NCBI GenBank assembly: GCA_903876885.1
Contig: CAIRBP010000070.1
Span: 1-58,417 of the forward strand
Direction: 5' to 3'
Length of the DNA stretch: 58,417 nt
Source: an uncultured Burkholderiales bacterium
GTDB lineage: Bacteria; Pseudomonadota; Gammaproteobacteria; Burkholderiales; Burkholderiaceae_C
The notes beneath the pieces were generated by a model. The model had not been told where the DNA came from, made no database searches, and worked only from the letters and a program-made list of their open reading frames with translations. Within the stretch, counting starts at the first letter, position 1; every line of letters begins with the position of its first letter. Both the position numbers and the translations under genes were made by a program. Shown here one piece after another: positions 1-58,417 of this stretch.

Positions 1-712
1 CAGCTTCTTGGGTTGACGGGGTTGAGGGAAAAAGTGCAAGGCGTTTATTGCCGGTGACTGCGAGTAAATCAACATTTTTTTGTTTAACGAACGGCAAAAT
101 AGTTGGAACAGTTGAAAAAAATACCTGGGTGCGGCCGGCAATCAAATCGATCACTGCAGGACCACTTCCTTTATATGGAATATGGGTCATAGCCATGCCG
201 GTTTTGGCTTTGAAAAGCTCTCCAGAGAGATGGTTGATACTCCCGTTTCCCGCCGAACAAAAATTCAGATTCACATCTTTCTTTTTGGAATAAGCTATTA
301 GTTCATTGATGTTTTTCAAACCCAAATTTTTTGAAGTAACAATCAATATCGGTCCCTTACCAATCAAAGCTACAGGTGAAAAATCTCGATCAGGATCGAA
401 CGGCAAACTGCTATCAAGCGATGAATTAGTTGCAAACGTAGATGTAGCAAAGAGCAAGGTGTAGCCATCTGCAGGGGCTTTGGCTACAAAGTTGGCGCCA
501 ATGGCACCGCCTCCGCCGCCTTTGTTTTCTACAATTACGGTTTGTTCTAGTTTTTCAGACAACAACTTACCCACATCACGCGCGATGCTGTCAGTTCCGC
601 CACCGGGTACAAAGGGCACAATTAAGGTGATAGTTTTTGATGGAAAAGGTAACTCAGCCCAAATTGGTAGGTTTAAGGTCAAGAGTGTTAGTGCAAACAA
701 CAATTTTTTCAT
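1..712 (-). CDS. Bug/TctC-family periplasmic binding protein, cut by left window edge
   Basis: Reading the minus strand from the ATG at 712-710 gives an open frame of 237 codons that runs off the left edge with no stop. The N-terminus is a signal peptide (MKKLLFALTLLTLNLPIWA). It is followed by the family hallmarks: a PFVPGGGTDSIAR segment, VIVENKGGGGGAIGA, a DGYTLLF segment, HIPYKGSGPAVIDLIAG, and an AVTGNKR segment near the edge. Bug proteins capture small carboxylates in the periplasm, classically for TctAB-type tripartite carriers; no TctA or TctB gene is visible here. About 80 C-terminal residues are missing. The gene is divergent from the MFS carrier at 1051. Family assignment is sure; the ligand is unknown. 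Confidence 0.93.
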   Translation of the reverse strand, partial: MKKLLFALTLLTLNLPIWAELPFPSKTITLIVPFVPGGGTDSIARDVGKLLSEKLEQTVIVENKGGGGGAIGANFVAKAPADGYTLLFATSTFATNSSLDSSLPFDPDRDFSPVALIGKGPILIVTSKNLGLKNINELIAYSKKKDVNLNFCSAGNGSINHLSGELFKAKTGMAMTHIPYKGSGPAVIDLIAGRTQVFFSTVPTILPFVKQKNVDLLAVTGNKRLALFPSTPSTQEA

Positions 713-1050
713 TGAAATCTCAATATGGAAGTCTGCCTTTAACGCACAAATATTCTACAAAAATGTGTGAATGATGATTATTCAAAATTTCAGTATTTTT
801 GCGTAAATTAGAAAATGAAAGCAGTGAGCTAACAAGAAATTATCTTATTACAAGATTATTATCCAATAATAAAGTATCAAAATTTAATGCAAATTTGATA
901 TATTGTGTTTTCCTTAGAAATAAAAAATTTTGACTTTTTCGCAATTACACCTAAGTTAATATTTTGAAATCCTTGCTGCAAAACTTGGTTTTACTGCAAG
1001 AGTGACAAACCCTTTGATAAAACCGCAATTTCTCGTGCTAATCTTAATAT
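713..1050. other. AT-rich divergent intergenic region
   Basis: A 338-base gap lies between the divergent Bug gene and the MFS gene. It is strongly AT-rich and must hold both promoters. I see a short imperfect dyad (ATTATT-ATCC-AATAAT near 855-870) but no convincing paired -35/-10 boxes, no RNA gene and no coding frame. Confidence 0.6.
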
Positions 1051-2310
1051 ATGCCAAACTCACCCGCCTCAGAAGAACTAATTGACTCTCGATATGCAGC
1101 GTGGCGTCTGTTGATTACTCTTTTCCTGGTAACTCTAGGAAGTAGTTGCATGTACGTAGTAGCGGTTGTACTCCCGCCCGTCCAAGCAGAGTTTGGTATC
1201 AGCCGAGCCAACGCCTCTTTACCTTATACCCTTATGATGATTTGTCTTGGATTAGGTGGCGTGTGGACTGGTAATTTAGCCGACAGAGTTGGCATCTCAA
1301 AAGTAATTTGGATGGGGTCAGCGGCTGTAATGGCGGGATTTATAACAGCAGGTCTTGCACCTAACATTTGGGTATTTGGACTAGCACACGGTTTATTACT
1401 AGGCCTCTTGGGTAGCTCTGCTACCTTTGCGCCGCTTATGGCAGACACATCCCTTTGGTGGAATAAGAGAAGAGGTATTGCAGTAGCTATTTGTGCTAGC
1501 GGTAACTACGTTGCGGGTGCGGTTTGGCCCCCATTGGCGCAGTGGGGAATAGAGAGCATTGGATGGCGCTACACGTATGTAGCTATGGGCTTTTTTTGCG
1601 GTATCTGCATGGCATTACTCTCGTTAGCCATGAGACAACGCCCTCCGTTGGTGAGCACAAAAAGTACATCCCCAAATTCTTCAATATCTTCTAATAGTTA
1701 TTCATCAGCTCGCCCATTTGGACTGCAACTAGGTCAAGCTCAACTATTGCTTTGTGTGGCAGGTGTATCTTGCTGCGTAGCTATGGCTATGCCTCAAGTT
1801 CATATCGTTGCCTATTGTGGAGATTTAGGTTATGGTGCAGCTAGTGGCGCACAAATGTTATCTCTCATGTTAACTTGCGGGATCGTAAGCAGATTACTGT
1901 CAGGTTGGATTTGCGACAGAATTGGCGGAGTGTCGACTTTATTACTGGGTTCCGCGTTACAGGGTGTCGCGTTACTATTGTTTCTACCATTTGATGGTTT
2001 AATTCCTCTGTACATCATCTCAGGAATGTTCGGCTTGTTTCAAGGCGGAATAGTACCGTCATATGCCATCATTGTTCGCGAACACTTCCCGCCAAAGGAG
2101 GCTGGAACTAGGGTGGGTTCTGTGATCATGGCAACTTTATTAGGTATGGCTCTAGGTGGATGGTTATCTGGGAAAATTTTTGATATAACAGGTTCTTACC
2201 AAGCTGCCTTTTTAAATGGGTTAGCTTGGAACTTATTAAACCTATCAATTAGCTTTTGGCTTTACTGGAGATTGCGCTCCAAAAGAGTACAACTTAGCAC
2301 CAACTCGTAA
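1051..2310 (+). CDS. MFS transporter (12 TM)
   Basis: The product is a 419-residue polytopic membrane protein with about twelve hydrophobic segments in two halves, separated by a Ser/Asn-rich linker at about 200-220. The loop between TM2 and TM3 carries the MFS motif A variant GNLADRVG (74-81), repeated in the second half as SGWICDRIGG. Length and pattern fit small-organic-acid carriers of the major facilitator superfamily, such as the monocarboxylate or oxalate:formate group. It stands alone on the plus strand, divergent from a Bug gene, so a carboxylate substrate is plausible but only inferred. Confidence 0.85.
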   Translation: MPNSPASEELIDSRYAAWRLLITLFLVTLGSSCMYVVAVVLPPVQAEFGISRANASLPYTLMMICLGLGGVWTGNLADRVGISKVIWMGSAAVMAGFITAGLAPNIWVFGLAHGLLLGLLGSSATFAPLMADTSLWWNKRRGIAVAICASGNYVAGAVWPPLAQWGIESIGWRYTYVAMGFFCGICMALLSLAMRQRPPLVSTKSTSPNSSISSNSYSSARPFGLQLGQAQLLLCVAGVSCCVAMAMPQVHIVAYCGDLGYGAASGAQMLSLMLTCGIVSRLLSGWICDRIGGVSTLLLGSALQGVALLLFLPFDGLIPLYIISGMFGLFQGGIVPSYAIIVREHFPPKEAGTRVGSVIMATLLGMALGGWLSGKIFDITGSYQAAFLNGLAWNLLNLSISFWLYWRLRSKRVQLSTNS

Positions 2311-2556
2311 TCTACAACTAATTTATATATAAAAGCAACCTCTAAGGATCTAGGGTGATAACAATTCATTTGAGTAGTATCCGCTCAAGTATTTAGGGGC
2401 TTGAGTTAAATCACCTCAATTAACAGAAATAAAACAATTCTTAAAAATTTTACTTAAAAAAACATGAACGAGTTAGCTTTAGGGATCTGAATCAACATCA
2501 TTAAAATATCAGCTTAAGAGTTAAAAAAGAATGATCTAAAGAAAAAAGAGTTCACT

Positions 2557-3084
2557 ATGATTGAAAATCAACATCACATGCCCAAGGGCGGTTGGATTGC
2601 AGCCGCGTTATCAGCTTTTGGAGCCGCGCTATTTCTTTTGTGGCAGCCGATCATGGATTATTTTATTACGGGGACATATGACGACAACTTAGTCATACAA
2701 CTAGAGGCTGAATCGATGAAAATAGATTCAGATACTAAACTCTTAGTTATTCGAGTTAGGACAGCAAATAGAGGAAATGTACCTGTTAAGTTAACAACGG
2801 AGGGGAGAGGCGATCTAACGCTTGAAATACATAAAATTGAAAGGGGTGAGGCAAGCCAATGGATAGATCCAACAAGTACACCAGTGCTAGCTAAGAAAGT
2901 GATCCTAGAGGGGAGTTCAGGCGATCAAATAGTGCCACCGGGATCTTATTTAGAAAAAGAGGTTGCAATACCGTTACCCAAGGGCACTTATTGGTTAAAA
3001 GGAACTCTTAATAGAAAAAGTGGAGATCAAATCAGTGAGGGTACTTATTATGAACATGCCAAGCCAATGAACCGTGATCAGTAA
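2557..3084 (+). CDS. Hypothetical membrane-anchored protein
   Basis: I do not recognise this 175-residue protein. It has one hydrophobic segment at about 13-37, followed by a soluble region rich in beta-strand-forming stretches (VIQLEAESMKI, KLLVIRVRTANRGNVPVKL, YLEKEVAIPLPKGTYWL). That looks like a single immunoglobulin-like or adhesion-type domain facing the periplasm. The ATG is preceded by AAAGAG about 6 bases away. The next gene lies 64 bases downstream on the same strand. The coding assignment rests on length, composition and a sensible membrane topology. Confidence 0.6.
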   Translation: MIENQHHMPKGGWIAAALSAFGAALFLLWQPIMDYFITGTYDDNLVIQLEAESMKIDSDTKLLVIRVRTANRGNVPVKLTTEGRGDLTLEIHKIERGEASQWIDPTSTPVLAKKVILEGSSGDQIVPPGSYLEKEVAIPLPKGTYWLKGTLNRKSGDQISEGTYYEHAKPMNRDQ

Positions 3085-3148
3085 AACCGCTAAACAATAC
3101 AACAATAGATAAATAGCCTTAGGTTAATTGAATTTTAAAAGGTCAAAA

Positions 3149-3409
3149 ATGATTTGTGGAGCCAAAATTCGTTCGCTTGGTATTTGTAAAAAGCACGGAT
3201 TAATGAATGGACGTTGTCGATCACGTAGTGGTTTTTCTCCCAAAAGGCAAGATCAATGTAATGCTAAAGAAAAATTATTCGCAAATAATTTGAATGTTAA
3301 AAATAATCTATATCACAACCAAATTAAATTATGTGCTGCAATCATAAACACTTTGGGGAAAATAGTTTCTAAACCAAGAAAAAAATCGAACTCAAAAAAT
3401 AAAAACTGA
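3149..3409 (+). CDS. Small basic Cys protein resembling the HGGXSTGP family
   Basis: This is an 86-residue very basic protein. Its start MICGAKIRSLGICKKHGL followed by NGRCR resembles the Cys motif of HGGXSTGP-type small proteins, which usually read CGAK-TR-G-CK-NGRCR-HGG-STG. The Cys-Cys-Cys spacing is kept, but the closing HGG-STG element is altered to RSGFS. I chose the ATG at 3149 because AAAAGG lies 6 bases upstream; a TTG at 3128 would add seven residues. That family is often phage-associated, yet no phage gene is nearby. The C-terminal half is Lys/Asn-rich and unremarkable. Function unknown. Confidence 0.55.
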   Translation: MICGAKIRSLGICKKHGLMNGRCRSRSGFSPKRQDQCNAKEKLFANNLNVKNNLYHNQIKLCAAIINTLGKIVSKPRKKSNSKNKN

Positions 3410-3437
3410 TCTTCCTTTTACACTGCGGATTCAAAAT

Positions 3438-4715
3438 ATGATTATAGCCATCTACTGGTTCAGAAACGATTTGCGGCTATTAGATAACCCGTCATTCAAT
3501 CAAGCTTGTCGGAATACAAATTTTCTGTTGCCCATTTTCATAAATCAAAATAAGGCACATGATGAGACACCTATTTCTCAGCCAAAATCTAGCAAACTGC
3601 GTAAAGACTTTTTAGAAGAGTCATTGAGAGATTTAAGGACTCAGCTAAAGAAATTAAACTCAAATTTATTTGAGTTGGAGGGCGATTTTCTACAAGTATT
3701 CCAAGATCTGCAATTACAACTTGATACGAGGATTATTTATTGTGAAGAAATTCAAGCTGAAGAGGAATTAGAACAACTAGACAGATTAAGAGATGCAGGT
3801 TTTGAAATAAGATCACTTTGGCAGTCAAGTATGATTGAACCGAACTCTTTGCCATTTGATATAGCGGATATGCCTGGTGTCTTTACCCAGTTTCGTTTGC
3901 AAGTAGAAAAACAAAAAATAAAATTTACACCACCTATTGAATCACCTACTGCGATACCTCCACTACCACTCATCACTGGAATTAAAAATGAGTCATCTCC
4001 TCTTCAGGTGGTCATCAAAGATAAATTATTTTATGGAGGCGAAAGCAAAGCGCTTTATCATATTGGTCAATACTTTGACCGCCGTTTAGCCGACACTTAC
4101 AAGAAAACTCGTAACGGGCTGATTGGTATGGACTACTCTAGCAAGTTCTCCCCTTGGCTTGCCCTTGGATGCTGTTCAGCGAGAACTATTGCAAATAAAC
4201 TCACAGAATATGAATACGAGTTTGGTAGTAATGACGGAACATATTGGATCTGGTTTGAATTACTTTGGCGTGATTATTTTCGTTTCTTAAGCTTTAAAAC
4301 GGAAAATCAAATTCATAACAAAAAAAATGATAGTGAGGAAGTGAGTGACGCGAGAACAAATAATTACCTGACCGAGTTCAACGGTATAAAGTTTAAGCGC
4401 TGGTCAACAAGTTATACAGGAGATTCATTTATTGATGCCGGAATGCGGGAGCTTATTTCTACTGGCTATTTATCTAACCGCATGCGTCAAGTTGTTGCAA
4501 GTTATTGGATTTATAACCTATCAGGTGACTGGCGGGTCGGAGCTGCTTGGTTTAAGGCGCAATTGATTGACTATGATGTGTATAGTAATCAAGGCAATTG
4601 GCAATATATTTCTGGTAAGGGATTAGACCACCAAGGAGGAAGACAATTTAATATTGCCAAACAAACACAAGACCATGACCCGAACGGCATTTATCAAAAA
4701 CTTTGGTTAACTTAA
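3438..4715 (+). CDS. Cryptochrome/photolyase family protein, DASH-like
   Basis: The product is a 425-residue FAD-binding photolyase/cryptochrome. The N-terminal antenna domain begins with WFRNDLRL (7-14). FTQFR (149-153) joins it to the FAD domain. TRNGLIGMDYSSKFSPWLA (224-242), FELLWRDYFRF (273-283), MRELISTGYLSNRMRQ (336-351) and SNQGNWQY (383-390) line the flavin pocket. The FTQFR and YSSKFSPWLA forms are typical of DASH cryptochromes, which repair cyclobutane dimers mainly in single-stranded DNA or act as light sensors. The protein ends at KLWLT, slightly short of the usual C-terminus. The presence of this gene suggests a sunlit habitat. Confidence 0.92.
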   Translation: MIIAIYWFRNDLRLLDNPSFNQACRNTNFLLPIFINQNKAHDETPISQPKSSKLRKDFLEESLRDLRTQLKKLNSNLFELEGDFLQVFQDLQLQLDTRIIYCEEIQAEEELEQLDRLRDAGFEIRSLWQSSMIEPNSLPFDIADMPGVFTQFRLQVEKQKIKFTPPIESPTAIPPLPLITGIKNESSPLQVVIKDKLFYGGESKALYHIGQYFDRRLADTYKKTRNGLIGMDYSSKFSPWLALGCCSARTIANKLTEYEYEFGSNDGTYWIWFELLWRDYFRFLSFKTENQIHNKKNDSEEVSDARTNNYLTEFNGIKFKRWSTSYTGDSFIDAGMRELISTGYLSNRMRQVVASYWIYNLSGDWRVGAAWFKAQLIDYDVYSNQGNWQYISGKGLDHQGGRQFNIAKQTQDHDPNGIYQKLWLT

Positions 4716-4988
4716 TTTCCAGTCCCACTTAACCTCTACGTTTAATTAAGTGTGCCGCGAGTGCTTGATCAAATATAAGTCTATTTCCTTTAAATATTAC
4801 GGTTTATTTTTTAAATCACCAAGTTAGTTTATTATGGACGCATGAAAAGATGCGTAGCACTATCTGTTTACTGCATTAATTCAAGTCTTTCATCGGTTAT
4901 AGACAACTAGTCGTTATTAAAATGCTTAAATTTTCTTAACGGATAAAAATGGTTAATTTGCAAAAGTTTTAATAAATAATAATTCGAA

Positions 4989-5600
4989 ATGTCTTTGTAT
5001 AAATCTACTGAAATACCCTCCTCAGTCATGGAAAGTCAAGTCAAGCGTAAAGTGGGTTGTACATTTAAAATTCAGGGGGAGATACTTCCGTCTAGAGTAG
5101 TCGCTGACTTACGAACCGATCACGCCGGTGAGGTTGGTGCAGTTTGCATTTATAAAGGTGTGTTATTTTTTTCTCGTGATCAAGCACTTCGCAATTTTGC
5201 TGAAAGACATTTGGCAACTGAACAAAATCATCTTATGAGAATCAAAGAATGGTTGCCACCCAAGGACTACAGTATTTTGTTACCCCTTTGGCGTTTTGCA
5301 GGATTTATGACTGGCGCATTGCCAACACTGTTTGGACCCAGAGCGGTTTACGCTACTATTGAAGCGGTTGAAACTTTTGTAGATTTACACTACGAAGAGC
5401 AAGTACAAACTCTGCAGGATCAACCACATCTTAACCTACTAAGTCAAACACTAAAAGAATGTCAGGCAGATGAAATTATTCACCGCGATGAAGCTGCAAT
5501 TGAGCGTGGTTCTTTAAAATTAGGATTTTGTTTAAAGTTGTGGTGCGCTATTGTTTCCTGGGGTTCACGAAACGCAGTAATAGTTTGTCGCTATATTTAA
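4989..5600 (+). CDS. coq7: Coq7-type 3-demethoxyubiquinol 3-hydroxylase
   Basis: The product is a 203-residue di-iron ferritin-like enzyme that hydroxylates demethoxyubiquinol in the late steps of ubiquinone synthesis at the membrane. The six metal-ligand pattern is intact: E48 in LRTDHAGEVGAV, E78-x-x-H81 in ATEQNHL, E128 in IEAVETFVDLHYEEQ, and E162-x-x-H165 in ADEIIHRDE. Length is normal for the bacterial family. It lies 273 bases after the photolyase gene in an AT-rich gap holding a small ACGCAT-GAAAAG-ATGCGT hairpin (4838-4855). The next gene follows 32 bases downstream, so co-transcription is likely. Confidence 0.93.
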   Translation: MSLYKSTEIPSSVMESQVKRKVGCTFKIQGEILPSRVVADLRTDHAGEVGAVCIYKGVLFFSRDQALRNFAERHLATEQNHLMRIKEWLPPKDYSILLPLWRFAGFMTGALPTLFGPRAVYATIEAVETFVDLHYEEQVQTLQDQPHLNLLSQTLKECQADEIIHRDEAAIERGSLKLGFCLKLWCAIVSWGSRNAVIVCRYI

Positions 5601-5632
5601 ACTGCATTACTTTTCTGATCTATTAACCTGTC

Positions 5633-6448
5633 ATGCAGTTTGTCTACCGTCTAATATTATTGTTCTTGGCATGTAGTAACCTGTGTTTTGCCTCACAAAA
5701 TCAACAGCAATATGCAAGAATATTTTTACTTGGAGAGATTCACGATAATCCAAATGCTCATAGCCTACGTTTAGACTTTGTCAATAAATTGATTTCAGAG
5801 AACGAAAAGCCCATAGTAGCAATGGAACAGTTTGACCGAGAGACCCAGCAAACTCTTGATGTTGCGCTTAGTACTTGCAAGGATGTGAGTTGTGTTCTTA
5901 AAACTTCAAGTACGCCTGGATGGAATTGGCGCTTTTACGAACCATATGTGCAATTAGCATTAGATAAAAAAATAACACTAATCGCTGCTAATTTATCAAA
6001 TAGTGATGTACGTAAAGTTATAAATAACGGCTTTTCGGCTGTTTATAGTCCAGTATATATTGCCGATTACGAACTGAATCAAATCCCTTCTTTGATAGTT
6101 CGCGCTCAAGAAAAATCAATACAAGATGGTCACTGTAACATGTTGCCTGCGCAGGCAATTGGGCCAATGGCTCAGGGCCAAATTGCTCGTGATGTTTGGA
6201 TGGCAAACATTATTAATAGCTTTCAAGATCAGACTGTCATTCTTATCGCTGGTAATGGACATATTAGAAAAGACGCAGGAGTTTTTTACTGGCTTTCGCA
6301 GAAAAATAAATTACAAGCACAAGTACACGGTTATGTAGAGCAAATTGATAATAACTATTCAACATGGTTTGATTACATTCATGAAGTAGCACAATTTGTA
6401 CGTGAAGATCAATGCGTTTTATTTCAGAAACACATTAACAATAAATAA
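5633..6448 (+). CDS. ChaN-like haem-binding/TIKI-superfamily protein
   Basis: A 271-residue exported protein with a signal sequence at 1-20. A Cys at position 14 lies in an imperfect lipobox (LFLAC), so a lipoprotein is possible but uncertain. The mature part starts with FLLGEIHDNPNAH (32-44), followed by VAMEQFDRETQ and later IAGNGHIRKD. These are the conserved Glu/His elements of the ChaN/DUF399 branch of the TIKI/EreA-like superfamily. Campylobacter ChaN binds haem and is linked to iron uptake. It follows coq7 closely and precedes a phosphatase by 33 bases. Family assignment is good; a haem role is borrowed from the family. Confidence 0.82.
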   Translation: MQFVYRLILLFLACSNLCFASQNQQQYARIFLLGEIHDNPNAHSLRLDFVNKLISENEKPIVAMEQFDRETQQTLDVALSTCKDVSCVLKTSSTPGWNWRFYEPYVQLALDKKITLIAANLSNSDVRKVINNGFSAVYSPVYIADYELNQIPSLIVRAQEKSIQDGHCNMLPAQAIGPMAQGQIARDVWMANIINSFQDQTVILIAGNGHIRKDAGVFYWLSQKNKLQAQVHGYVEQIDNNYSTWFDYIHEVAQFVREDQCVLFQKHINNK

Positions 6449-6481
6449 TATTAAAATATTGATGGAGATTTTTATTTTTAT

Positions 6482-6961
6482 ATGAATAATTCAAAATTCA
6501 ATATACTATTTGTATGCATGGGGAATATTTGTAGAAGTCCCACAGCGCATGGTGTATTTTTAAAAAAATTAAGCGATCACAATCTTTTAGATAAGATCAA
6601 AGTTGATTCCGCAGGCACTCATAATTACCACCCTAATTCGCCACCGGACAAACGCAGTCAAAAGCACGCATTAAATAGAGGATACGATCTATCAGACTTA
6701 CGAGCTAGGCCTGTAGTTGATAGTGATTTTGAAGAATTTGACTTAATATTGGCTATGGACTGGGATAATCGTGCGCTTCTTGAGGAGAAATGTCCCGAAA
6801 AGCATATTAATAAAATTCGCGGTTTAGCTGAGTTTTTACAAAAAACTCAAGCCTCTGTCATACCAGACCCTTACTACGGAGGAGATCAAGGTTTTGAAAA
6901 TGTACTTGATTTAATTGAAGAAGCTACTGATGGCCTATTGGAATTTGTATTAAAAAAATAG
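6482..6961 (+). CDS. Low-molecular-weight protein-tyrosine phosphatase
   Basis: A 159-residue cytosolic phosphatase. The catalytic loop C12-MGNIC-R18-S is the C-x5-R signature right after the first strand (NILFVCMGN), with general acid D129 in VIPDPYYGG. Both the order and the length match the low-molecular-weight PTPase fold, shared with arsenate reductase relatives. The DPYY motif and the size favour a phosphatase over an arsenate reductase. It is the last gene of the plus-strand run that starts with coq7. Confidence 0.93.
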   Translation: MNNSKFNILFVCMGNICRSPTAHGVFLKKLSDHNLLDKIKVDSAGTHNYHPNSPPDKRSQKHALNRGYDLSDLRARPVVDSDFEEFDLILAMDWDNRALLEEKCPEKHINKIRGLAEFLQKTQASVIPDPYYGGDQGFENVLDLIEEATDGLLEFVLKK

Positions 6962-7040
6962 CTACTTGTATATATTCAGTTCAAGTACAAAAAAATATTT
7001 CTTGTAAATATTAATAAATAAACTAAATTAAAAATCTAGT

Positions 7041-7062
7041 ACTAGAAACTCCAGTTTCGAGT
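7041..7062 (-). terminator. Probable terminator of the methyltransferase gene
   Basis: The stem GAAACT/AGTTTC with a two-base loop extends through one mismatch to ACT/AGT. On the minus strand it is followed within a few bases by ATTTTTAATTT. It lies 47 bases past the methyltransferase stop, between convergent genes. A weaker hairpin at 6963-6987 may serve as well. Confidence 0.45.
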
Positions 7063-7108
7063 AGATGAGATTGTTAAAAAAATCCCAGAGGATTACTATA
7101 GCTACTAA

Positions 7109-7717
7109 TCATTTTGTAGCTACTACTAAAAATATCGGGTACAAGAAATCTTCTTTAATTTCGTTGTAAGCAGTAAAGAATTGAATATTCTCAAAACTGT
7201 TCATCATCAATATTTCACTAAGTTCGTGTCGATCAAATCCAAAATGGAAGATCCCCTCAGAGCCAGGAGTATGAAAAGTTCCTGGCTCCGTATCCAAATC
7301 TGATAAAGCAATTTTCCCGCCCTCCTTTAAATGGGCTGAGAATTGTTTAATTAGATTATTTGTATCCTCAATGTGGTGTAAAGACATTGCACTAATTATT
7401 AAATCATATTTCTCACCAGTAGGTGTTGTTGTAAGATCATGGCATAGTACCTTTACTACGCCCTTAAGCTCTGGCTTTGAAATCAGCTTTTGCAGCATAG
7501 ATTCAGAAATATCAACAGCAGTTATTTGCCTAACATAAGGTGCGATTTGAGTTGAAATCAAACCAGTACCTGCACCAAAATCTAAAATGTGCATTTGCTT
7601 ATTTAAAGCAACATTTTTCAAAATACATTCACCAATTGCTGTAGAACGTTTTTTTATTCGCTCATTTGTGTCGTATGTTTCAGATTTTTCTTGAAATAAA
7701 TCGCTCATTTTGCTCAC
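7109..7717 (-). CDS. Class I SAM-dependent methyltransferase
   Basis: A 202-residue Rossmann methyltransferase. Motif I is LDFGAGTGLIS (45-55), the acidic end of strand 2 is AVDISESML (67-75), and a DLIISAMSLHHIED segment forms motif IV. The HHIED form is common in the UbiE/Methyltransf_25-like group acting on small molecules. The substrate cannot be read from the sequence. It is divergent from the RidA-like gene across 154 bases and convergent with the phosphatase gene. Confidence 0.85.
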   Translation of the reverse strand: MSKMSDLFQEKSETYDTNERIKKRSTAIGECILKNVALNKQMHILDFGAGTGLISTQIAPYVRQITAVDISESMLQKLISKPELKGVVKVLCHDLTTTPTGEKYDLIISAMSLHHIEDTNNLIKQFSAHLKEGGKIALSDLDTEPGTFHTPGSEGIFHFGFDRHELSEILMMNSFENIQFFTAYNEIKEDFLYPIFLVVATK

Positions 7718-7871
7718 CGTGTAATTTCAATAGGGTTTACGATTATTCGTGATTAGATATTATCTGACTCAATCCCTGGTTATCCAGGCACATAAACGAG
7801 AACTATGGCCCTAAAATGATTGAGTGCATTTTTAATTTTCCCTCGTAATTTCTTAATTTAGGAATATCAAC

Positions 7872-8360
7872 ATGAAAAAAATAATCTTACTAGGTTTATC
7901 TGTATTTGCTATGCTTACTAGTGTCTGGTCCGCTGAGTATATGGACAAAACTCCGTTCCAACTATCCAGAGCTTTTTCACCAGGAGTTATAACCCAGGGC
8001 GGTAAGATTGTATGGGTGGCAGGTCAAACCTCCACAGTTGATAATAATGGTAAAGATATATCGAATAATTTTGAAGCTCAAGTCAAACAAGATTTCGCTC
8101 AAATTGATGCTGTTTTACGTGATGCTGGTGGGTCATTGGCTAACGTAGTACAAATGACGGTTTTTATAAAAGAGTCCCGTTACGGGGATAAATTTGTGGA
8201 AATGAGAAAAGACTTCTTTCAAAACGGAAACTATCCTGGTAGTGCACTAATCACAGTTACGAATTTTGCTCGCCCAGGTATAGAGATTGAAATACAGGCG
8301 ATTGGTGTAATAGGCGATGAATGCTCTAGTGAACACAGATGCTCTGTCAGGAAGAAGTAA
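7872..8360 (+). CDS. Exported RidA/YjgF-family protein
   Basis: A 162-residue protein with a signal peptide (1-20, cleavage near WSA-EY) followed by a RidA domain (about 30-148). RidA enzymes normally deaminate reactive enamine/imine intermediates in the cytosol. Here the conserved Glu in IEIEIQAIGV is present, but the segment that usually reads P-x-R-S reads YPGSALIT, so the carboxylate-binding Arg of active RidA proteins is missing. A periplasmic location plus loss of that Arg suggests a different role from canonical RidA. The C-terminal tail carries two Cys (C151, C157). A ribosome site (AGGAA) lies upstream of the ATG. Confidence 0.88.
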   Translation: MKKIILLGLSVFAMLTSVWSAEYMDKTPFQLSRAFSPGVITQGGKIVWVAGQTSTVDNNGKDISNNFEAQVKQDFAQIDAVLRDAGGSLANVVQMTVFIKESRYGDKFVEMRKDFFQNGNYPGSALITVTNFARPGIEIEIQAIGVIGDECSSEHRCSVRKK

Positions 8361-8390
8361 AGCGCATTTAAATTTATTTTTAAAAACCAA

Positions 8391-8457
8391 AAGAACTCTC
8401 TACCTCTTCTTATTTCACAAAAGAGTAATTACCTTGGGCAAGAGGTTGAGAGTTCTT
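8391..8457. terminator. Long stem-loop between convergent genes
   Basis: AAGAACTCTC (8391-8400) pairs with GAGAGTTCTT (8448-8457). After two unpaired bases the stem continues CCTCTT with AAGAGG. On the minus strand it is followed by TTGGTTTTT, making it a likely terminator of the Bug gene that ends at 8485. It may also stop plus-strand transcription from the RidA-like gene. Confidence 0.6.
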
Positions 8458-8484
8458 GTTAATAAAACTGATTTCGAATTCAGA

Positions 8485-9498
8485 CTAATCCAGTTTTATT
8501 CCTGAATTTTTAATAATCGTTCCGTACCTATCTAAGTCGCGTTTTATTTGTTCACCAAATTTCTCCGGGGACTGAGGCGTTGGCTCTATACCTAAAATAC
8601 CTAGACGCTCCTTTACCTCAGGCTCGTTAAGAACATAATTCAGCTCTGCGTTTAATTTATCTATGATTGCTTTGGGTGTTTTGCTTGGAGCCATAATTCC
8701 AACCCATGCATTAATTTCGAAATCAGGGAGTCCACTTTCAATAAAGGTTGGGACCTCAGGTAATGATTTAGATCGCTGTGCACTGGAAACAGCAATAGGT
8801 ACCAATTTACCAGTTTTCACATATTGAACAGCTCCTGCAATCGCCGTATATACGAGCGGAACATTACCTCCTAAAACATCTGTAATTGCTTGACCGCCTC
8901 CCTTGTAGGGAATATGGACAAGATTAGCGCCTGTTCGTTGCTTTAGTATTTCTCCTGCAATGTGGGGTGTTCCACCAGTACCGGATGTTCCAAAACCAAG
9001 CCCCTCTGGGGTTTGTTTTGAAATTTCAACGACATCTTTCAGAGTTTTGATTTTCGCTCCTGGATATGCAACCAAAATTAATACTGCATCACCAATTTTT
9101 CCGACTGGTGTGAAGTCGCGGACCGTATTGAATGGAATTTTCTGAAAAATATGTGGATTGATAACCATTGTTCCATCAAAGGCAAGAACCAAGGTGTACC
9201 CATCCGGCTCTGCTACGGCTACTTGTTGGGTGCCAATATTCCCAGACGCCCCTGGTTTATTATCAACAATGACTTGTTGGCCAAGTCTTTTTGATAGAAA
9301 CTCAGCAATCAAGCGACCACTGGTATCAGTTACTCCACCAGGTGTAAATGGGACTACCAAACGAATAGGCTTGGTAGGATAAACTGACTGCGCCTCAGAT
9401 GTGTGAGTTACAAGAATAAGAGTTAAGCTTAGTAAGCAACTCGATAAAGACAGTACAGATATATTAACTAAGTTTAAACACCGATTAAATTTGAACAT
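8485..9498 (-). CDS. Bug/TctC-family periplasmic binding protein
   Basis: From the ATG at 9498 the product is 337 residues: a signal peptide ending near SEAQS, then YPTKPIRLVVPFTPGG, VIVDNKPGASGNIG, DGYTLVLAF, HIPYKGGGQAITDVLGG and SSAQRSKSLPEVPT. These are the standard Bug-family blocks for carboxylate capture in the periplasm. An upstream in-frame ATG at 9570 would add 24 hydrophobic residues and is less likely because the signal peptide is complete without them. It stands alone, divergent from the PEP-mutase-like gene at 9791. No TctAB carrier is nearby. Confidence 0.92.
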   Translation of the reverse strand: MFKFNRCLNLVNISVLSLSSCLLSLTLILVTHTSEAQSVYPTKPIRLVVPFTPGGVTDTSGRLIAEFLSKRLGQQVIVDNKPGASGNIGTQQVAVAEPDGYTLVLAFDGTMVINPHIFQKIPFNTVRDFTPVGKIGDAVLILVAYPGAKIKTLKDVVEISKQTPEGLGFGTSGTGGTPHIAGEILKQRTGANLVHIPYKGGGQAITDVLGGNVPLVYTAIAGAVQYVKTGKLVPIAVSSAQRSKSLPEVPTFIESGLPDFEINAWVGIMAPSKTPKAIIDKLNAELNYVLNEPEVKERLGILGIEPTPQSPEKFGEQIKRDLDRYGTIIKNSGIKLD

Positions 9499-9790
9499 AG
9501 AGATGAGTTTTCCCACTTTTAAAGCCATTGAATAAAAAAGTAACAAAAGAGAAATTAATGCAGAAAACAATGAAATGTCTTAAATTGTTTTCACTTTTAA
9601 TTTTAAAGAAAGAGAATTTTATAATTTTTCGAAGATAAGCAGTTTCCCGATAAACCCTGTAGCTATAGAGTTAATTTAAAAACGAATTCTTAGAGAATAA
9701 TCTAAACTCAAGACCATTAGATTAGAATTATCAGTCACAAAAGAAGTCTTTCCTGTTTATACACACTCCATCAATTTTTGCTTCATAACT

Positions 9791-10690
9791 ATGCCCTCCC
9801 CAACTAGTCACCACCCTTCGTTTCAAGCTCGTAGAGCAGCTTTGAGTTCAAAAATTAAATCTGGCTCAATCGTTATAGCACCTGGTGTTTTCGAGATGAT
9901 ATCGGCAAAGATGGCAGACTCTCATAATTTTGATGCTCTGTATATGACAGGTTACGGTACAGTCGCATCTTATTTAGGTTTACCAGACGCAGGTATCGCA
10001 AGCGGATCGGAAATGCTGAACCGGGTCTCCCAGTTCGGAAAAATTACGCAAACACCTCTCATCTGCGACGCAGATACCGGTTACGGAGGCCTACTTAACG
10101 TGATGCATACGGTTCGGGAGTACGAACGAGCTGGCGCATGTGCCATCCAACTAGAGGATCAAGAATATCCAAAAAAATGCGGTCATATGCTTGGCAGACG
10201 GGTCATTGATAGTGCTGATATGGTTCAAAAAATTCGTGTTGCTGTTGAAACCAGGGACGATCCTAACTTATTAATCATAGCTAGGACTGATGCTCGTACA
10301 ACCCTTGGACTAGATGAAGCACTCCGTCGAGGCGAGCAGTACGCCAGGGCAGGTGCAGACCTTCTTTTCATCGAAAGTCCTGAATCTGTTGAGGAAATGG
10401 AAATACTGGGCAAAACGTTTAACACTCCGTTAGTTGCAAATATGGTTGACGGAGGACGCACACCTGTACTTAGTAAAAAAGAATTGGAGCGAATTGGTTT
10501 TAAATTAGCGATCTTTCCAACGACAGCACTCCTTGCGGCAGGCTCTGCATTTGAGTCCGTTTATAGTCATTTCAAAGTCCACGGATCTAGTTCAAATTCA
10601 GAAACACCTTTATATGATTTTCAGAAATTCTCTCAAATGATGGGATTTGATTGGGTAGCAGAATTTGATAAAAAGTACTCCAAAAAATAA
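9791..10690 (+). CDS. Isocitrate lyase/PEP mutase superfamily protein
   Basis: A 299-residue TIM-barrel protein of the isocitrate lyase/PEP mutase superfamily. CDADTGYG (92-99) supplies the Mg-binding Asp residues. AIQLEDQEYPKKCGHM (118-133) contains the metal Glu and the K-K-C-G-H loop typical of C-C-bond lyases such as 2,3-dimethylmalate lyase, methylisocitrate lyase and oxaloacetate decarboxylase. The length fits that subgroup better than true isocitrate lyase. It is alone on the plus strand opposite a Bug gene, so a role in dicarboxylate breakdown is likely; the exact substrate is not decidable. Confidence 0.88.
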   Translation: MPSPTSHHPSFQARRAALSSKIKSGSIVIAPGVFEMISAKMADSHNFDALYMTGYGTVASYLGLPDAGIASGSEMLNRVSQFGKITQTPLICDADTGYGGLLNVMHTVREYERAGACAIQLEDQEYPKKCGHMLGRRVIDSADMVQKIRVAVETRDDPNLLIIARTDARTTLGLDEALRRGEQYARAGADLLFIESPESVEEMEILGKTFNTPLVANMVDGGRTPVLSKKELERIGFKLAIFPTTALLAAGSAFESVYSHFKVHGSSSNSETPLYDFQKFSQMMGFDWVAEFDKKYSKK

Positions 10691-10825
10691 GTGCACTTTT
10701 ACAACCACAAAGCGATCTGTGTAAAAGATCAATAAGCTTTGGGTATTAACAACTTAAAGCTTTTGAAATTTTCAGATGCGCAAGTAAATAGCATTCATTT
10801 ACGTTTTTAAAATCAGATAGAGTTA

Positions 10826-11101
10826 TTATTTGGACGTTGCCGAGCTCGTTGATTGACTGCGACTGAACACCTCGTTTGTTGGCGCAATTTTGAACACAAT
10901 AATGATTGAGACAATACATACACCAAACCATATGATCATTTTGGTCCACTTATTCGTTGATATTTCAGAGGAACCTTGGTGCAAGGTATCAAGTGAGTTT
11001 TGGAATTTTTTGTACTCAAGGTGAGCTTTTCCGGAACGGAAGGCTGCGTAAAGCGCCAAATAACTTAAAAGTAGCATTCCAATATGATTAAAGGTATTCA
11101 T
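10826..11101 (-). CDS. Small two-TM hypothetical membrane protein
   Basis: I do not recognise this 91-residue protein. It has two hydrophobic segments (about 6-21 and 54-71) joined by a charged, partly helical stretch (SGKAHLEYKKFQNSLDTLH), and ends in a Ser/Thr-rich tail. The ATG at 11101 has AGG eight bases upstream, which supports translation. An overlapping frame at 10746-10949 on the same strand looks like a shadow. It lies in an AT-rich gap between catabolic genes. Confidence 0.5.
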   Translation of the reverse strand: MNTFNHIGMLLLSYLALYAAFRSGKAHLEYKKFQNSLDTLHQGSSEISTNKWTKMIIWFGVCIVSIIIVFKIAPTNEVFSRSQSTSSATSK

Positions 11102-11419
11102 GTTATCGACCTATTAGTTTAAGTTCTAAGTTTTGTACTAAAAAATTGGGACAGTAGCTTTTTCAACTGCTTTCTTCTTTTTGATTCTGATTTCAATTCC
11201 AATCCTATATTCTAAAAGCTTGACGCTCATCCGTTCAAACAATAAGGGCAAAATACAATCTACGTAAGTGTCAAATAGTTAATCTAATGTTTAGGTGTAA
11301 CTGTAAAAATTAGTTAGCTATTAATCAACACTACACAACAAATGAATACTAAATAATTCAATCAATTTGAATTCCTTTGAAAGTACAAATAATTAAAATT
11401 TCGATTTTCCTTACAAGAA
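11102..11419. other. AT-rich intergenic stretch without visible gene
   Basis: These 318 bases separate the small membrane protein from the end of the CaiB gene. I see no coding frame, RNA gene or strong hairpin. The stretch AAATAGTTAATC at 11273 resembles half of the TetR palindrome found at 38371 and 39123 but lacks the other half. Confidence 0.5.
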
Positions 11420-12565
11420 TTAAGGCGGAGCTAATCGATACGTTGCCGGAGTTCGGCTTAGTTTAATGGGGGAGGCAACGCCTTGATAATTTTCCCCAAT
11501 ACTTATAACCATTTCCCTGTGCTTAGTATGGCTATGGTTAAGCGCAGCACTCACAGTCAGGACTGGTGCACAGGGGACACCTAATTCCATTAGTTTATGA
11601 CAAATAGATTCACCATCAAGCTTACTAAATTTGCTTAATAAATGTTTTTGTAACGACTCTCGATTTTTAGATCTAGCAGGTGCACTAGCATACTCGGTAA
11701 TTGATGCTAACTCCTCTAATCCAAGAGCACCACACAACAAATTAAACTGTTTATCATTACCTACCGCTAAAAATATAGAAGTGGTTTTAGTAGGAAACGC
11801 GTCGTAGGGATAGATATTGGGATGCGCATTTCCGCTTAGTTTAGGCTCCTTCTTATCCATAAACCAATTAGCTGCATGAGGGTGTAAAAGAGATATTCCA
11901 CTGTCAAACAAGCTTGACTCTACAAATTGTCCCCTCCCGCTCCTAGTTCTCTCATTAAGCGCGAGAAGAACACCAATTACAGCATTCAGTCCTGTGACCA
12001 TATCAACAACAGGTAAACCGACTCTAAGCGGTTCACCGTCTTTTTCGCCATTCACGCTCATGATTCCTGCCATTGCTTGTACCGCAGCGTCATAGCCGGC
12101 CAAACCACCGAGTGGCCCGTCCGCCCCAAATCCACTCACGCGGCAATGGATAAGTCTTGGGAATTGTTTAGACAAATCCTCATAACCGATACCCCACTTC
12201 TCCATAGTGCCTGTTTTAAAGTTTTCTAAAACAACATCCGCACCCTGTAACAAGGTCAAAAGTGTGTCTCGTCCTGATTGACTTGCCAAGTCCAGAGTCA
12301 TGCCTTTTTTGTTCCTGTTAAGACCCAAGTAATAGGCAGAGACCGCTTTACCGTCTATTTGCTTGAACGGAGGCCCCCAAAGTCTTGTGTCATCACCTTG
12401 TGGAGGCTCAACCTTTATAACCTCCGCGCCGTGATCAGCAAGCACTTGACCGCAGTAAGGACCACCCAAAATTCGGGATAAATCAATAACCCGCGTACCT
12501 GCTAAGGCCCCAGGTAAGCTCGTCGAGTCTTTTGACCTGTAGTTGCGAGAAATTTCATCTGTCAA
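11420..12565 (-). CDS. CaiB/BaiF family CoA-transferase (class III)
   Basis: A 381-residue class III CoA-transferase, which moves CoA from an acyl-CoA such as succinyl-CoA to a carboxylic acid. It begins with the usual GTRVIDLSRILGGPYCGQVLADHGAEV segment. LAGYDAAVQAMAGIMSV holds the catalytic Asp (AGYD), and VVDMVTGLNAV follows. It is the last gene of a four-gene unit, 26 bases after a Bug gene that itself follows an acyl-CoA dehydrogenase. The likely job is CoA activation of the acid captured by that Bug protein. The product is slightly shorter than most relatives at the C-terminus. Confidence 0.92.
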   Translation of the reverse strand: MTDEISRNYRSKDSTSLPGALAGTRVIDLSRILGGPYCGQVLADHGAEVIKVEPPQGDDTRLWGPPFKQIDGKAVSAYYLGLNRNKKGMTLDLASQSGRDTLLTLLQGADVVLENFKTGTMEKWGIGYEDLSKQFPRLIHCRVSGFGADGPLGGLAGYDAAVQAMAGIMSVNGEKDGEPLRVGLPVVDMVTGLNAVIGVLLALNERTRSGRGQFVESSLFDSGISLLHPHAANWFMDKKEPKLSGNAHPNIYPYDAFPTKTTSIFLAVGNDKQFNLLCGALGLEELASITEYASAPARSKNRESLQKHLLSKFSKLDGESICHKLMELGVPCAPVLTVSAALNHSHTKHREMVISIGENYQGVASPIKLSRTPATYRLAPP

Positions 12566-12591
12566 TTTATATCCTTAATTCCATATACCCA

Positions 12592-13614
12592 TTAATCAAC
12601 AGTTGCACCCGATACTTTAATTACCTCGCGCCACTTTGATGCTTCTTTGCGCATGTAGTTTGTAAGTTGCGCAGGCGTGAAGTCTATCGGCGTTTCTAAT
12701 CCAAACTTAATTAGTCGCTCCCTTATATCAGCTTGATTCATCACTTGTGAAAAAGCCGTATTTAATTTATTCACCGTCTCACTAGGAGTCCCTGTTGGCA
12801 CTACTATTCCAAAGAAAACGCTTGAATCAAAATCCTTAAGTCCTTGTTCATCTAAAGTAGGAACATCTGGCAAAACCTTTGAGCGGCTAAGCGTAGTGAC
12901 TCCAATGGCGCGTAATTTTCCGGCCTGTATATGAGGGATAGCAGTTAATACATCCGTAAAAGACATCGTAACTTGTCCACCAATCAGATCGTTCAGCGCA
13001 GGGCCCGTCCCTTTGTAAGGGATATGTTGTATATCAGTAGCAGCATACATATTGAACAATGCGCCGGTTAGGTGAGATGATGCACCGCTACCCGAGGAGG
13101 CATAGGAGAGTTTTCCTTTGTTTGCTTTTGCATAAGCAATCAACTCTTTTAAATTATGCGCAGGTATAGAGGGGTTAATAACTAAAATATTCGGTAAGTA
13201 TCCAATTTGTATAACTGGGGCAAAGTTCTTAAATGGATCATAAGAAATCTTGGGATACAAATAAGTGTTGATAGCTAAAGGCGCAGATGTACCAAATAAG
13301 AGGGTATACCCGTCAGCATCTGACCTGGCAACGGCCTCTGCGCCTAGGTTTGATCCAGCACCGGGCTTGTTCTCAACGATCATTGATTGTCCTAGGACAG
13401 GACGAATAGCAGTAGCAAGAATCCTAGCCATTGCATCTGTGGGTCCGCCCGGAGCGTAAGGCACCAGTAAAGTTAATGGCTTAGCGTTTGGGAAATTTGT
13501 ACTGTTACTTTGCGCCCAAACGCAATTCAGAGCCGTCACCTCAAGTGCAAAACCAATACCTAAACTTGCTCTTACAACTCTCATCAAACTGGTACGTCTG
13601 TTTATATTTTGCAT
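12592..13614 (-). CDS. Bug/TctC-family periplasmic binding protein
   Basis: A 340-residue periplasmic protein with signal peptide (cleavage near VWAQS) and Bug blocks: LLVPYAPGGPTDAMAR, MIVENKPGAGSNLGA, DGYTLLFG, HIPYKGTGPALNDLIGG and TTLSRSKVLPDVPT. It sits between the acyl-CoA dehydrogenase gene (15-base gap) and the CaiB gene, so it is probably the extracytoplasmic receptor for the substrate of this operon. No TctA/TctB membrane genes are encoded in the window, so it must dock to a carrier elsewhere or act as a sensor. Confidence 0.93.
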   Translation of the reverse strand: MQNINRRTSLMRVVRASLGIGFALEVTALNCVWAQSNSTNFPNAKPLTLLVPYAPGGPTDAMARILATAIRPVLGQSMIVENKPGAGSNLGAEAVARSDADGYTLLFGTSAPLAINTYLYPKISYDPFKNFAPVIQIGYLPNILVINPSIPAHNLKELIAYAKANKGKLSYASSGSGASSHLTGALFNMYAATDIQHIPYKGTGPALNDLIGGQVTMSFTDVLTAIPHIQAGKLRAIGVTTLSRSKVLPDVPTLDEQGLKDFDSSVFFGIVVPTGTPSETVNKLNTAFSQVMNQADIRERLIKFGLETPIDFTPAQLTNYMRKEASKWREVIKVSGATVD

Positions 13615-13629
13615 AAATTAAATCTGCTT

Positions 13630-15417
13630 TCAGTTAAATAAATTTACTGTCTCAACCCTTCCCTTGGATTGACTTTCCTCGAAGAGACAAGTCAAATCGG
13701 GCTGAACTCTTGCTTTGAGCGGATCTTGAACCGATAGTTGGTGTATCAAACCAAGTTGAGCTAAGGTCATTCGTCTAATAGATTCATACTGCGTTGCCTC
13801 CCAAGCCATTGCAACAACTGCAGTAACTCGGTACATAGAGCTCGCTACTTGCCTTGTTACTTCCTCATGCTCAGTATTATTCACGACGCTATCTATTAAA
13901 GAATTAACTCTTACTCTAGCTTGTGCTAATTGATATAGCGCTTGTGGATGCCATTTAGACTCTTTGATTAATTGGTCTAAATGTAAATTCCAAATAGGCA
14001 ATGAGCCTTCGCGCTTGATCGCTCGAATAACATCAAGGGCTACTATATTGCTCGTACCCTCCCAAACAGAGCCTAAATGCGCATCTCTTAAGATTCTTGG
14101 ATCACTCCACTCCTCAATATATCCGCAACCACCTCTTACCTCTAAAGCATCCCCGGTGACTTTGCGGGCGTCCCTGCAAGCTCTAAATTTCAGCAACGGA
14201 GTAAGTAATCGAGTCAATGCGTAAGCACCTTCTTCACCTGCATCCGATCTGCGAAGTGCCTCGGCTGCTTGGAACATCACAGTTCGAGCTTGCTCGGCAC
14301 TCAGCATCATCTTTGATAATTGAGGTCTCATAAGGGGCATATCAATCAAACTTGCCCCAAAGGCTTTGCGGTGTTTTGAAATATACAAAGCTTCTCCAAC
14401 CGCCCTTCGCATCAAACCCGCTGCGCGCATTCCGTTAGATAAGCGAGAGTTGTTGACCATATCGGCCATTTGAACAAATCCCCGACCTAACTCCCCGACT
14501 AACCAAGCCTTTGCACCTCTAAGCCTGATCTCTCCACTTGCCATTGAACGAGTGCCCAATTTATCTTTAAGTCTTACGATTTCAATTCGGTTATCACGTC
14601 CATCGGGCAACGTTCGAGGTAACAAAAATAAAGAAACCCCCTTCATCCCTTCAGGGCCACCCTCATGTCGTGCGAGAACCATCGCTAATGCTGCATCAGG
14701 GTTAGAACAAAACCACTTATCGCCAGACAACAACCAAGCTTGTGGATCTTTAGGATCATTTTGAGCAAGGGTCTCAGTAGCTGCAATGTCTGAGCCAGCA
14801 CCTTGTTCGGTCATAAACATAGCGCCTTGACTCAGGGTATCCAAATCCTGTGAAGTCAGGTCCTCAAAGTATCGGCTAATCAATTGCGGTGATCCGTATT
14901 TAACCAAAGTACGTGTTAATGAATCGGTCATAGAAAGCGGACAACAAAGACCAAATTCAGCCTGAACAAATAAAAATGTCATTGCATACTTGGCGACCGC
15001 AGGCATTTTTGTTTCCCATCCAAGCACTCCACTCTTATGAGACAGGGCCGCGAGTCCAAACTCTGAAAAAGCCAATCTCTCCATTTCAACATAGGAGGGA
15101 TGCTTCAAAATACTCTGCTTATCCCGTCCGTCCCTGGTTCTATGCTGAAGAGTCGGCGGATTGCTATCGGCCTGGCGTGCAAGTTCATCTAACTCTGCCC
15201 CTGCTAATTCCCCCAAACGAGTCAGGTGAGGCTGTAGATGCGTTAACAACTTAGCGGGCATATAAATTTTCAGTAATTGCTGAAAATCCGTGTCGTCAAG
15301 ATACACATTAGTACCCGCTCTATCTGGAACCGGATATCTACTTTTCTCATTATTATCAGTGTGTTGAAAAGGCACTGAAATCTTTTCTTGAGTTAAGGGT
15401 AAGGCTCGATTATTCAT
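13630..15417 (-). CDS. Acyl-CoA dehydrogenase, AidB-like
   Basis: A 595-residue flavoprotein of the long acyl-CoA dehydrogenase type. MFMTEQGAGSD and DKWFCSNPDA lie in the FAD/substrate beta domain, KLGTRSMASGEI follows, and a long C-terminal helical region starts with LSNGMRAAGLMRR. EVRGGCGYIEEWSDPRILRDA and SVWEGTSNIVALDVIRA match the AidB-like branch, some members of which bind DNA or act on branched acyl-CoAs. Its place between an amidohydrolase and Bug/CaiB genes argues for catabolism rather than alkylation response. Electrons would pass to the EtfAB pair encoded at 51-52.7 kb. Confidence 0.9.
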   Translation of the reverse strand: MNNRALPLTQEKISVPFQHTDNNEKSRYPVPDRAGTNVYLDDTDFQQLLKIYMPAKLLTHLQPHLTRLGELAGAELDELARQADSNPPTLQHRTRDGRDKQSILKHPSYVEMERLAFSEFGLAALSHKSGVLGWETKMPAVAKYAMTFLFVQAEFGLCCPLSMTDSLTRTLVKYGSPQLISRYFEDLTSQDLDTLSQGAMFMTEQGAGSDIAATETLAQNDPKDPQAWLLSGDKWFCSNPDAALAMVLARHEGGPEGMKGVSLFLLPRTLPDGRDNRIEIVRLKDKLGTRSMASGEIRLRGAKAWLVGELGRGFVQMADMVNNSRLSNGMRAAGLMRRAVGEALYISKHRKAFGASLIDMPLMRPQLSKMMLSAEQARTVMFQAAEALRRSDAGEEGAYALTRLLTPLLKFRACRDARKVTGDALEVRGGCGYIEEWSDPRILRDAHLGSVWEGTSNIVALDVIRAIKREGSLPIWNLHLDQLIKESKWHPQALYQLAQARVRVNSLIDSVVNNTEHEEVTRQVASSMYRVTAVVAMAWEATQYESIRRMTLAQLGLIHQLSVQDPLKARVQPDLTCLFEESQSKGRVETVNLFN

Positions 15418-15435
15418 TTGAGTATATAAACAATC

Positions 15436-17487
15436 CTAAAAAGCACAAGGACACTCTACAGTCCATACCCCAGAGTCTCCGATGATTTGTGGGTGTGCAT
15501 GGGAATAAATCGACTGCGCTCTTTGTTTCTGTTGGTTTTGAGCAGTTTTCTTTGTTGATTTAGTGACCTTATAGTATTTACCGTAGTCATTGATTGGCAA
15601 CCAGACCTGTTTAATCTCAGGCGCTTTCATTGCTAATTGAGTGAACGCGCCGTTTGCGTAGACAACCCGTCCACCCACCATGGTGAGTTCAGACTCTAAA
15701 TCTTTAATAGCATCTACATCAATGCTAAAGAAATCCGCACTTAGTATGACTAAATCCGCTAATTTACCTATTTCTAAAGTTCCCTTCTTATTCTCTTCCT
15801 TAGAGATCCATGCACCGCCCTTGGTATACAAACCCAACGCCTCCTCTCGGCTGAGTAAATTATGATTACCTTGTAACTTTGCTCCGCCAAGGGTCTTGCC
15901 CGTAATAAGCCAATGAACCCCGATCCAAGGGTTATAACTTGTAGCTCTATTACCGTCTGTTCCTGCAGCTAAAGGGATACCCATCTCGCGGATGCGTTTG
16001 ATGGGCGGTGCATCCGCACTCACTCGCTCACCGTAACGTTTATTGAAAGCCTCTCCGTCTAATGACATTCTGTTTTGAATGTTAATACTACCCCCCATCG
16101 CAGCAACCCGTTCCAAGGACTGTGCAGATATCGTCTCACAATGATCAAGCCCCCAACGCAGTCCGTTAAGGGGTACCTCTCGGTGAACTTGCTCTAGTAC
16201 ATTGAGAACGCGCTGCGCAGTTGCATCGTAACTCGTATGCATACGGAATGGCCAATTGTTAGACGCCAAAAATTTCCCTACGGCACTGAGCTGGCTCTCC
16301 ATAACGGTTGGAATGACTTGTGGATCTTTATCAAAGTTTGTTACATCTCCAGCAGCCCACACAATATACTCACCGGCACCAATCATTCTGAAGTAATCAT
16401 CGCCTTGACCAACTTGCACCATCTTTGACCAGTTTTGATAATTCTCCAACTCTCTTCCACCCCCCTGTGCGAAAAGTTCGTAGCCAATGCGTATGGTCAG
16501 TTGTTGATTCTGAGCAAGCTCTGCAATAGCAGCGTAGTTATCAGGGTAATTTTGCCCACCCCCACCTGCATCAATAACGCTAGTCAATCCCAATCGGTTG
16601 TTCTCACGCATAAAGTGCTGAGTAGATAGGATTTGGTCTTGCGCCGAGAGTCTTGGAATCTTAAGCCAAGTATTAACTAATGCTGGAAGGCCGATCGTTG
16701 CGACTAACAACCCAGTCGGATTACCAGCAGCGTCCTTTTCAATCATCCCACCAAATGGATTTGGAGTGTCTTTGTTCCAACCTAACACCCTTAGACCAGC
16801 TTGATTAATCCAGGCGCGGTCATACATATGCATGATCATTGCAGGAGTATCCCCGGTTGCGGCGTTAATTTCCTCTAGAGTCGGAAATCTTCTCTCCTCA
16901 AACTGAGCCCAGGTCCAACCACCAATAATTTGAACCCAGTGAGGCGCAGGTGTTCGCGCCGCTTGGGTTTGTAACATCTGTAGGCCTTGAGCAAGAGACT
17001 GGACACCGTCCCACCTCACCTCCATGGAATAAGTCAATCCACCTCGAATGAAATGGGTGTGCGCATCTATCAGACCGGGGATAATGGTTTTATTCTTTGC
17101 ATCAATAGTTATAGTGTTGGGTCCACGAAGTTGCATTACCGCATGATCGCTACCCACTCTTTGAATTAAATCTCCTTTAATGGCTATAGCCTGAGCACGA
17201 GAATTTTTAGAGTCTAGAGTTACAATTTTCGCGTTATAAATTATTTTGTCTGCATAAAATTCCGAAGCTGAAGCGACTGATTTTTTTGGTGTTTCAGCAA
17301 AGCTAGTAACGGAACCAACTGTAGCGCCGGCTCCAATTAGATTCGTTAAAAAGCCGCGCCTCCCCATACTACCTCTTCTGCCACTGCTCTCGTCTACACC
17401 CACTGAGCCGCTTGAGCATCCTGGATCCGAGCAGTTCAGTTTGTAACAAGCTTTATTGAAGAGGCTATGAGAATTGGTATTATTCAT
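15436..17487 (-). CDS. Tat-exported YtcJ-like amidohydrolase
   Basis: A 683-residue metal-dependent hydrolase of the Amidohydro_3/YtcJ group. GLIDAHTHF (138-146) gives the first metal His pair; GLDHCE and AAGTDGN supply later ligands. The N-terminus holds GRRGFLTNLIGAGATVGS (42-59), a twin-Arg signal, so the enzyme should be folded in the cytosol and exported. About 40 residues with three Cys precede the twin Arg; the ATG at 17367 (MGRRGFL) is an alternative start. It is the first gene of a unit with acyl-CoA dehydrogenase (18-base gap), Bug and CaiB. Likely role: hydrolysis of an amide or ester in the periplasm. Confidence 0.88.
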   Translation of the reverse strand: MNNTNSHSLFNKACYKLNCSDPGCSSGSVGVDESSGRRGSMGRRGFLTNLIGAGATVGSVTSFAETPKKSVASASEFYADKIIYNAKIVTLDSKNSRAQAIAIKGDLIQRVGSDHAVMQLRGPNTITIDAKNKTIIPGLIDAHTHFIRGGLTYSMEVRWDGVQSLAQGLQMLQTQAARTPAPHWVQIIGGWTWAQFEERRFPTLEEINAATGDTPAMIMHMYDRAWINQAGLRVLGWNKDTPNPFGGMIEKDAAGNPTGLLVATIGLPALVNTWLKIPRLSAQDQILSTQHFMRENNRLGLTSVIDAGGGGQNYPDNYAAIAELAQNQQLTIRIGYELFAQGGGRELENYQNWSKMVQVGQGDDYFRMIGAGEYIVWAAGDVTNFDKDPQVIPTVMESQLSAVGKFLASNNWPFRMHTSYDATAQRVLNVLEQVHREVPLNGLRWGLDHCETISAQSLERVAAMGGSINIQNRMSLDGEAFNKRYGERVSADAPPIKRIREMGIPLAAGTDGNRATSYNPWIGVHWLITGKTLGGAKLQGNHNLLSREEALGLYTKGGAWISKEENKKGTLEIGKLADLVILSADFFSIDVDAIKDLESELTMVGGRVVYANGAFTQLAMKAPEIKQVWLPINDYGKYYKVTKSTKKTAQNQQKQRAQSIYSHAHPQIIGDSGVWTVECPCAF

Positions 17488-17820
17488 TATGATGTTTTAG
17501 ATATTTACAACAGAAATTTCAGCTCATAGGACTCCAGTGTCATTAAGAAAAGTACAAATGAACTGGGCTAGGTCCTTTATTGAGTATTCTTAAATGATAC
17601 ATATTAAATAGCAATAAGCGAGCTTTCTAAATTGACATAGGGTAATTCCCCGGTAGTCCCAAGTATTGATTTTTACTAAGTGATAAAAGCGTTAGGGGTA
17701 AAACCTTGATGATTTAAATTAATTTATTTAAATCAGATTTTTTTTTGTAAATACTCAACTAGTGTTGAGGGTGGGGGAAGAAGTTCCGCTTAACCAATCT
17801 AAGTACTGATCAAGATGCAA
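17488..17820. other. Intergenic region upstream of the amidohydrolase operon
   Basis: A 333-base gap separates the LysR stop from the amidohydrolase start. It must hold the promoter of the four-gene operon. Apart from the inverted repeat at 17711-17734 and a T-run at about 17737-17746 on the plus strand, I see no gene or RNA. Confidence 0.6.
17711..17734. repeat. 9-bp perfect inverted repeat
   Basis: GATTTAAAT (17711-17719) and ATTTAAATC (17726-17734) are perfect reverse complements separated by six bases, followed on the plus strand by a run of T. It could be a regulatory dyad for the amidohydrolase operon or a plus-strand terminator; AT-only arms make either assignment weak. Confidence 0.4.
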
Positions 17821-18711
17821 CTAATTCAAATTTTCCAGGAGAGTTTCAAGAAAATCGCTTAGCGCTGCGGTCTTACCTACTTCTTTTCTGGTGCAAATAA
17901 ACATCTGACGTACTGCCCACGGCTCGGGAAGAGGTTTACAAATCACATCACCTATGTTGGTTTTAGTGAGTCCGAAATCCTTGGGTAATAAACCAACACC
18001 AAGACCGGACAGGACCATCTTTAAGACTGCCTCAAAACTTCTCACCTCCACTCTTAATTTCATTGTTTTCTCAAGATTTGTTGCCTCAATCGTTAGAAGT
18101 TTCATCAAGTTAGCGCTCGCCTCTAAACCAATTAGGTCGTAATCAAGAACATCGGAATAAACAATAGATTCTTTTTTAGCTAGTGGATGATCTGCACGAA
18201 ACAAGGCTGCGATATGGTCGGTTCTGTACTGAATTAAATCCAAACCCTCTGCAAAGGGACCCTGCATAATAATCCCAACATCCGCGTCTCCGGATAAAAC
18301 TGACTGGATAATTTCATTACTCCACGCCTCATGAACTATCAATCTATAGTCTGGATATTTCTTAGAGAATCTGGCCAAATCTGCAGGCAAAAATTGCGCC
18401 ATTGCAGAAGATGCTGCAAGTACCCTGATAACGCCTTTACTCCCAATCTCAAAGGTACTCATCTCTGATTGCATCTTGTTTAGATCCATCAAGATGTTTT
18501 TAGCGAAACTAATGAGCGCTTTTCCAGCTAAAGTGAGTTGTATGCCTTTTGATGTTCGGTCAAATAATGGGGCGTTAAATTTATGCTCCAACAAAGCTAT
18601 ACGCCTACTTGCAGCGCCCAAACTCATATGTGAGGCTTCTGCAGCTTTGGTAAGACTGCCGCATTCGGCTGCCTTTACAAAGAGCGCTAATGAATCATTA
18701 TCAGGCAGCAT
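17821..18711 (-). CDS. LysR-family transcriptional regulator
   Basis: A 296-residue regulator. The N-terminal winged helix-turn-helix (about 4-62) carries SLTKAAEASHMSLGAASRRIALLE, followed by the linker helix and an effector domain (about 90-290) with VLSGLGVGLLPKDF near its end. LysR proteins respond to small carboxylates or aromatics. It lies on the same strand as, and 333 bases ahead of, the amidohydrolase operon rather than divergently, so its target is inferred. The ATG at 18711 is well placed and the product has the normal family length. Confidence 0.92.
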   Translation of the reverse strand: MLPDNDSLALFVKAAECGSLTKAAEASHMSLGAASRRIALLEHKFNAPLFDRTSKGIQLTLAGKALISFAKNILMDLNKMQSEMSTFEIGSKGVIRVLAASSAMAQFLPADLARFSKKYPDYRLIVHEAWSNEIIQSVLSGDADVGIIMQGPFAEGLDLIQYRTDHIAALFRADHPLAKKESIVYSDVLDYDLIGLEASANLMKLLTIEATNLEKTMKLRVEVRSFEAVLKMVLSGLGVGLLPKDFGLTKTNIGDVICKPLPEPWAVRQMFICTRKEVGKTAALSDFLETLLENLN

Positions 18712-18811
18712 TGAAACTAGAGAAGTAAATTGAGACTAAAAATTAAAAACTAACTTATAGTGAAAAATATCACCAAATTTCAAGTTTTCAAAGAAAGCTG
18801 TGCAAAAACAA

Positions 18812-18845
18812 GAGCGAAGCAAAGCCTTGAGGCTTCGTATCGCTC
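18812..18845 (-). terminator. Nested hairpin, probable operon terminator
   Basis: Outer arms GAGCGA/TCGCTC enclose an inner AAGCC-TTGA-GGCTT stem. On the minus strand the structure is followed by TTGTTTTTG. It lies about 175 bases past the Liv binding-protein stop and may end the 19-28 kb operon. Confidence 0.45.
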
Positions 18846-18872
18846 ATTTTAACTGATCGGAATTTTGATGAT

Positions 18873-18887
18873 CCGTCAAGTTGACGG
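18873..18887. repeat. 15-base palindrome
   Basis: CCGTCAA-G-TTGACGG is a perfect dyad with a one-base centre. Its size and symmetry suit a regulator half-site pair, and it lies about 160 bases upstream of the LysR start. Confidence 0.4.
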
Positions 18888-18937
18888 TCTAAATAAAACT
18901 TAGTGCGACAAGGACTAATGAAATATCATCCATCAGC

Positions 18938-18985
18938 TTTCTGGTACCGGTCTATTTATATTCGCTTACTAACCGGTACCAGAAA
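18938..18985. repeat. 14-bp perfect inverted repeat
   Basis: TTTCTGGTACCGGT (18938-18951) and ACCGGTACCAGAAA (18972-18985) are perfect reverse complements with a 20-base loop. It starts 35 bases past the stop of the Liv binding-protein gene and has no following T-run on either strand, so it is not a typical intrinsic terminator. An mRNA 3'-end-protecting hairpin or a protein-binding dyad fits better. Confidence 0.7.
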
Positions 18986-19020
18986 TATAGAAAATCTAAT
19001 AAAACTTATTTGGAGGATTT

Positions 19021-20322
19021 TTAGTTAGCTGAGTACGTCTTAACTTTTTGATCCAAAATTTCAGACTTAATTGCTTTAACCCACTCAGGTGATTTTTGAC
19101 CTACAGGAGTTGTTGTCGAATCGGCCGGAATAATCATCATTTGATCCATTACTTCAAATGGATACTTACTAGATTTCTTTGTCACTCCGAGCAACTGATC
19201 TTCTAAGCCTTGACCATCTGCCCTCATTTTGATTGAGCGACCAAAACCCTTGAATTCAATATTGTGCATAGCGTCAGCGACTTCCTCAGTCGTTGGCCAT
19301 TTGCCGCCGTTAGATTTCATTGCCTGTTCGTATCCTGCCTTAAGACCCGCAAAAGCTTGGACCATGTGATAGACAGAGTAAATTGGGTAAGAATCGGTCT
19401 TGGCTTTAAACTTTTGCACAAACTGTTTATGTGCCGCATCATCCTTTGTCTCTGGGTGTAGGAAGTAATGATCACCTCTAGCCCCAACAATTACCCCGTC
19501 AGGTAAGGTTGAGCCAAGGCGCTCCAGCGAGCTTTCAGCTAAAGGTAGAACAAAAGCAGACTGTTTAAACAAACCGCGCTGTGCCGATTGGCGAACAAAT
19601 GTATCTAAGTCCCCGCCCCAAGAAGTTGACAAGATGACATCTGGCTTGAGTGCGGACAAACGAGATACTTCAGTCGAGAAGTCTGAGGATCCAAATTTAG
19701 GAAAAAATTCTCCAACAACTTTAACATCAGGCTTGAGGGCTAACAAAGTATTTCTAAAAATCTCCCACGAATCTCGACCCCAAGCATAGTCTTGGTTGAC
19801 CACTGCAATAGTTTTAAAGTTTGGGTTTATTTTTAGCAAATAAATCACCGAGGCAACCATCTCGGTTGTTGCATTTGCTTGTGTACGAACTACGTAACGA
19901 AATTTCTTTTCCTCTAAAATTTTTTCGGTACCGCAGTCCCACATGATATTGAGAACCTTTAGATCTTCAGCTACTGGGGCTACGGTATTGCAGTTTCCGC
20001 TAGATATGGCCGAGAGCATTGTTCGCACGTCTTGATCTTGAACTACACGGCGGTATTCTGACAACAGTTTATCGCTACCTAACCCCTCATCGATAAAAAT
20101 AGGGGAAAGCTTTACGCCTGCAATTCCGCCTTTGGCGTTAATGTCATCTATCATTATTTCGGCAGCAGCTTTAGCGGGAACACCAAACACAGAAGCCGGT
20201 CCAGAGAGAAATGTTGTGATACCAATTTTCAGTTCTGCAGGTTTTTGCTGAGCAAAGCTTAGCCCACAAAGCGCCAATGAACCTAATAAAAGTGTTAACT
20301 TATGTGAAATTTTCGTTTTCAT
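19021..20322 (-). CDS. Liv-type ABC transporter substrate-binding protein
   Basis: A 433-residue periplasmic binding protein of the branched-chain amino acid/amide (Peripla_BP_6) type. It has a signal peptide (1-24, ending SFAQQ), then LKIGITTFLSGPASVFG, INAKGGIAGVKLSPIFIDEG and VAVVNQDYAWGRD. It is the last gene of the cluster that also encodes LivH, LivM, LivG and LivF, lying 34 bases after an SDR gene, so it is presumably the receptor for that importer. Such systems take up amino acids, amides, urea or aromatic acids; the enzyme neighbours suggest an organic acid or its precursor. A GGAG ribosome site precedes the ATG. Confidence 0.92.
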   Translation of the reverse strand: MKTKISHKLTLLLGSLALCGLSFAQQKPAELKIGITTFLSGPASVFGVPAKAAAEIMIDDINAKGGIAGVKLSPIFIDEGLGSDKLLSEYRRVVQDQDVRTMLSAISSGNCNTVAPVAEDLKVLNIMWDCGTEKILEEKKFRYVVRTQANATTEMVASVIYLLKINPNFKTIAVVNQDYAWGRDSWEIFRNTLLALKPDVKVVGEFFPKFGSSDFSTEVSRLSALKPDVILSTSWGGDLDTFVRQSAQRGLFKQSAFVLPLAESSLERLGSTLPDGVIVGARGDHYFLHPETKDDAAHKQFVQKFKAKTDSYPIYSVYHMVQAFAGLKAGYEQAMKSNGGKWPTTEEVADAMHNIEFKGFGRSIKMRADGQGLEDQLLGVTKKSSKYPFEVMDQMMIIPADSTTTPVGQKSPEWVKAIKSEILDQKVKTYSAN

Positions 20323-20356
20323 AATTTATCTCCGTTTAATTGTTTTCTAACTCAAT

Positions 20357-21109
20357 TTAAATTGTTCGACCGCCGTCAACTGGTAATTCAACACCGGTAA
20401 AGAACTCTGCCTCTGGACTTGCAAGGAATAGCGCTGCTGCAGCTACGTCGCTTGGCATTGAGAAACGTCCTAGTGGAATAGAACCTAAGAATTTCGCCCT
20501 ATTCTCAGGCGTATCAGGTAATCCCATGAACTGAGTGAACATGCCTGTTTCTCCTAAAACTGGACAAATTGCATTGACCCGAATTTTTTCTGGGCCTAAT
20601 TCAACAGCCATTGATTTAGAAATAATATTAACAGCTGCCTTAGATCCGTTGTACCAGGTTAGACCAGGGCGTGGACGAATTCCTGCAGTAGAGCCGATAT
20701 TGAGAATCACGCCTTTTCCTTTTTTACGCATATGAGGGATCACAGCGTGAGTCATAAAGAAAATAGACTTAACGTTAATGTCATAGACACGGTCAAATTC
20801 AGCTTCAGTTACGTCAAGCAAGGGTTTATTCAGGTGTGTAACTCCTGCATTGTTTACAACAATATCAGGAGCTCCAAATGTTTTTATTGTGTGCTCCACC
20901 AATGCATTTACGCTATCGGATTTTGAGACATCACAGGTGAAAGCACTTGCACTAGCGCCTAATTTATCGGCCACCGATTTGGCTGCATCACCGCGAATAT
21001 CGGCAATAACTACTTTAGCTCCCTCCTTGACATAGAGCTCTGCAATGCCTTGGCCAAACCCTCCTCCAGCGCCGGTAACTATAGCAATTTGATTGTTTAA
21101 TTTTCCCAT
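20357..21109 (-). CDS. Short-chain dehydrogenase/reductase
   Basis: A 250-residue classical SDR. The nucleotide site is TGAGGGFG (12-19), then NNAG (86-89) and the catalytic set S140, Y153 and K157 (WYNGSKAA). The C-terminal GVELPVDGG is typical. D37 after strand 2 (VVIADIRG) favours NAD over NADP. It lies 14 bases after the aldehyde dehydrogenase gene and has a strong AAGGAG site. In this operon it probably oxidises an alcohol, or reduces a ketone, one step away from the aldehyde dehydrogenase. Confidence 0.93.
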   Translation of the reverse strand: MGKLNNQIAIVTGAGGGFGQGIAELYVKEGAKVVIADIRGDAAKSVADKLGASASAFTCDVSKSDSVNALVEHTIKTFGAPDIVVNNAGVTHLNKPLLDVTEAEFDRVYDINVKSIFFMTHAVIPHMRKKGKGVILNIGSTAGIRPRPGLTWYNGSKAAVNIISKSMAVELGPEKIRVNAICPVLGETGMFTQFMGLPDTPENRAKFLGSIPLGRFSMPSDVAAAALFLASPEAEFFTGVELPVDGGRTI

Positions 21110-21123
21110 TTATTTCTCCTTAT

Positions 21124-22557
21124 TTACCCGTGATAGTTGATTACAGTTTTTGTCGCGCTTACCTCTTCAAGCGCCAAAAATCCTTTCTCGCGCCCATGCC
21201 CGCTCTTCTTGACTCCTCCAAATGGCAATTCAACACCGCCTCCTGCTCCAAAAGAATTTATATAAACCTGACCGGCTTTTATTGATTTAGACACCCTTTG
21301 CTGACGACCTCCGTTTTCCGTCCAAACTGCAGCCATTAAGCCGTAATCGGTACCGTTCGCTAAAGCGATTGCCTCAGCTTCAGTTTCAAAGGACATAGCG
21401 GCTAACACAGGCCCAAAAATTTCCTCTTGATTACAACGGTGATTGATAGGCACATTGCCTAAAAGAGTTGGGGTTACGTAATAACCCTCTTTTGGAAGTC
21501 CGGGTGAAATAACACCTTGAGCGACTACATCGATGTTGGATTTTTGAGCTTCTTTAAGGAAGAATTCAACACGTTCACGTTGAGCGAGATTTACAACTGG
21601 GCCGCAGTCCAAGTCCATATCAGGTGTACCTACTTTGACCTGCGAGAATTGTTTTGCTAATTTCTCCATTATTTGCGGGTAAATACTCCTCTCAACAATC
21701 AAGCGACTACCGGCAGTACAGGTTTGACCTGTATTCGCAATAATTCCTCGGGTAATAATAGGCACTGCTCTATCCAGATCGCAGTCGCCGAATACAACGT
21801 GTGGAGATTTGCCTCCAAGCTCGAGCACACATTTGATTACGTTTTTAGCAGCGGCTCTTTGCACGAGCACACCCACTTCATTGGATCCAGTAAAGGAAAT
21901 GAAATTAATTCCAGGATGCTCAGAAAGAGCGGCACCTGCCTCCTCCCCAAGCCCTGTTACGATATTGATCGCTCCCTCAGGGAAACCTACATCTCTTGCT
22001 AGCTCAGCAATACGAATCGGCGTTAGACACGCATCTTCTGCGGGTTTTACGACTACAGCATTACCCATTGCTAAAGCAGGAGCAATACTCCTTCCTAGCA
22101 TTTGAGCAGGATAATTCCAAGGAATAATATGCGCTGTAACGCCCAGAGGCTCTCTCAGCACATTGACGGTGTAGCCATTTAAAAATGGTAAAACCATTCC
22201 GTGTATTTTGTCTGACCCAGAACCGTAAAACTCAAAGTAGCGCGCCAAAACGGTTATGTCTGTGCGAGCAGTAGTCATCGGTTTACCGGTATCTCTGGCC
22301 TCAAGCAAAGCTAACTCCTCATGATTGGCCAATACCTTCTCGCCTAACTTAACCAACAAACGACCACGCTCGAGGGCGGTTAACTTGCCCCATGCAGACA
22401 CTAACGCGTTATTTGCCGCCGTGACCGCCAAATCAATATCAGCCTTTTCCCCTCTTGGTATCTCATCAAACTTCTTTCCATCAACTGGGGATAAGACGTC
22501 TAATACCTTACCCGACTGGGCACTCACTGATTGCCCGTTAATAAACATCTTGGCCAT
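21124..22557 (-). CDS. NAD(P)-dependent aldehyde dehydrogenase
   Basis: A 477-residue member of the aldehyde dehydrogenase superfamily. N148 lies in IIPWNYP, the cofactor loop is FTGSNEVG (222-229), the general base is E246 in LELGGKSP, and the nucleophile is C280 in GQTCTAGSR. All catalytic residues are present and the length is normal. A strong AAGGAG ribosome site precedes the ATG. Placement between LivF and an SDR suggests a joint alcohol-to-acid oxidation of the imported compound or of a cleavage product. Confidence 0.94.
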   Translation of the reverse strand: MAKMFINGQSVSAQSGKVLDVLSPVDGKKFDEIPRGEKADIDLAVTAANNALVSAWGKLTALERGRLLVKLGEKVLANHEELALLEARDTGKPMTTARTDITVLARYFEFYGSGSDKIHGMVLPFLNGYTVNVLREPLGVTAHIIPWNYPAQMLGRSIAPALAMGNAVVVKPAEDACLTPIRIAELARDVGFPEGAINIVTGLGEEAGAALSEHPGINFISFTGSNEVGVLVQRAAAKNVIKCVLELGGKSPHVVFGDCDLDRAVPIITRGIIANTGQTCTAGSRLIVERSIYPQIMEKLAKQFSQVKVGTPDMDLDCGPVVNLAQRERVEFFLKEAQKSNIDVVAQGVISPGLPKEGYYVTPTLLGNVPINHRCNQEEIFGPVLAAMSFETEAEAIALANGTDYGLMAAVWTENGGRQQRVSKSIKAGQVYINSFGAGGGVELPFGGVKKSGHGREKGFLALEEVSATKTVINYHG

Positions 22558-22575
22558 TCAATTCTCCTTTATTAT

Positions 22576-23238
22576 CTAGTGGGTCGTATCAACAAATGAA
22601 CCACGCTCTATTGTTAAAATTTGGTTAGGTATATCGCTCAGCAATGCAGAGTTTGACTCTGTAATCAACACTGAGAGATCGGGGCGACTTGTTCGCAGTC
22701 GACCCAGTGCTTGTGAATACTGAAGGGCAAGTGCAGGGGCTAAGCCTTGGAAGGGTTCATCTAGTAAAACAACTGAACTGCCCACCATCAAAGCTCGTCC
22801 AAGCGCAACCATCTTTCCCTGACCACCAGATAAGGCAGATCCTGAGCGGGGCAGCATAACTTTTAGTTGAGGAACAACATCTAAAACATGCTCTAGTCTT
22901 TCCTCAATTTCTAATTTAGTCATTTTTTGAATTCCACACGGGAACTCTAAATTTTCTTGAACAGAAAGAGTTGGAAAAATCACCCTATCCTCAGGTGCAT
23001 ATCCAATCCCAAGACTTGGGCGCAAATGTGCTTTAGAGAAAATTAAATTATGTTCATCCAAGTGCATATCTCCAGAGCTCGCAGGAATTAGACCCATGAT
23101 GCTCCGCAGTAAAGTAGTTTTGCCTGCCCCATTTCGTCCGACTACGGCAATCGTTGTACCAGCGTGAATCTCAAGGGATAGTGAGCGAAGAATTGGGGAG
23201 CCCTCCAAAGACACACATAGTTTATTAATTTTTAGCAT
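22576..23238 (-). CDS. livF: ABC transporter ATP-binding protein LivF
   Basis: A 220-residue ATPase with Walker A GRNGAGKTT (34-42), signature LSGGQ (136-140) and Walker B VVLLDEP (156-162). Size and order match LivF, one of the two ATPases of branched-chain-amino-acid-type importers. Its start overlaps the end of livG by 7 bases, indicating translational coupling. It acts at the inner face of the cytoplasmic membrane with LivG, LivH and LivM. Confidence 0.93.
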   Translation of the reverse strand: MLKINKLCVSLEGSPILRSLSLEIHAGTTIAVVGRNGAGKTTLLRSIMGLIPASSGDMHLDEHNLIFSKAHLRPSLGIGYAPEDRVIFPTLSVQENLEFPCGIQKMTKLEIEERLEHVLDVVPQLKVMLPRSGSALSGGQGKMVALGRALMVGSSVVLLDEPFQGLAPALALQYSQALGRLRTSRPDLSVLITESNSALLSDIPNQILTIERGSFVDTTH

Positions 23239-23984
23239 GAAATATCCCCTAGCACTTCTTTTCTTATTTGGAGATTGTTGAGCACATCACTAGGCGCTCC
23301 GTCTGCGGCTATTTTTCCGGAAATCCAAGCGGCAACTCTAGTGGCGTATTGGGAAACGATATCAACATCATGTTCCACAAACCAACTGGTAACTTTACGC
23401 TCCTCAAGCGCTTGCATGACGAGCGCCATGAGTGCGTGCTTATCGTCGGAGGAAACTCCACTAGTTGGCTCATCCATGATAATTAGCTTAGGGTTGAGCA
23501 TGAGAGTCATTGCAACGTCTAATAATTTCTTATGTCCTTCTGGTAAAGCACCAGCGAGCTCATTAGCATGCTCTTTTAGTCCTACTAACTCCAGTGTCTC
23601 CATAATCTCATTTGAATTGACTGACTTAGACAAGGGTTTTAGGATTGACAAATTGCCCATTCGAGCAGCAGCTGATATCTCCATACACTGTGTAACAGTA
23701 TGTTCTACAAATAATTGTGGAAGTTGAAACGAGCGACCCAAGCCCAAGCGAACTATGCTTCTTGGGGTTTTGCCAGTTATTTCTTGTCCATTAAAAAAAA
23801 TCTGACCTGAATTAGGCCTGAGATAGCCAGTGCAGATGTTGATAAATGTTGTTTTGCCTGCCCCGTTTTGCCCAATGACTGCTAAACGCTCTCCTGCATT
23901 TAATTCAAAGTTAATGTGGTCTGCCGCTACAACACCACCAAAGGCTAAATTTACGTTTTTTGCGACCAAGATAGGTTGACTCAT
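23232..23984 (-). CDS. livG: ABC transporter ATP-binding protein LivG
   Basis: A 250-residue ATPase with Walker A GQNGAGKTT (38-46) and Walker B LIIMDEPTSG (167-176). The usual signature LSxGQ is replaced by LPEGHKK (147-153), a departure that keeps only the Leu and Gly; related LivG proteins often read LPYGQQ. The C-terminal AAWISGKIAADGAPSDV matches the family. It is two bases downstream of livM and overlaps livF. Confidence 0.92.
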   Translation of the reverse strand: MSQPILVAKNVNLAFGGVVAADHINFELNAGERLAVIGQNGAGKTTFINICTGYLRPNSGQIFFNGQEITGKTPRSIVRLGLGRSFQLPQLFVEHTVTQCMEISAAARMGNLSILKPLSKSVNSNEIMETLELVGLKEHANELAGALPEGHKKLLDVAMTLMLNPKLIIMDEPTSGVSSDDKHALMALVMQALEERKVTSWFVEHDVDIVSQYATRVAAWISGKIAADGAPSDVLNNLQIRKEVLGDISC

Positions 23985-23986
23985 GT

Positions 23987-24922
23987 TTAGGCTTCCTTAT
24001 TCTTGTTGCGTTTTTCAAATGCACCCATAATCCCGTTTGGAGCAACCACAATGACAATAAGAAGAGTGACTCCGAGTAAGAGTTGCCAAACACCTGCCAT
24101 GTAAGCGGCTGCAGTTAATTTGACAATTTCAAAAATTGCTGCGCCAACAAATGGCCCAAGAGAGTGGCTCACACCACCAAGTACAGTAATAAACACGAGT
24201 TCTCCCGAACGTGTCCAAGAGCCAATATCTGGTGTTACCAAGCCCTGTGCTAAAGCAAAGATTGCTCCCGCTAAACTAACAAAAAGACCTGAGATCACGT
24301 AGCCAACCCATAAAACTCTGTGCGCAGAGAGCCCTAAATATTCAAGTCGTGTCTCATTACTCTTCAAACCAAGTAATGCCTCCCCAGATGCGGATTTGAT
24401 AAATCTTTGATAAAACCAACCAGCGACAACTGCGACTAATAATGTGAAGAGTAAAAGTATCGATTCAAAATCACCTCTTTCAGTCATGACTCCAAATATA
24501 GCTGGACGGTCCACTCTAATTCCATCGGTACCCCCAGTAAGCGAGTAAAGTTTACCTAGCAGTGCAACGATCACCATGCTTACTGCGAGATTGAGCATGC
24601 CGTAAAAAATTCCGCGGTACCGTACTATAAAAAGACCAATAAGAGAGGCAAATGCAGTGGAAAGTAAAGTGCCGGCAATAACCAAGACTAAAGCATCGGT
24701 TGCTGGAAATGCTTTGGCTATAAATGCAACAGAATAAGCTGCAACGCATGAGAACATAGCGTGACCAAAGGAGACTTGTCCAGATCTTGCCGGCAAAGCG
24801 ACGCCCAGAGATGAAAGCCCGTAACAAAGACCAATAATGATGATAGTTTTAGCCCAAGGGAATAAAAGACCTAGAGCAAGAACTAGGCTAAAAAGAAAAA
24901 CAGTTGTTTTAGCGTAGTTCAT
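23987..24922 (-). CDS. livM: ABC transporter permease LivM
   Basis: A 311-residue inner-membrane permease with about eight to ten hydrophobic segments. It contains LPARSGQVSFGHAMF near residues 43-57 (the family GQ-SFGHA loop), YRGIFYGMLNLA, and the coupling loop region GEALLGLKSNETRLEYLGL, all LivM hallmarks. Its start overlaps livH by one base. With LivH it forms the membrane pore. Confidence 0.93.
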   Translation of the reverse strand: MNYAKTTVFLFSLVLALGLLFPWAKTIIIIGLCYGLSSLGVALPARSGQVSFGHAMFSCVAAYSVAFIAKAFPATDALVLVIAGTLLSTAFASLIGLFIVRYRGIFYGMLNLAVSMVIVALLGKLYSLTGGTDGIRVDRPAIFGVMTERGDFESILLLFTLLVAVVAGWFYQRFIKSASGEALLGLKSNETRLEYLGLSAHRVLWVGYVISGLFVSLAGAIFALAQGLVTPDIGSWTRSGELVFITVLGGVSHSLGPFVGAAIFEIVKLTAAAYMAGVWQLLLGVTLLIVIVVAPNGIMGAFEKRNKNKEA

Positions 24923-25830
24923 TAAATTCTCCTTGATTGCGCCACTGTGAAAAGCCCGTTCGGACGCACCAGTAAAACAGCAAGCATGATGATGTACGGA
25001 ATCGCGACTTCAAACTCAGGCGCAACATAGACAGCGATTGAACGGGCTAAGCCGATCAAGAGAGCAGTAATAAGCGTACCCGTTATCTGTCCTAACCCGG
25101 CCGTAGCGACTACAGTGAATGAAACAACTATCGTCTCAGCTCCGATGCCAGGCGAGAGGGAGGAGACCGGTACAGCTAGTGCGCCTCCAAGAGCGCCGAA
25201 AATAGCGCCAATGATGAATACGATCGTTCCGATTTTATTTACATTAACCCCTAATGCCGAAGCGACCTCAGAGTTATGCGTAATTGCGACAGTTTGCCTG
25301 CCAAGTGATGTTCTTTTTAAGAAGTAGTTCAGGCTAAAGTAAGCAATAAGAGCGATACTAGGAATAACAATGATCTGATAAACAGTATATACAACATCAA
25401 ATATTTCTACGGTTCCAAGTCTCGTAACTATTTCGCCGGCTGAGTATGGAGAAGTTCCCCAAATTAGTTTTTGAATATCCTCGAATATTAAAAAAGCTGC
25501 AAAAGTAATTAACAGCTTTATCACTGGATCTTTTTTGTGAAAGTACCTTAGTAATCCCATTTCTAAAATCAAGCCAACCAAAACACCAACGATAAGTGCA
25601 GCCAATATCAGACTAAGAAACAAGAGTGGTGTAGATTCAGTACCGTGCTGAATCGCAAAACTAGTGATACTTGAGGCAGCGTAACCCCCGAAGGCATAAA
25701 GACTTCCGTGAGCAATATTTAATACTCCTAAGACTCCGAATATTAATGTCAATCCTAGGGAGACTAAGAACAGCAATCCAGCGTAGGAAATGCCGTCTGC
25801 CACACCAAGTATGAGTGTATCTAAGTTCAT
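24922..25830 (-). CDS. livH: ABC transporter permease LivH
   Basis: A 302-residue inner-membrane permease. The N-terminus carries the LivH pattern GLTLIFGVLGVLNIAHGSLYAFG (about 26-48), and the coupling-loop region reads TSLGRQTVAITHNSEVASALGVN. About eight hydrophobic segments are visible. It overlaps the CoA-ester lyase gene by 4 bases (ATGA arrangement), tying the importer to the catabolic enzymes. Confidence 0.93.
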   Translation of the reverse strand: MNLDTLILGVADGISYAGLLFLVSLGLTLIFGVLGVLNIAHGSLYAFGGYAASSITSFAIQHGTESTPLLFLSLILAALIVGVLVGLILEMGLLRYFHKKDPVIKLLITFAAFLIFEDIQKLIWGTSPYSAGEIVTRLGTVEIFDVVYTVYQIIVIPSIALIAYFSLNYFLKRTSLGRQTVAITHNSEVASALGVNVNKIGTIVFIIGAIFGALGGALAVPVSSLSPGIGAETIVVSFTVVATAGLGQITGTLITALLIGLARSIAVYVAPEFEVAIPYIIMLAVLLVRPNGLFTVAQSRRI

Positions 25831-26684
25831 TGAATACCTGCTTGTTGAAGAATTTGTTGGGCCATTAGTACCACTGGACGATCGACCATCTTTCCGTTAA
25901 ATTGAACCGCAGCTCCATTTGAATTTACGGCAGCAGAAATGATTGCCTGTGCATTTTCTATTTCTACTGTAGAGGGTTTAAAACCCTTAATTACAGGACC
26001 TACTTGGGTTGGATGTATACAGAGTTTGCCCGCAAAGCCGATTCGTTTCGCACTCTCTATATGAGCCTTAATCAGCTCCGTAAATTGAAAATTAACAGTA
26101 ACCCCGTCTATTGGGGCAGCTAAGTTGAATAGTCGACTAGCAACAACCATTTCAAATTTAAGAGGTAATAATTCAGACTCATCTAAACTGCATTTCATAT
26201 TCAGATCTGCTTGCAAATCAATGTTTCCAAGTGTTACTCTGATAACGCTTGGGTGAGACGCTATGCTTTTAAGTTGGTCAATCCCTTTTGCACTCTCGAT
26301 CATAGGGATAAAAGAGATTGGACGGCGCAGTCGATCTTCAATCTCTGAGAGCTGTGCAAGGGATTCAGCTTTAGGTAAAACAATTGCGTCAATACCAACC
26401 GAGCTCACTAACTCTAAATCTTGTTCAATGAAAGGCGTATTAATCGCATTTGTGCGCAGGATAATTCGGTTTGGATACGCCTTTAATAAATTCGGTAATT
26501 CATCTCTAAGAATTCTAAATGTTGCTAGCTTGTCATTTAAAGGGACTGCGTCCTCAAGATCGACAATAATAATTTGAGCCTCAGAATTTAATGCTTTACG
26601 GACTATATCTACCTTGTTACCAGGAGCAAATAAAAAGGCTTGTGCACCTTGAATTGCTCTTTTATGTTCTGTAGTAGTTATCAT
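25827..26684 (-). CDS. HpcH/HpaI (CitE-like) CoA-ester lyase
   Basis: A 285-residue TIM-barrel lyase of the CitE/malyl-CoA/citramalyl-CoA lyase group. DLEDAV (42-47), R77, PMIES with E130 and NIDLQADL with D156/D160 supply the Mg and CoA-thioester site; FAGKLCIHP and MVDRPVV are typical late blocks. Such enzymes split beta-hydroxyacyl-CoAs into a ketoacid or glyoxylate plus an acyl-CoA. Immediately upstream is a CaiB-type CoA-transferase, so an acid may be activated and then cleaved. Which acid is not readable from sequence. Its stop overlaps the livH start. Confidence 0.9.
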   Translation of the reverse strand: MITTTEHKRAIQGAQAFLFAPGNKVDIVRKALNSEAQIIIVDLEDAVPLNDKLATFRILRDELPNLLKAYPNRIILRTNAINTPFIEQDLELVSSVGIDAIVLPKAESLAQLSEIEDRLRRPISFIPMIESAKGIDQLKSIASHPSVIRVTLGNIDLQADLNMKCSLDESELLPLKFEMVVASRLFNLAAPIDGVTVNFQFTELIKAHIESAKRIGFAGKLCIHPTQVGPVIKGFKPSTVEIENAQAIISAAVNSNGAAVQFNGKMVDRPVVLMAQQILQQAGIQ

Positions 26685-26768
26685 GTCAGTAAAGTGAAAT
26701 TTGTTTATCTTGATAATATTTATCTTTGATTTTGGAAGTTTCTATTCAAAACGAATAATTGGATTTTT

Positions 26769-27962
26769 TTAAATAGCCCTCGAGCTTTTCATCTCAGCAA
26801 TTTTTGCATCATTAAATCCAATCTCTTTAAGAATTGAATTGGTATGCTGTCCAACAAAGGGGATGGGGTCCATGCGATAGGTGAACTCATTATTTATTCC
26901 AGGCGGCAATAAAGCCGGTACGTCACCGACTGGGGTAGCTATATAAGTCCAGCGATGTCTTGCACCTAGTTGCGGATGATCCCAAACGTCTTTCATGTCA
27001 TTCATTCTTGCATTGGCAATCTTTGCACTATCAAGGCGAGCCTCAACCTCTGTAATTGAGAGTTCTTTAAAGCATTCACAAATGATCGATTTCAAAGATT
27101 CTCTTTGCTCATGGCGCTTAGTATTGGTATTAAATCTATCGTCTATGGCTAGCGCAGCGTTTAGCAGAACCTTCTCACAGAAAATATGCCACTCTCTTTC
27201 GTTTTGAAGTCCTAGCATCACAGTTGCACCATTAGCAACAGGGAATGGTCCGTATGGGTAAATAGTTGCATGGGACGCTCCCGATCTAGCAGGTGGTTCT
27301 GCGTTGTCGTATGCATAATAAAGTGGGAAGCCCATCCACTCACTCAAGGCCTCTAACATGGATACATCAATATGAGAGCCAAGCCCTGTTTTCTCTCTCA
27401 GTAACAATGCAGACAGTATGTTGGTATAAGCGTACATTCCTGCGGCAATATCTGCAATGGAGCAACCCGCCTTTGATGGTGTTTCGGGCGTACCCGTAAC
27501 GGAGAGAAAGCCTGCTTCACTTTGAATCAAAAGATCGTAAGCCTTTTTATCTCTATATGGGCCAAATCCCCCGTAACCAGAAATATCGCAAACAATCAAT
27601 TTAGGATTTATTTTTTTCAAGTCTTCAGCAGACAATCCCATCCTCGAAGTTGCTCCGGGTGCCAAATTTTGAACAAAAACGTCCGCGGTTTCAAGCAACT
27701 TAACAAGAGCACTCATTGCATCTTGGTTCTTAAGGTCAAGAGTAAGACTCTCTTTGGAGCGATTTGTCCACGTAAAGTGCGATGACATGCCGTTTACGCG
27801 TTGGTCATATCCTCTTGCAAAATCTCCAACCTCTGGTCTCTCAATTTTTATAACTCTAGCCCCCAAATCAGCAAGTTGCCTTGTACAAAACGGAGCTGCA
27901 ATGGCGTGCTCAAGCGACACCACGGATATATGGTCTAGGGGTCTTACTTTTTGTGTATTCAT
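26769..27962 (-). CDS. CaiB/BaiF family CoA-transferase (class III)
   Basis: From the ATG at 27962 the product is 397 residues. It has PLDHISVVSLEHAIAAPF, LADLGARVIKIERPEVGDFAR, KAYDLLIQSEAGFLSVTG with the catalytic Asp (AYD), and SIADIAAGMYAY, the class III CoA-transferase blocks. The frame stays open 26 codons further, but that stretch contains a perfect 10-bp dyad (28017-28039) and lacks protein-like character, so the shorter start is preferred. It heads the cluster containing the CitE-like lyase and the Liv importer, 84 bases ahead of the lyase gene. Confidence 0.92.
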   Translation of the reverse strand: MNTQKVRPLDHISVVSLEHAIAAPFCTRQLADLGARVIKIERPEVGDFARGYDQRVNGMSSHFTWTNRSKESLTLDLKNQDAMSALVKLLETADVFVQNLAPGATSRMGLSAEDLKKINPKLIVCDISGYGGFGPYRDKKAYDLLIQSEAGFLSVTGTPETPSKAGCSIADIAAGMYAYTNILSALLLREKTGLGSHIDVSMLEALSEWMGFPLYYAYDNAEPPARSGASHATIYPYGPFPVANGATVMLGLQNEREWHIFCEKVLLNAALAIDDRFNTNTKRHEQRESLKSIICECFKELSITEVEARLDSAKIANARMNDMKDVWDHPQLGARHRWTYIATPVGDVPALLPPGINNEFTYRMDPIPFVGQHTNSILKEIGFNDAKIAEMKSSRAI

Positions 27963-27988
27963 AACTTTAATGATTACATTAAAGTTAT
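27961..27988 (-). promoter_or_regulatory. 11-bp perfect inverted repeat over the CaiB start
   Basis: ATAACTTTAAT (27961-27971) and ATTAAAGTTAT (27978-27988) are perfect reverse complements with a six-base loop. In the mRNA the 3' arm holds AAAG and the first two bases of the start codon, so the hairpin could mask translation initiation. As DNA it could equally be an operator. Confidence 0.6.
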
Positions 27989-28016
27989 CAAGTGTGAATC
28001 GCGTTTTAGAGCATGC

Positions 28017-28039
28017 TGTGTTCAAATTATTTGAACACA
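28017..28039 (-). promoter_or_regulatory. 10-bp perfect palindrome, candidate operator
   Basis: TGTGTTCAAA and TTTGAACACA are perfect reverse complements around a TTA centre, 55 bases upstream of the CaiB ATG. A 23-base dyad of this kind is typical of a dimeric repressor or activator site. No regulator gene sits next to it, so the binding protein is unknown. Confidence 0.6.
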
Positions 28040-28202
28040 AGGGTTACTCTTTAGTTCTTAAGTTTTATTTATACGATGTTATTCGTTTAATAATCTTTTA
28101 ATTTAATTACTATGTATGAATAAATTCACGAGCAATTTATTTTTATAACAGTATTTATATTTAATAAGACTTGGAGATCTATCGATCTTAAAAAGCTGTA
28201 AC

Positions 28203-28233
28203 TAAAGCTACCCCTCTTGCTGGGTGAGCTTTA
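28203..28233 (-). terminator. Probable terminator of the ten-gene operon
   Basis: TAAAGCT-ACCC pairs with GGGT-(G)-AGCTTTA, giving an 11-bp stem with one bulge. It lies 44 bases past the stop of the last gene of the operon. On the minus strand GTTACAG and then CTTTTTAA follow; the T-run is a little distant, so efficiency is uncertain. Confidence 0.5.
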
Positions 28234-28276
28234 ATAAACTGGATTTAAATAACCTTAAAACATCGAGAAGAAGTTC

Positions 28277-29143
28277 TTAGACACTTGAGCAATGCCGAGA
28301 TATGCATGTATCCAAAACCTCCTCTCCTGGTCTGTCCCACCAATCTTGATCTGAGAAGATCTCTACCTCACTGAACTGGCAATATCCAGCACTCTCCACC
28401 CACCCTCTTATTTTGCGTATTTCGATTACACCATCACCCATCATGCCTCTGTCATTAAGCAGATCCCGCGTGGGAGTTAGCCAATCACATACATGAAATG
28501 CCATTAACCTGTCCTTACCCGCTCTTTGTATCTGCTGTTTTAACTTTGGATCCCACCACGTGTGGTAAACATCAAGAGCAACACCTAACCGCCCTTTTCT
28601 TTGGGGATCCAAAGCGTCACATATATCTAAAGCTTGCTCAAGGGTGTTGACACACGCCCTTTCTGCAGCCTGCATTGGATGCAATGGCTCTATAGCTAGC
28701 GGTATTCCTATTTCAACAGCGTATTCAAGCGCTTTTTGGATACCATCATAAACTTGTGTCCTTGCAAGCTGAATGTCTGTATAGAGTGCTTTGCCTTGTA
28801 AAGCACCTGGTAATGAGCCTACCACTAAAACCAAACAAGGCGCGTTAAGCGTTTTAGCCTCGTCGATAGCTCGTCGGTTATCGTCGTAAGCAGCTCCAAT
28901 GCCCTTTGCATCTACTGCTGGAAAAAAGCCACCACGACAATAACCACTCAATTGCATGGAGTGAGCTCTCAGTTGCTTTGCTACTTTATCAATACCAACA
29001 GCTGCCACTTGGTCACGCCAAGGACTTATCGCTCTGATATTTCTCTTGGCACATTCATCAATTATTTTGTCCAATGACCACTGTTTTTTTACCGTCGCCG
29101 TGTTAATTGATAACCACTCATGGCTTTTTGTAAAGTCGCGCAT
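28277..29143 (-). CDS. Xylose-isomerase-like sugar phosphate isomerase/epimerase
   Basis: A 288-residue TIM-barrel protein of the AP endonuclease 2/IolE-like family. Metal-site elements include PLAIEPLHPM, LGVALDVYHTWWDP and VEIFSDQDWWD near the C-terminus, where the Glu closes the site. Members isomerise or dehydrate ketoses and keto-inositols. I chose the ATG at 29143 with GGAGT ten bases upstream over a GTG four codons earlier. It is the last gene of the ten-gene operon, 23 bases after the 3-hydroxyisobutyrate-dehydrogenase-like gene. Confidence 0.88.
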   Translation of the reverse strand: MRDFTKSHEWLSINTATVKKQWSLDKIIDECAKRNIRAISPWRDQVAAVGIDKVAKQLRAHSMQLSGYCRGGFFPAVDAKGIGAAYDDNRRAIDEAKTLNAPCLVLVVGSLPGALQGKALYTDIQLARTQVYDGIQKALEYAVEIGIPLAIEPLHPMQAAERACVNTLEQALDICDALDPQRKGRLGVALDVYHTWWDPKLKQQIQRAGKDRLMAFHVCDWLTPTRDLLNDRGMMGDGVIEIRKIRGWVESAGYCQFSEVEIFSDQDWWDRPGEEVLDTCISRHCSSV

Positions 29144-29166
29144 AGAAATTACCACTCCATTTTCTT

Positions 29167-30105
29167 TTATTGTTTAAACTCTCTTTGGATTTGACGAATA
29201 ATTGCAGCATTATCTAAATCGCCATCCCCATTTGCTACTGCACTTTTCATAAGCGTTGCATGCGTCTCAGATAACGGTAATCGCTGTCCTTTTTTACTTG
29301 CAGCAGCAATCATTAACTCAACGTCCTTCAAATGCTGACGGATCCTTGACTGGGGTAGATAGTCCTCACGCACCATCTTTAAACCTTTATTAACAGCTGC
29401 ATCTGAGCGTGCGGGGGTTTGCAAAACTAAATTCAAAAAAGTGTCTCTGTCAATTCCCATTTTTTCTGCAAAAATCATTCCCTCCGCAAAAGCAGCTCGG
29501 TTAAGCCCTAACACCAAATTAGTAGCCAATTTAGCCCTAGCAGCCATACCAACCTTACCAACGCGTATTTGATTTGAAGAGATGCAATTCAAAATATCAG
29601 AGACATTTTCTAAGTTTGTACTCTCACCTCCCAATAGCATCGTGGACGTGCCTTCTTTAATCTGCTCACTTGATCCAGACAGTGGAGCCTCTATAAGGTT
29701 TATTGGACTACCTTCTAATTGAAGGTCTAACGTCTCCAGTTTTTCTGGGTCTCCTGTGGAGCAATCAATAATATGAATTTTTTTTGAAGTGGCTATAAAT
29801 TCGTGACTTTTGCAATACTCAATTGCTTCATTAATAACTTGTATAACCCCACTCGTTTCATAAACTGTCAATACAATCAAACTAGAAATACTTATTACCT
29901 CTTTCACTGACTTAGCAGCAGTGAAGCCGATGTTTTCAAAATTAGATCTAGCGAGATCACTTATATCAAAACCTACACAACTGTACCCGGCATCTTTAAG
30001 TCTTTGCGCGACTGAATTACCCACTAAACCCAAACCAATTAAGCCAATCGTTTCAATTGAACTATTAGAGCGCAGCAGGGCTGGGTTATTTTTATAAATA
30101 GACAT
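29167..30105 (-). CDS. 3-hydroxyisobutyrate/6-phosphogluconate dehydrogenase-like protein
   Basis: A 312-residue beta-hydroxyacid dehydrogenase. The Rossmann loop is GLIGLGLVGN (21-30), the substrate motif is DCSTGDP (114-120), the middle motif is PLSGSSEQIKEGTSTMLLGG (141-160), and the catalytic Lys is K192 in AARAKLATNLVLG. All family elements are present. Such enzymes oxidise 3-hydroxyacids such as tartronate semialdehyde, 3-hydroxyisobutyrate or sugar-acid derivatives. It lies 22 bases after the SDR gene in the ten-gene operon. Confidence 0.9.
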   Translation of the reverse strand: MSIYKNNPALLRSNSSIETIGLIGLGLVGNSVAQRLKDAGYSCVGFDISDLARSNFENIGFTAAKSVKEVISISSLIVLTVYETSGVIQVINEAIEYCKSHEFIATSKKIHIIDCSTGDPEKLETLDLQLEGSPINLIEAPLSGSSEQIKEGTSTMLLGGESTNLENVSDILNCISSNQIRVGKVGMAARAKLATNLVLGLNRAAFAEGMIFAEKMGIDRDTFLNLVLQTPARSDAAVNKGLKMVREDYLPQSRIRQHLKDVELMIAAASKKGQRLPLSETHATLMKSAVANGDGDLDNAAIIRQIQREFKQ

Positions 30106-30127
30106 ACTATAGAGGAGCAGAGCTAAG

Positions 30128-30835
30128 TCAGCGAGTCACAGACGAACCACCACAAATTGCGATATCTTGCCCAGTGATCGCTCCCGCATTTTCACCAAGT
30201 AAATAAAGGGTTAATGAGGCCACTTCCTCGGGTTTAATGAGCCTTCCGATCGGGGGAGTTTGCGGGGCACGGCTAGACCGAGTTGGATCAACTAACATGG
30301 GCGTATCCGTTGCAGCTGGTGATATAACGTTTACAGTCACCCCAGCACTAATTACTTCTGCAGCCCAACTTCTCGCAAGCGATACGAGGGCAGCCTTGGT
30401 TGCAGCGTATTGGCTCCTGTGCGCAATTCCTACCGATACTCTACTTCCTATTAAGATCATTCGGCCAAATCCTTTAGAGATCATTGCAGGTAAAATTCTG
30501 TCCGCAAGTTTTGACGCAACCTCCACGTGGGTGCGCCACATAAGATCTCCTGCCTGAAAGTCTAAGTCACCAAGGGATCCCACCCTTAGTAGACCAGCAG
30601 CGTGAACTACTGCACTGGGTACTACGCTCCCTAAAATAAGGTCCAAGACCCTTTTTAACTCTTGCGTGTCATTTAAGTCAATTTCAATTGAGTGAAACTG
30701 AGTATTATTTAAATTCACTTTTTTTTGATCTAATCCGTAAACGCACCACCCGTCTAATAATAAATTGAGTGCAATTGCATATCCAATCCCAGAGCTTGCT
30801 CCGGTAACGATTGCGGTTTTTTTTGATTCACTCAT
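30128..30835 (-). CDS. Short-chain dehydrogenase/reductase
   Basis: A 235-residue SDR. The cofactor loop is TGASSGIG (11-18), and the catalytic residues are S131, Y143 and K147 (YAATKAA). SPAATDTPM and GQDIAICGG close the domain. D36 after strand 2 points to NAD. It is the eighth gene of the operon, 20 bases after a Bug gene. It probably interconverts a hydroxyl and a keto group in the substrate; the true substrate is unknown. Confidence 0.92.
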   Translation of the reverse strand: MSESKKTAIVTGASSGIGYAIALNLLLDGWCVYGLDQKKVNLNNTQFHSIEIDLNDTQELKRVLDLILGSVVPSAVVHAAGLLRVGSLGDLDFQAGDLMWRTHVEVASKLADRILPAMISKGFGRMILIGSRVSVGIAHRSQYAATKAALVSLARSWAAEVISAGVTVNVISPAATDTPMLVDPTRSSRAPQTPPIGRLIKPEEVASLTLYLLGENAGAITGQDIAICGGSSVTR

Positions 30836-30855
30836 CAGATCTATTTAATAAAAAT

Positions 30856-31830
30856 CTACTCAACACTTATTTTTTTATCAGCAATTATTTTTGCAGAAAC
30901 CGCAATCTCATTTGCCTGATACTTAATAAAATCCGCCTCACTCCCTCCGGCAGTAAATATTCCGTCCGCAAGCAAACGATCGTGCATATCTCCTTCTAAA
31001 GCTTTGTTAACTGCAGCGTTGAGCTTCTTAGAGATTTCACTTTGTAATTTAGCAGGTCCCCAAAGCCCGTACCAACTCGAACAATTAAATCCATTTATAG
31101 ATTCACTCGCAGTTGCTATTTCAGGCAGGCTAGGTAATCTTTTATTCGAAGTAACGGCAAGCATTTTTAGTTTACCGCCCTTGTAAAACTGAACCGAGCC
31201 GAGCACTGGGTCTATGAATCCGTCTATTTGCCCACCTACAAGATCAACCATCGCAGGACCAGTACCTTTATACGCAACAATAGAAATATTTGATCCTAAT
31301 GCCTGCTCTAATTTAACAGTGCATAAGTGTCCTGCTGATCCGATAGATCCTACTGCAAAGTTTAAGCTATCCGAGTGAGTCTTGGAGTAGTCCATGAGAC
31401 CCTTCAAGTTTGAGACTCCTAGTTGGTTACCTACACTAATGGATAGTGGAGCTACTGCAACCAATCCTATAGGCGAGAAATCAGTTTGAACTTTGTAAGG
31501 TACCGACTTCATCGTCAAAGGAGCAGTTACAAAGGTACTAGCATTGAATAACAATGTATAGCCATCGTTCGGAGCTTTCGCAACTATATCCGCTCCAATG
31601 ACCCCGTTGCCTCCAGGCTTGTTTTCAATATAAAAGGTTTGACCTAATTGCTCACCTAACTTAAGGGCAAGCATTCGACCAACTTTATCTAGAGTCCCGC
31701 CTGGTGGAAACGGAATAATTACTCTTACTGACTTATCCGGATAAGTCGTGCTTTGTTGCGCTTGTAGAGTTGAACAACTGCAGATACCTATTAATACTGA
31801 AGAAATAATTTTTAAATATTTAACTTTCAT
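30856..31830 (-). CDS. Bug/TctC-family periplasmic binding protein
   Basis: A 324-residue protein with signal peptide (ending near TLQAQQS) and Bug blocks: VRVIIPFPPGGTLDKVGRM, FYIENKPGGNGVIGA, DGYTLLFN, VAYKGTGPAMVDLVGG and VTSNKRLPSLPEI. It sits inside an operon that already encodes a separate NMT1-type binding protein and its ABC permease, so two unrelated receptors share one transcript. No TctAB is present. It may feed a distant TctAB carrier or sense an extracellular compound. Confidence 0.92.
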   Translation of the reverse strand: MKVKYLKIISSVLIGICSCSTLQAQQSTTYPDKSVRVIIPFPPGGTLDKVGRMLALKLGEQLGQTFYIENKPGGNGVIGADIVAKAPNDGYTLLFNASTFVTAPLTMKSVPYKVQTDFSPIGLVAVAPLSISVGNQLGVSNLKGLMDYSKTHSDSLNFAVGSIGSAGHLCTVKLEQALGSNISIVAYKGTGPAMVDLVGGQIDGFIDPVLGSVQFYKGGKLKMLAVTSNKRLPSLPEIATASESINGFNCSSWYGLWGPAKLQSEISKKLNAAVNKALEGDMHDRLLADGIFTAGGSEADFIKYQANEIAVSAKIIADKKISVE

Positions 31831-31844
31831 TTCGTGCTGTCTAT

Positions 31845-33047
31845 TTAAAAGCCGTGAATACTTAAAAGATTCTTCATTCTATTAATCGCTAAATCAGGGT
31901 CTTCTATCAAATTAGCTTGATCTGCTAATTTAAAAAGCTCTACGAAATGCATAAGTGATCTGGTGCTTTGTTGCCCCCCAACCATCGTAAAGTGACTTTG
32001 ATGCCCACCCAACCAAGCCATAAATACAACGCCAGTTTTGTAAAACCTAGTTGGTGCTTTAAAGATGTGTCTTGAAAGTGGCACTGTAGGACCCAGGATC
32101 TCGTGAAATTTATCTAAATTCCCATCTGCTAGTTCTGCCATAGCAGCACTAGCTGCAGGTGCAATCGCGTCGAATATCCCCAACAGTGCGTCGCTATGCT
32201 GATTTACAGGTGCAGCGCCCACGCCGTCGCCTGCAATGAGCTCAGCGTAGTTAAAATCATCCCCCGTATACATCCTTACGCCTTTTCCGTCTATTCCGCC
32301 CTGAGCGGGTAGCCCCCGTCGTGCGTGAATTTCCTTATCCTTGTCAAGGAGTGACATTTTGATTCCATCGACTTTAGAGGCATGCGCTCGAATGACGCTC
32401 AAAACAGTTTGGGTTGCTTTATCTGTGTCTTTATCTCCCCAGTAACCCGTTAAAGCTGGGTCAAACATATCACCCAACCAATGCAAAATAACTGGCTCCT
32501 TAGCTTGACGGAGTATGTGGTCATAAACCCGCTCATAATCTGCTGGGCTTTTTGCTACTCGTGTTAATGCTCGACTGGCCATGATGATGAGTTTGCCACC
32601 CGCTTTCTCTATTGCTTCCATTTGTTGGTCATAAGCTTTGATAACTTCATCAATGTTTTTAACCTGATCAAGATCTAGGTGATCGGTACCGCAACCTGAA
32701 GCGACTAATGCCCCGGGGTGACGCTTTGATGCATCGATAGAGCGTTTAATAAGCTCAAGGGATGTAGGCCAATCTAGCCCCATACCTCTTTGCGCTGTAT
32801 CCATCGCCTCTGCAACACCAAGTCCTAAAGACCAAAGCCTCTCACGAAATGCTATCGTTGCATCCCAATCTATTGCACAGTCAATCCAAGGATCAATGCT
32901 TGCTTTGGGGTCCGAGACGACGTGCGCAGCAGAGTAAACAATTCGGCTGAATTTTGCACCTGCTTTTGGTTTAACAGGCGTATGTCCAACGAGTGTATAG
33001 GGCGATAGTTTGCCTTGGGTATCGGGTAAATGAATATGATGAGCCAT
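31845..33047 (-). CDS. DUF993 protein (dihydrodipicolinate synthase-like)
   Basis: A 400-residue member of the DUF993 branch of the DHDPS/N-acetylneuraminate lyase superfamily. K230 in VDGIKMSLLDKDKE lines up with the Schiff-base Lys of class I aldolases in this fold, so aldolase or dehydratase chemistry on a ketoacid is plausible. Other blocks are VASGCGTDHLDLD, ILHWLGDMFDP and FMAWLGGHQSHF. It is longer than classical DHDPS (about 290), mostly at both ends. It follows the Gfo/Idh/MocA gene by 24 bases. The reaction of DUF993 proteins is, to my knowledge, not settled. Confidence 0.88.
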   Translation of the reverse strand: MAHHIHLPDTQGKLSPYTLVGHTPVKPKAGAKFSRIVYSAAHVVSDPKASIDPWIDCAIDWDATIAFRERLWSLGLGVAEAMDTAQRGMGLDWPTSLELIKRSIDASKRHPGALVASGCGTDHLDLDQVKNIDEVIKAYDQQMEAIEKAGGKLIIMASRALTRVAKSPADYERVYDHILRQAKEPVILHWLGDMFDPALTGYWGDKDTDKATQTVLSVIRAHASKVDGIKMSLLDKDKEIHARRGLPAQGGIDGKGVRMYTGDDFNYAELIAGDGVGAAPVNQHSDALLGIFDAIAPAASAAMAELADGNLDKFHEILGPTVPLSRHIFKAPTRFYKTGVVFMAWLGGHQSHFTMVGGQQSTRSLMHFVELFKLADQANLIEDPDLAINRMKNLLSIHGF

Positions 33048-33071
33048 AGATATTTTCCTATCTCTGCGATA

Positions 33072-34235
33072 TTAAATTTTGAGTGGAGGAACATCTATCC
33101 AACGCCGCTCCTTCCACGACTGAAGAGCACTCTCTACGAGTTGAACTCCCTTTGCACCCTCAGGTAAGGTCCATCTGTAAGGCTCGTTTTCTGCAATATG
33201 CCTTATAAAGTGTTCCCACTGAATTTTGAATCCATTGTCGTAAATCTGCGTATCAGGGACTTCTTGCCACTGATCATAAAAATTCATAGATTGTTTAACA
33301 TCAGGATTCCAAACTGGTCGCGGCGTATTAACTCGGCTCTGGGCTTTACAGGAGGTTAAGCCCGCAACTGCAGAGCCGTGAGTACCGTCTACATGAAAGG
33401 TAACTAAATCTTCGCGGTTCACACGCGTTGTCCAAGACATATTAACTTGTGCGATGACTTTCTCACCTTGATGGCCCTTAAGCTCAAAAGTTGCATAAGC
33501 GGCGTCGTCTGCAGTTGCCTCGTAGGCCTTATTAGCCTCGTCCCAACGAGTCGGTATGTGGGTGGCGCCTAAACAAGATACAGACTGCACTTCACCAAAG
33601 ATATTATCAAGAACATAACGCCAGTGACAGACCATATCCAAAATGATGCCACCTCCGTCCTCTGACCTGTAATTCCAACTAGGTCTTTGAATAGGTTGGA
33701 GATCCCCTTCAAAAACCCAGTACCCAAATTCAATTCTTACGCTAAGCATTTTTCCAAAAAAACCAGAGCGTCTCAGCATATCTAATTTTCTGAGTCCAGG
33801 CAGAAATAATTTATCTTGAACTGCCCCGTGTTTGATACCTGATTTCTCAGCCAATCGAGCAATTTCAACTGCCTCATTCAAATTGGTGGCAATCGGTTTC
33901 TCACAATAAACGTGCTTACCCGCTCTGATTGCTTGAGCAAGCAGCGTAGGCCGCATCTGGGTCGTACCCGCATCAAAGAAGACCGTATCGTCCTTGTTTT
34001 TAAGCGCAGCGTCCAAATCAGTTCCGTAACGCTCTATATTGTTAGCCTTAGCGAGTGCCGCAATCTTCTCTGCGTTACGCCCTATCAAAATCGGGTCGGG
34101 CATGACTTTGTCCCCATTGGAGAGGACAACACCACCTTGATTTCTTATAGCGACGATAGAGCGAATCAAATGCTGATTCATCCCCATACGTCCTGTCACG
34201 CCGTTCATAATAATTCCAAGTCTTTTAACAGCCAT
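33072..34235 (-). CDS. Gfo/Idh/MocA-family oxidoreductase
   Basis: A 387-residue NAD(P)-dependent sugar or inositol dehydrogenase-like enzyme. The Rossmann loop is NGVTGRMG (11-18) and the catalytic-Lys motif is HVYCEKPIA (108-116). The C-terminal domain has WNYRSEDGGGIILDM and CHWRYVLDNIFG. The GVTGRMG form recalls dihydrodipicolinate-reductase-type loops and may be a subfamily mark. AGGAG stands five bases before the ATG. It directly precedes the DUF993 gene, suggesting that the aldolase-like enzyme uses its keto product. Confidence 0.92.
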   Translation of the reverse strand: MAVKRLGIIMNGVTGRMGMNQHLIRSIVAIRNQGGVVLSNGDKVMPDPILIGRNAEKIAALAKANNIERYGTDLDAALKNKDDTVFFDAGTTQMRPTLLAQAIRAGKHVYCEKPIATNLNEAVEIARLAEKSGIKHGAVQDKLFLPGLRKLDMLRRSGFFGKMLSVRIEFGYWVFEGDLQPIQRPSWNYRSEDGGGIILDMVCHWRYVLDNIFGEVQSVSCLGATHIPTRWDEANKAYEATADDAAYATFELKGHQGEKVIAQVNMSWTTRVNREDLVTFHVDGTHGSAVAGLTSCKAQSRVNTPRPVWNPDVKQSMNFYDQWQEVPDTQIYDNGFKIQWEHFIRHIAENEPYRWTLPEGAKGVQLVESALQSWKERRWIDVPPLKI

Positions 34236-34263
34236 ATTTGCTCCTAAATATTCAATGTTGTGC

Positions 34264-35697
34264 TTAATAATTGTGGGGAAAGGAATTCCAATCTACGCCA
34301 GCACCTTCAACTGCGGTTGCAAATCCAGTTTTCTTAAGTGAACTAAGATCGATCGATCCGTTGTTAATTTGCAATCGGGTGACTCCTTGTTCTTTAGCGT
34401 AAAGATTTGGGTGGTTTCTTATAAAAGAAGATTGCTCACCATCCGCAATACCCTGCATCCCGTTGACGTAATGATGGCCGTTGCGTTCCACGTGATCTAA
34501 ACCAAGAAGACTAACCAGAGCCAGGTCTTGTTGAACGCCTACGCCGACTTGCATGGTTAAATCTTCACCGGACTGAAAAAAAGAAATACCTTTATCTATA
34601 TTGACTTCGTTTAATTGTTCAGTCCTAGCAGCATTGATCAAGGATTTATAAATTCCTTTACAGCTTTTGCTGGATACGCCTGTATATCCAAGTTCGGTAG
34701 CTTTTAGATAAGTATCAAGGTCAGCGTCTGACTCATCGATCAAAAGGGGTTTATGTCTGGCAATCTCGCTAACATTAGCCTGCATGGCTATGTCTCTGTG
34801 CAGGGGTTGTTCAATGAAAATGATTTTTCTAAACAACGATGTTAAAGCCGGAGTTTCTTTAAATTGATTAAAAAATTCTAAAAAAGATGACTCATCTCTA
34901 AATTGCTCGTTCCCGTCTAGCGTTACCCCTAGAGTGACACCGTCTATGATGGGCGCGATTTGAGACAGACGAGCAATATCACTTGAAAGATCACCGCTTA
35001 ATTTAATTTTATAATATTGATGTCTATACCTGGAAGCGATTTCCTTGAGGGTTACAGGTAAATCATCTCTCGGTCTAGTGATATCGCTTGATTCCTCGTC
35101 AATAGAGTCTAAGAGTCCTACGGTATGTCTTGCCGCAATTGAGGGTTTACTGGTGAGTTTTCCTAAAAATTTATTAATATCAAAACTCTTTAAATCCGAC
35201 AATTCAACAAGACTAGTGCACTCTAATCCGACTTGATTGGTATTGACTGCAGAATCAAAACTTAATCCGCAAAAATGACACAAAGCATCAATCACTGCTC
35301 TATCTATAAGCGCAGGGCCGTAGTTTGAAGTAAGATGATTTAATCGATTTTGCTCACCTATTTTGATAATGCTTGAGTAATAATGGCTAAAGTACTGCCA
35401 TGCACTCCTAGGTAATGCGTCGGATAGATAGGCATTCCGCGCTATTCGTAAAGAATTTCTAAGTTGCTCGAAATTATCTTCATTTGAAAGGTCCTTGTTT
35501 TTATCAAACCATTTAGGGACCATCATCTCGGCTGCACAGCCTTGAACGACTTTGCCACTGGCAAATTCGACATCAACACTCACGTAAACCTGGGGGCACT
35601 GAGTTAGAGTTACAACACCAAATCTAAATGGAAGTCGCAACATCACCTCTCGCTCAAAGAAGCGAATACTCCTGATGACAAACTGAGGAGCATTCAC
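34264..35697 (-). CDS. Long enolase-superfamily protein (mandelate racemase/MLE type)
   Basis: A 477-residue protein with the enolase-superfamily catalytic layout: K230-x-K232 in YYKIKLSGD, D261 in LDGNEQ, E296 in FIEQP, D321 in LIDESD and K344 in SSKSCKG. The three acidic metal ligands and both Lys bases indicate proton abstraction next to a carboxylate, as in muconate lactonising enzyme or dipeptide epimerase types. Typical relatives have 350-400 residues; here an N-terminal capping region of about 200 residues and a C-terminal extension make it longer. It sits between the ABC ATPase and the Gfo/Idh gene. Racemase, dehydratase or cycloisomerase activity cannot be separated by eye. Confidence 0.85.
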   Translation of the reverse strand: MNAPQFVIRSIRFFEREVMLRLPFRFGVVTLTQCPQVYVSVDVEFASGKVVQGCAAEMMVPKWFDKNKDLSNEDNFEQLRNSLRIARNAYLSDALPRSAWQYFSHYYSSIIKIGEQNRLNHLTSNYGPALIDRAVIDALCHFCGLSFDSAVNTNQVGLECTSLVELSDLKSFDINKFLGKLTSKPSIAARHTVGLLDSIDEESSDITRPRDDLPVTLKEIASRYRHQYYKIKLSGDLSSDIARLSQIAPIIDGVTLGVTLDGNEQFRDESSFLEFFNQFKETPALTSLFRKIIFIEQPLHRDIAMQANVSEIARHKPLLIDESDADLDTYLKATELGYTGVSSKSCKGIYKSLINAARTEQLNEVNIDKGISFFQSGEDLTMQVGVGVQQDLALVSLLGLDHVERNGHHYVNGMQGIADGEQSSFIRNHPNLYAKEQGVTRLQINNGSIDLSSLKKTGFATAVEGAGVDWNSFPHNY

Positions 35698-35718
35698 CTT
35701 GATGCCCTCAAATTTTGG

Positions 35719-36498
35719 TTAATGATCAAGGGTGCCCTTAGAGAAGAAATGAGCACGAATTTGACTCGAGTAATGTCCAAACTCTCCTGACCCCATCAAC
35801 TCTAACGTGCGCGGTCTTGGTAAGTCGATGTCATAAATTGCTGAAATAGAGCCCGGTCGCTCACTCATCACGATGACCCTATCAGAGAGAAATATCGCCT
35901 CAGGAATGCTATGCGTAATTAATAGAACCGTTTTCTTAGATTTAGACCAGATATCTTGTAATTCCAGATTCATTTTCTCTCTAGTCATAGCGTCAAGGGC
36001 ACCAAAGGGCTCATCCATCAATAATATTGACGGGTTATGCAGCAATGCCCTACAAATAGATACTCTTTGCTGCATACCGCCTGATAATTGCTTAGGGAAT
36101 TTATGCTCAAAACCTTTCAGTCCAGCCATTTCAATAAGTTGATGTGCGCGCTCAAGAGATTCCTCTCGAGGCAGCCCTCGAATCTCTGCTTGCAGCAAAA
36201 TATTTTCGATCACTGTTCTCCAAGCAAGTAAGACTGAACTTTGAAAAACAATTCCAACGTCACGTTGTGGGCCTGAAATAGGTACACCAGACAGGGTTAA
36301 TTGACCGCTAGTTATGGGCAACAGTCCAGCAACCATTTTGAGCAAGGTGCTTTTACCGCAGCCCGATGGACCTACGATTGAGACGAATTCCCCTTGATTA
36401 ATATAAAAATCAAGGGGTTTTAACGACTCAACGGGCCCTTCTCTGCTATCGTAAACTTTAGATACACCTAAAGCTTCAATTAAACGGGACTGTGACAT
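35719..36498 (-). CDS. SsuB/TauB-type ABC ATP-binding protein
   Basis: A 259-residue ATPase with Walker A GPSGCGKST (43-51), signature LSGGM (138-142) and Walker B LLMDEPFGALD (159-169). This form is typical of nitrate/sulfonate/taurine-type importers. Partners are the NMT1-type binding protein and the permease directly upstream (28-base gaps). It couples ATP use to uptake of the operon's substrate at the inner membrane. Confidence 0.93.
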   Translation of the reverse strand: MSQSRLIEALGVSKVYDSREGPVESLKPLDFYINQGEFVSIVGPSGCGKSTLLKMVAGLLPITSGQLTLSGVPISGPQRDVGIVFQSSVLLAWRTVIENILLQAEIRGLPREESLERAHQLIEMAGLKGFEHKFPKQLSGGMQQRVSICRALLHNPSILLMDEPFGALDAMTREKMNLELQDIWSKSKKTVLLITHSIPEAIFLSDRVIVMSERPGSISAIYDIDLPRPRTLELMGSGEFGHYSSQIRAHFFSKGTLDH

Positions 36499-36526
36499 AT
36501 CAAATTGAATTTTGCTAAAGGATTTT

Positions 36527-37540
36527 TTAGTTATTTGGTGGTAAAAAATCTAAAGTCACATAGTCCTCAGCCTTACCCCTTGTTGCAGGATCCATTCCTC
36601 CGTATTGGACCAACAAATCTAGCGTATCGTTTACGTTCTTTGTTGTTACTCTAAAAGGCTTATCTTTCATTGTCTCTTTCGTATGGTACAAGGCAATTGA
36701 CTCTTTCATACCGACAATTAATGTTGCACGTACACCCGCTTTAGAGTTGGCTTTAAGCATCGCATCAACTGCGCTTTCTGGATTTTTTTCTGCAGCCTCT
36801 ACTGCCTTAGTAGTTGCCCTCATAAAGCGTTTTACTAAGTCTGGGTTCTCAGTCAATAGCGCTTTGTTTGTGATGATCCCAGAAGAAATTTGGTTAATAC
36901 CTGAGTCCGCGAATTTGATAGGAGTTACGGGCTTACCCGTTGCATCTTGTAACTTAATGGCTTGATCCATTACGTATCCTAAAAGCAAATCAGCCTGTCC
37001 ATTCATTACGGCATTAAGCTTAGTTTGTCCATCCCCAGCTACTGTTTTAATTTGGTCTGGATTGATACTATTAGCTTTTAAAAATAGAGGCCACATTTGT
37101 GACATTGAGTCACCGGGAGTAATTGCGACTGTTTTGCCAATAATATCCTTGGGTGTTTTAATATTTTTTTCCGTAAAACCCATTACTGACATAGGACTGA
37201 GTTGAAACAAAACACCTGTTGACTTTAAAGGCGCGCCTTTTGCAGCGGCTTTAATCATTGTTGTTACGTCTATGTAGCCAAAAGTTGCAGACTTTGCAGC
37301 AACAGCTTGCGCTGTCACTGCAGAGCCTCTGCCCTCTTGGATCTCTAGATCAATACCTTCCTCAGCGTAAAAGTTTTTCTCTTTTCCCAGAAAGAACGGT
37401 GCATGCTCACTGTACAAATACCAATTAAGCATGAGGGTTACTTTCTCCATTGGTTTGTTTTGAGCACTAGCGCAGGTGCACAAAGCAGCTAAAGATAAGC
37501 CAACTAAAAGAACTGAACGTCTTATCGAATGCATTTTCAT
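36527..37540 (-). CDS. NMT1/THI5-like ABC substrate-binding protein
   Basis: A 337-residue periplasmic protein with signal peptide (1-26, ending CASAQ). The NMT1-family start is VTLMLNWYLYSEHAPFFLG, and EGRGSAVTAQAVAAKSATFGYID follows. This group captures pyrimidine precursors, riboflavin, aromatic acids or sulfonates for SsuABC-like importers. It is the second gene of the operon, 28 bases after the permease. A second in-frame ATG two codons in is possible. The ligand is unknown but should be the inducing substrate or a precursor. Confidence 0.92.
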   Translation of the reverse strand: MKMHSIRRSVLLVGLSLAALCTCASAQNKPMEKVTLMLNWYLYSEHAPFFLGKEKNFYAEEGIDLEIQEGRGSAVTAQAVAAKSATFGYIDVTTMIKAAAKGAPLKSTGVLFQLSPMSVMGFTEKNIKTPKDIIGKTVAITPGDSMSQMWPLFLKANSINPDQIKTVAGDGQTKLNAVMNGQADLLLGYVMDQAIKLQDATGKPVTPIKFADSGINQISSGIITNKALLTENPDLVKRFMRATTKAVEAAEKNPESAVDAMLKANSKAGVRATLIVGMKESIALYHTKETMKDKPFRVTTKNVNDTLDLLVQYGGMDPATRGKAEDYVTLDFLPPNN

Positions 37541-37568
37541 GGGTAGTCTCCGGTTTACGTTGTTGATA

Positions 37569-38366
37569 TTAGTAAATTTGATTTTGCGAGGGGTGCCACG
37601 GGATCATGAATCTTTCAAATAAGTCCACGACCATAAAGAGAACTACACCAATAGTTGATAAAACGACTAGTGCAGCAAACATGAGCGGCAAGTCAAAATT
37701 GCCGTTTGCAACTTGCAAAACATATCCAATTCCTGAGTTCGATCCCACAAATTCGCCAACTACTGCGCCTACAACAGCAAGTGTGATGGCAACCTTTAGG
37801 CCGCTAAAAATTGCAGGAAGAGCTTGGGGCAAAGAAAATTTAAAAAAAGTCTGGAACTTACTAGCACCCATAGATCTTGCGAGATCAACCATATCACTCT
37901 CAACAGATTTAAACCCCATGACGGTGGACACAACTACAGGAAAGAAGCCAAGTAAGAATGCTGAAATAATTTTTGGAAAAATACCAAACCCGAACCAAAC
38001 CACAAACAATGGAGCAATTGCGACTTTAGGAATGCTTTGTGAAAAGACCAAAACCGGATACAGATATGACTCAACAATTCTTGAGTATGAAATAAGCATC
38101 GCGAGAGGAATTCCGATAATGATCGTGAGAGCGAATCCCCCAAGTGTTGCCTGGGTGGTTTTCCAACTCTCTGATAGTAGCCTTGGCCACTCCAAATAAA
38201 GTTGCTCAATGACCTGGGCAGGAGCAGGTATCAGATAGGGGGCAATTTGAAAGAGCCTGATAGCTAAATCCCACATCACAACCATCATTACTATCAGTAA
38301 AAATGGCTTGACACTTGGCGACAGCAAGATCTTGCGAATCAGGGAAGTGTTCATCGATAAAGGCAT
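37569..38366 (-). CDS. SsuC/TauC-type ABC permease
   Basis: A 265-residue inner-membrane permease with six hydrophobic segments and the EAA-type coupling loop DLARSMGASKFQTFFKFSLPQALPAIFSG (split by family as EAA---G---P), matching nitrate/sulfonate-type permeases. It is the first gene of the ten-gene operon. The ATG at 38366 lies only five bases after the TetR-type palindrome and lacks a ribosome site; an in-frame ATG at 38354 has GGA upstream and may be the real start. Confidence 0.92.
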   Translation of the reverse strand: MPLSMNTSLIRKILLSPSVKPFLLIVMMVVMWDLAIRLFQIAPYLIPAPAQVIEQLYLEWPRLLSESWKTTQATLGGFALTIIIGIPLAMLISYSRIVESYLYPVLVFSQSIPKVAIAPLFVVWFGFGIFPKIISAFLLGFFPVVVSTVMGFKSVESDMVDLARSMGASKFQTFFKFSLPQALPAIFSGLKVAITLAVVGAVVGEFVGSNSGIGYVLQVANGNFDLPLMFAALVVLSTIGVVLFMVVDLFERFMIPWHPSQNQIY

Positions 38367-38370
38367 CCAA

Positions 38371-38386
38371 TTAACTATTTAGTTAA
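38371..38386 (-). promoter_or_regulatory. Palindromic operator in front of the ten-gene operon
   Basis: TTAACTA-TT-TAGTTAA is a perfect 16-base dyad. The identical sequence recurs before the TetR gene at 39123-39138. Layout and spacing match the RutR-type consensus TTGACCA-NN-TGGTCAA with purine and pyrimidine transitions only. It overlaps the last base of the -10 box, the classic place for a repressor. Confidence 0.85.
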
Positions 38387-38414
38387 TTATTGACACCATG
38401 CTCTCTCATGTCAA
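38386..38414 (-). promoter_or_regulatory. Sigma70-type promoter of the ten-gene operon
   Basis: On the minus strand a perfect -35 TTGACA (38414-38409) stands 17 bases ahead of AATAAT (38391-38386), a five-of-six -10 box. Transcription would start inside the adjoining palindrome, giving a very short leader before the permease gene. Confidence 0.75.
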
Positions 38415-38470
38415 TAGCTTTTAGGGTAAGCCCCGATAGGGATTGAATGGAGGTCGACGTAATTCAATAG

Positions 38471-39112
38471 TCACAAAAGTACGTACCCCAGTATCAAATC
38501 AATCATGTGCGAGAGTCGTTGTACCTTTGCTTTAGGACTTAGCAGATTTTTACCAAAGATCGTAGATAGAGTGTGGTTGTTGGATAAGTAAAAGTAACAA
38601 ATTGAAGCAATTGAGATGTAGAGTTGTATGGGGTCAATACCGCTTCTAAACAGTCCCTTTTCTTGTCCTTTTAGTAGAACAGAACCCAGCATTTGAATCA
38701 AAGGGGAGGTCAACTCTCTTATATGTTTAGATTTCTTTAAATGAGTAGCTTCGCTCTGATTTTCACTATTCAAGAGCGAGATAAATTCTGGGTGCTCCAG
38801 GTAGTAATCCCAGGTAAACGTAATCAACTGCCTTATTGCTTGAATGGGGTCAATTTGATCCAAATTCAAAACCTGCTCAGCCGCCCTAATCTCTGAGTAA
38901 GCTTGCTCCAAGACCTCTAAAAACAACTGATCTTTACTGTTGAAATAATAATAAATAAGTCTCTTATTCAATCCAGCGCGTTCAGCGATGCTATCGACTC
39001 TTGCTCCTGATAGGCCGTGAGCGGCAAACTCTTGTTGAGCCGCCAAAAGAATAACCCTCCTGGAGTCAGCCTTGGTCTCTGGCTCAGTATTTAGACTCTT
39101 AATTTTTTTCAT
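38471..39112 (-). CDS. TetR-family repressor of the ten-gene operon
   Basis: A 213-residue TetR-type regulator. The N-terminal helix-turn-helix (about 18-62) reads RRVILLAAQQEFAAHG and VDSIAERAGLNKRLIYYYFNSKDQL. The C-terminal ligand domain (about 80-213) has FTWDYYLEHPEFISLLNSEN, resembling the RutR-like group. The same 16-base palindrome lies ten bases upstream of its ATG and directly upstream of the operon that follows it on the same strand, so autoregulation plus control of the operon is strongly implied. The inducer is presumably the imported substrate or an intermediate. Confidence 0.93.
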   Translation of the reverse strand: MKKIKSLNTEPETKADSRRVILLAAQQEFAAHGLSGARVDSIAERAGLNKRLIYYYFNSKDQLFLEVLEQAYSEIRAAEQVLNLDQIDPIQAIRQLITFTWDYYLEHPEFISLLNSENQSEATHLKKSKHIRELTSPLIQMLGSVLLKGQEKGLFRSGIDPIQLYISIASICYFYLSNNHTLSTIFGKNLLSPKAKVQRLSHMIDLILGYVLL

Positions 39113-39122
39113 TCAATAAAAA

Positions 39123-39138
39123 TTAACTATTTAGTTAA
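39123..39138 (-). promoter_or_regulatory. Palindromic operator in front of the TetR gene
   Basis: This is the second exact copy of TTAACTATTTAGTTAA. A -10-like TATGAT (minus strand, 39144-39139) abuts it exactly as at the operon promoter, and GGTGT precedes both -10 regions. This is the expected arrangement for TetR autoregulation. Confidence 0.85.
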
Positions 39139-39247
39139 ATCATACACCAAATGACCGTACCCGACTTAAACTGCAGATCCAGTAAAACACTGACGTGTGA
39201 AATCTGTTCTGTCTATTTAAATAAATATTTTCGCCCAACCAAGGGAT

Positions 39248-39631
39248 CTAGATCAAAGCACAAGACTGAAGTTGTTCAAGTGTCACGAATTCCAAAGCTT
39301 TTAAGTGGGTACTCGCAAGTATGACTGGGGGTGCAAAACCCGCTAGATAAGCCTCCTTCCACCTCAGTGCACACAAGCACCATTTTTGACCTGGCTTTAA
39401 TCCTGCAAATCGGTATTCAGGACGGGGCGTCATCAAATCATTTCCCTGTTTAAGAGAGAACTCTAAAAATCCTTGTGTAAGTTTCGCGCAAATAACATGA
39501 CTACCCCGATCACTCTCATCTGTAGTGCAGCAACCGTCTCTGAAGTAGCCCGTCAACGGATCGTAAGAGCAAGGCACTAATGGGGTCATTAAAACGTTCA
39601 GATCTTCATCCTGCATAACCGTCAAACTCAC
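39248..39631 (-). CDS. DUF2237 family protein
   Basis: A 127-residue protein with the DUF2237 pattern: LMTPLVPCSYDPLTGYFRDGCC near the start, HVICAKLTQGFLEFS, GNDLMTPRPEYRF and GLKPGQKWCLCALRW. The conserved Cys residues (CS, GCC, CLC) suggest metal or redox chemistry, but no function is established for the family. An alternative start is the ATG at 39616. It is a single gene just downstream of the tRNA terminator. Confidence 0.88.
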   Translation of the reverse strand: MSLTVMQDEDLNVLMTPLVPCSYDPLTGYFRDGCCTTDESDRGSHVICAKLTQGFLEFSLKQGNDLMTPRPEYRFAGLKPGQKWCLCALRWKEAYLAGFAPPVILASTHLKALEFVTLEQLQSCALI

Positions 39632-39663
39632 TAAAAAATTTCAAACCTAATTCGCTTCAAACC

Positions 39664-39697
39664 ATAAAAAAAAGCCTGATGGGTAAGCATCAGGCTT
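39664..39697 (-). terminator. Intrinsic terminator of the tRNA operon
   Basis: AAGCCTGATG (39672-39681) pairs perfectly with CATCAGGCTT (39688-39697) around a six-base loop, and on the minus strand the stem is followed by an unbroken run of T. It lies 27 bases past the tRNA-Asp CCA end. Confidence 0.93.
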
Positions 39698-39724
39698 CTC
39701 AAGTCCTTGTAAACAAGGATTTAC

Positions 39725-39801
39725 TGGCGGAGCGGACGGGACTCGAACCCGCGACCCCCGGCGTGACAGGCCGGTATTCTAACCACCTGAACTACCACTC
39801 C
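39725..39801 (-). tRNA. tRNA-Asp (GTC)
   Basis: A 77-base tRNA with encoded CCA. Acceptor GGAGTGG pairs with CCGCTCC (one G-T wobble). The anticodon loop CTGTCAC gives GTC, and the T loop is GGTTCGAGTCC. It is third in the Ala-Glu-Asp transcript. Confidence 0.97.
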
Positions 39802-39817
39802 TGGTAGCGTTGTGTTC

Positions 39818-39847
39818 GTTGCAACTACAACCTTCGTTGTTTGCAAC
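39818..39847 (-). other. Hairpin in the tRNA-Glu/tRNA-Asp spacer
   Basis: GTTGCAA...TTGCAAC forms the outer seven-base stem, and ACAAC-CTTC-GTTGT forms the inner stem. It fills half of the spacer between two tRNAs and is likely a processing structure in the precursor RNA. Confidence 0.55.
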
Positions 39848-39862
39848 CAAGTACAACAAACT

Positions 39863-39938
39863 TGGCGACCCTACGGGGATTCGAACCCCGGTACTCACCG
39901 TGAAAGGGTGATGTCCTAGGCCTCTAGACGATAGGGTC
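39863..39938 (-). tRNA. tRNA-Glu (TTC)
   Basis: A 76-base tRNA with encoded CCA. Acceptor GACCCTA pairs perfectly with TAGGGTC. The anticodon loop CTTTCAC gives TTC, and the T arm is GGGGTTCGAATCCCC. It lies next to gltX, which encodes the synthetase that charges it. Confidence 0.97.
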
Positions 39939-39960
39939 AAAACCTAGACTTAGACACTCA

Positions 39961-40036
<76 letters not shown>

Positions 40037-40055
40037 AACTTGTGTCGAGCCCTCA

Positions 40056-40086
40056 ATTATAGCCCGATTTTCTAAGCCGTGCTGAA
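40056..40086 (-). promoter_or_regulatory. Promoter of the tRNA operon
   Basis: A perfect TATAAT (minus strand, 40061-40056) lies 19 bases upstream of the tRNA-Ala 5' end. A weak -35 (TTCAGC) sits about 19 bases before it, and a G/C-rich discriminator (GAGGGCTC) follows, as is common for stable-RNA promoters. Confidence 0.55.
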
Positions 40087-40104
40087 TGTAATTCCGTGGA
40101 AAAA

Positions 40105-41505
40105 CTAGTTTTTTACAGCTCTTAGTCGCTCAAGCACCGTTTTTGAATCAAAAAGAGCTATCACTGCGTCAAGTGACGGGGTTTGAGGGGTGCCCATCAA
40201 CAAAACCCTCACTGGCATAGCCAGTTGAGGCATCTTTAAACCTGTATCAGCTAAAACCTCTTTCAACACCAAAGCTATGGATTCTTTTGTCCAATTTGTC
40301 TCGCTCAACTGCTCAAGCTTCGCACTTAAAAGCTCAATTGCACCAAGCACAGAACTAACAACGTGTTTTTCCCGTTCTTCAGAGGGAATCTCGACACTCG
40401 CGTAGAAAGATCGCACCCAAGCGGCCAAAGCAACTAAAGTATCACATCTATCTTTGAATAATCCGCAAATTGGGACCAATCGGTCATCAGTAGCAATGTT
40501 CTCTTTATCTAAAAAGACTTTCACATGTGACGCCAACTCTTGGTCACCCATCTTTTTCATATGCTGAGCATTCACCCAACGTAACTTAGCCTCATCGAAC
40601 TGTGCAGCGCTCCTGCCCAAATGGTCTAAGTTAAACCACTCTAAGAACTGCTCACGAGAGAAGATCTCATCATCTCCGTGACTCCAGCCAAGTCTCGCCA
40701 AATAATTAACCATGGCATCCGCTAAATATCCCTCTTGCCTGTATTGAGTAACTGCTTTAGCGCCGTTTCTCTTACTCATCTTCTCACCGGCCTCATTGAG
40801 GACAGTTGGCAAATGAGCATAAACGGGTGGTAATGCTCCAAGAGCTTTAAATATATTGATTTGCCGCGGCGTATTGTTAACATGATCGTCGCCGCGAATT
40901 ACGTGCGTAATTTGCATATCTATATCGTCAACGACTACACAAAAATTGTAGGTAGGCGTGCCGTCTGGACGGGCAATAACCAAATCATCCAACTCTTGGT
41001 TACTGATGGTGATGAGTCCCTTTACCTTATCATCCCAGCTAACTACGCCGTCAATTGGATTTTTAAAGCGCAGCACCGGTTTCACTCCCTCAGGTATAGG
41101 TGGCAACAACTTTCCAGGCTCTGGCCGCCAAGTCCCGTCGTACCGAGGTTTTTCTTTTGCAAGCATTTGTTTTTCACGCAGTGCGTCAAGCTCCTCTACG
41201 CTCATATAGCAAGGATAGACTGCCTCTAGCTCAACCAACTTTGCAAGCACTTCGCGGTACCTATCCATGCGCTTCATTTGATAAAAAGGACCCTCATCGG
41301 GATCCATACCAAGCCAACTCATACCCTCTAAGATCACATCAACTGAGGCCTGATTCGAGCGGTCTAAGTCCGTATCTTCAATACGCAAAATAAATACACC
41401 TCCTGTAGCCCTCGCGTAAGCCCATGGGTAGAGTGCTGAGCGAATATTGCCCAAATGAATAAAGCCAGTTGGGGACGGAGCAAATCGAGTGCGTACAGTA
41501 GTCAT
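40105..41505 (-). CDS. gltX: Glutamyl-tRNA synthetase
   Basis: A 466-residue class I synthetase that charges tRNA-Glu. The start [18 protein letters not shown] holds the HIGH-type motif HLGN (17-20), and KMSKR (242-246) is the second ATP-site motif. [10 protein letters not shown] and [15 protein letters not shown] complete the catalytic core; the C-terminal part is the anticodon-binding cage. I chose the ATG at 41505 over a TTG three codons upstream. It lies just upstream of a tRNA cluster containing tRNA-Glu and 19 bases after metZ. Confidence 0.97.
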
Positions 41506-41524
41506 TAACTTCAATCTTTACCTA

Positions 41525-42760
41525 TTAAACGGCATCTAGGCCAAGTGATAAATCGCGCTTTAAATCGTCTAAATGCTCTAGACCTACTGCAATTCGGATT
41601 AAATTTTGTTCAATGCCAGCAAGGTGTCTTTGCTCCTCGGTTAAACGTCCGTGAGAGGTGCTTGGGGGATGTGTGATGATGGTTTTCACATCGCCTAAGT
41701 TAGCAGTGACGCTCATGAGCTGGGTTTTATCAATTACCGTAAAAGCTTTTTGCCTTGCATCCGCCGGACTGCTCGCCTTCACATCAAAGGAGAGCACCGC
41801 ACCTCCCATACCCGATTGTTGATCCATGGCGAGGGCGTGCTGGGGATGGTTAATGAGCCCAGGGTAATAAACCTTTGAGACCTTGGGATGAGTCTCTAAC
41901 CAAGTAGCAAACTCAAGAGCCTGGGCGCACTGCGCTTTCATGCGAATTCCAAGGGTCTCCAAACCTTTCAATACTACCCAGGCGTTAAAGGGTGACAAAC
42001 TCATACCCGCACTACGCATTACAGGAATAAATTTTTCACGCACCATTTGTTCACTTGCGCATATAGCGCCGGCCACAACGCGGCCCTGACCGTCTAGGTA
42101 TTTTGTACCAGAGTGAATCACAATGTCTGCTCCAAGAAGAATCGGTCTTTGTAGAGCAGGAGTACAAAAACAGTTATCAACTGCTAAAACCGCACCCGTT
42201 GCGTGTGCAATTAAACTCAGCGCCTTGATGTCGCACACCTCAGTCAAAGGGTTGGTAGGAGTTTCTGCAAAAAAGAGTTTAGTGTTCGGCTTAACCGCTC
42301 GTTCCCACTCTTTAATATCCGTTTGGGAAACAAACGTAGTTTCAACTCCGAATTTAGCAAACTCAGATCCTAACAACTTAATGGTTGAGCCAAAAACAGA
42401 GCGTGAACACACCACATGATCTCCGCTCTTTAAAAGCCCCATACACAATAACAACACTGCAGACATGCCGCTTGATGTGCCGATACAAGCCTCAGAGCCC
42501 TCCATCAGTGCGAGCCGTTTTTCCATACTCGCAACCGTGGGGTTCGTAAAGCGAGAATAGATGTACCCATCCTCCTCACCGGAGAACCTTCTAGCAGCGG
42601 TCTCAGAATCGGGCTGCGTAAAACTAGAGGTAAGGTACAAAGACTCAGAGTTCTCACCGTACTGAGATTTGTCAACAGCCGCGCGAACCGCCAAAGTGTC
42701 CAAGTGATACTGAGGATTGGGCGTGTTTTTAGAGTGTTCTAAATCTGACTTTTTGCTCAT
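41525..42760 (-). CDS. metZ: O-succinylhomoserine sulfhydrylase
   Basis: A 411-residue PLP enzyme of the Cys/Met metabolism family. The cofactor Lys is K220 in HSGTKYLDGQGR, with D195 in AVDNCFCTPALQ. TSSGMSAVLLLCMGLLKSGD and ETPTNPLTEVCDI are also typical. The DGQGR form and the purF/cvpA neighbourhood mark the MetZ branch, which makes homocysteine from O-succinylhomoserine and sulfide. It follows purF by 66 bases in a gene order common in Burkholderiales. Confidence 0.93.
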   Translation of the reverse strand: MSKKSDLEHSKNTPNPQYHLDTLAVRAAVDKSQYGENSESLYLTSSFTQPDSETAARRFSGEEDGYIYSRFTNPTVASMEKRLALMEGSEACIGTSSGMSAVLLLCMGLLKSGDHVVCSRSVFGSTIKLLGSEFAKFGVETTFVSQTDIKEWERAVKPNTKLFFAETPTNPLTEVCDIKALSLIAHATGAVLAVDNCFCTPALQRPILLGADIVIHSGTKYLDGQGRVVAGAICASEQMVREKFIPVMRSAGMSLSPFNAWVVLKGLETLGIRMKAQCAQALEFATWLETHPKVSKVYYPGLINHPQHALAMDQQSGMGGAVLSFDVKASSPADARQKAFTVIDKTQLMSVTANLGDVKTIITHPPSTSHGRLTEEQRHLAGIEQNLIRIAVGLEHLDDLKRDLSLGLDAV

Positions 42761-42826
42761 TGCTTAACTCTTAATATGTTTTGGGCAGTAATTTTTAAAT
42801 TATGTTAGCTTTTAAACCAGATTTAC

Positions 42827-44341
42827 TTAGTCCATCGTGTTAGGCAAAGCCAATCGAGAGGAATCCTCACCGTCTGCGCTTTCGTGCACTCGTTGCGCAT
42901 TCAAACTAGCGATCACCTCAGCCGATATATCACCCGTAACGTATTCCCCGTTAAAGCACGATGCATCAAATCCCTCAATCATTGGATAGCCCTTGGGTAG
43001 TGCTTTCTTAACAGCATCAATCATCGCATCCACCTCTTGATAGATAAGGGCGTCACAACCGATTACTTCTCTCACCTCTTCAACGGTTCTATCATGCGCC
43101 ACTAGCTCTTGTAGTGTCGGCATATCGATTCCGTATACATTTGGAAACCGAACAGGAGGGGCAGCGCTGGCCAAGTAAACGCGCCTCGCACCAGCATCAC
43201 GAGCCATTTGAACAATCTCACGACTTGTTGTACCGCGCACAATCGAGTCATCCACCAAAAGCACATTTCTACCTTTAAATTCACTGGCAATCACATTTAA
43301 TTTTTGGCGAACAGATTTTTTGCGAACCGATTGCCCCGGCATGATGAATGTGCGTCCAACGTATCTATTTTTAACAAACGCTTCACGGTAGGGGATGCCA
43401 AGCAAATGGGCTAATTGCGTGGCGCTTGGGCGACTGGATTCAGGAATCGGAATAACCACATCAATCTCTGAAGGAGGTAGCACAGAGACTACTCGCTTAG
43501 CCAAACTCTCACCTAAATTCAAACGTGCTTGGTAGACTGATATTCCGTCAAGTGTCGAATCAGGTCTAGCCAAGTACACGTACTCGAAAATACAGGGATT
43601 AAGTTGGGAGGTGCGCGCACACTGTTTATTGGTGAGTACACCGTCTAAAGTAATAAATACAGCTTCCCCGGGCGCGATGTCTCGCACAAAGGTGTGCCCA
43701 GTCCCCTCTAAAGCTACCGACTCACTCGCGACCATAAGCGTGCCGTCTGCACCCCGACCAATACACAGTGGCCTGATACCGTGAGGATCTCTAAACGCAA
43801 GCAATCCGTGACCCGCAATCATTGCGATCACCGCGTAAGACCCTTTAATTCGCTCGTGCACACCGCTTACCGCTTGAAAGACATCAGCCGGGGTAAGCGT
43901 GATGCCGCGAGTGAAAGTCTCCAACTCATGCGCAAGTACATTGATCAGTACCTCTGAATCGCTCTCAGTGTTGATGTGCCTGTGGTCCGTGTTGTAGAGC
44001 TCTTGCTTTAGGACTTGTGCGTTTGTCAAATTGCCGTTGTGAACAAGCACGATACCAAAGGGCGCATTAACGTAAAAGGGCTGGGCCTCCTCCTCGCTTT
44101 GTGCGTTTCCAGCGGTTGGGTACCTGACCTGGCCAAGCCCAGTATCCCCGGGCAAACCCCGCATATTGCGAGTGCGAAAAATATCTCGCACCATACCCTT
44201 GGCTTTGTGCATGAAAAATTTTCTATCATGCTGAGTTGCAATACCCGCAGCATCTTGGCCCCTGTGTTGTAACAGTAGCAAAGCGTCATAAATTAATTGA
44301 TTTACGACGCCACGTCCTACGACTCCAATAATTCCACACAT
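42827..44341 (-). CDS. purF: Amidophosphoribosyltransferase
   Basis: A 504-residue enzyme for the first committed step of purine synthesis. It starts MCGIIGVVG, exposing Cys2 as the glutaminase nucleophile; LVHNGNLTNA belongs to the glutaminase domain. VLLVDDSIVRGTT is the PRPP-binding loop of the phosphoribosyltransferase domain. Length matches the family. It overlaps no gene but begins three bases after cvpA, as in many proteobacteria. Confidence 0.97.
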   Translation of the reverse strand: MCGIIGVVGRGVVNQLIYDALLLLQHRGQDAAGIATQHDRKFFMHKAKGMVRDIFRTRNMRGLPGDTGLGQVRYPTAGNAQSEEEAQPFYVNAPFGIVLVHNGNLTNAQVLKQELYNTDHRHINTESDSEVLINVLAHELETFTRGITLTPADVFQAVSGVHERIKGSYAVIAMIAGHGLLAFRDPHGIRPLCIGRGADGTLMVASESVALEGTGHTFVRDIAPGEAVFITLDGVLTNKQCARTSQLNPCIFEYVYLARPDSTLDGISVYQARLNLGESLAKRVVSVLPPSEIDVVIPIPESSRPSATQLAHLLGIPYREAFVKNRYVGRTFIMPGQSVRKKSVRQKLNVIASEFKGRNVLLVDDSIVRGTTSREIVQMARDAGARRVYLASAAPPVRFPNVYGIDMPTLQELVAHDRTVEEVREVIGCDALIYQEVDAMIDAVKKALPKGYPMIEGFDASCFNGEYVTGDISAEVIASLNAQRVHESADGEDSSRLALPNTMD

Positions 44342-44344
44342 TAG

Positions 44345-44851
44345 TTAATGTACCTTCTTAAATTCAGACGACAAAATAGGGGCCACATGGATAAGAGCGG
44401 TCTCAAGCAACGGTGCCACATTAGAGCGTGTCCACTCGGGATTGCTCTTAAAAGGGCTCATGTTCACACATACCGTTCCAAGCAAGAGTATCACCAAGCC
44501 CCCTAGCATAGCAAAAGCAGCACCCAAGATCCTATCCAAGAGTCCAAGTCCGATTCGAGAGACAAGACTTCGAATCATCTCACTGAGGAACGTGGCCAAA
44601 ATCAAAACCCCAACAAATACCATCACATAACCAACACTGCTCCTCATAGCGTCAGACATGTCGGCGATCGGAATCAATGAACCAACAGTTTTGCTAAGGG
44701 AAGGCGCGGCAAAAAAAGCAAAAACCCACGCTGCCAGCGACATCAATTCCCTAATGAGTCCTTTCATCAAACCCCAACCCAAACCAAGTGCTAGGACACC
44801 AAACGCAAACCAATCTACGTTTGTAAGGGGCTGTTGAAATAGGTCTGTCAA
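44345..44851 (-). CDS. cvpA: CvpA family membrane protein
   Basis: A 168-residue inner-membrane protein with four hydrophobic segments. NVDWFAFGVLALGLGWGLMKGLIRELMS at the start and SRIGLGLLDRILGAAFAMLGG in the middle are the CvpA pattern. CvpA was first linked to colicin V production; its molecular role remains open. Genomic linkage to purF is conserved and holds here. It lies 82 bases downstream of the SPOR gene. Confidence 0.93.
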   Translation of the reverse strand: MTDLFQQPLTNVDWFAFGVLALGLGWGLMKGLIRELMSLAAWVFAFFAAPSLSKTVGSLIPIADMSDAMRSSVGYVMVFVGVLILATFLSEMIRSLVSRIGLGLLDRILGAAFAMLGGLVILLLGTVCVNMSPFKSNPEWTRSNVAPLLETALIHVAPILSSEFKKVH

Positions 44852-44933
44852 TGAGGGAATTAAAGAGTTAAAACTACGCTTGGTTAGCGTTCAAAAACCA
44901 AAGCCCTATAAGAGCAAAGGTTGGGGATTGGAA

Positions 44934-46064
44934 TTAAGGCTGCGGAATTATGTCTAACTTTGCTCCAGGAATTTTTAATTCCTTAAGCTTCTCAACTGCG
45001 TGCAGGGCCTCATCCTTATTTTTAAAAATGCCGACCCTGATTCTTACTCGTTTGGTACCGTCTTTGCCGGGCTCACCGCGAAGCGTAACTTTATAACCCG
45101 CTTTTTCTAGTTTTGAGCTGTACTCTTTTATTTTCACTGGATCGGTGTATACACCGACTTGAATAATTTGTTTAACTTGTTTTGTGTCTTTGGAGCTGGC
45201 ATCTTTAGAGTTTGCTGAGTCCTTAGCGTCTTTTATGTCTTTTGCAGAACTGGTGCTTTGAGTGTTTGAAGCATTGGAAGAATTTACAGAAGCTCCAGGA
45301 GTCGCCGAGGCTCCTGCGTTTGCTGAAACGGAACTCGCAGCACTGGAGGAGGACGGCACAACCGGCGTCACCACAGAAGATGCCGCCTTAGCAGGTTGGA
45401 TGCTTGAGCTTGGCGCCTTGGCAGAGATGATCACCTCTTTAGGCTCCCCATTGGAGCTTTTGTTCGTTGAACTAGAGGAGTCGCCCTTTTGCTGCTGAGA
45501 GCCAGAGGCTTGGGTAGAGCTATTTTGGCTGACGCTACCGGGCTTTGAATCGCTAGCAGGGTTTAGATTGGAGGGCGCAGGAGGCGTAGTGATAGCACTC
45601 ATTGCGGAGGAGAAGCTATGCATAGCTGATGCTGCTACCACCCCGGCGGCTACCCCGGCCGCCCCACTTGTAACTGCGCTTGATCCAGAACTAGAGGCAC
45701 TTTGATCCTTAGATCTTTCGTCCTTATCTTTGTCAACACCAACTGCAGCGTTTTTATTTGCATTACTTGCATTACTAGCGTTACTCGTATTGCTGGAGTT
45801 ACTTGCCTTAGAGAGCACAGGCGCATCAGTTGATTTAACTTTATCCTTGTCTGATATCTCTATTTGAATATCACTTTTAACTGGCCTTGGCTGTGTATCG
45901 AATAGAAGTGGAAATCCAACTACCGCGATCAACACAAGAACAGTAGCCCCGATCAGTCGGTGCCTGGCGCTACGCCTTAAACTCTCAATGCTTTGCGAGG
46001 GCGATGAGCCCGTAGCGCCTTGCTCATCATGGGCACGATTGGACCGAAGCTTGAAGAAAGACAT
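44934..46064 (-). CDS. SPOR-domain cell-division-type protein
   Basis: A 376-residue bitopic membrane protein. A cytosolic basic N-terminus precedes one TM segment (about 36-55, IGATVLVLIAVVGFPLLF). A long Ser/Ala/Asn-rich, low-complexity periplasmic linker (about 75-295) follows, and the C-terminal SPOR domain is at about 297-374 (IIQVGVYTDPVKIKEYSSKLEKAG to KLKELKIPG). SPOR domains bind denuded peptidoglycan at the septum. It lies between folC and cvpA, as DedD-like genes do in Burkholderiales. Confidence 0.92.
   Translation of the reverse strand: MSFFKLRSNRAHDEQGATGSSPSQSIESLRRSARHRLIGATVLVLIAVVGFPLLFDTQPRPVKSDIQIEISDKDKVKSTDAPVLSKASNSSNTSNASNASNANKNAAVGVDKDKDERSKDQSASSSGSSAVTSGAAGVAAGVVAASAMHSFSSAMSAITTPPAPSNLNPASDSKPGSVSQNSSTQASGSQQQKGDSSSSTNKSSNGEPKEVIISAKAPSSSIQPAKAASSVVTPVVPSSSSAASSVSANAGASATPGASVNSSNASNTQSTSSAKDIKDAKDSANSKDASSKDTKQVKQIIQVGVYTDPVKIKEYSSKLEKAGYKVTLRGEPGKDGTKRVRIRVGIFKNKDEALHAVEKLKELKIPGAKLDIIPQP
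45760..45804 (-). repeat. Five degenerate 9-bp tandem repeats inside the SPOR gene
   Basis: Units GCATTACTT, GCATTACTA, GCGTTACTC, GTATTGCTG and GAGTTACTT are consecutive and encode Ser-Asn-x repeats in the linker. Such tracts can change copy number by slippage without shifting the frame. Confidence 0.75.
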
Positions 46065-46161
46065 AAATGAAATTTATTCTGGAAAAAAGATTCTTCGACC
46101 ACCCAAACTGAACAGCAAAAATTCATCTTCATGAACCCTCTGCACTTGGTTAAGTGGCATG

Positions 46162-47514
46162 TTAAGTGGCATTTGAAGTTTGCAAATGGGGCGCATCAAG
46201 ACGGGGTATCCCGTGCTCTAAAACGCCTCCAACCGTGTAAAACGATCCAAACACCACGATTCTATCAGCGGGGTTGGCCCGCCCTATGGCGGCTTGTAAA
46301 GCAGTTACAGGGTTTTGATAGGTTTGGGCCACTGGGCTAACTACGCCGCCTGCAACGCCTAAAACGCCTGCACCCAAAGTGCTCTCACCCTTTTTACCCT
46401 GGTCTGTACCCTCCCAAATTTCCATCAACGCTTGAGCCGAGATTGCCCTTGGTGTTGGGAGGTCACAAAAATACCAATGCGTCACCAGTGGCTCCATTTT
46501 TCTCAGCATAGTGGCCAAATCCTTATCCTCCATTGCGCCAAATACTGCGTGTGTGCAAGGGTAAAAGCCCATGGCGTCCAAGTTCTCAAAGAGCGCTGAG
46601 ACCGCGTGCGGATTATGAGCCACATCCAGGACCAGCGTGGGTTGACCCGCCACGATTTGAAAACGCCCCGGCAAATTCACTAGCGATAGTCCGTTTCTTA
46701 TGCCCTGGGCTGTGACCGGGAGCACGTAGCGCAAGGCCTCAAGTGCAGCAAGAGCAGCGCATGCGTTGAATATCTGATTTGCACCCCTCAAAGCGGGGTA
46801 AGCAAGGCCTGCGCTTCGCCGCCCCCGAACCGCAAAACTCCACTGCTGTTTATCCCCAGAGAAGTTAAAGTCTCTCCCGATCAGCCAAGCCTCAGCTCCG
46901 ATTTCGTCTGCATATTTAAGCAAAGACGCCGGCGGCACTGGGTCACTGATGATTGCAGGAACACCCGGGCGCATAATTCCCGCTTTTTCCCGACCAATAC
47001 TCTCACGGTCAGTTCCAAGAAATTCGGTATGGTCTATGTCAATACTTGTAATAATTGCACAACTCGTATCCACCACATTGACCGCATCGAGTCTTCCGCC
47101 CAGTCCAACCTCCAAAATAGCGACATCTAAATTGGAGGCGGCCATAAGATCCAAGATAGCTAAAGTCGTAAACTCGAAATAGGTCAGCGTTATCCCAGCC
47201 CGGGCTTGCTCGACGCGCTCGAAATGATGTATGTACTGCTCTTCACTTGCAATGACTCTTGAGATCCGGCAGCGCTCTTTAAAATCATAGAGGTGAGGAG
47301 AGGAGTAAACACCCGTTGTAAAACCTGATTCCTCTAAAATCGACTCTAGCATCGCGCAGGTCGAGCCTTTGCCGTTGGTGCCAGCAACAGTAAAAACCGG
47401 ACAATTGAATTTCAAATTCAGTCGTTCAGCAACGGCTCTCACCCTGTCTAGCCCCATGTCTATATTTTTGGAGTGAATCGATTCGCAGTGTTCCAACCAT
47501 TTATCTAAATTCAT
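46162..47514 (-). CDS. folC: Folylpolyglutamate/dihydrofolate synthase
   Basis: A 450-residue Mur-ligase-type enzyme that makes dihydrofolate and extends the polyglutamate tail. The P-loop is GTNGKGST (45-52), then SPHLYDFKERCRI, LEVGLGGRLDAVNVVD with metal and ATP residues, IDHTEFLG and VLDVAHNPHAV in the C-terminal domain. I use the ATG at 47514 (MNLDKWLEHCE); 17 codons upstream are open but unlike the family. Its usual upstream neighbour accD is absent here. Confidence 0.95.
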   Translation of the reverse strand: MNLDKWLEHCESIHSKNIDMGLDRVRAVAERLNLKFNCPVFTVAGTNGKGSTCAMLESILEESGFTTGVYSSPHLYDFKERCRISRVIASEEQYIHHFERVEQARAGITLTYFEFTTLAILDLMAASNLDVAILEVGLGGRLDAVNVVDTSCAIITSIDIDHTEFLGTDRESIGREKAGIMRPGVPAIISDPVPPASLLKYADEIGAEAWLIGRDFNFSGDKQQWSFAVRGRRSAGLAYPALRGANQIFNACAALAALEALRYVLPVTAQGIRNGLSLVNLPGRFQIVAGQPTLVLDVAHNPHAVSALFENLDAMGFYPCTHAVFGAMEDKDLATMLRKMEPLVTHWYFCDLPTPRAISAQALMEIWEGTDQGKKGESTLGAGVLGVAGGVVSPVAQTYQNPVTALQAAIGRANPADRIVVFGSFYTVGGVLEHGIPRLDAPHLQTSNAT

Positions 47515-47617
47515 TTTTAAACTAAATTGTCTGTAGTATTGTTGAAAATTTATTCTTATTACCAACTCTTTTGAACTAACACCAATGAGCCCAAACTCAT
47601 TTTTAAGTTAAACCGCT

Positions 47618-48001
47618 ATGAACCCATCAACCAATCATCAAAAGATACGATTATTCGGAATCCCCAATTGTGACAGTGTTAAGAAGGCGCGGGTGTGGCT
47701 TGACGATAAAGGCGTGGATTATGAATTCCAAGATTTTAAAAAATCTCCACTCACCACCAATCAACTCAAAAATTGGTGTAAGCATGTGGGTTGGGAAACG
47801 TTGGTCAATAAGAAAAGCACAACCTGGCGAGCGCTTTCACCTGAAATCCAAAAAAGTGTCACCAATGAGTCCAGCGCCTGTCAACTCTTGGTTGAATACC
47901 CAAGCCTTGTGAAACGCCCGGTGATGTGGTCAACGGAATCGGAGCAGGTTATCGTTGGCGTACAACCTAGTCTCTGGGAGGAGATGGTAGGGGTGAAATG
48001 A
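47618..48001 (+). CDS. ArsC/Spx-family (YffB-like) protein
   Basis: A 127-residue thioredoxin-fold protein. GIPNCDSVKKARVWLDDKG has one Cys (C18) at the ArsC position, and VDYEFQDFKKSPL follows, the YffB pattern. YffB-like proteins resemble glutathione-dependent arsenate reductases, but arsenate reduction is not shown for them. It is divergent from folC over 103 bases. Confidence 0.9.
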   Translation: MNPSTNHQKIRLFGIPNCDSVKKARVWLDDKGVDYEFQDFKKSPLTTNQLKNWCKHVGWETLVNKKSTTWRALSPEIQKSVTNESSACQLLVEYPSLVKRPVMWSTESEQVIVGVQPSLWEEMVGVK

Positions 48002-48216
48002 TGGGTATAGATCCAAAGATCTCAGCCTAATCTTTAAGATTCATCATTGAGATTGATCTTTGATCATGAACACAAGCAAAACTTAATGTTTACCCCCAAT
48101 TGCACTAAAATACACGGTTAAGATAAAAAATAGAGCATGTACTGCCTCAAATGCAAGCACCGCAAAGCTTGTCTCAGTACTCATTAACACCCCCCTTTTT
48201 TTACACCCTAACAACT

Positions 48217-49590
48217 ATGTCTACGACTCTATCTAGAAGTAAATCTCACCCCAAAGCATCCTCGCATAAAAAATCTGATGCTCCAAAACGTGTTGTGCTC
48301 GCTTACTCTGGAGGCTTGGATACATCCATCATTTTGAAGTGGCTTCAAGATGAATATCAATGTGAGGTAGTCACTTTTACAGCGGATATCGGTCAGGGCG
48401 AGGAAATAGAGCCTGCTCGCGCCAAAGCGATCAAGATGGGGATCAAACCCCAAAATATCTTTATTGAAGATCTGCGCGAAGAGTTCGTGAGAGACTTTGT
48501 CTTCCCCATGTTTAGAGCCAATGCTTTGTACGAGGGGGAATATTTACTGGGTACTTCAATTGCAAGGCCTTTAATCGCCAAGCGTTTGATTGATATTGCA
48601 AGAAAAACAAACGCTGACGCTATCAGCCACGGGGCCACTGGTAAGGGCAATGATCAAGTGCGTTTTGAGCTTGGCGCCTACGCCTTAATGCCTAATGTGC
48701 ATGTAATTGCTCCTTGGCGTGAGTGGGATCTGCTCTCAAGAGAAAAACTCCTAGCCTACGCAGACAAACACGGCATTCCAGTAGATTTTAAAAAGCGCAA
48801 AGGAGGTGCCCCTTATTCGATGGATGCTAATTTACTGCACATCAGTTATGAGGGGGGCATCTTAGAGGATCCTAACTTTGCACCTGAGGAGTCGATGTGG
48901 CGTCTAACCCGCAGTCCAGAGAAAGCGCCTTCAAAAGCCCAAATTATTGAGCTTACCTACAAACGCGGTGATATCGTCGCAGTTGATGGTGTAGCCATGA
49001 GTCCAGCAACCGTGCTAACGAAATTGAATCAACTTGGTGGATTACACGGCATTGGTCGCTTAGACAAAGTTGAAAACCGTTATGTTGGCATGAAGAGTAG
49101 GGGCTGCTATGAGACGCCTGGGGGCACCATTATGCTGGCCGGTCACCGAGCTATAGAGTCCATTACCTTGGACAAAGAAGTGCTCGCATTAAAAGATGAT
49201 TTAATGCCGCGATATGCTCGCATGATCTACAACGGTTACTGGTTCAGCCCAGAGCGCGAGCTCTTGCAAGGTTTGATCGATGCCTCTCAAGAAACAGTCA
49301 ACGGCCTCGTTCGCTTAAAGCTTTACAAGGGCACCATCATGTGCGTGGGCCGTGAGAGCAAGCACAATAGTTTGTTTGACACCAAGATCTCTACATTTGA
49401 TGATGACGGCGGCGCTTACAACCAGGCAGATGCTGGTGGATTTATCAAGCTCAATGCACTGCGACTTCGTATTGCGGCGAATTTAAAAATAGCGAATCAT
49501 AAAAAGACTTCCAAGAGTTCCACAAAGCCTGGTACGAGAACTGGGGCCAAAAAGTCTGTCAAATCCGCATCTTCTAAAAAATCCAAATAA
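48217..49590 (+). CDS. argG: Argininosuccinate synthase
   Basis: From the ATG at 48217 it is a 457-residue enzyme joining citrulline and aspartate in arginine synthesis. The ATP P-loop is SGGLDTS (31-37); [36 protein letters not shown] and [13 protein letters not shown] [12 protein letters not shown] follow. The core is complete by about residue 425. Both ends carry basic low-complexity tails: about 25 residues before the core and about 30 Lys/Ser/Thr-rich residues after it, not usual for the family. An upstream in-frame ATG (48151) adds 22 unlikely residues. Confidence 0.95.
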
Positions 49591-49612
49591 GCATATAAGC
49601 TAGGACTGCATC

Positions 49613-49930
49613 ATGGTTCAAGAGTTAATCAAAGACGTATCTATCAAAACCAAAGCCAATGTTTTCTTTGGCGGCAAGTGCATCAGTCACGCTGTGACGC
49701 TTTCTGATGGAACCAAGAAAAGTGTAGGCGTAATTCTCAGTGCAACGCTTACCTTTAACACCGAAGCTCCAGAGATCATGGAGTGCGTAGCGGGTGCTTG
49801 CTCCTATAAATTAGCCGGATCCAATGATTGGAAAACCTCCAATCCCGGAGAGAGCTTTCATATTGCGGGCAACTCCTCCTTTGATATCAAAGTGGATTCG
49901 GAGTACCACTACATTTGTCATTTCGGCTGA
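49613..49930 (+). CDS. ppnP: Pyrimidine/purine nucleoside phosphorylase
   Basis: A 105-residue cupin-fold protein of the PpnP (DUF1255) family, which phosphorolyses nucleosides to base and ribose-1-phosphate. KANVFFGGKCISHAV, GVILSATLTFNTEAPEIMECVAG and GESFHIAGNSSFDIKV match the family. Length is normal. It lies 22 bases after argG, so it may share its transcript, and is followed by a terminator. Confidence 0.93.
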   Translation: MVQELIKDVSIKTKANVFFGGKCISHAVTLSDGTKKSVGVILSATLTFNTEAPEIMECVAGACSYKLAGSNDWKTSNPGESFHIAGNSSFDIKVDSEYHYICHFG

Positions 49931-49976
49931 ACAAACCCAAGACTGGCTTAAACATGCTGGCTAGTCTGGGTTGTTT
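49931..49976 (+). terminator. Terminator after ppnP
   Basis: ACCCA-(A)-GACT pairs with AGTC-TGGGT, extended by ACAA/TTGT with one bulge, and TTTATATTT follows on the plus strand. It lies directly after the ppnP stop, between convergent genes. Confidence 0.6.
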
Positions 49977-49998
49977 ATATTTAGCCCCGTCAAACGAA

Positions 49999-50961
49999 TT
50001 AGAGTTTGATTCTTTCTTTAGCCTCTTCGTACTCTCGCTTGAGACGCTCAATGAGTTCTTGAGCGCTGACAACTCCCCTAATAGCGCCAATTCCTTGCCC
50101 AGAACCCCAAATATCTCTCCAGGCTTTTGCGCCACTTGAGCTGAAGTCCATATCGATCTTGTCTTTGGCGGGTAGATTCTCTGGGTCCAGTCCTGCAAGG
50201 CGTATAGAGGGGGCTAGATAATTACCGTTTACACCTGTAAAGGCGTTGGTGTAGACGATATCGTCAGAGGAGGAGTTAACCACACAGGCCTTGTACTCTT
50301 CACTAGCTCTGGCCTCATGTGTCGCAATAAAGGCGGAGCCAACGTATGCAAAATCTGCCCCCATAGCCTGAGCCGCCAGGACTGCACCGCCATTTGCAAT
50401 TGCACCACTGAGAGCAATAGGGCCACTAAACCACTGACGTAACTCTTGAATGAAGGCAAATGGACTTTTAACTCCGGCGTGACCGCCCGCGCCAGCCGCT
50501 ACAGCAATCAATCCGTCTGCACCTTTCTCGACTGCCTTCTTTGCAAATGTATCGTTAATCACATCATGCAGAACCACACCGCCGTAGCTATGGGAAGCAG
50601 CGTTTATATCAGCTCTAGCGCCTAGGGAGGTGATGATGATGGGAACTTTGTAGCGAACGCATTCCTGCATATCGTGTTCTAAGCGGTCATTGCTTTTATG
50701 AACTATTTGATTGATTGCGAACGGCGCAGCAGGTCGCTCTGGGTGAGCACGGTTGTAGGCGTCTAGGGTTTCTGTGATCTGGGCCAACCAATCACTGAGT
50801 TGAGAGCTTGGCCTGGCGTTCAAAGCAGGCATTGAGCCCACCACGCCGCAGATGCACTGAGCGATGACCGACTCGGGGTTGCTGATGATGAATAAAGGCG
50901 CTGCAATGACGGGGAAAGGCACCTTTGCCAAAGCACCGGGCAAAGTCCGTTTGACAGTCAT
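49999..50961 (-). CDS. Nitronate monooxygenase/2-nitropropane dioxygenase-like protein
   Basis: A 320-residue FMN-binding TIM-barrel. PVIAAPLFIISNPE at the start, SLGARADINAASHSYGG, GADGLIAVAAGAGGHAG and ALSGAIANGGAVLAAQAMGADFAYVGSAF form the flavin-phosphate site. GAGGHAG contains the His used by class I enzymes. Many family members act on enoyl-type or nitronate substrates; the natural one is uncertain. It begins 33 bases after etfA in the same direction. Confidence 0.9.
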   Translation of the reverse strand: MTVKRTLPGALAKVPFPVIAAPLFIISNPESVIAQCICGVVGSMPALNARPSSQLSDWLAQITETLDAYNRAHPERPAAPFAINQIVHKSNDRLEHDMQECVRYKVPIIITSLGARADINAASHSYGGVVLHDVINDTFAKKAVEKGADGLIAVAAGAGGHAGVKSPFAFIQELRQWFSGPIALSGAIANGGAVLAAQAMGADFAYVGSAFIATHEARASEEYKACVVNSSSDDIVYTNAFTGVNGNYLAPSIRLAGLDPENLPAKDKIDMDFSSSGAKAWRDIWGSGQGIGAIRGVVSAQELIERLKREYEEAKERIKL

Positions 50962-50994
50962 AGGTACAAAGGCAAGTGGGCCGAATGACTACTT

Positions 50995-51942
50995 TTAAAG
51001 TAGCTTCACCCACTCAGGCACTGCTTGGAACAAGTCTGCTTCTAATCCGTAATCAGCAACGCTAAATATCGGGGCTTCAGGGTCCTTGTTGATAGCCACG
51101 ATCACTTTACTGTCTTTCATACCTGCCAAGTGCTGAATAGCCCCGCTGATACCACACGCAACGTAGAGCTCGGGAGCAACGATTTTGCCGGTCTGACCAA
51201 CCTGCCAATCATTGGGAGCGTAGCCCGCGTCAACTGCCGCACGCGAGGCACCTAAAGCAGCGCCTAGCTTATCGGCTAATGGCGTTAAAACCTCAGCAAA
51301 CTTCTCACCACTACCAAGGGCACGCCCGCCAGAGACGATCACTTTAGCGGCCGTCAGTTCGGGGCGATCACTCACCGCAACCTCTTGCCCCATAAACTCA
51401 CTCAAAGCGGCATCGGCAACTGCTTGCAAACTCTCTACTGGCGCACTTGAAGCGCCATTTGCTGCTGCGTCAAAACCAGTAGTTCTAACTGTAATGACTT
51501 TAACCGAGTCCAAAGACTGAACAGTAGCGATTGCGTTACCTGCGTAAATTGGACGCTCAAATGTGTCTGGTGAAAGAACTTTTGTGATATCAGATATTTG
51601 AGCAACATCCAAAAGCGCAGCAACACGGGGAGCAATATTTTTACCGCTCGCAGTTGAAGCAAAAAGGATGTGCGAGTAGGCGTTACTTCCCTTGACTAAG
51701 GACAGAACTTGTAAAGCGCAGGTTTCAGCCGTGAAATGCGCTAGTGAGGGCGAATCGGCATGGATCACCTTTGCGACACCGACCAGTGTTGAGGCTTGTG
51801 CCGCAACGCCTGCGCAGGCACTCCCCATAACAAGCACGTGCACATCGGGTGCACAAGCCGATGCGGCGGTCAAAGCATTGAGGGTGGCGTTTTTTAGATG
51901 TTGGTTGTCGTGTTCAGCAATTACCAGTGCGGTCATGGTCAA
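50995..51942 (-). CDS. etfA: Electron transfer flavoprotein alpha subunit
   Basis: A 315-residue EtfA. The C-terminal FAD domain reads GGRALGSGEKF, GASRAAVDAGYAPNDWQVGQTGK, LYVACGISGAIQHLAGM and VAINKDPEAPIFSVADYG, the standard FAD-binding blocks. With EtfB it passes electrons from acyl-CoA dehydrogenases to the quinone pool. It follows etfB by 51 bases. Confidence 0.96.
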   Translation of the reverse strand: MTMTALVIAEHDNQHLKNATLNALTAASACAPDVHVLVMGSACAGVAAQASTLVGVAKVIHADSPSLAHFTAETCALQVLSLVKGSNAYSHILFASTASGKNIAPRVAALLDVAQISDITKVLSPDTFERPIYAGNAIATVQSLDSVKVITVRTTGFDAAANGASSAPVESLQAVADAALSEFMGQEVAVSDRPELTAAKVIVSGGRALGSGEKFAEVLTPLADKLGAALGASRAAVDAGYAPNDWQVGQTGKIVAPELYVACGISGAIQHLAGMKDSKVIVAINKDPEAPIFSVADYGLEADLFQAVPEWVKLL

Positions 51943-51993
51943 GAACTCTCTTTAAATTAGTTTTTTAAATCTGAAAATTTGAATACTTCAAAA

Positions 51994-52746
51994 TTAAGCA
52001 ATAACTTTTGCTTCGTTTTTGAGCTTATCCATCAGCGCCGGCACATCCGCTACCTTCACTCCAGCACTTCGCGTTGCGGGATCACAGACCTTGAGCGTCT
52101 TGATCCTTGGCGTTACGTCTACACCCAAGGACTCAGGCGTTAACGTATCGAGGGGTTTTTTCTTGGCCTTCATGATGTTAGGCAAAGTGACAAAGCGTGG
52201 CTCGTTAAGTCTTAGATCGGTCGTAATCACAGCTGGAAGTTTAAGATTTAGCGTCTCTAAACCGCCGTCGACCTCGCGTGTTACCTTGACATGATCCGCG
52301 CTTAGTTCAACCTTTGAGGCAAAGGTGGCTTGGCCGCAACCGGCCAAAGCAGCGAGCATTTGGCCCGTTTGATTGCAATCGTCGTCGATTGCTTGTTTGC
52401 CTAGGATAACCAAACCAGGTTGCTCTTTATCGATCAAGGCTTTGAGAATTTTAGCTACACCAAGAGGCTCAAGTTCAACACCAGTCTCAACCAAAATGGC
52501 TCGGTCTGCGCCAATAGCCATTGCGGTTCTGAGAGTTTCTTGACACTGGGTTACGCCGCAGGATATGGCAATTACCTCAGTTGCAACGCCCTTCTCCTTT
52601 AACCGAACCGCCTCTTCAAGGGCAATTTCGTCAAAGGGATTCATACTCATTTTCAGGTTGGCAAGCTCCACCCCAGACTGATCAGATTTCACGCGTATTT
52701 TGACGTTGTAATCAACGACACGTTTAACGGCAACCAATATCTTCAT
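51994..52746 (-). CDS. etfB: Electron transfer flavoprotein beta subunit
   Basis: A 250-residue EtfB with [19 protein letters not shown] at the start, [34 protein letters not shown] and [25 protein letters not shown], the AMP-binding and recognition-loop blocks. Length is normal. It is the first gene of an etfB-etfA-monooxygenase-like unit. It would serve the acyl-CoA dehydrogenase at 13.6-15.4 kb among others. Confidence 0.96.
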
Positions 52747-52835
52747 TTTTAAATCTCCACAATACGCTCATTCTAAGGGATGCACGGAACACACACGTAC
52801 TTCGCGATCTTTAAAACCATGATGTTTGTGCTTAA

Positions 52836-54146
52836 TTAGTGCGCTAAATCCTCTCGAACTTTGTCCTCCCGAACCAAACGGACCACACGCTGCGTGCTGG
52901 GGATGACGATGGCATGCGACTTTAGAGCCTCTAATACCAGTACATTTACTTCGGATTTAACGCTGATCCATGCACTCTCGACCTCGTCAACCCAAAAGGC
53001 AAGCGTCATCTCAAGACCATCCGCCCCCAGATTCAAGAGATGTGCCTGAGGTGGGGGGGACTTTAAAACGCTAGAAGCTCTCGAACAAGCTTCAACCAAA
53101 CAGGCCTGGGCTGCGGGGACGTCGCTTGCATAATCGATCGTGACATGGATTTGTAAGAGCACTCGCCCGTGAGCTCTAGATAGGTTCTCAACTTTCTCAG
53201 ACACCATCATCTCATTGGGAAGCACGCACTCTCGCCCCGCTGCATCCCGGATGAGGGTATAACGGGTCTTGATATCTGTAATTCTCCCCTCTAAACCGGA
53301 GATCCGTACTTGGTCTCCTATGCGCACAGAACGCTCCAACAAAATCACAAATCCGCTGACATAGTTTGCAGCTAGTTTTTGCAAGCCAAGACCTAGTCCT
53401 ACACCTAAGCCGCCCCCTAATACTGAAAGAGCCGTTAAATCAACACCCACAGCCGAGAGGGCAACAAGTAGCCCAATGAAGGTCAAGAAGACTCGCAACA
53501 CATTTGTTGCGACCTTTCGAATAGACAAATCTACGATGGCACGGGCTACGATATGGCGCTCAAGCGTTGCGGAAACCCAAAGTGTCAAAACCAGAACCAA
53601 ACAAGAGGAGAGCACTCCCTCTATCAAACTTCTCAAATCTAACTTGGTGCGTCCAAAGCTAATATGAATCGATTCAAGCTCCAGGGTTACCCACGGCAAA
53701 AAACCAGTAATCCAAAGTAAAGCGATTAGCCACACAAAATAACTTACCCCTTGATCTAGCACTTTGATAGCAGGTGAGTTGGGGAACACTGAGCTCAGAA
53801 CCCTGGCCAACAAACGAATAATGACCAGGGATAAGAGAATCGGAATGGCGATCTTAAATAGTGCTTCGTGTTGGGTTTGGATCCAAACCTCTTTTGCCGC
53901 GTAACTCAGCACCAAGGCTAAGAGGGGAAACATCAAACCATCAAAAAAGCGAGGGCCAAACCATACCGAGGCCTCAGTGTCTAGGCCAGCCTTGGTGCCC
54001 CCTTGGTTGCTAGATAACGCAGTAGTGGCTTTAAAAACAACTTTAGTAATGCCTAGTGCGAGCATCAAACAAAGTGTCAATACCAAAGACTCCAAAGGTA
54101 CTGTGTCTGAGCGCAGATTTTGGTAAAGGGCAATTAATTCACTCAT
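52836..54146 (-). CDS. MscS-family mechanosensitive channel
   Basis: A 436-residue membrane protein with several N-terminal hydrophobic segments followed by the MscS core: VLGGGLGVGLGLGLQKLAANYVSGFVILLE, the Gly/Ala-rich pore helix running into the beta domain, then RIGDQVRISGLEGRITDIKTRYTLIRD and the cytosolic vestibule. These channels release solutes on osmotic downshock. It begins 17 bases after the histone-deacetylase-family gene. Confidence 0.93.
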   Translation of the reverse strand: MSELIALYQNLRSDTVPLESLVLTLCLMLALGITKVVFKATTALSSNQGGTKAGLDTEASVWFGPRFFDGLMFPLLALVLSYAAKEVWIQTQHEALFKIAIPILLSLVIIRLLARVLSSVFPNSPAIKVLDQGVSYFVWLIALLWITGFLPWVTLELESIHISFGRTKLDLRSLIEGVLSSCLVLVLTLWVSATLERHIVARAIVDLSIRKVATNVLRVFLTFIGLLVALSAVGVDLTALSVLGGGLGVGLGLGLQKLAANYVSGFVILLERSVRIGDQVRISGLEGRITDIKTRYTLIRDAAGRECVLPNEMMVSEKVENLSRAHGRVLLQIHVTIDYASDVPAAQACLVEACSRASSVLKSPPPQAHLLNLGADGLEMTLAFWVDEVESAWISVKSEVNVLVLEALKSHAIVIPSTQRVVRLVREDKVREDLAH

Positions 54147-54163
54147 GAGCTTTTTAGTCCAAC

Positions 54164-55117
54164 TTACAAATCTGCGAGCACTCTGATGTGTGCTTCAACG
54201 CTTTTGCCAAGAGCTTGGGTGTTATACCCCCCCTCAAGCACGGATACGATACGGCACTTTGCATAGGCAGCAGCAACCGTCTTAATCTGGCGGGTGATCC
54301 ATGCGTAGTCAGCCTCTAACAATCCGAGTTGGGCCATATCGTCCTCTCGGTGCGCGTCAAAGCCTGCGCTGACAAAGATCATCTCAGGCTTGTGGGCGTG
54401 AAGTGCTGGAAGCCAATAATCGCTCACAACCTGTCTAATCGCATCACCCTTGGAGTAAGCCGGGATGGGAACGTTTACCATTTTTTCTGTAATTTCACCC
54501 GCGCCCCCCTCAGGATAGTAGGGGTGTTGATACAGACTAACCATCAAAACCCGCTCATCAGATTGAAGAATGTTTTGTGTACCGTCGCCGTGGTGAACAT
54601 CAAAATCTACAACCGCTACTCGCTTTAAACCGTGACGCTCTAGAGCGTGTTTAGCGGCAACGGCGACGTTGTTGACAAAACAAAACCCGCCTGCTTTGTC
54701 CCGTTTTGCGTGATGTCCGGGGGGTCTAACGGCGCAAAAAGCATTTTGAAGATCTCCCGCAATCACCGCGTCGGTCGCCCCAATCGCAGCACCTGCAGCG
54801 TGCAAAATCGCGCTCCAAGTATGCGAGTTCATTGAGGTATCGGGATCGACTTGCACGTAGTGAGGTCCACCGGCACTGATATCGTCTATCAACTGATCCG
54901 AGAGACCTCTGAGGGAGGCTATATACATTCTGGAGTGCGCTGCCTCAAGATCGCTGATTGAGGCTGGGCCGACCTGGACGTTCTCAAGTCCAATATCCAA
55001 ACCCGTCATCAATAAGCGATCGTAAATCGCGTGCAAACGCTCCGGACATTCGGGATGCCCCTCGCCCATTTCATGAAGTAAACAAGTTGGGTGTGTATAA
55101 AAACCAGTTTTATTCAT
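54164..55117 (-). CDS. Histone-deacetylase-family (HDAC/AphA-like) hydrolase
   Basis: A 317-residue zinc hydrolase. RPPGHHAKRDKAGGFCFVNN (131-150) carries the H135/H136 dyad; VDFDVHHGDGTQ (170-181) supplies Zn ligands D173 and H175; SAGFDAHREDD gives the third Asp; and LEGGYN completes the pocket. Bacterial members remove acetyl or similar groups from polyamines or proteins. It is divergent from the transglycosylase gene. The substrate is unknown. Confidence 0.93.
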   Translation of the reverse strand: MNKTGFYTHPTCLLHEMGEGHPECPERLHAIYDRLLMTGLDIGLENVQVGPASISDLEAAHSRMYIASLRGLSDQLIDDISAGGPHYVQVDPDTSMNSHTWSAILHAAGAAIGATDAVIAGDLQNAFCAVRPPGHHAKRDKAGGFCFVNNVAVAAKHALERHGLKRVAVVDFDVHHGDGTQNILQSDERVLMVSLYQHPYYPEGGAGEITEKMVNVPIPAYSKGDAIRQVVSDYWLPALHAHKPEMIFVSAGFDAHREDDMAQLGLLEADYAWITRQIKTVAAAYAKCRIVSVLEGGYNTQALGKSVEAHIRVLADL

Positions 55118-55321
55118 CGATTTACTATGGATTTTTTATGCTCGCATCGCTTCATCCTACCCCAAAATTTTGTTCCAACCTAGGTCTTGCAAGCTTAGCA
55201 TGCCAACACTTTGATGCATATCAGCTAAAATTTTAAAAATTGAGCGTATTTCTCGATACTTTTTTAGACTCACCTACCCCTTAACAGCATTTTAATCACG
55301 CCTGCAACCGCGCACCACTCA

Positions 55322-56731
55322 ATGACATTGACTTCAATAGCGATAAAACACGCGAAAACACCTTCAAAATTAAAAACAAAAATAAAAGTACAAAGTAGAT
55401 TAAAAGCAAGGCGACTAACTCGCAAATTATTTACTACTGAAATTAATATTAAAACTGTTAGCCTCCTAAAGCTCCGAGCTAAGTTATCTCTAACTTTAAG
55501 ACTAATTTGTATTACCGGCGTTGTCGCTACTTCGAACCTTTGCTCAGTTGCCCAAGCCCAATACGCTCCTGCACAAAGTGATCCCAGCTCACCCCCAACA
55601 AAGGCTGAGTCAGACTTTGGCGCCCAACACAGTTCTGCATCTCCCCACAAAAAACAAAACCACCATCCGAGTGTTCTACTTCATAAACTCGATTCCTCAA
55701 AGGGCTCGATTAATTTAAACCCTAAATCAAAGTCCAAAGTCACTCGGCTCGCTGCGTTTGGGGAAACTGAGGCTGTGGTAAGCCTGGGTGAAAAAATTGC
55801 CATTGAACAAGGTTTACCTAAAGACTGGGTGATCAAGAAAATTTCGGGTGCTCATCTTATTCCTAGCGCTGTCCAGCAAATGATGCCAGCACCTGCACCT
55901 GTGCTCAAAAATTGGCATGCCTACCGGGCTCGCTTTATCGAGCCTAAACGTATAAATCAAGGTGTTCTGTTTTGGCAAAGGAACGCAGCAACCCTGGCTC
56001 AGGCAGAGCGGGACTTTGGGGTCGCACCCGAGATCATTATTGGCATACTCGGTGTAGAAACACTGTACGGTCAACACATGGGGGCTTATCCTGTACTTGA
56101 CTCACTTGCAACGCTGAGCCTTGAGTTTCCAAGGGAGCACCCAAGAGCGCTTGAGCGGCAAACTTTTTTTCAAAATGAATTAGGCTTTTTCTTAAAAGCT
56201 GAATTTACCCGCCCGTTAAGTGAAAAAAATGAGGTCCTCGGAAGCTACGCTGGAGCAACTGGCGCTGCCCAGTTCATGCCAAGCAGTTTGGCTAAATTTG
56301 CCGTCGACTACGACCATGACGGACAGATTGATCTCATTCACAGTACCAAAGACGCTATTGGGTCAATTGCGAATTATTTCAAAATGTTTGGTTGGCAAAA
56401 CGGCGTACCAACTCGGTTTGCAGTGGATGTAAGCGCGCCACAAATCGATTTAGAGGGGCTTTTGATACCCGACATATTACCCACCTTCAGCGCGCAATCC
56501 TTTGAAGCAAAAGGTGCAAAGCTTAGCGCCGAGGGCAAAAGCTATTCTGGCCTGCTGGCCCTAATAGAACTTCAAAACGGGACAGAGCCCAAGGAGTACC
56601 TAGCGGGTACGGAAAATTTTTACGTAGTCACGCGCTATAACTGGAGTAGTTACTACGCAATGGCAGTTCTTGATTTAGGTCAGGCAGTCAGGGAAGCTTA
56701 CGAAACTAAAGTCGCAACCACTGTGCATTGA
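55322..56731 (+). CDS. MltB-type lytic murein transglycosylase
   Basis: A 469-residue transglycosylase of the SLT_2/MltB family that cuts peptidoglycan glycan strands in the periplasm. The catalytic Glu is E246 in GILGVETLYGQHMGAY, and YAGATGAAQFMPSS, DLIHSTKDAIGSIANYF and TRYNWSSYYAMAVLDLG follow. A signal-like segment lies at 55-80 (LSLTLRLICITGVVATSNLCSVAQA), but about 54 very basic residues precede it, which is unusual; no better start codon is evident. A C74 near the cleavage region could be a lipid site. Confidence 0.9.
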   Translation: MTLTSIAIKHAKTPSKLKTKIKVQSRLKARRLTRKLFTTEINIKTVSLLKLRAKLSLTLRLICITGVVATSNLCSVAQAQYAPAQSDPSSPPTKAESDFGAQHSSASPHKKQNHHPSVLLHKLDSSKGSINLNPKSKSKVTRLAAFGETEAVVSLGEKIAIEQGLPKDWVIKKISGAHLIPSAVQQMMPAPAPVLKNWHAYRARFIEPKRINQGVLFWQRNAATLAQAERDFGVAPEIIIGILGVETLYGQHMGAYPVLDSLATLSLEFPREHPRALERQTFFQNELGFFLKAEFTRPLSEKNEVLGSYAGATGAAQFMPSSLAKFAVDYDHDGQIDLIHSTKDAIGSIANYFKMFGWQNGVPTRFAVDVSAPQIDLEGLLIPDILPTFSAQSFEAKGAKLSAEGKSYSGLLALIELQNGTEPKEYLAGTENFYVVTRYNWSSYYAMAVLDLGQAVREAYETKVATTVH

Positions 56732-56785
56732 TCAGGCACTGATATCCTTAAATATCCTCAATTAATTAAGCCATATTAAACACAA

Positions 56786-58009
56786 TCAAACAATGCCCGC
56801 GCTTTTAAGCTCTGCAATTTGAGCCGGTGATTTATGCAAAAAGTCGCTGAGGATCTCATCAGTATGCTGCCCCAAAGCAGGTGGCGGCATTTCGTGCTTA
56901 ACCGGGGTCTCAGAGAATTTCATCGGGGACGCTACCAAGGTTACTTTGCCCGCGACAGCGTGCGGGAGTTCAATTTGCATACCCCGGGCCTGCACCTGCG
57001 GTTCTTGGAAAACCTCTTCAATTTTGTTAATAGGCCCGTTAGCAACACCACCGTCGTCTAAAAGCTTCACCCATTCTTTGGTGGTGTGTTTCAAGAAAAC
57101 CAAATTAAGTAAACGGGTAAGCTCTTCTCTATTTTTTACTCTCTCACCGTTGGTTGAGTACTGGGGATCTTCTGCAAGGTGAGTGCAGTGAGCTAATTCG
57201 CAAAACTTTTTAAATAGATTGTCATTTCCGCACGCCAAAATTATCGCGCCGTCTGCGGTTTTAAACGTTTGATAGGGCACTATGTTTGGATGCGCATTAC
57301 CCAAGGAACTTGGGGACTCACCGGTTGTAAAGAAATTCATTGCTTGGTTAGCCAAAAGAGCAACACATGAGTCAAGCAAGGACACATCAATCCATTGTCC
57401 TTGCCCGGTGACCGCTCTGTGCGCTATGGCCGCGCAGATGGCAACGCTTGCATACATACCTGTGCTCATATCGATAATTGGCACACCTACACGCTGGGGA
57501 CCACCTCCTGGCAAATCTTCACGCTCACCCGTGATGCTCATCAAGCCACCCATGCCCTGCGCCATAAAGTCATACCCTGGTCGGTCCTTATAGGGACCAG
57601 TCTGACCAAATCCTGTAACAGAGCAATAAATGATGCCTGGATTGATCGCCTTTATGTCCTCATAGCCCAGCCCGTAGCGCGCCAGGTCTCCCACCTTGTA
57701 GTTCTCAACAATCACATCCACGTCTTTAGCAAGTTCACGCACAAGCTCTTGTCCTTGCTGGCTTGAGAGGTTAATGGTGATAGATTTTTTCCCCCTATTT
57801 GCAGCGCAGTAGTAAGCCGATTCTTTGGTCGCTTTACCCTGCGTATCTTTTAGATAAGGAGGCGCAAAAGCACGTGAGTCATCCCCCTTCCCAGGTCTCT
57901 CCACTTTGATAACTTGGGCTCCAAGGTCTGCTAAATTCTGCGCCGCCCAAGGTCCTGCCAATACACGGGAGAGGTCAAGAACTTTAATATGCGAGAGTGG
58001 ACCAGACAT
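56786..58009 (-). CDS. CaiB/BaiF family CoA-transferase (class III)
   Basis: From the ATG at 58009 (AGGG nine bases upstream) it is a 407-residue class III CoA-transferase with IKVLDLSRVLAGPWAAQNLADLGAQV, PGYDFMAQGMGGLMSITG bearing the catalytic Asp, and IDMSTGMYASVAICAAI. It is the most complete of the three CaiB proteins in the window. It is convergent with the transglycosylase gene and downstream of a truncated Bug-like frame. The acid substrate is unknown. Confidence 0.94.
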   Translation of the reverse strand: MSGPLSHIKVLDLSRVLAGPWAAQNLADLGAQVIKVERPGKGDDSRAFAPPYLKDTQGKATKESAYYCAANRGKKSITINLSSQQGQELVRELAKDVDVIVENYKVGDLARYGLGYEDIKAINPGIIYCSVTGFGQTGPYKDRPGYDFMAQGMGGLMSITGEREDLPGGGPQRVGVPIIDMSTGMYASVAICAAIAHRAVTGQGQWIDVSLLDSCVALLANQAMNFFTTGESPSSLGNAHPNIVPYQTFKTADGAIILACGNDNLFKKFCELAHCTHLAEDPQYSTNGERVKNREELTRLLNLVFLKHTTKEWVKLLDDGGVANGPINKIEEVFQEPQVQARGMQIELPHAVAGKVTLVASPMKFSETPVKHEMPPPALGQHTDEILSDFLHKSPAQIAELKSAGIV

Positions 58010-58147
58010 GAGACTTCCCTTCAATGTGGATTTGTTTTAAATTAGTAACACTATTTTAGCGGGCAGCACTTAAGGTGCAGGTCAAACTGAAAATGGCCAT
58101 ATATTTCTTCAACCCAGCCATGAACCACTGAACCAGGACTACAAGAA

Positions 58148-58417
58148 TTAATAATTAAAGGTTCTAACAGTTTTGCTAGATAGTTTTGTGATTGCAGATG
58201 CGGGCATAAAGACCATGTCGACCACACCTTTGGATAAAGCCTTGTGTGCTGATGCAAAGTCTTTAAAGTTGATCTCCTCTAGTTGCAGACCGTGTTGTTT
58301 ACGGAATTGCTGCATTTTGTTGGCTTGAACGCTGTGCCCCTTAACCTGAGCGTAATTGAAACTAAATTGTCCAGGGTTGGTACGAATTTGATGTATTAAT
58401 TCTTGAAGTTGACTAGG
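58148..58417 (-). CDS. C-terminal fragment resembling a Bug-family protein, cut by right edge
   Basis: An open minus-strand frame enters from the right edge and ends at TAA 58150-58148 after 89 residues. The segments LQELIHQIRTNPGQFSF and KDFASAHKALSKGVVDMVF line up by eye with Bug blocks that usually read ELIAYAKANPGKLNY and YKGTGPALTDLLGGQVDVMF. The stop comes where about 100 further residues would be expected, so the copy may be truncated or degenerate. Similarity is moderate and the call is tentative. Confidence 0.45.
   Translation of the reverse strand, partial: PSQLQELIHQIRTNPGQFSFNYAQVKGHSVQANKMQQFRKQHGLQLEEINFKDFASAHKALSKGVVDMVFMPASAITKLSSKTVRTFNY

Follow-up and report, generated by a model that had tools for sequence, protein, structure and literature searches.

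The window analyzed here is a stretch of 58,417 nucleotides from an uncultured Burkholderiales bacterium (contig CAIRBP010000070.1 of assembly GCA_903876885.1). It contains a gene for a TetR-family protein and, downstream of it, ten same-strand genes (38366-28277, reverse strand) with intergenic gaps of 11-28 bp; about 236 bp separate gene 10 from the next same-strand ORF (Table 1). A perfect 7-2-7 dyad of 16 bp, TTAACTATTTAGTTAA, precedes both tetR (operator A, 39123-39138) and the ten-gene operon (operator B, 38371-38386). The original prediction held that these are its only copies in the window, and an exact search bears this out.

Table 1. Features of the tetR-operon locus, in coordinates of the window.
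Feature	Position	Strand	Basis or remark
Operator A, tetR promoter	39123..39138	-	exact dyad; identical in closest relative
Operator B, operon promoter	38371..38386	-	exact dyad
Putative tetR -10, TATGAT	39139..39144	-	position inferred; directly precedes operator A
Operon promoter, TTGACA-17-AATAAT	38386..38414	-	predicted; hexamers and 17-bp spacing kept in L105
tetR, TetR-family repressor gene, 213 aa	38471..39112	-	TetR_N HTH and TetR_C_29 (PF17938)
Gene 1, ABC permease	37569..38366 (likely start 38354)	-	PF00528
Gene 2, NMT1/SsuA-type substrate-binding protein	36527..37540	-	PF09084
Gene 3, ABC ATPase	35719..36498	-	PF00005
Gene 4 (g4), divergent enolase-superfamily enzyme	34264..35697	-	conserved residues and fold
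Gene 5, Gfo/Idh/MocA oxidoreductase (core)	33072..34235	-	3oqb, 635 bits
Gene 6, DUF993, DHDPS-like barrel (core)	31845..33047	-	4dnh
Gene 7, TctC-type binding protein	30856..31830	-	profile search
Gene 8, SDR oxidoreductase	30128..30835	-	profile search
Gene 9, tartronate-semialdehyde-reductase/HIBADH-like	29167..30105	-	below NCBIfam cutoffs
Gene 10, xylose-isomerase-like TIM barrel (core)	28277..29155	-	3ju2, 3qc0

Both dyads lie on predicted promoters. A sigma-70-like scan of 38200-39400 returned the operon promoter as its sole match (11 of 12 positions), agreeing with the predicted TTGACA 17 bases from AATAAT, and found no -35 consensus for tetR. Shuffled versions of this segment average 2.4 matches, so the scan by itself proves little. 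Both copies had also been said to abut -10 hexamers; this is the case for TATGAT at operator A, whereas AATAAT overlaps operator B by one base. The listed ATG of gene 1 (38366) stands 4 bp from operator B and is not conserved, and the ATG at 38354, aligned with an ATG in the closest relative, is the likelier start.

The g4 protein has no Pfam match and no NCBIfam match above cutoff; it shows the enolase fold, a KxK motif, acidic metal ligands and a C-terminal lysine. A Foldseek search with a model of the DUF993 protein (pLDDT 80) returned 4dnh first, followed among the matches listed by 49 of DHDPS or its family, with TM to target of 0.71-0.80. Its K230 (DGIKIS), a candidate for the Schiff-base lysine of a class I aldolase/lyase, is invariant in sets of 14 and 20 sequences. 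The solved relatives 4dnh (DUF993) and 3ju2 (isomerase) are SMc04132 and SMc04130 of Sinorhizobium meliloti, deposited under names without specific function, and the SMc04130-SMc04133 region resembles the operon in its isomerase and DUF993 homologues. A study of PhaR (PMC12542648) includes SMc04132 and SMc04133 ('putative oxidoreductase') in one of its tables. A search of open-licence literature found no paper on DUF993 and none on the isomerase structure. Adjoining the operon, positions 11420-28040 of the window hold two CoA-transferases, a CitE-like lyase, a branched-chain-type ABC transporter, dehydrogenases, a LysR, an amidohydrolase, an acyl-CoA dehydrogenase and another TctC.

How readily such dyads arise by chance is an immediate concern, the more so as the window has a GC content of 43% and the sites are AT-rich. 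Among ten perfect 7-2-7 dyads in the window, TTAACTATTTAGTTAA alone is repeated, and none of 100 dinucleotide shuffles contained a repeated dyad of any kind, in keeping with the original estimate that two perfect copies so placed are very unlikely to be accidental. Many random copies across the genome would have counted against the prediction; no further exact copy was found in the assembled genome (2,222,044 bases), an absence that is not final since this assembly is 68% complete. With up to two mismatches, TTAACTATTTAGTTAA occurs at three additional places, on contigs C95, C46 and C112. The C95 near-match, TTGACTATTTAGTCAA, was set aside, its surroundings being read as a 5S-23S rRNA spacer. 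On the same contig (L004, 1501-1516) a RutR-like dyad, TTGACTAAATAGTCAA, differing by transitions only, was noted in this putative spacer. Mismatch-tolerant counts in the window are less distinctive: TTAACTATTTAGTTAA with up to three mismatches gives four matches (both sites on both strands) against 1.25 expected, a count reached by 7 of 100 shuffles, and the family consensus TTMACYRNNYRGTKAA with at most one mismatch gives two against 0.58 expected, equaled in 14 of 100. As these counts lie near chance and the promoter scan is weak, the case rests on comparison between loci.

Orthologous loci (n = 45) were defined by a TetR of at least 55% identity among 200 family genomes, and sites were scored as matches out of 14 to TTMACYRNNYRGTKAA, usually at a threshold of at least 12. 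With the window excluded, operator A attains this threshold in 41 of the 45 loci (38 of 40, plus three of the five fetched last), operator B, downstream of tetR, in 35 (35 of 40, plus none of the last five), and the two together in 33. When the window is counted with the 40 relatives, the figures are 39 of 41 for A and 36 of 41 for B; outside the tetR region, the 740,718 background positions of these 41 loci contain 24 matches at 12 or above, six at 13 or above and one at 14. The loci include near kin, and the counts are thus not independent. Operator A is absent at this threshold from four loci (L061, L071, L286 and L288) and operator B from ten; the contig of L061 starts 230 bp before the tetR match, and in L288 the gene row ends with tetR, while two sites lie ahead of its leading TctC gene.

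The consensus TTMACYRNNYRGTKAA is derived from the loci it scores, and a matrix was therefore trained on A sites alone; this matrix and a set of named loci are partial exceptions to that circularity. In 36 of 41 loci, fewer than 0.5% of 7,248 null windows reached the best matrix score in the B region; L065, L066, L067, L074 and L075 fell short of this mark. The named set (80 loci less six duplicates, mostly Variovorax and not independent) has operator A at 12 or above in 71 of 74 loci and operator B at 13 or above in 72 of 74; neither operator was seen in L181 or L183. In the closest relative (L105, from the same record as L246; TetR identity 82-83%), operator A is identical and operator B differs at two positions, and the operon promoter retains its -35, -10 and spacing amid changes at many other bases. 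Relatives retain the dyad at both locations, in forms that include TTCACCA-NN-TGGTGAA, where each half has changed. Loss of the dyad in orthologous loci had been named beforehand as grounds for refutation, and most loci keep both sites. The identity of the twin copies to each other calls for qualification: it is incidental, recurring in one of 40 relatives (L072) and in none of the 80 named loci. The reading of repressor, site and target itself gains support from conservation at two places and from copies at background level away from the locus.

This locality was gauged in 31 genomes chosen for carrying the TetR. They hold 53 exact consensus sites, of which tetR loci account for 43 and remote positions for ten; one genome (G122) has no exact site, and a reversed-pattern control gave nine sites in all. 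Four of the remote sites, in three genomes, stand by pathway genes. In G198, whose tetR locus is without g4, the remote locus comprises two sites, an epimerase-family gene, TctC, TctA and g4. That of G097 comprises a DHDPS-family gene, TctC and g4, and the site beside TctC scores 13. In G022 the remote site precedes a TctC gene; nothing homologous to genes 1-3 or 7 was seen at its tetR locus, where weak Liv-type matches lie on the far side of tetR. The other six remote sites, with no window-gene homologue within the 8 kb read, are chance-like, and with the control at nine we rejected a genome-wide regulon as the general case. In G009 a separate contig (L225, read over 16 kb) carries nine of the ten genes, with no upstream site and a single match scoring 12, inside a gene. 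Copies of g4 away from tetR occur in five genomes, with sites in G097 and G198 and none in G009, G090 and G163; the remote pieces of the last two begin near the genes, which limits the upstream sequence searched.

The type of dyad tracks the recognition helix of the adjacent TetR. The window protein carries NKRLIYYYF. Among 36 rows of class I, 34 share the NKRLI helix, and the 40 loci of this class contain 48 TTMAC sites and no TCAAC or RTAAC sites. As a control, 20 paralogous TetR loci (37-50% identity) yielded no exact TTMAC site; those with an NKQ helix carry TCAACYRNNYRGTTGA, a TCAAC dyad, in nine of nine cases, and the other paralogues in none of 11. Erwinia likewise combines an NKQ helix with a TCAAC dyad, adjoined by a second dyad, CTAACTAGTTGGTTAT. 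Within the genus of the window, TetR proteins of 51-55% identity with helices of the NKRML type are accompanied by RTAACYRNNYRGTTAY at four of five loci; the L249 TetR has no RTAAC dyad in a stretch that ends about 1.3 kb upstream, nearer than the site lies in its kin. A phylum-wide search of 27 loci paired NKRMLYHYF with RTAAC dyads in five of five loci (nine sites, with no TTMAC or TCAAC site), on both sides of tetR in three of them, and found such dyads in none of the other 22. Kinship has been left in these counts; one family (f51) supplied four of the five loci and a second family the fifth. Exceptions to the pairing are Nitratireductor, with NKALIYSYF and CTAACCAGTCAGTTAC, and L281, with NKAMLYHYF and CCAACTAGTTGGTTGA; the Chelatococcus and Paracoccus loci hold no consensus site scoring at least 12. 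In a tree, eight NKQ rows form one clade and Erwinia stands apart on a long, weakly placed branch, so that one or two origins of the NKQ type are both possible.

From these pairings we tentatively propose that a branch of TetR_C_29 regulators, many of whose members stand beside the DUF993 pathway, may read a fixed 7-2-7 frame (ACYR-NN-YRGT core) in which a few helix residues set the outer bases. The pairs of such a code, put forward with the same reserve and with somewhat less than even confidence, would be NKRLI with TTMAC, NKQ with TCAAC and NKRMLYHYF with RTAAC. At L189-L199 and L209-L213, a second TetR_C_29 regulator (NKQ, TCAACYRNNYRGTTGA) is found beside an NMT1-type ABC transporter; four of the five NKQ paralogue loci read at length have an extra copy of the g4 enolase-superfamily gene. 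The NKQ paralogue loci could possibly represent a sister pathway.

Conservation, locality and helix type together make it very probable that this TetR acts locally, repressing both its own gene and the neighboring catabolic operon until a ligand releases it. A TetR dimer would bind the 7-2-7 dyad (TTMACYRNNYRGTKAA), which spans the -10 to the expected transcription start, and at the tetR and operon promoters would block RNA polymerase, the tetR copy serving for self-limitation and the operon copy for control of uptake and breakdown. We infer release from the behavior of the family: a small molecule of the pathway, probably its substrate or an early intermediate, would bind the C-terminal domain, and, as this frees TetR from both sites, the uptake and breakdown genes would be switched on together. 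TetR and QacR are the classical local self-regulated repressors. The present system resembles them in a repressor beside its target and in dyads at promoters; unlike theirs, its target looks catabolic rather than efflux-related, and tetR and the operon are arranged in tandem rather than divergently. In those features that sequence can test, it appears to work like a classical local TetR repressor.

Resemblance to RutR raises the question of whether this might be a RutR orthologue with a drifted site and an operon for pyrimidine use. The RutR consensus is TTGACCANNTGGTCAA, with TTGAC as half-site. The 'RutR-type' label of the original prediction remains apt for the 7-2-7 geometry, common to both systems, and for the window copy, which differs by transitions only, but not for the family, whose half-site position 3 is never G (97 C, 44 A, one T and no G in the 142 half-sites of 71 sites), or for the protein. 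In a Pfam profile search the window TetR exceeds the gathering scores of PF00440 and PF17938, and the latter replaces TetR_C_3 (PF08362), the C-terminal domain of E. coli RutR, to which it is 27% identical. RutR equivalog models score far under their cutoffs (62.6 bits against 368 for TIGR03613 and 52.3 against 230 for NF011584), and profile searches recognized no rut enzyme among the ten operon genes. An E. coli rutA-rutR dyad, TGGACTAAACGGTCAA, was found by a search that also gave a match in 18 of 200 shuffles. RutR has been described as having a palindrome of about 16 bp ahead of both its own gene and the operon beside it (PMC10891134). The two systems thus share a TetR-family protein, a palindrome at its own gene and the neighboring operon, and a geometry; they differ in domain (PF17938, not PF08362), in half-site (TTMAC, not TTGAC) and in gene set. 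We therefore rejected membership in RutR and regard orthology as extremely improbable.

That another regulator reads the dyads, leaving the nearby TetR a bystander, might be argued from the presence in these genomes of further TetR_C_29 regulators whose dyads share this geometry; the tracking of helix by dyad in the TTMAC, TCAAC and RTAAC sets makes this very unlikely. Some TetR-family proteins activate, and sequence alone is compatible with activation of the operon from the same sites, alone or combined with repression. Operator B, however, covers the last base of the predicted -10 and the expected start point, a position suited to blocking the polymerase, and we consider activation unlikely, if slightly less so than a bystander TetR. 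RNA hairpins or chance AT-rich repeats with no protein reader would accord with the base composition and with mismatch-tolerant counts not far above those of shuffles, yet relatives keep a dyad at the same two places with both halves changed, which renders this explanation scarcely credible.

While the two operators are widely kept, the operon they flank varies in content. At a homologue threshold of at least 35% identity, the Gfo, DUF993 and isomerase core is present in 32 of 40 loci, 29 of which have both sites at 12 or above; g4 occurs in 20, ABC transporter genes in 8-10, genes 7 and 8 in four and gene 9 in three. The transporters are swapped. The stretches read at L043, L050, L071, L075, L285, L286 and L289 yielded no Gfo gene. 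Genes 7-9 are also present in G009. The same-genus relative L246 is without them between DUF993 and the isomerase, so the window operon may have gained them; they look like a three-gene insertion (29167-31830). DUF993 is found in 14 of 84 genomes of the genus, the window's own included, which makes the operon accessory, and L246 alone of the 13 others has TTMAC twins. At an odd junction in L245 (8963-9163), a Gfo match with 96% identity over 67 residues has no further Gfo part upstream and may be either a truncated operon or an assembly join. In the four records examined out of 64, from plasmids of Nitratireductor, Chelatococcus, Paracoccus and Erwinia, the core is accompanied by a TetR of 41-49% identity. 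Upstream of tetR in the window (39725-40036) are tRNA genes for Asp, Glu and Ala in a row, with a DUF2237 gene between; the patchy presence of the operon in the genus would fit insertion by tRNA genes.

The pathway served by these genes is, with about even confidence, perhaps the breakdown of a sugar acid or a related polyhydroxy acid, a reading suggested by the fold families, the tartronate-semialdehyde-reductase-like gene, the glycerate kinase neighbors and the transporter types. Pathways for D-glucarate and galactarate employ an enolase-superfamily dehydratase, an aldolase, tartronate semialdehyde reductase and glycerate kinase, and transporters of the types in the operon carry carboxylates or sulfonates. 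The likeness extends to the enolase-superfamily and tartronate-semialdehyde-reductase-like genes, and to a gene named glycerate kinase beside the core in Erwinia and Paracoccus, which scores below the NCBIfam cutoff. The operon differs from those pathways in its lyase family (DUF993), in its additional Gfo/Idh/MocA and isomerase-like genes and in the occurrence of g4 in half of the loci. Substrate would be taken up by a swappable transporter and oxidized by the Gfo/Idh/MocA enzyme; isomerization or dehydration by the xylose-isomerase-like enzyme and, where present, the enolase-superfamily enzyme would follow, and DUF993, in the role of a DHDPS-type lyase, would carry out the cleavage.

Among the matches listed in searches of open-licence literature, no description of this regulon was found under its gene set, RutR or regulon collections or operator sequence type, nor under Variovorax or Comamonadaceae TetR operators or structural-genomics context. 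What appears new is the regulon, with its pathway and its pairing of helix and dyad; systems of this kind are already known. An observation made in raw sequence has become a regulon that passes comparative tests, and three families whose solved relatives lack a specific function (3oqb, 4dnh and 3ju2/3qc0) are brought under one repressor and one likely inducer. Finding a compound that releases TetR would give a lead to the DUF993 pathway's substrate. The helix-dyad pairing offers a concrete specificity hypothesis for TetR_C_29 proteins; if the helix code is true, operators, and hence regulons, would be readable from the sequence of the regulator, atop what may be an undescribed sugar-acid pathway.
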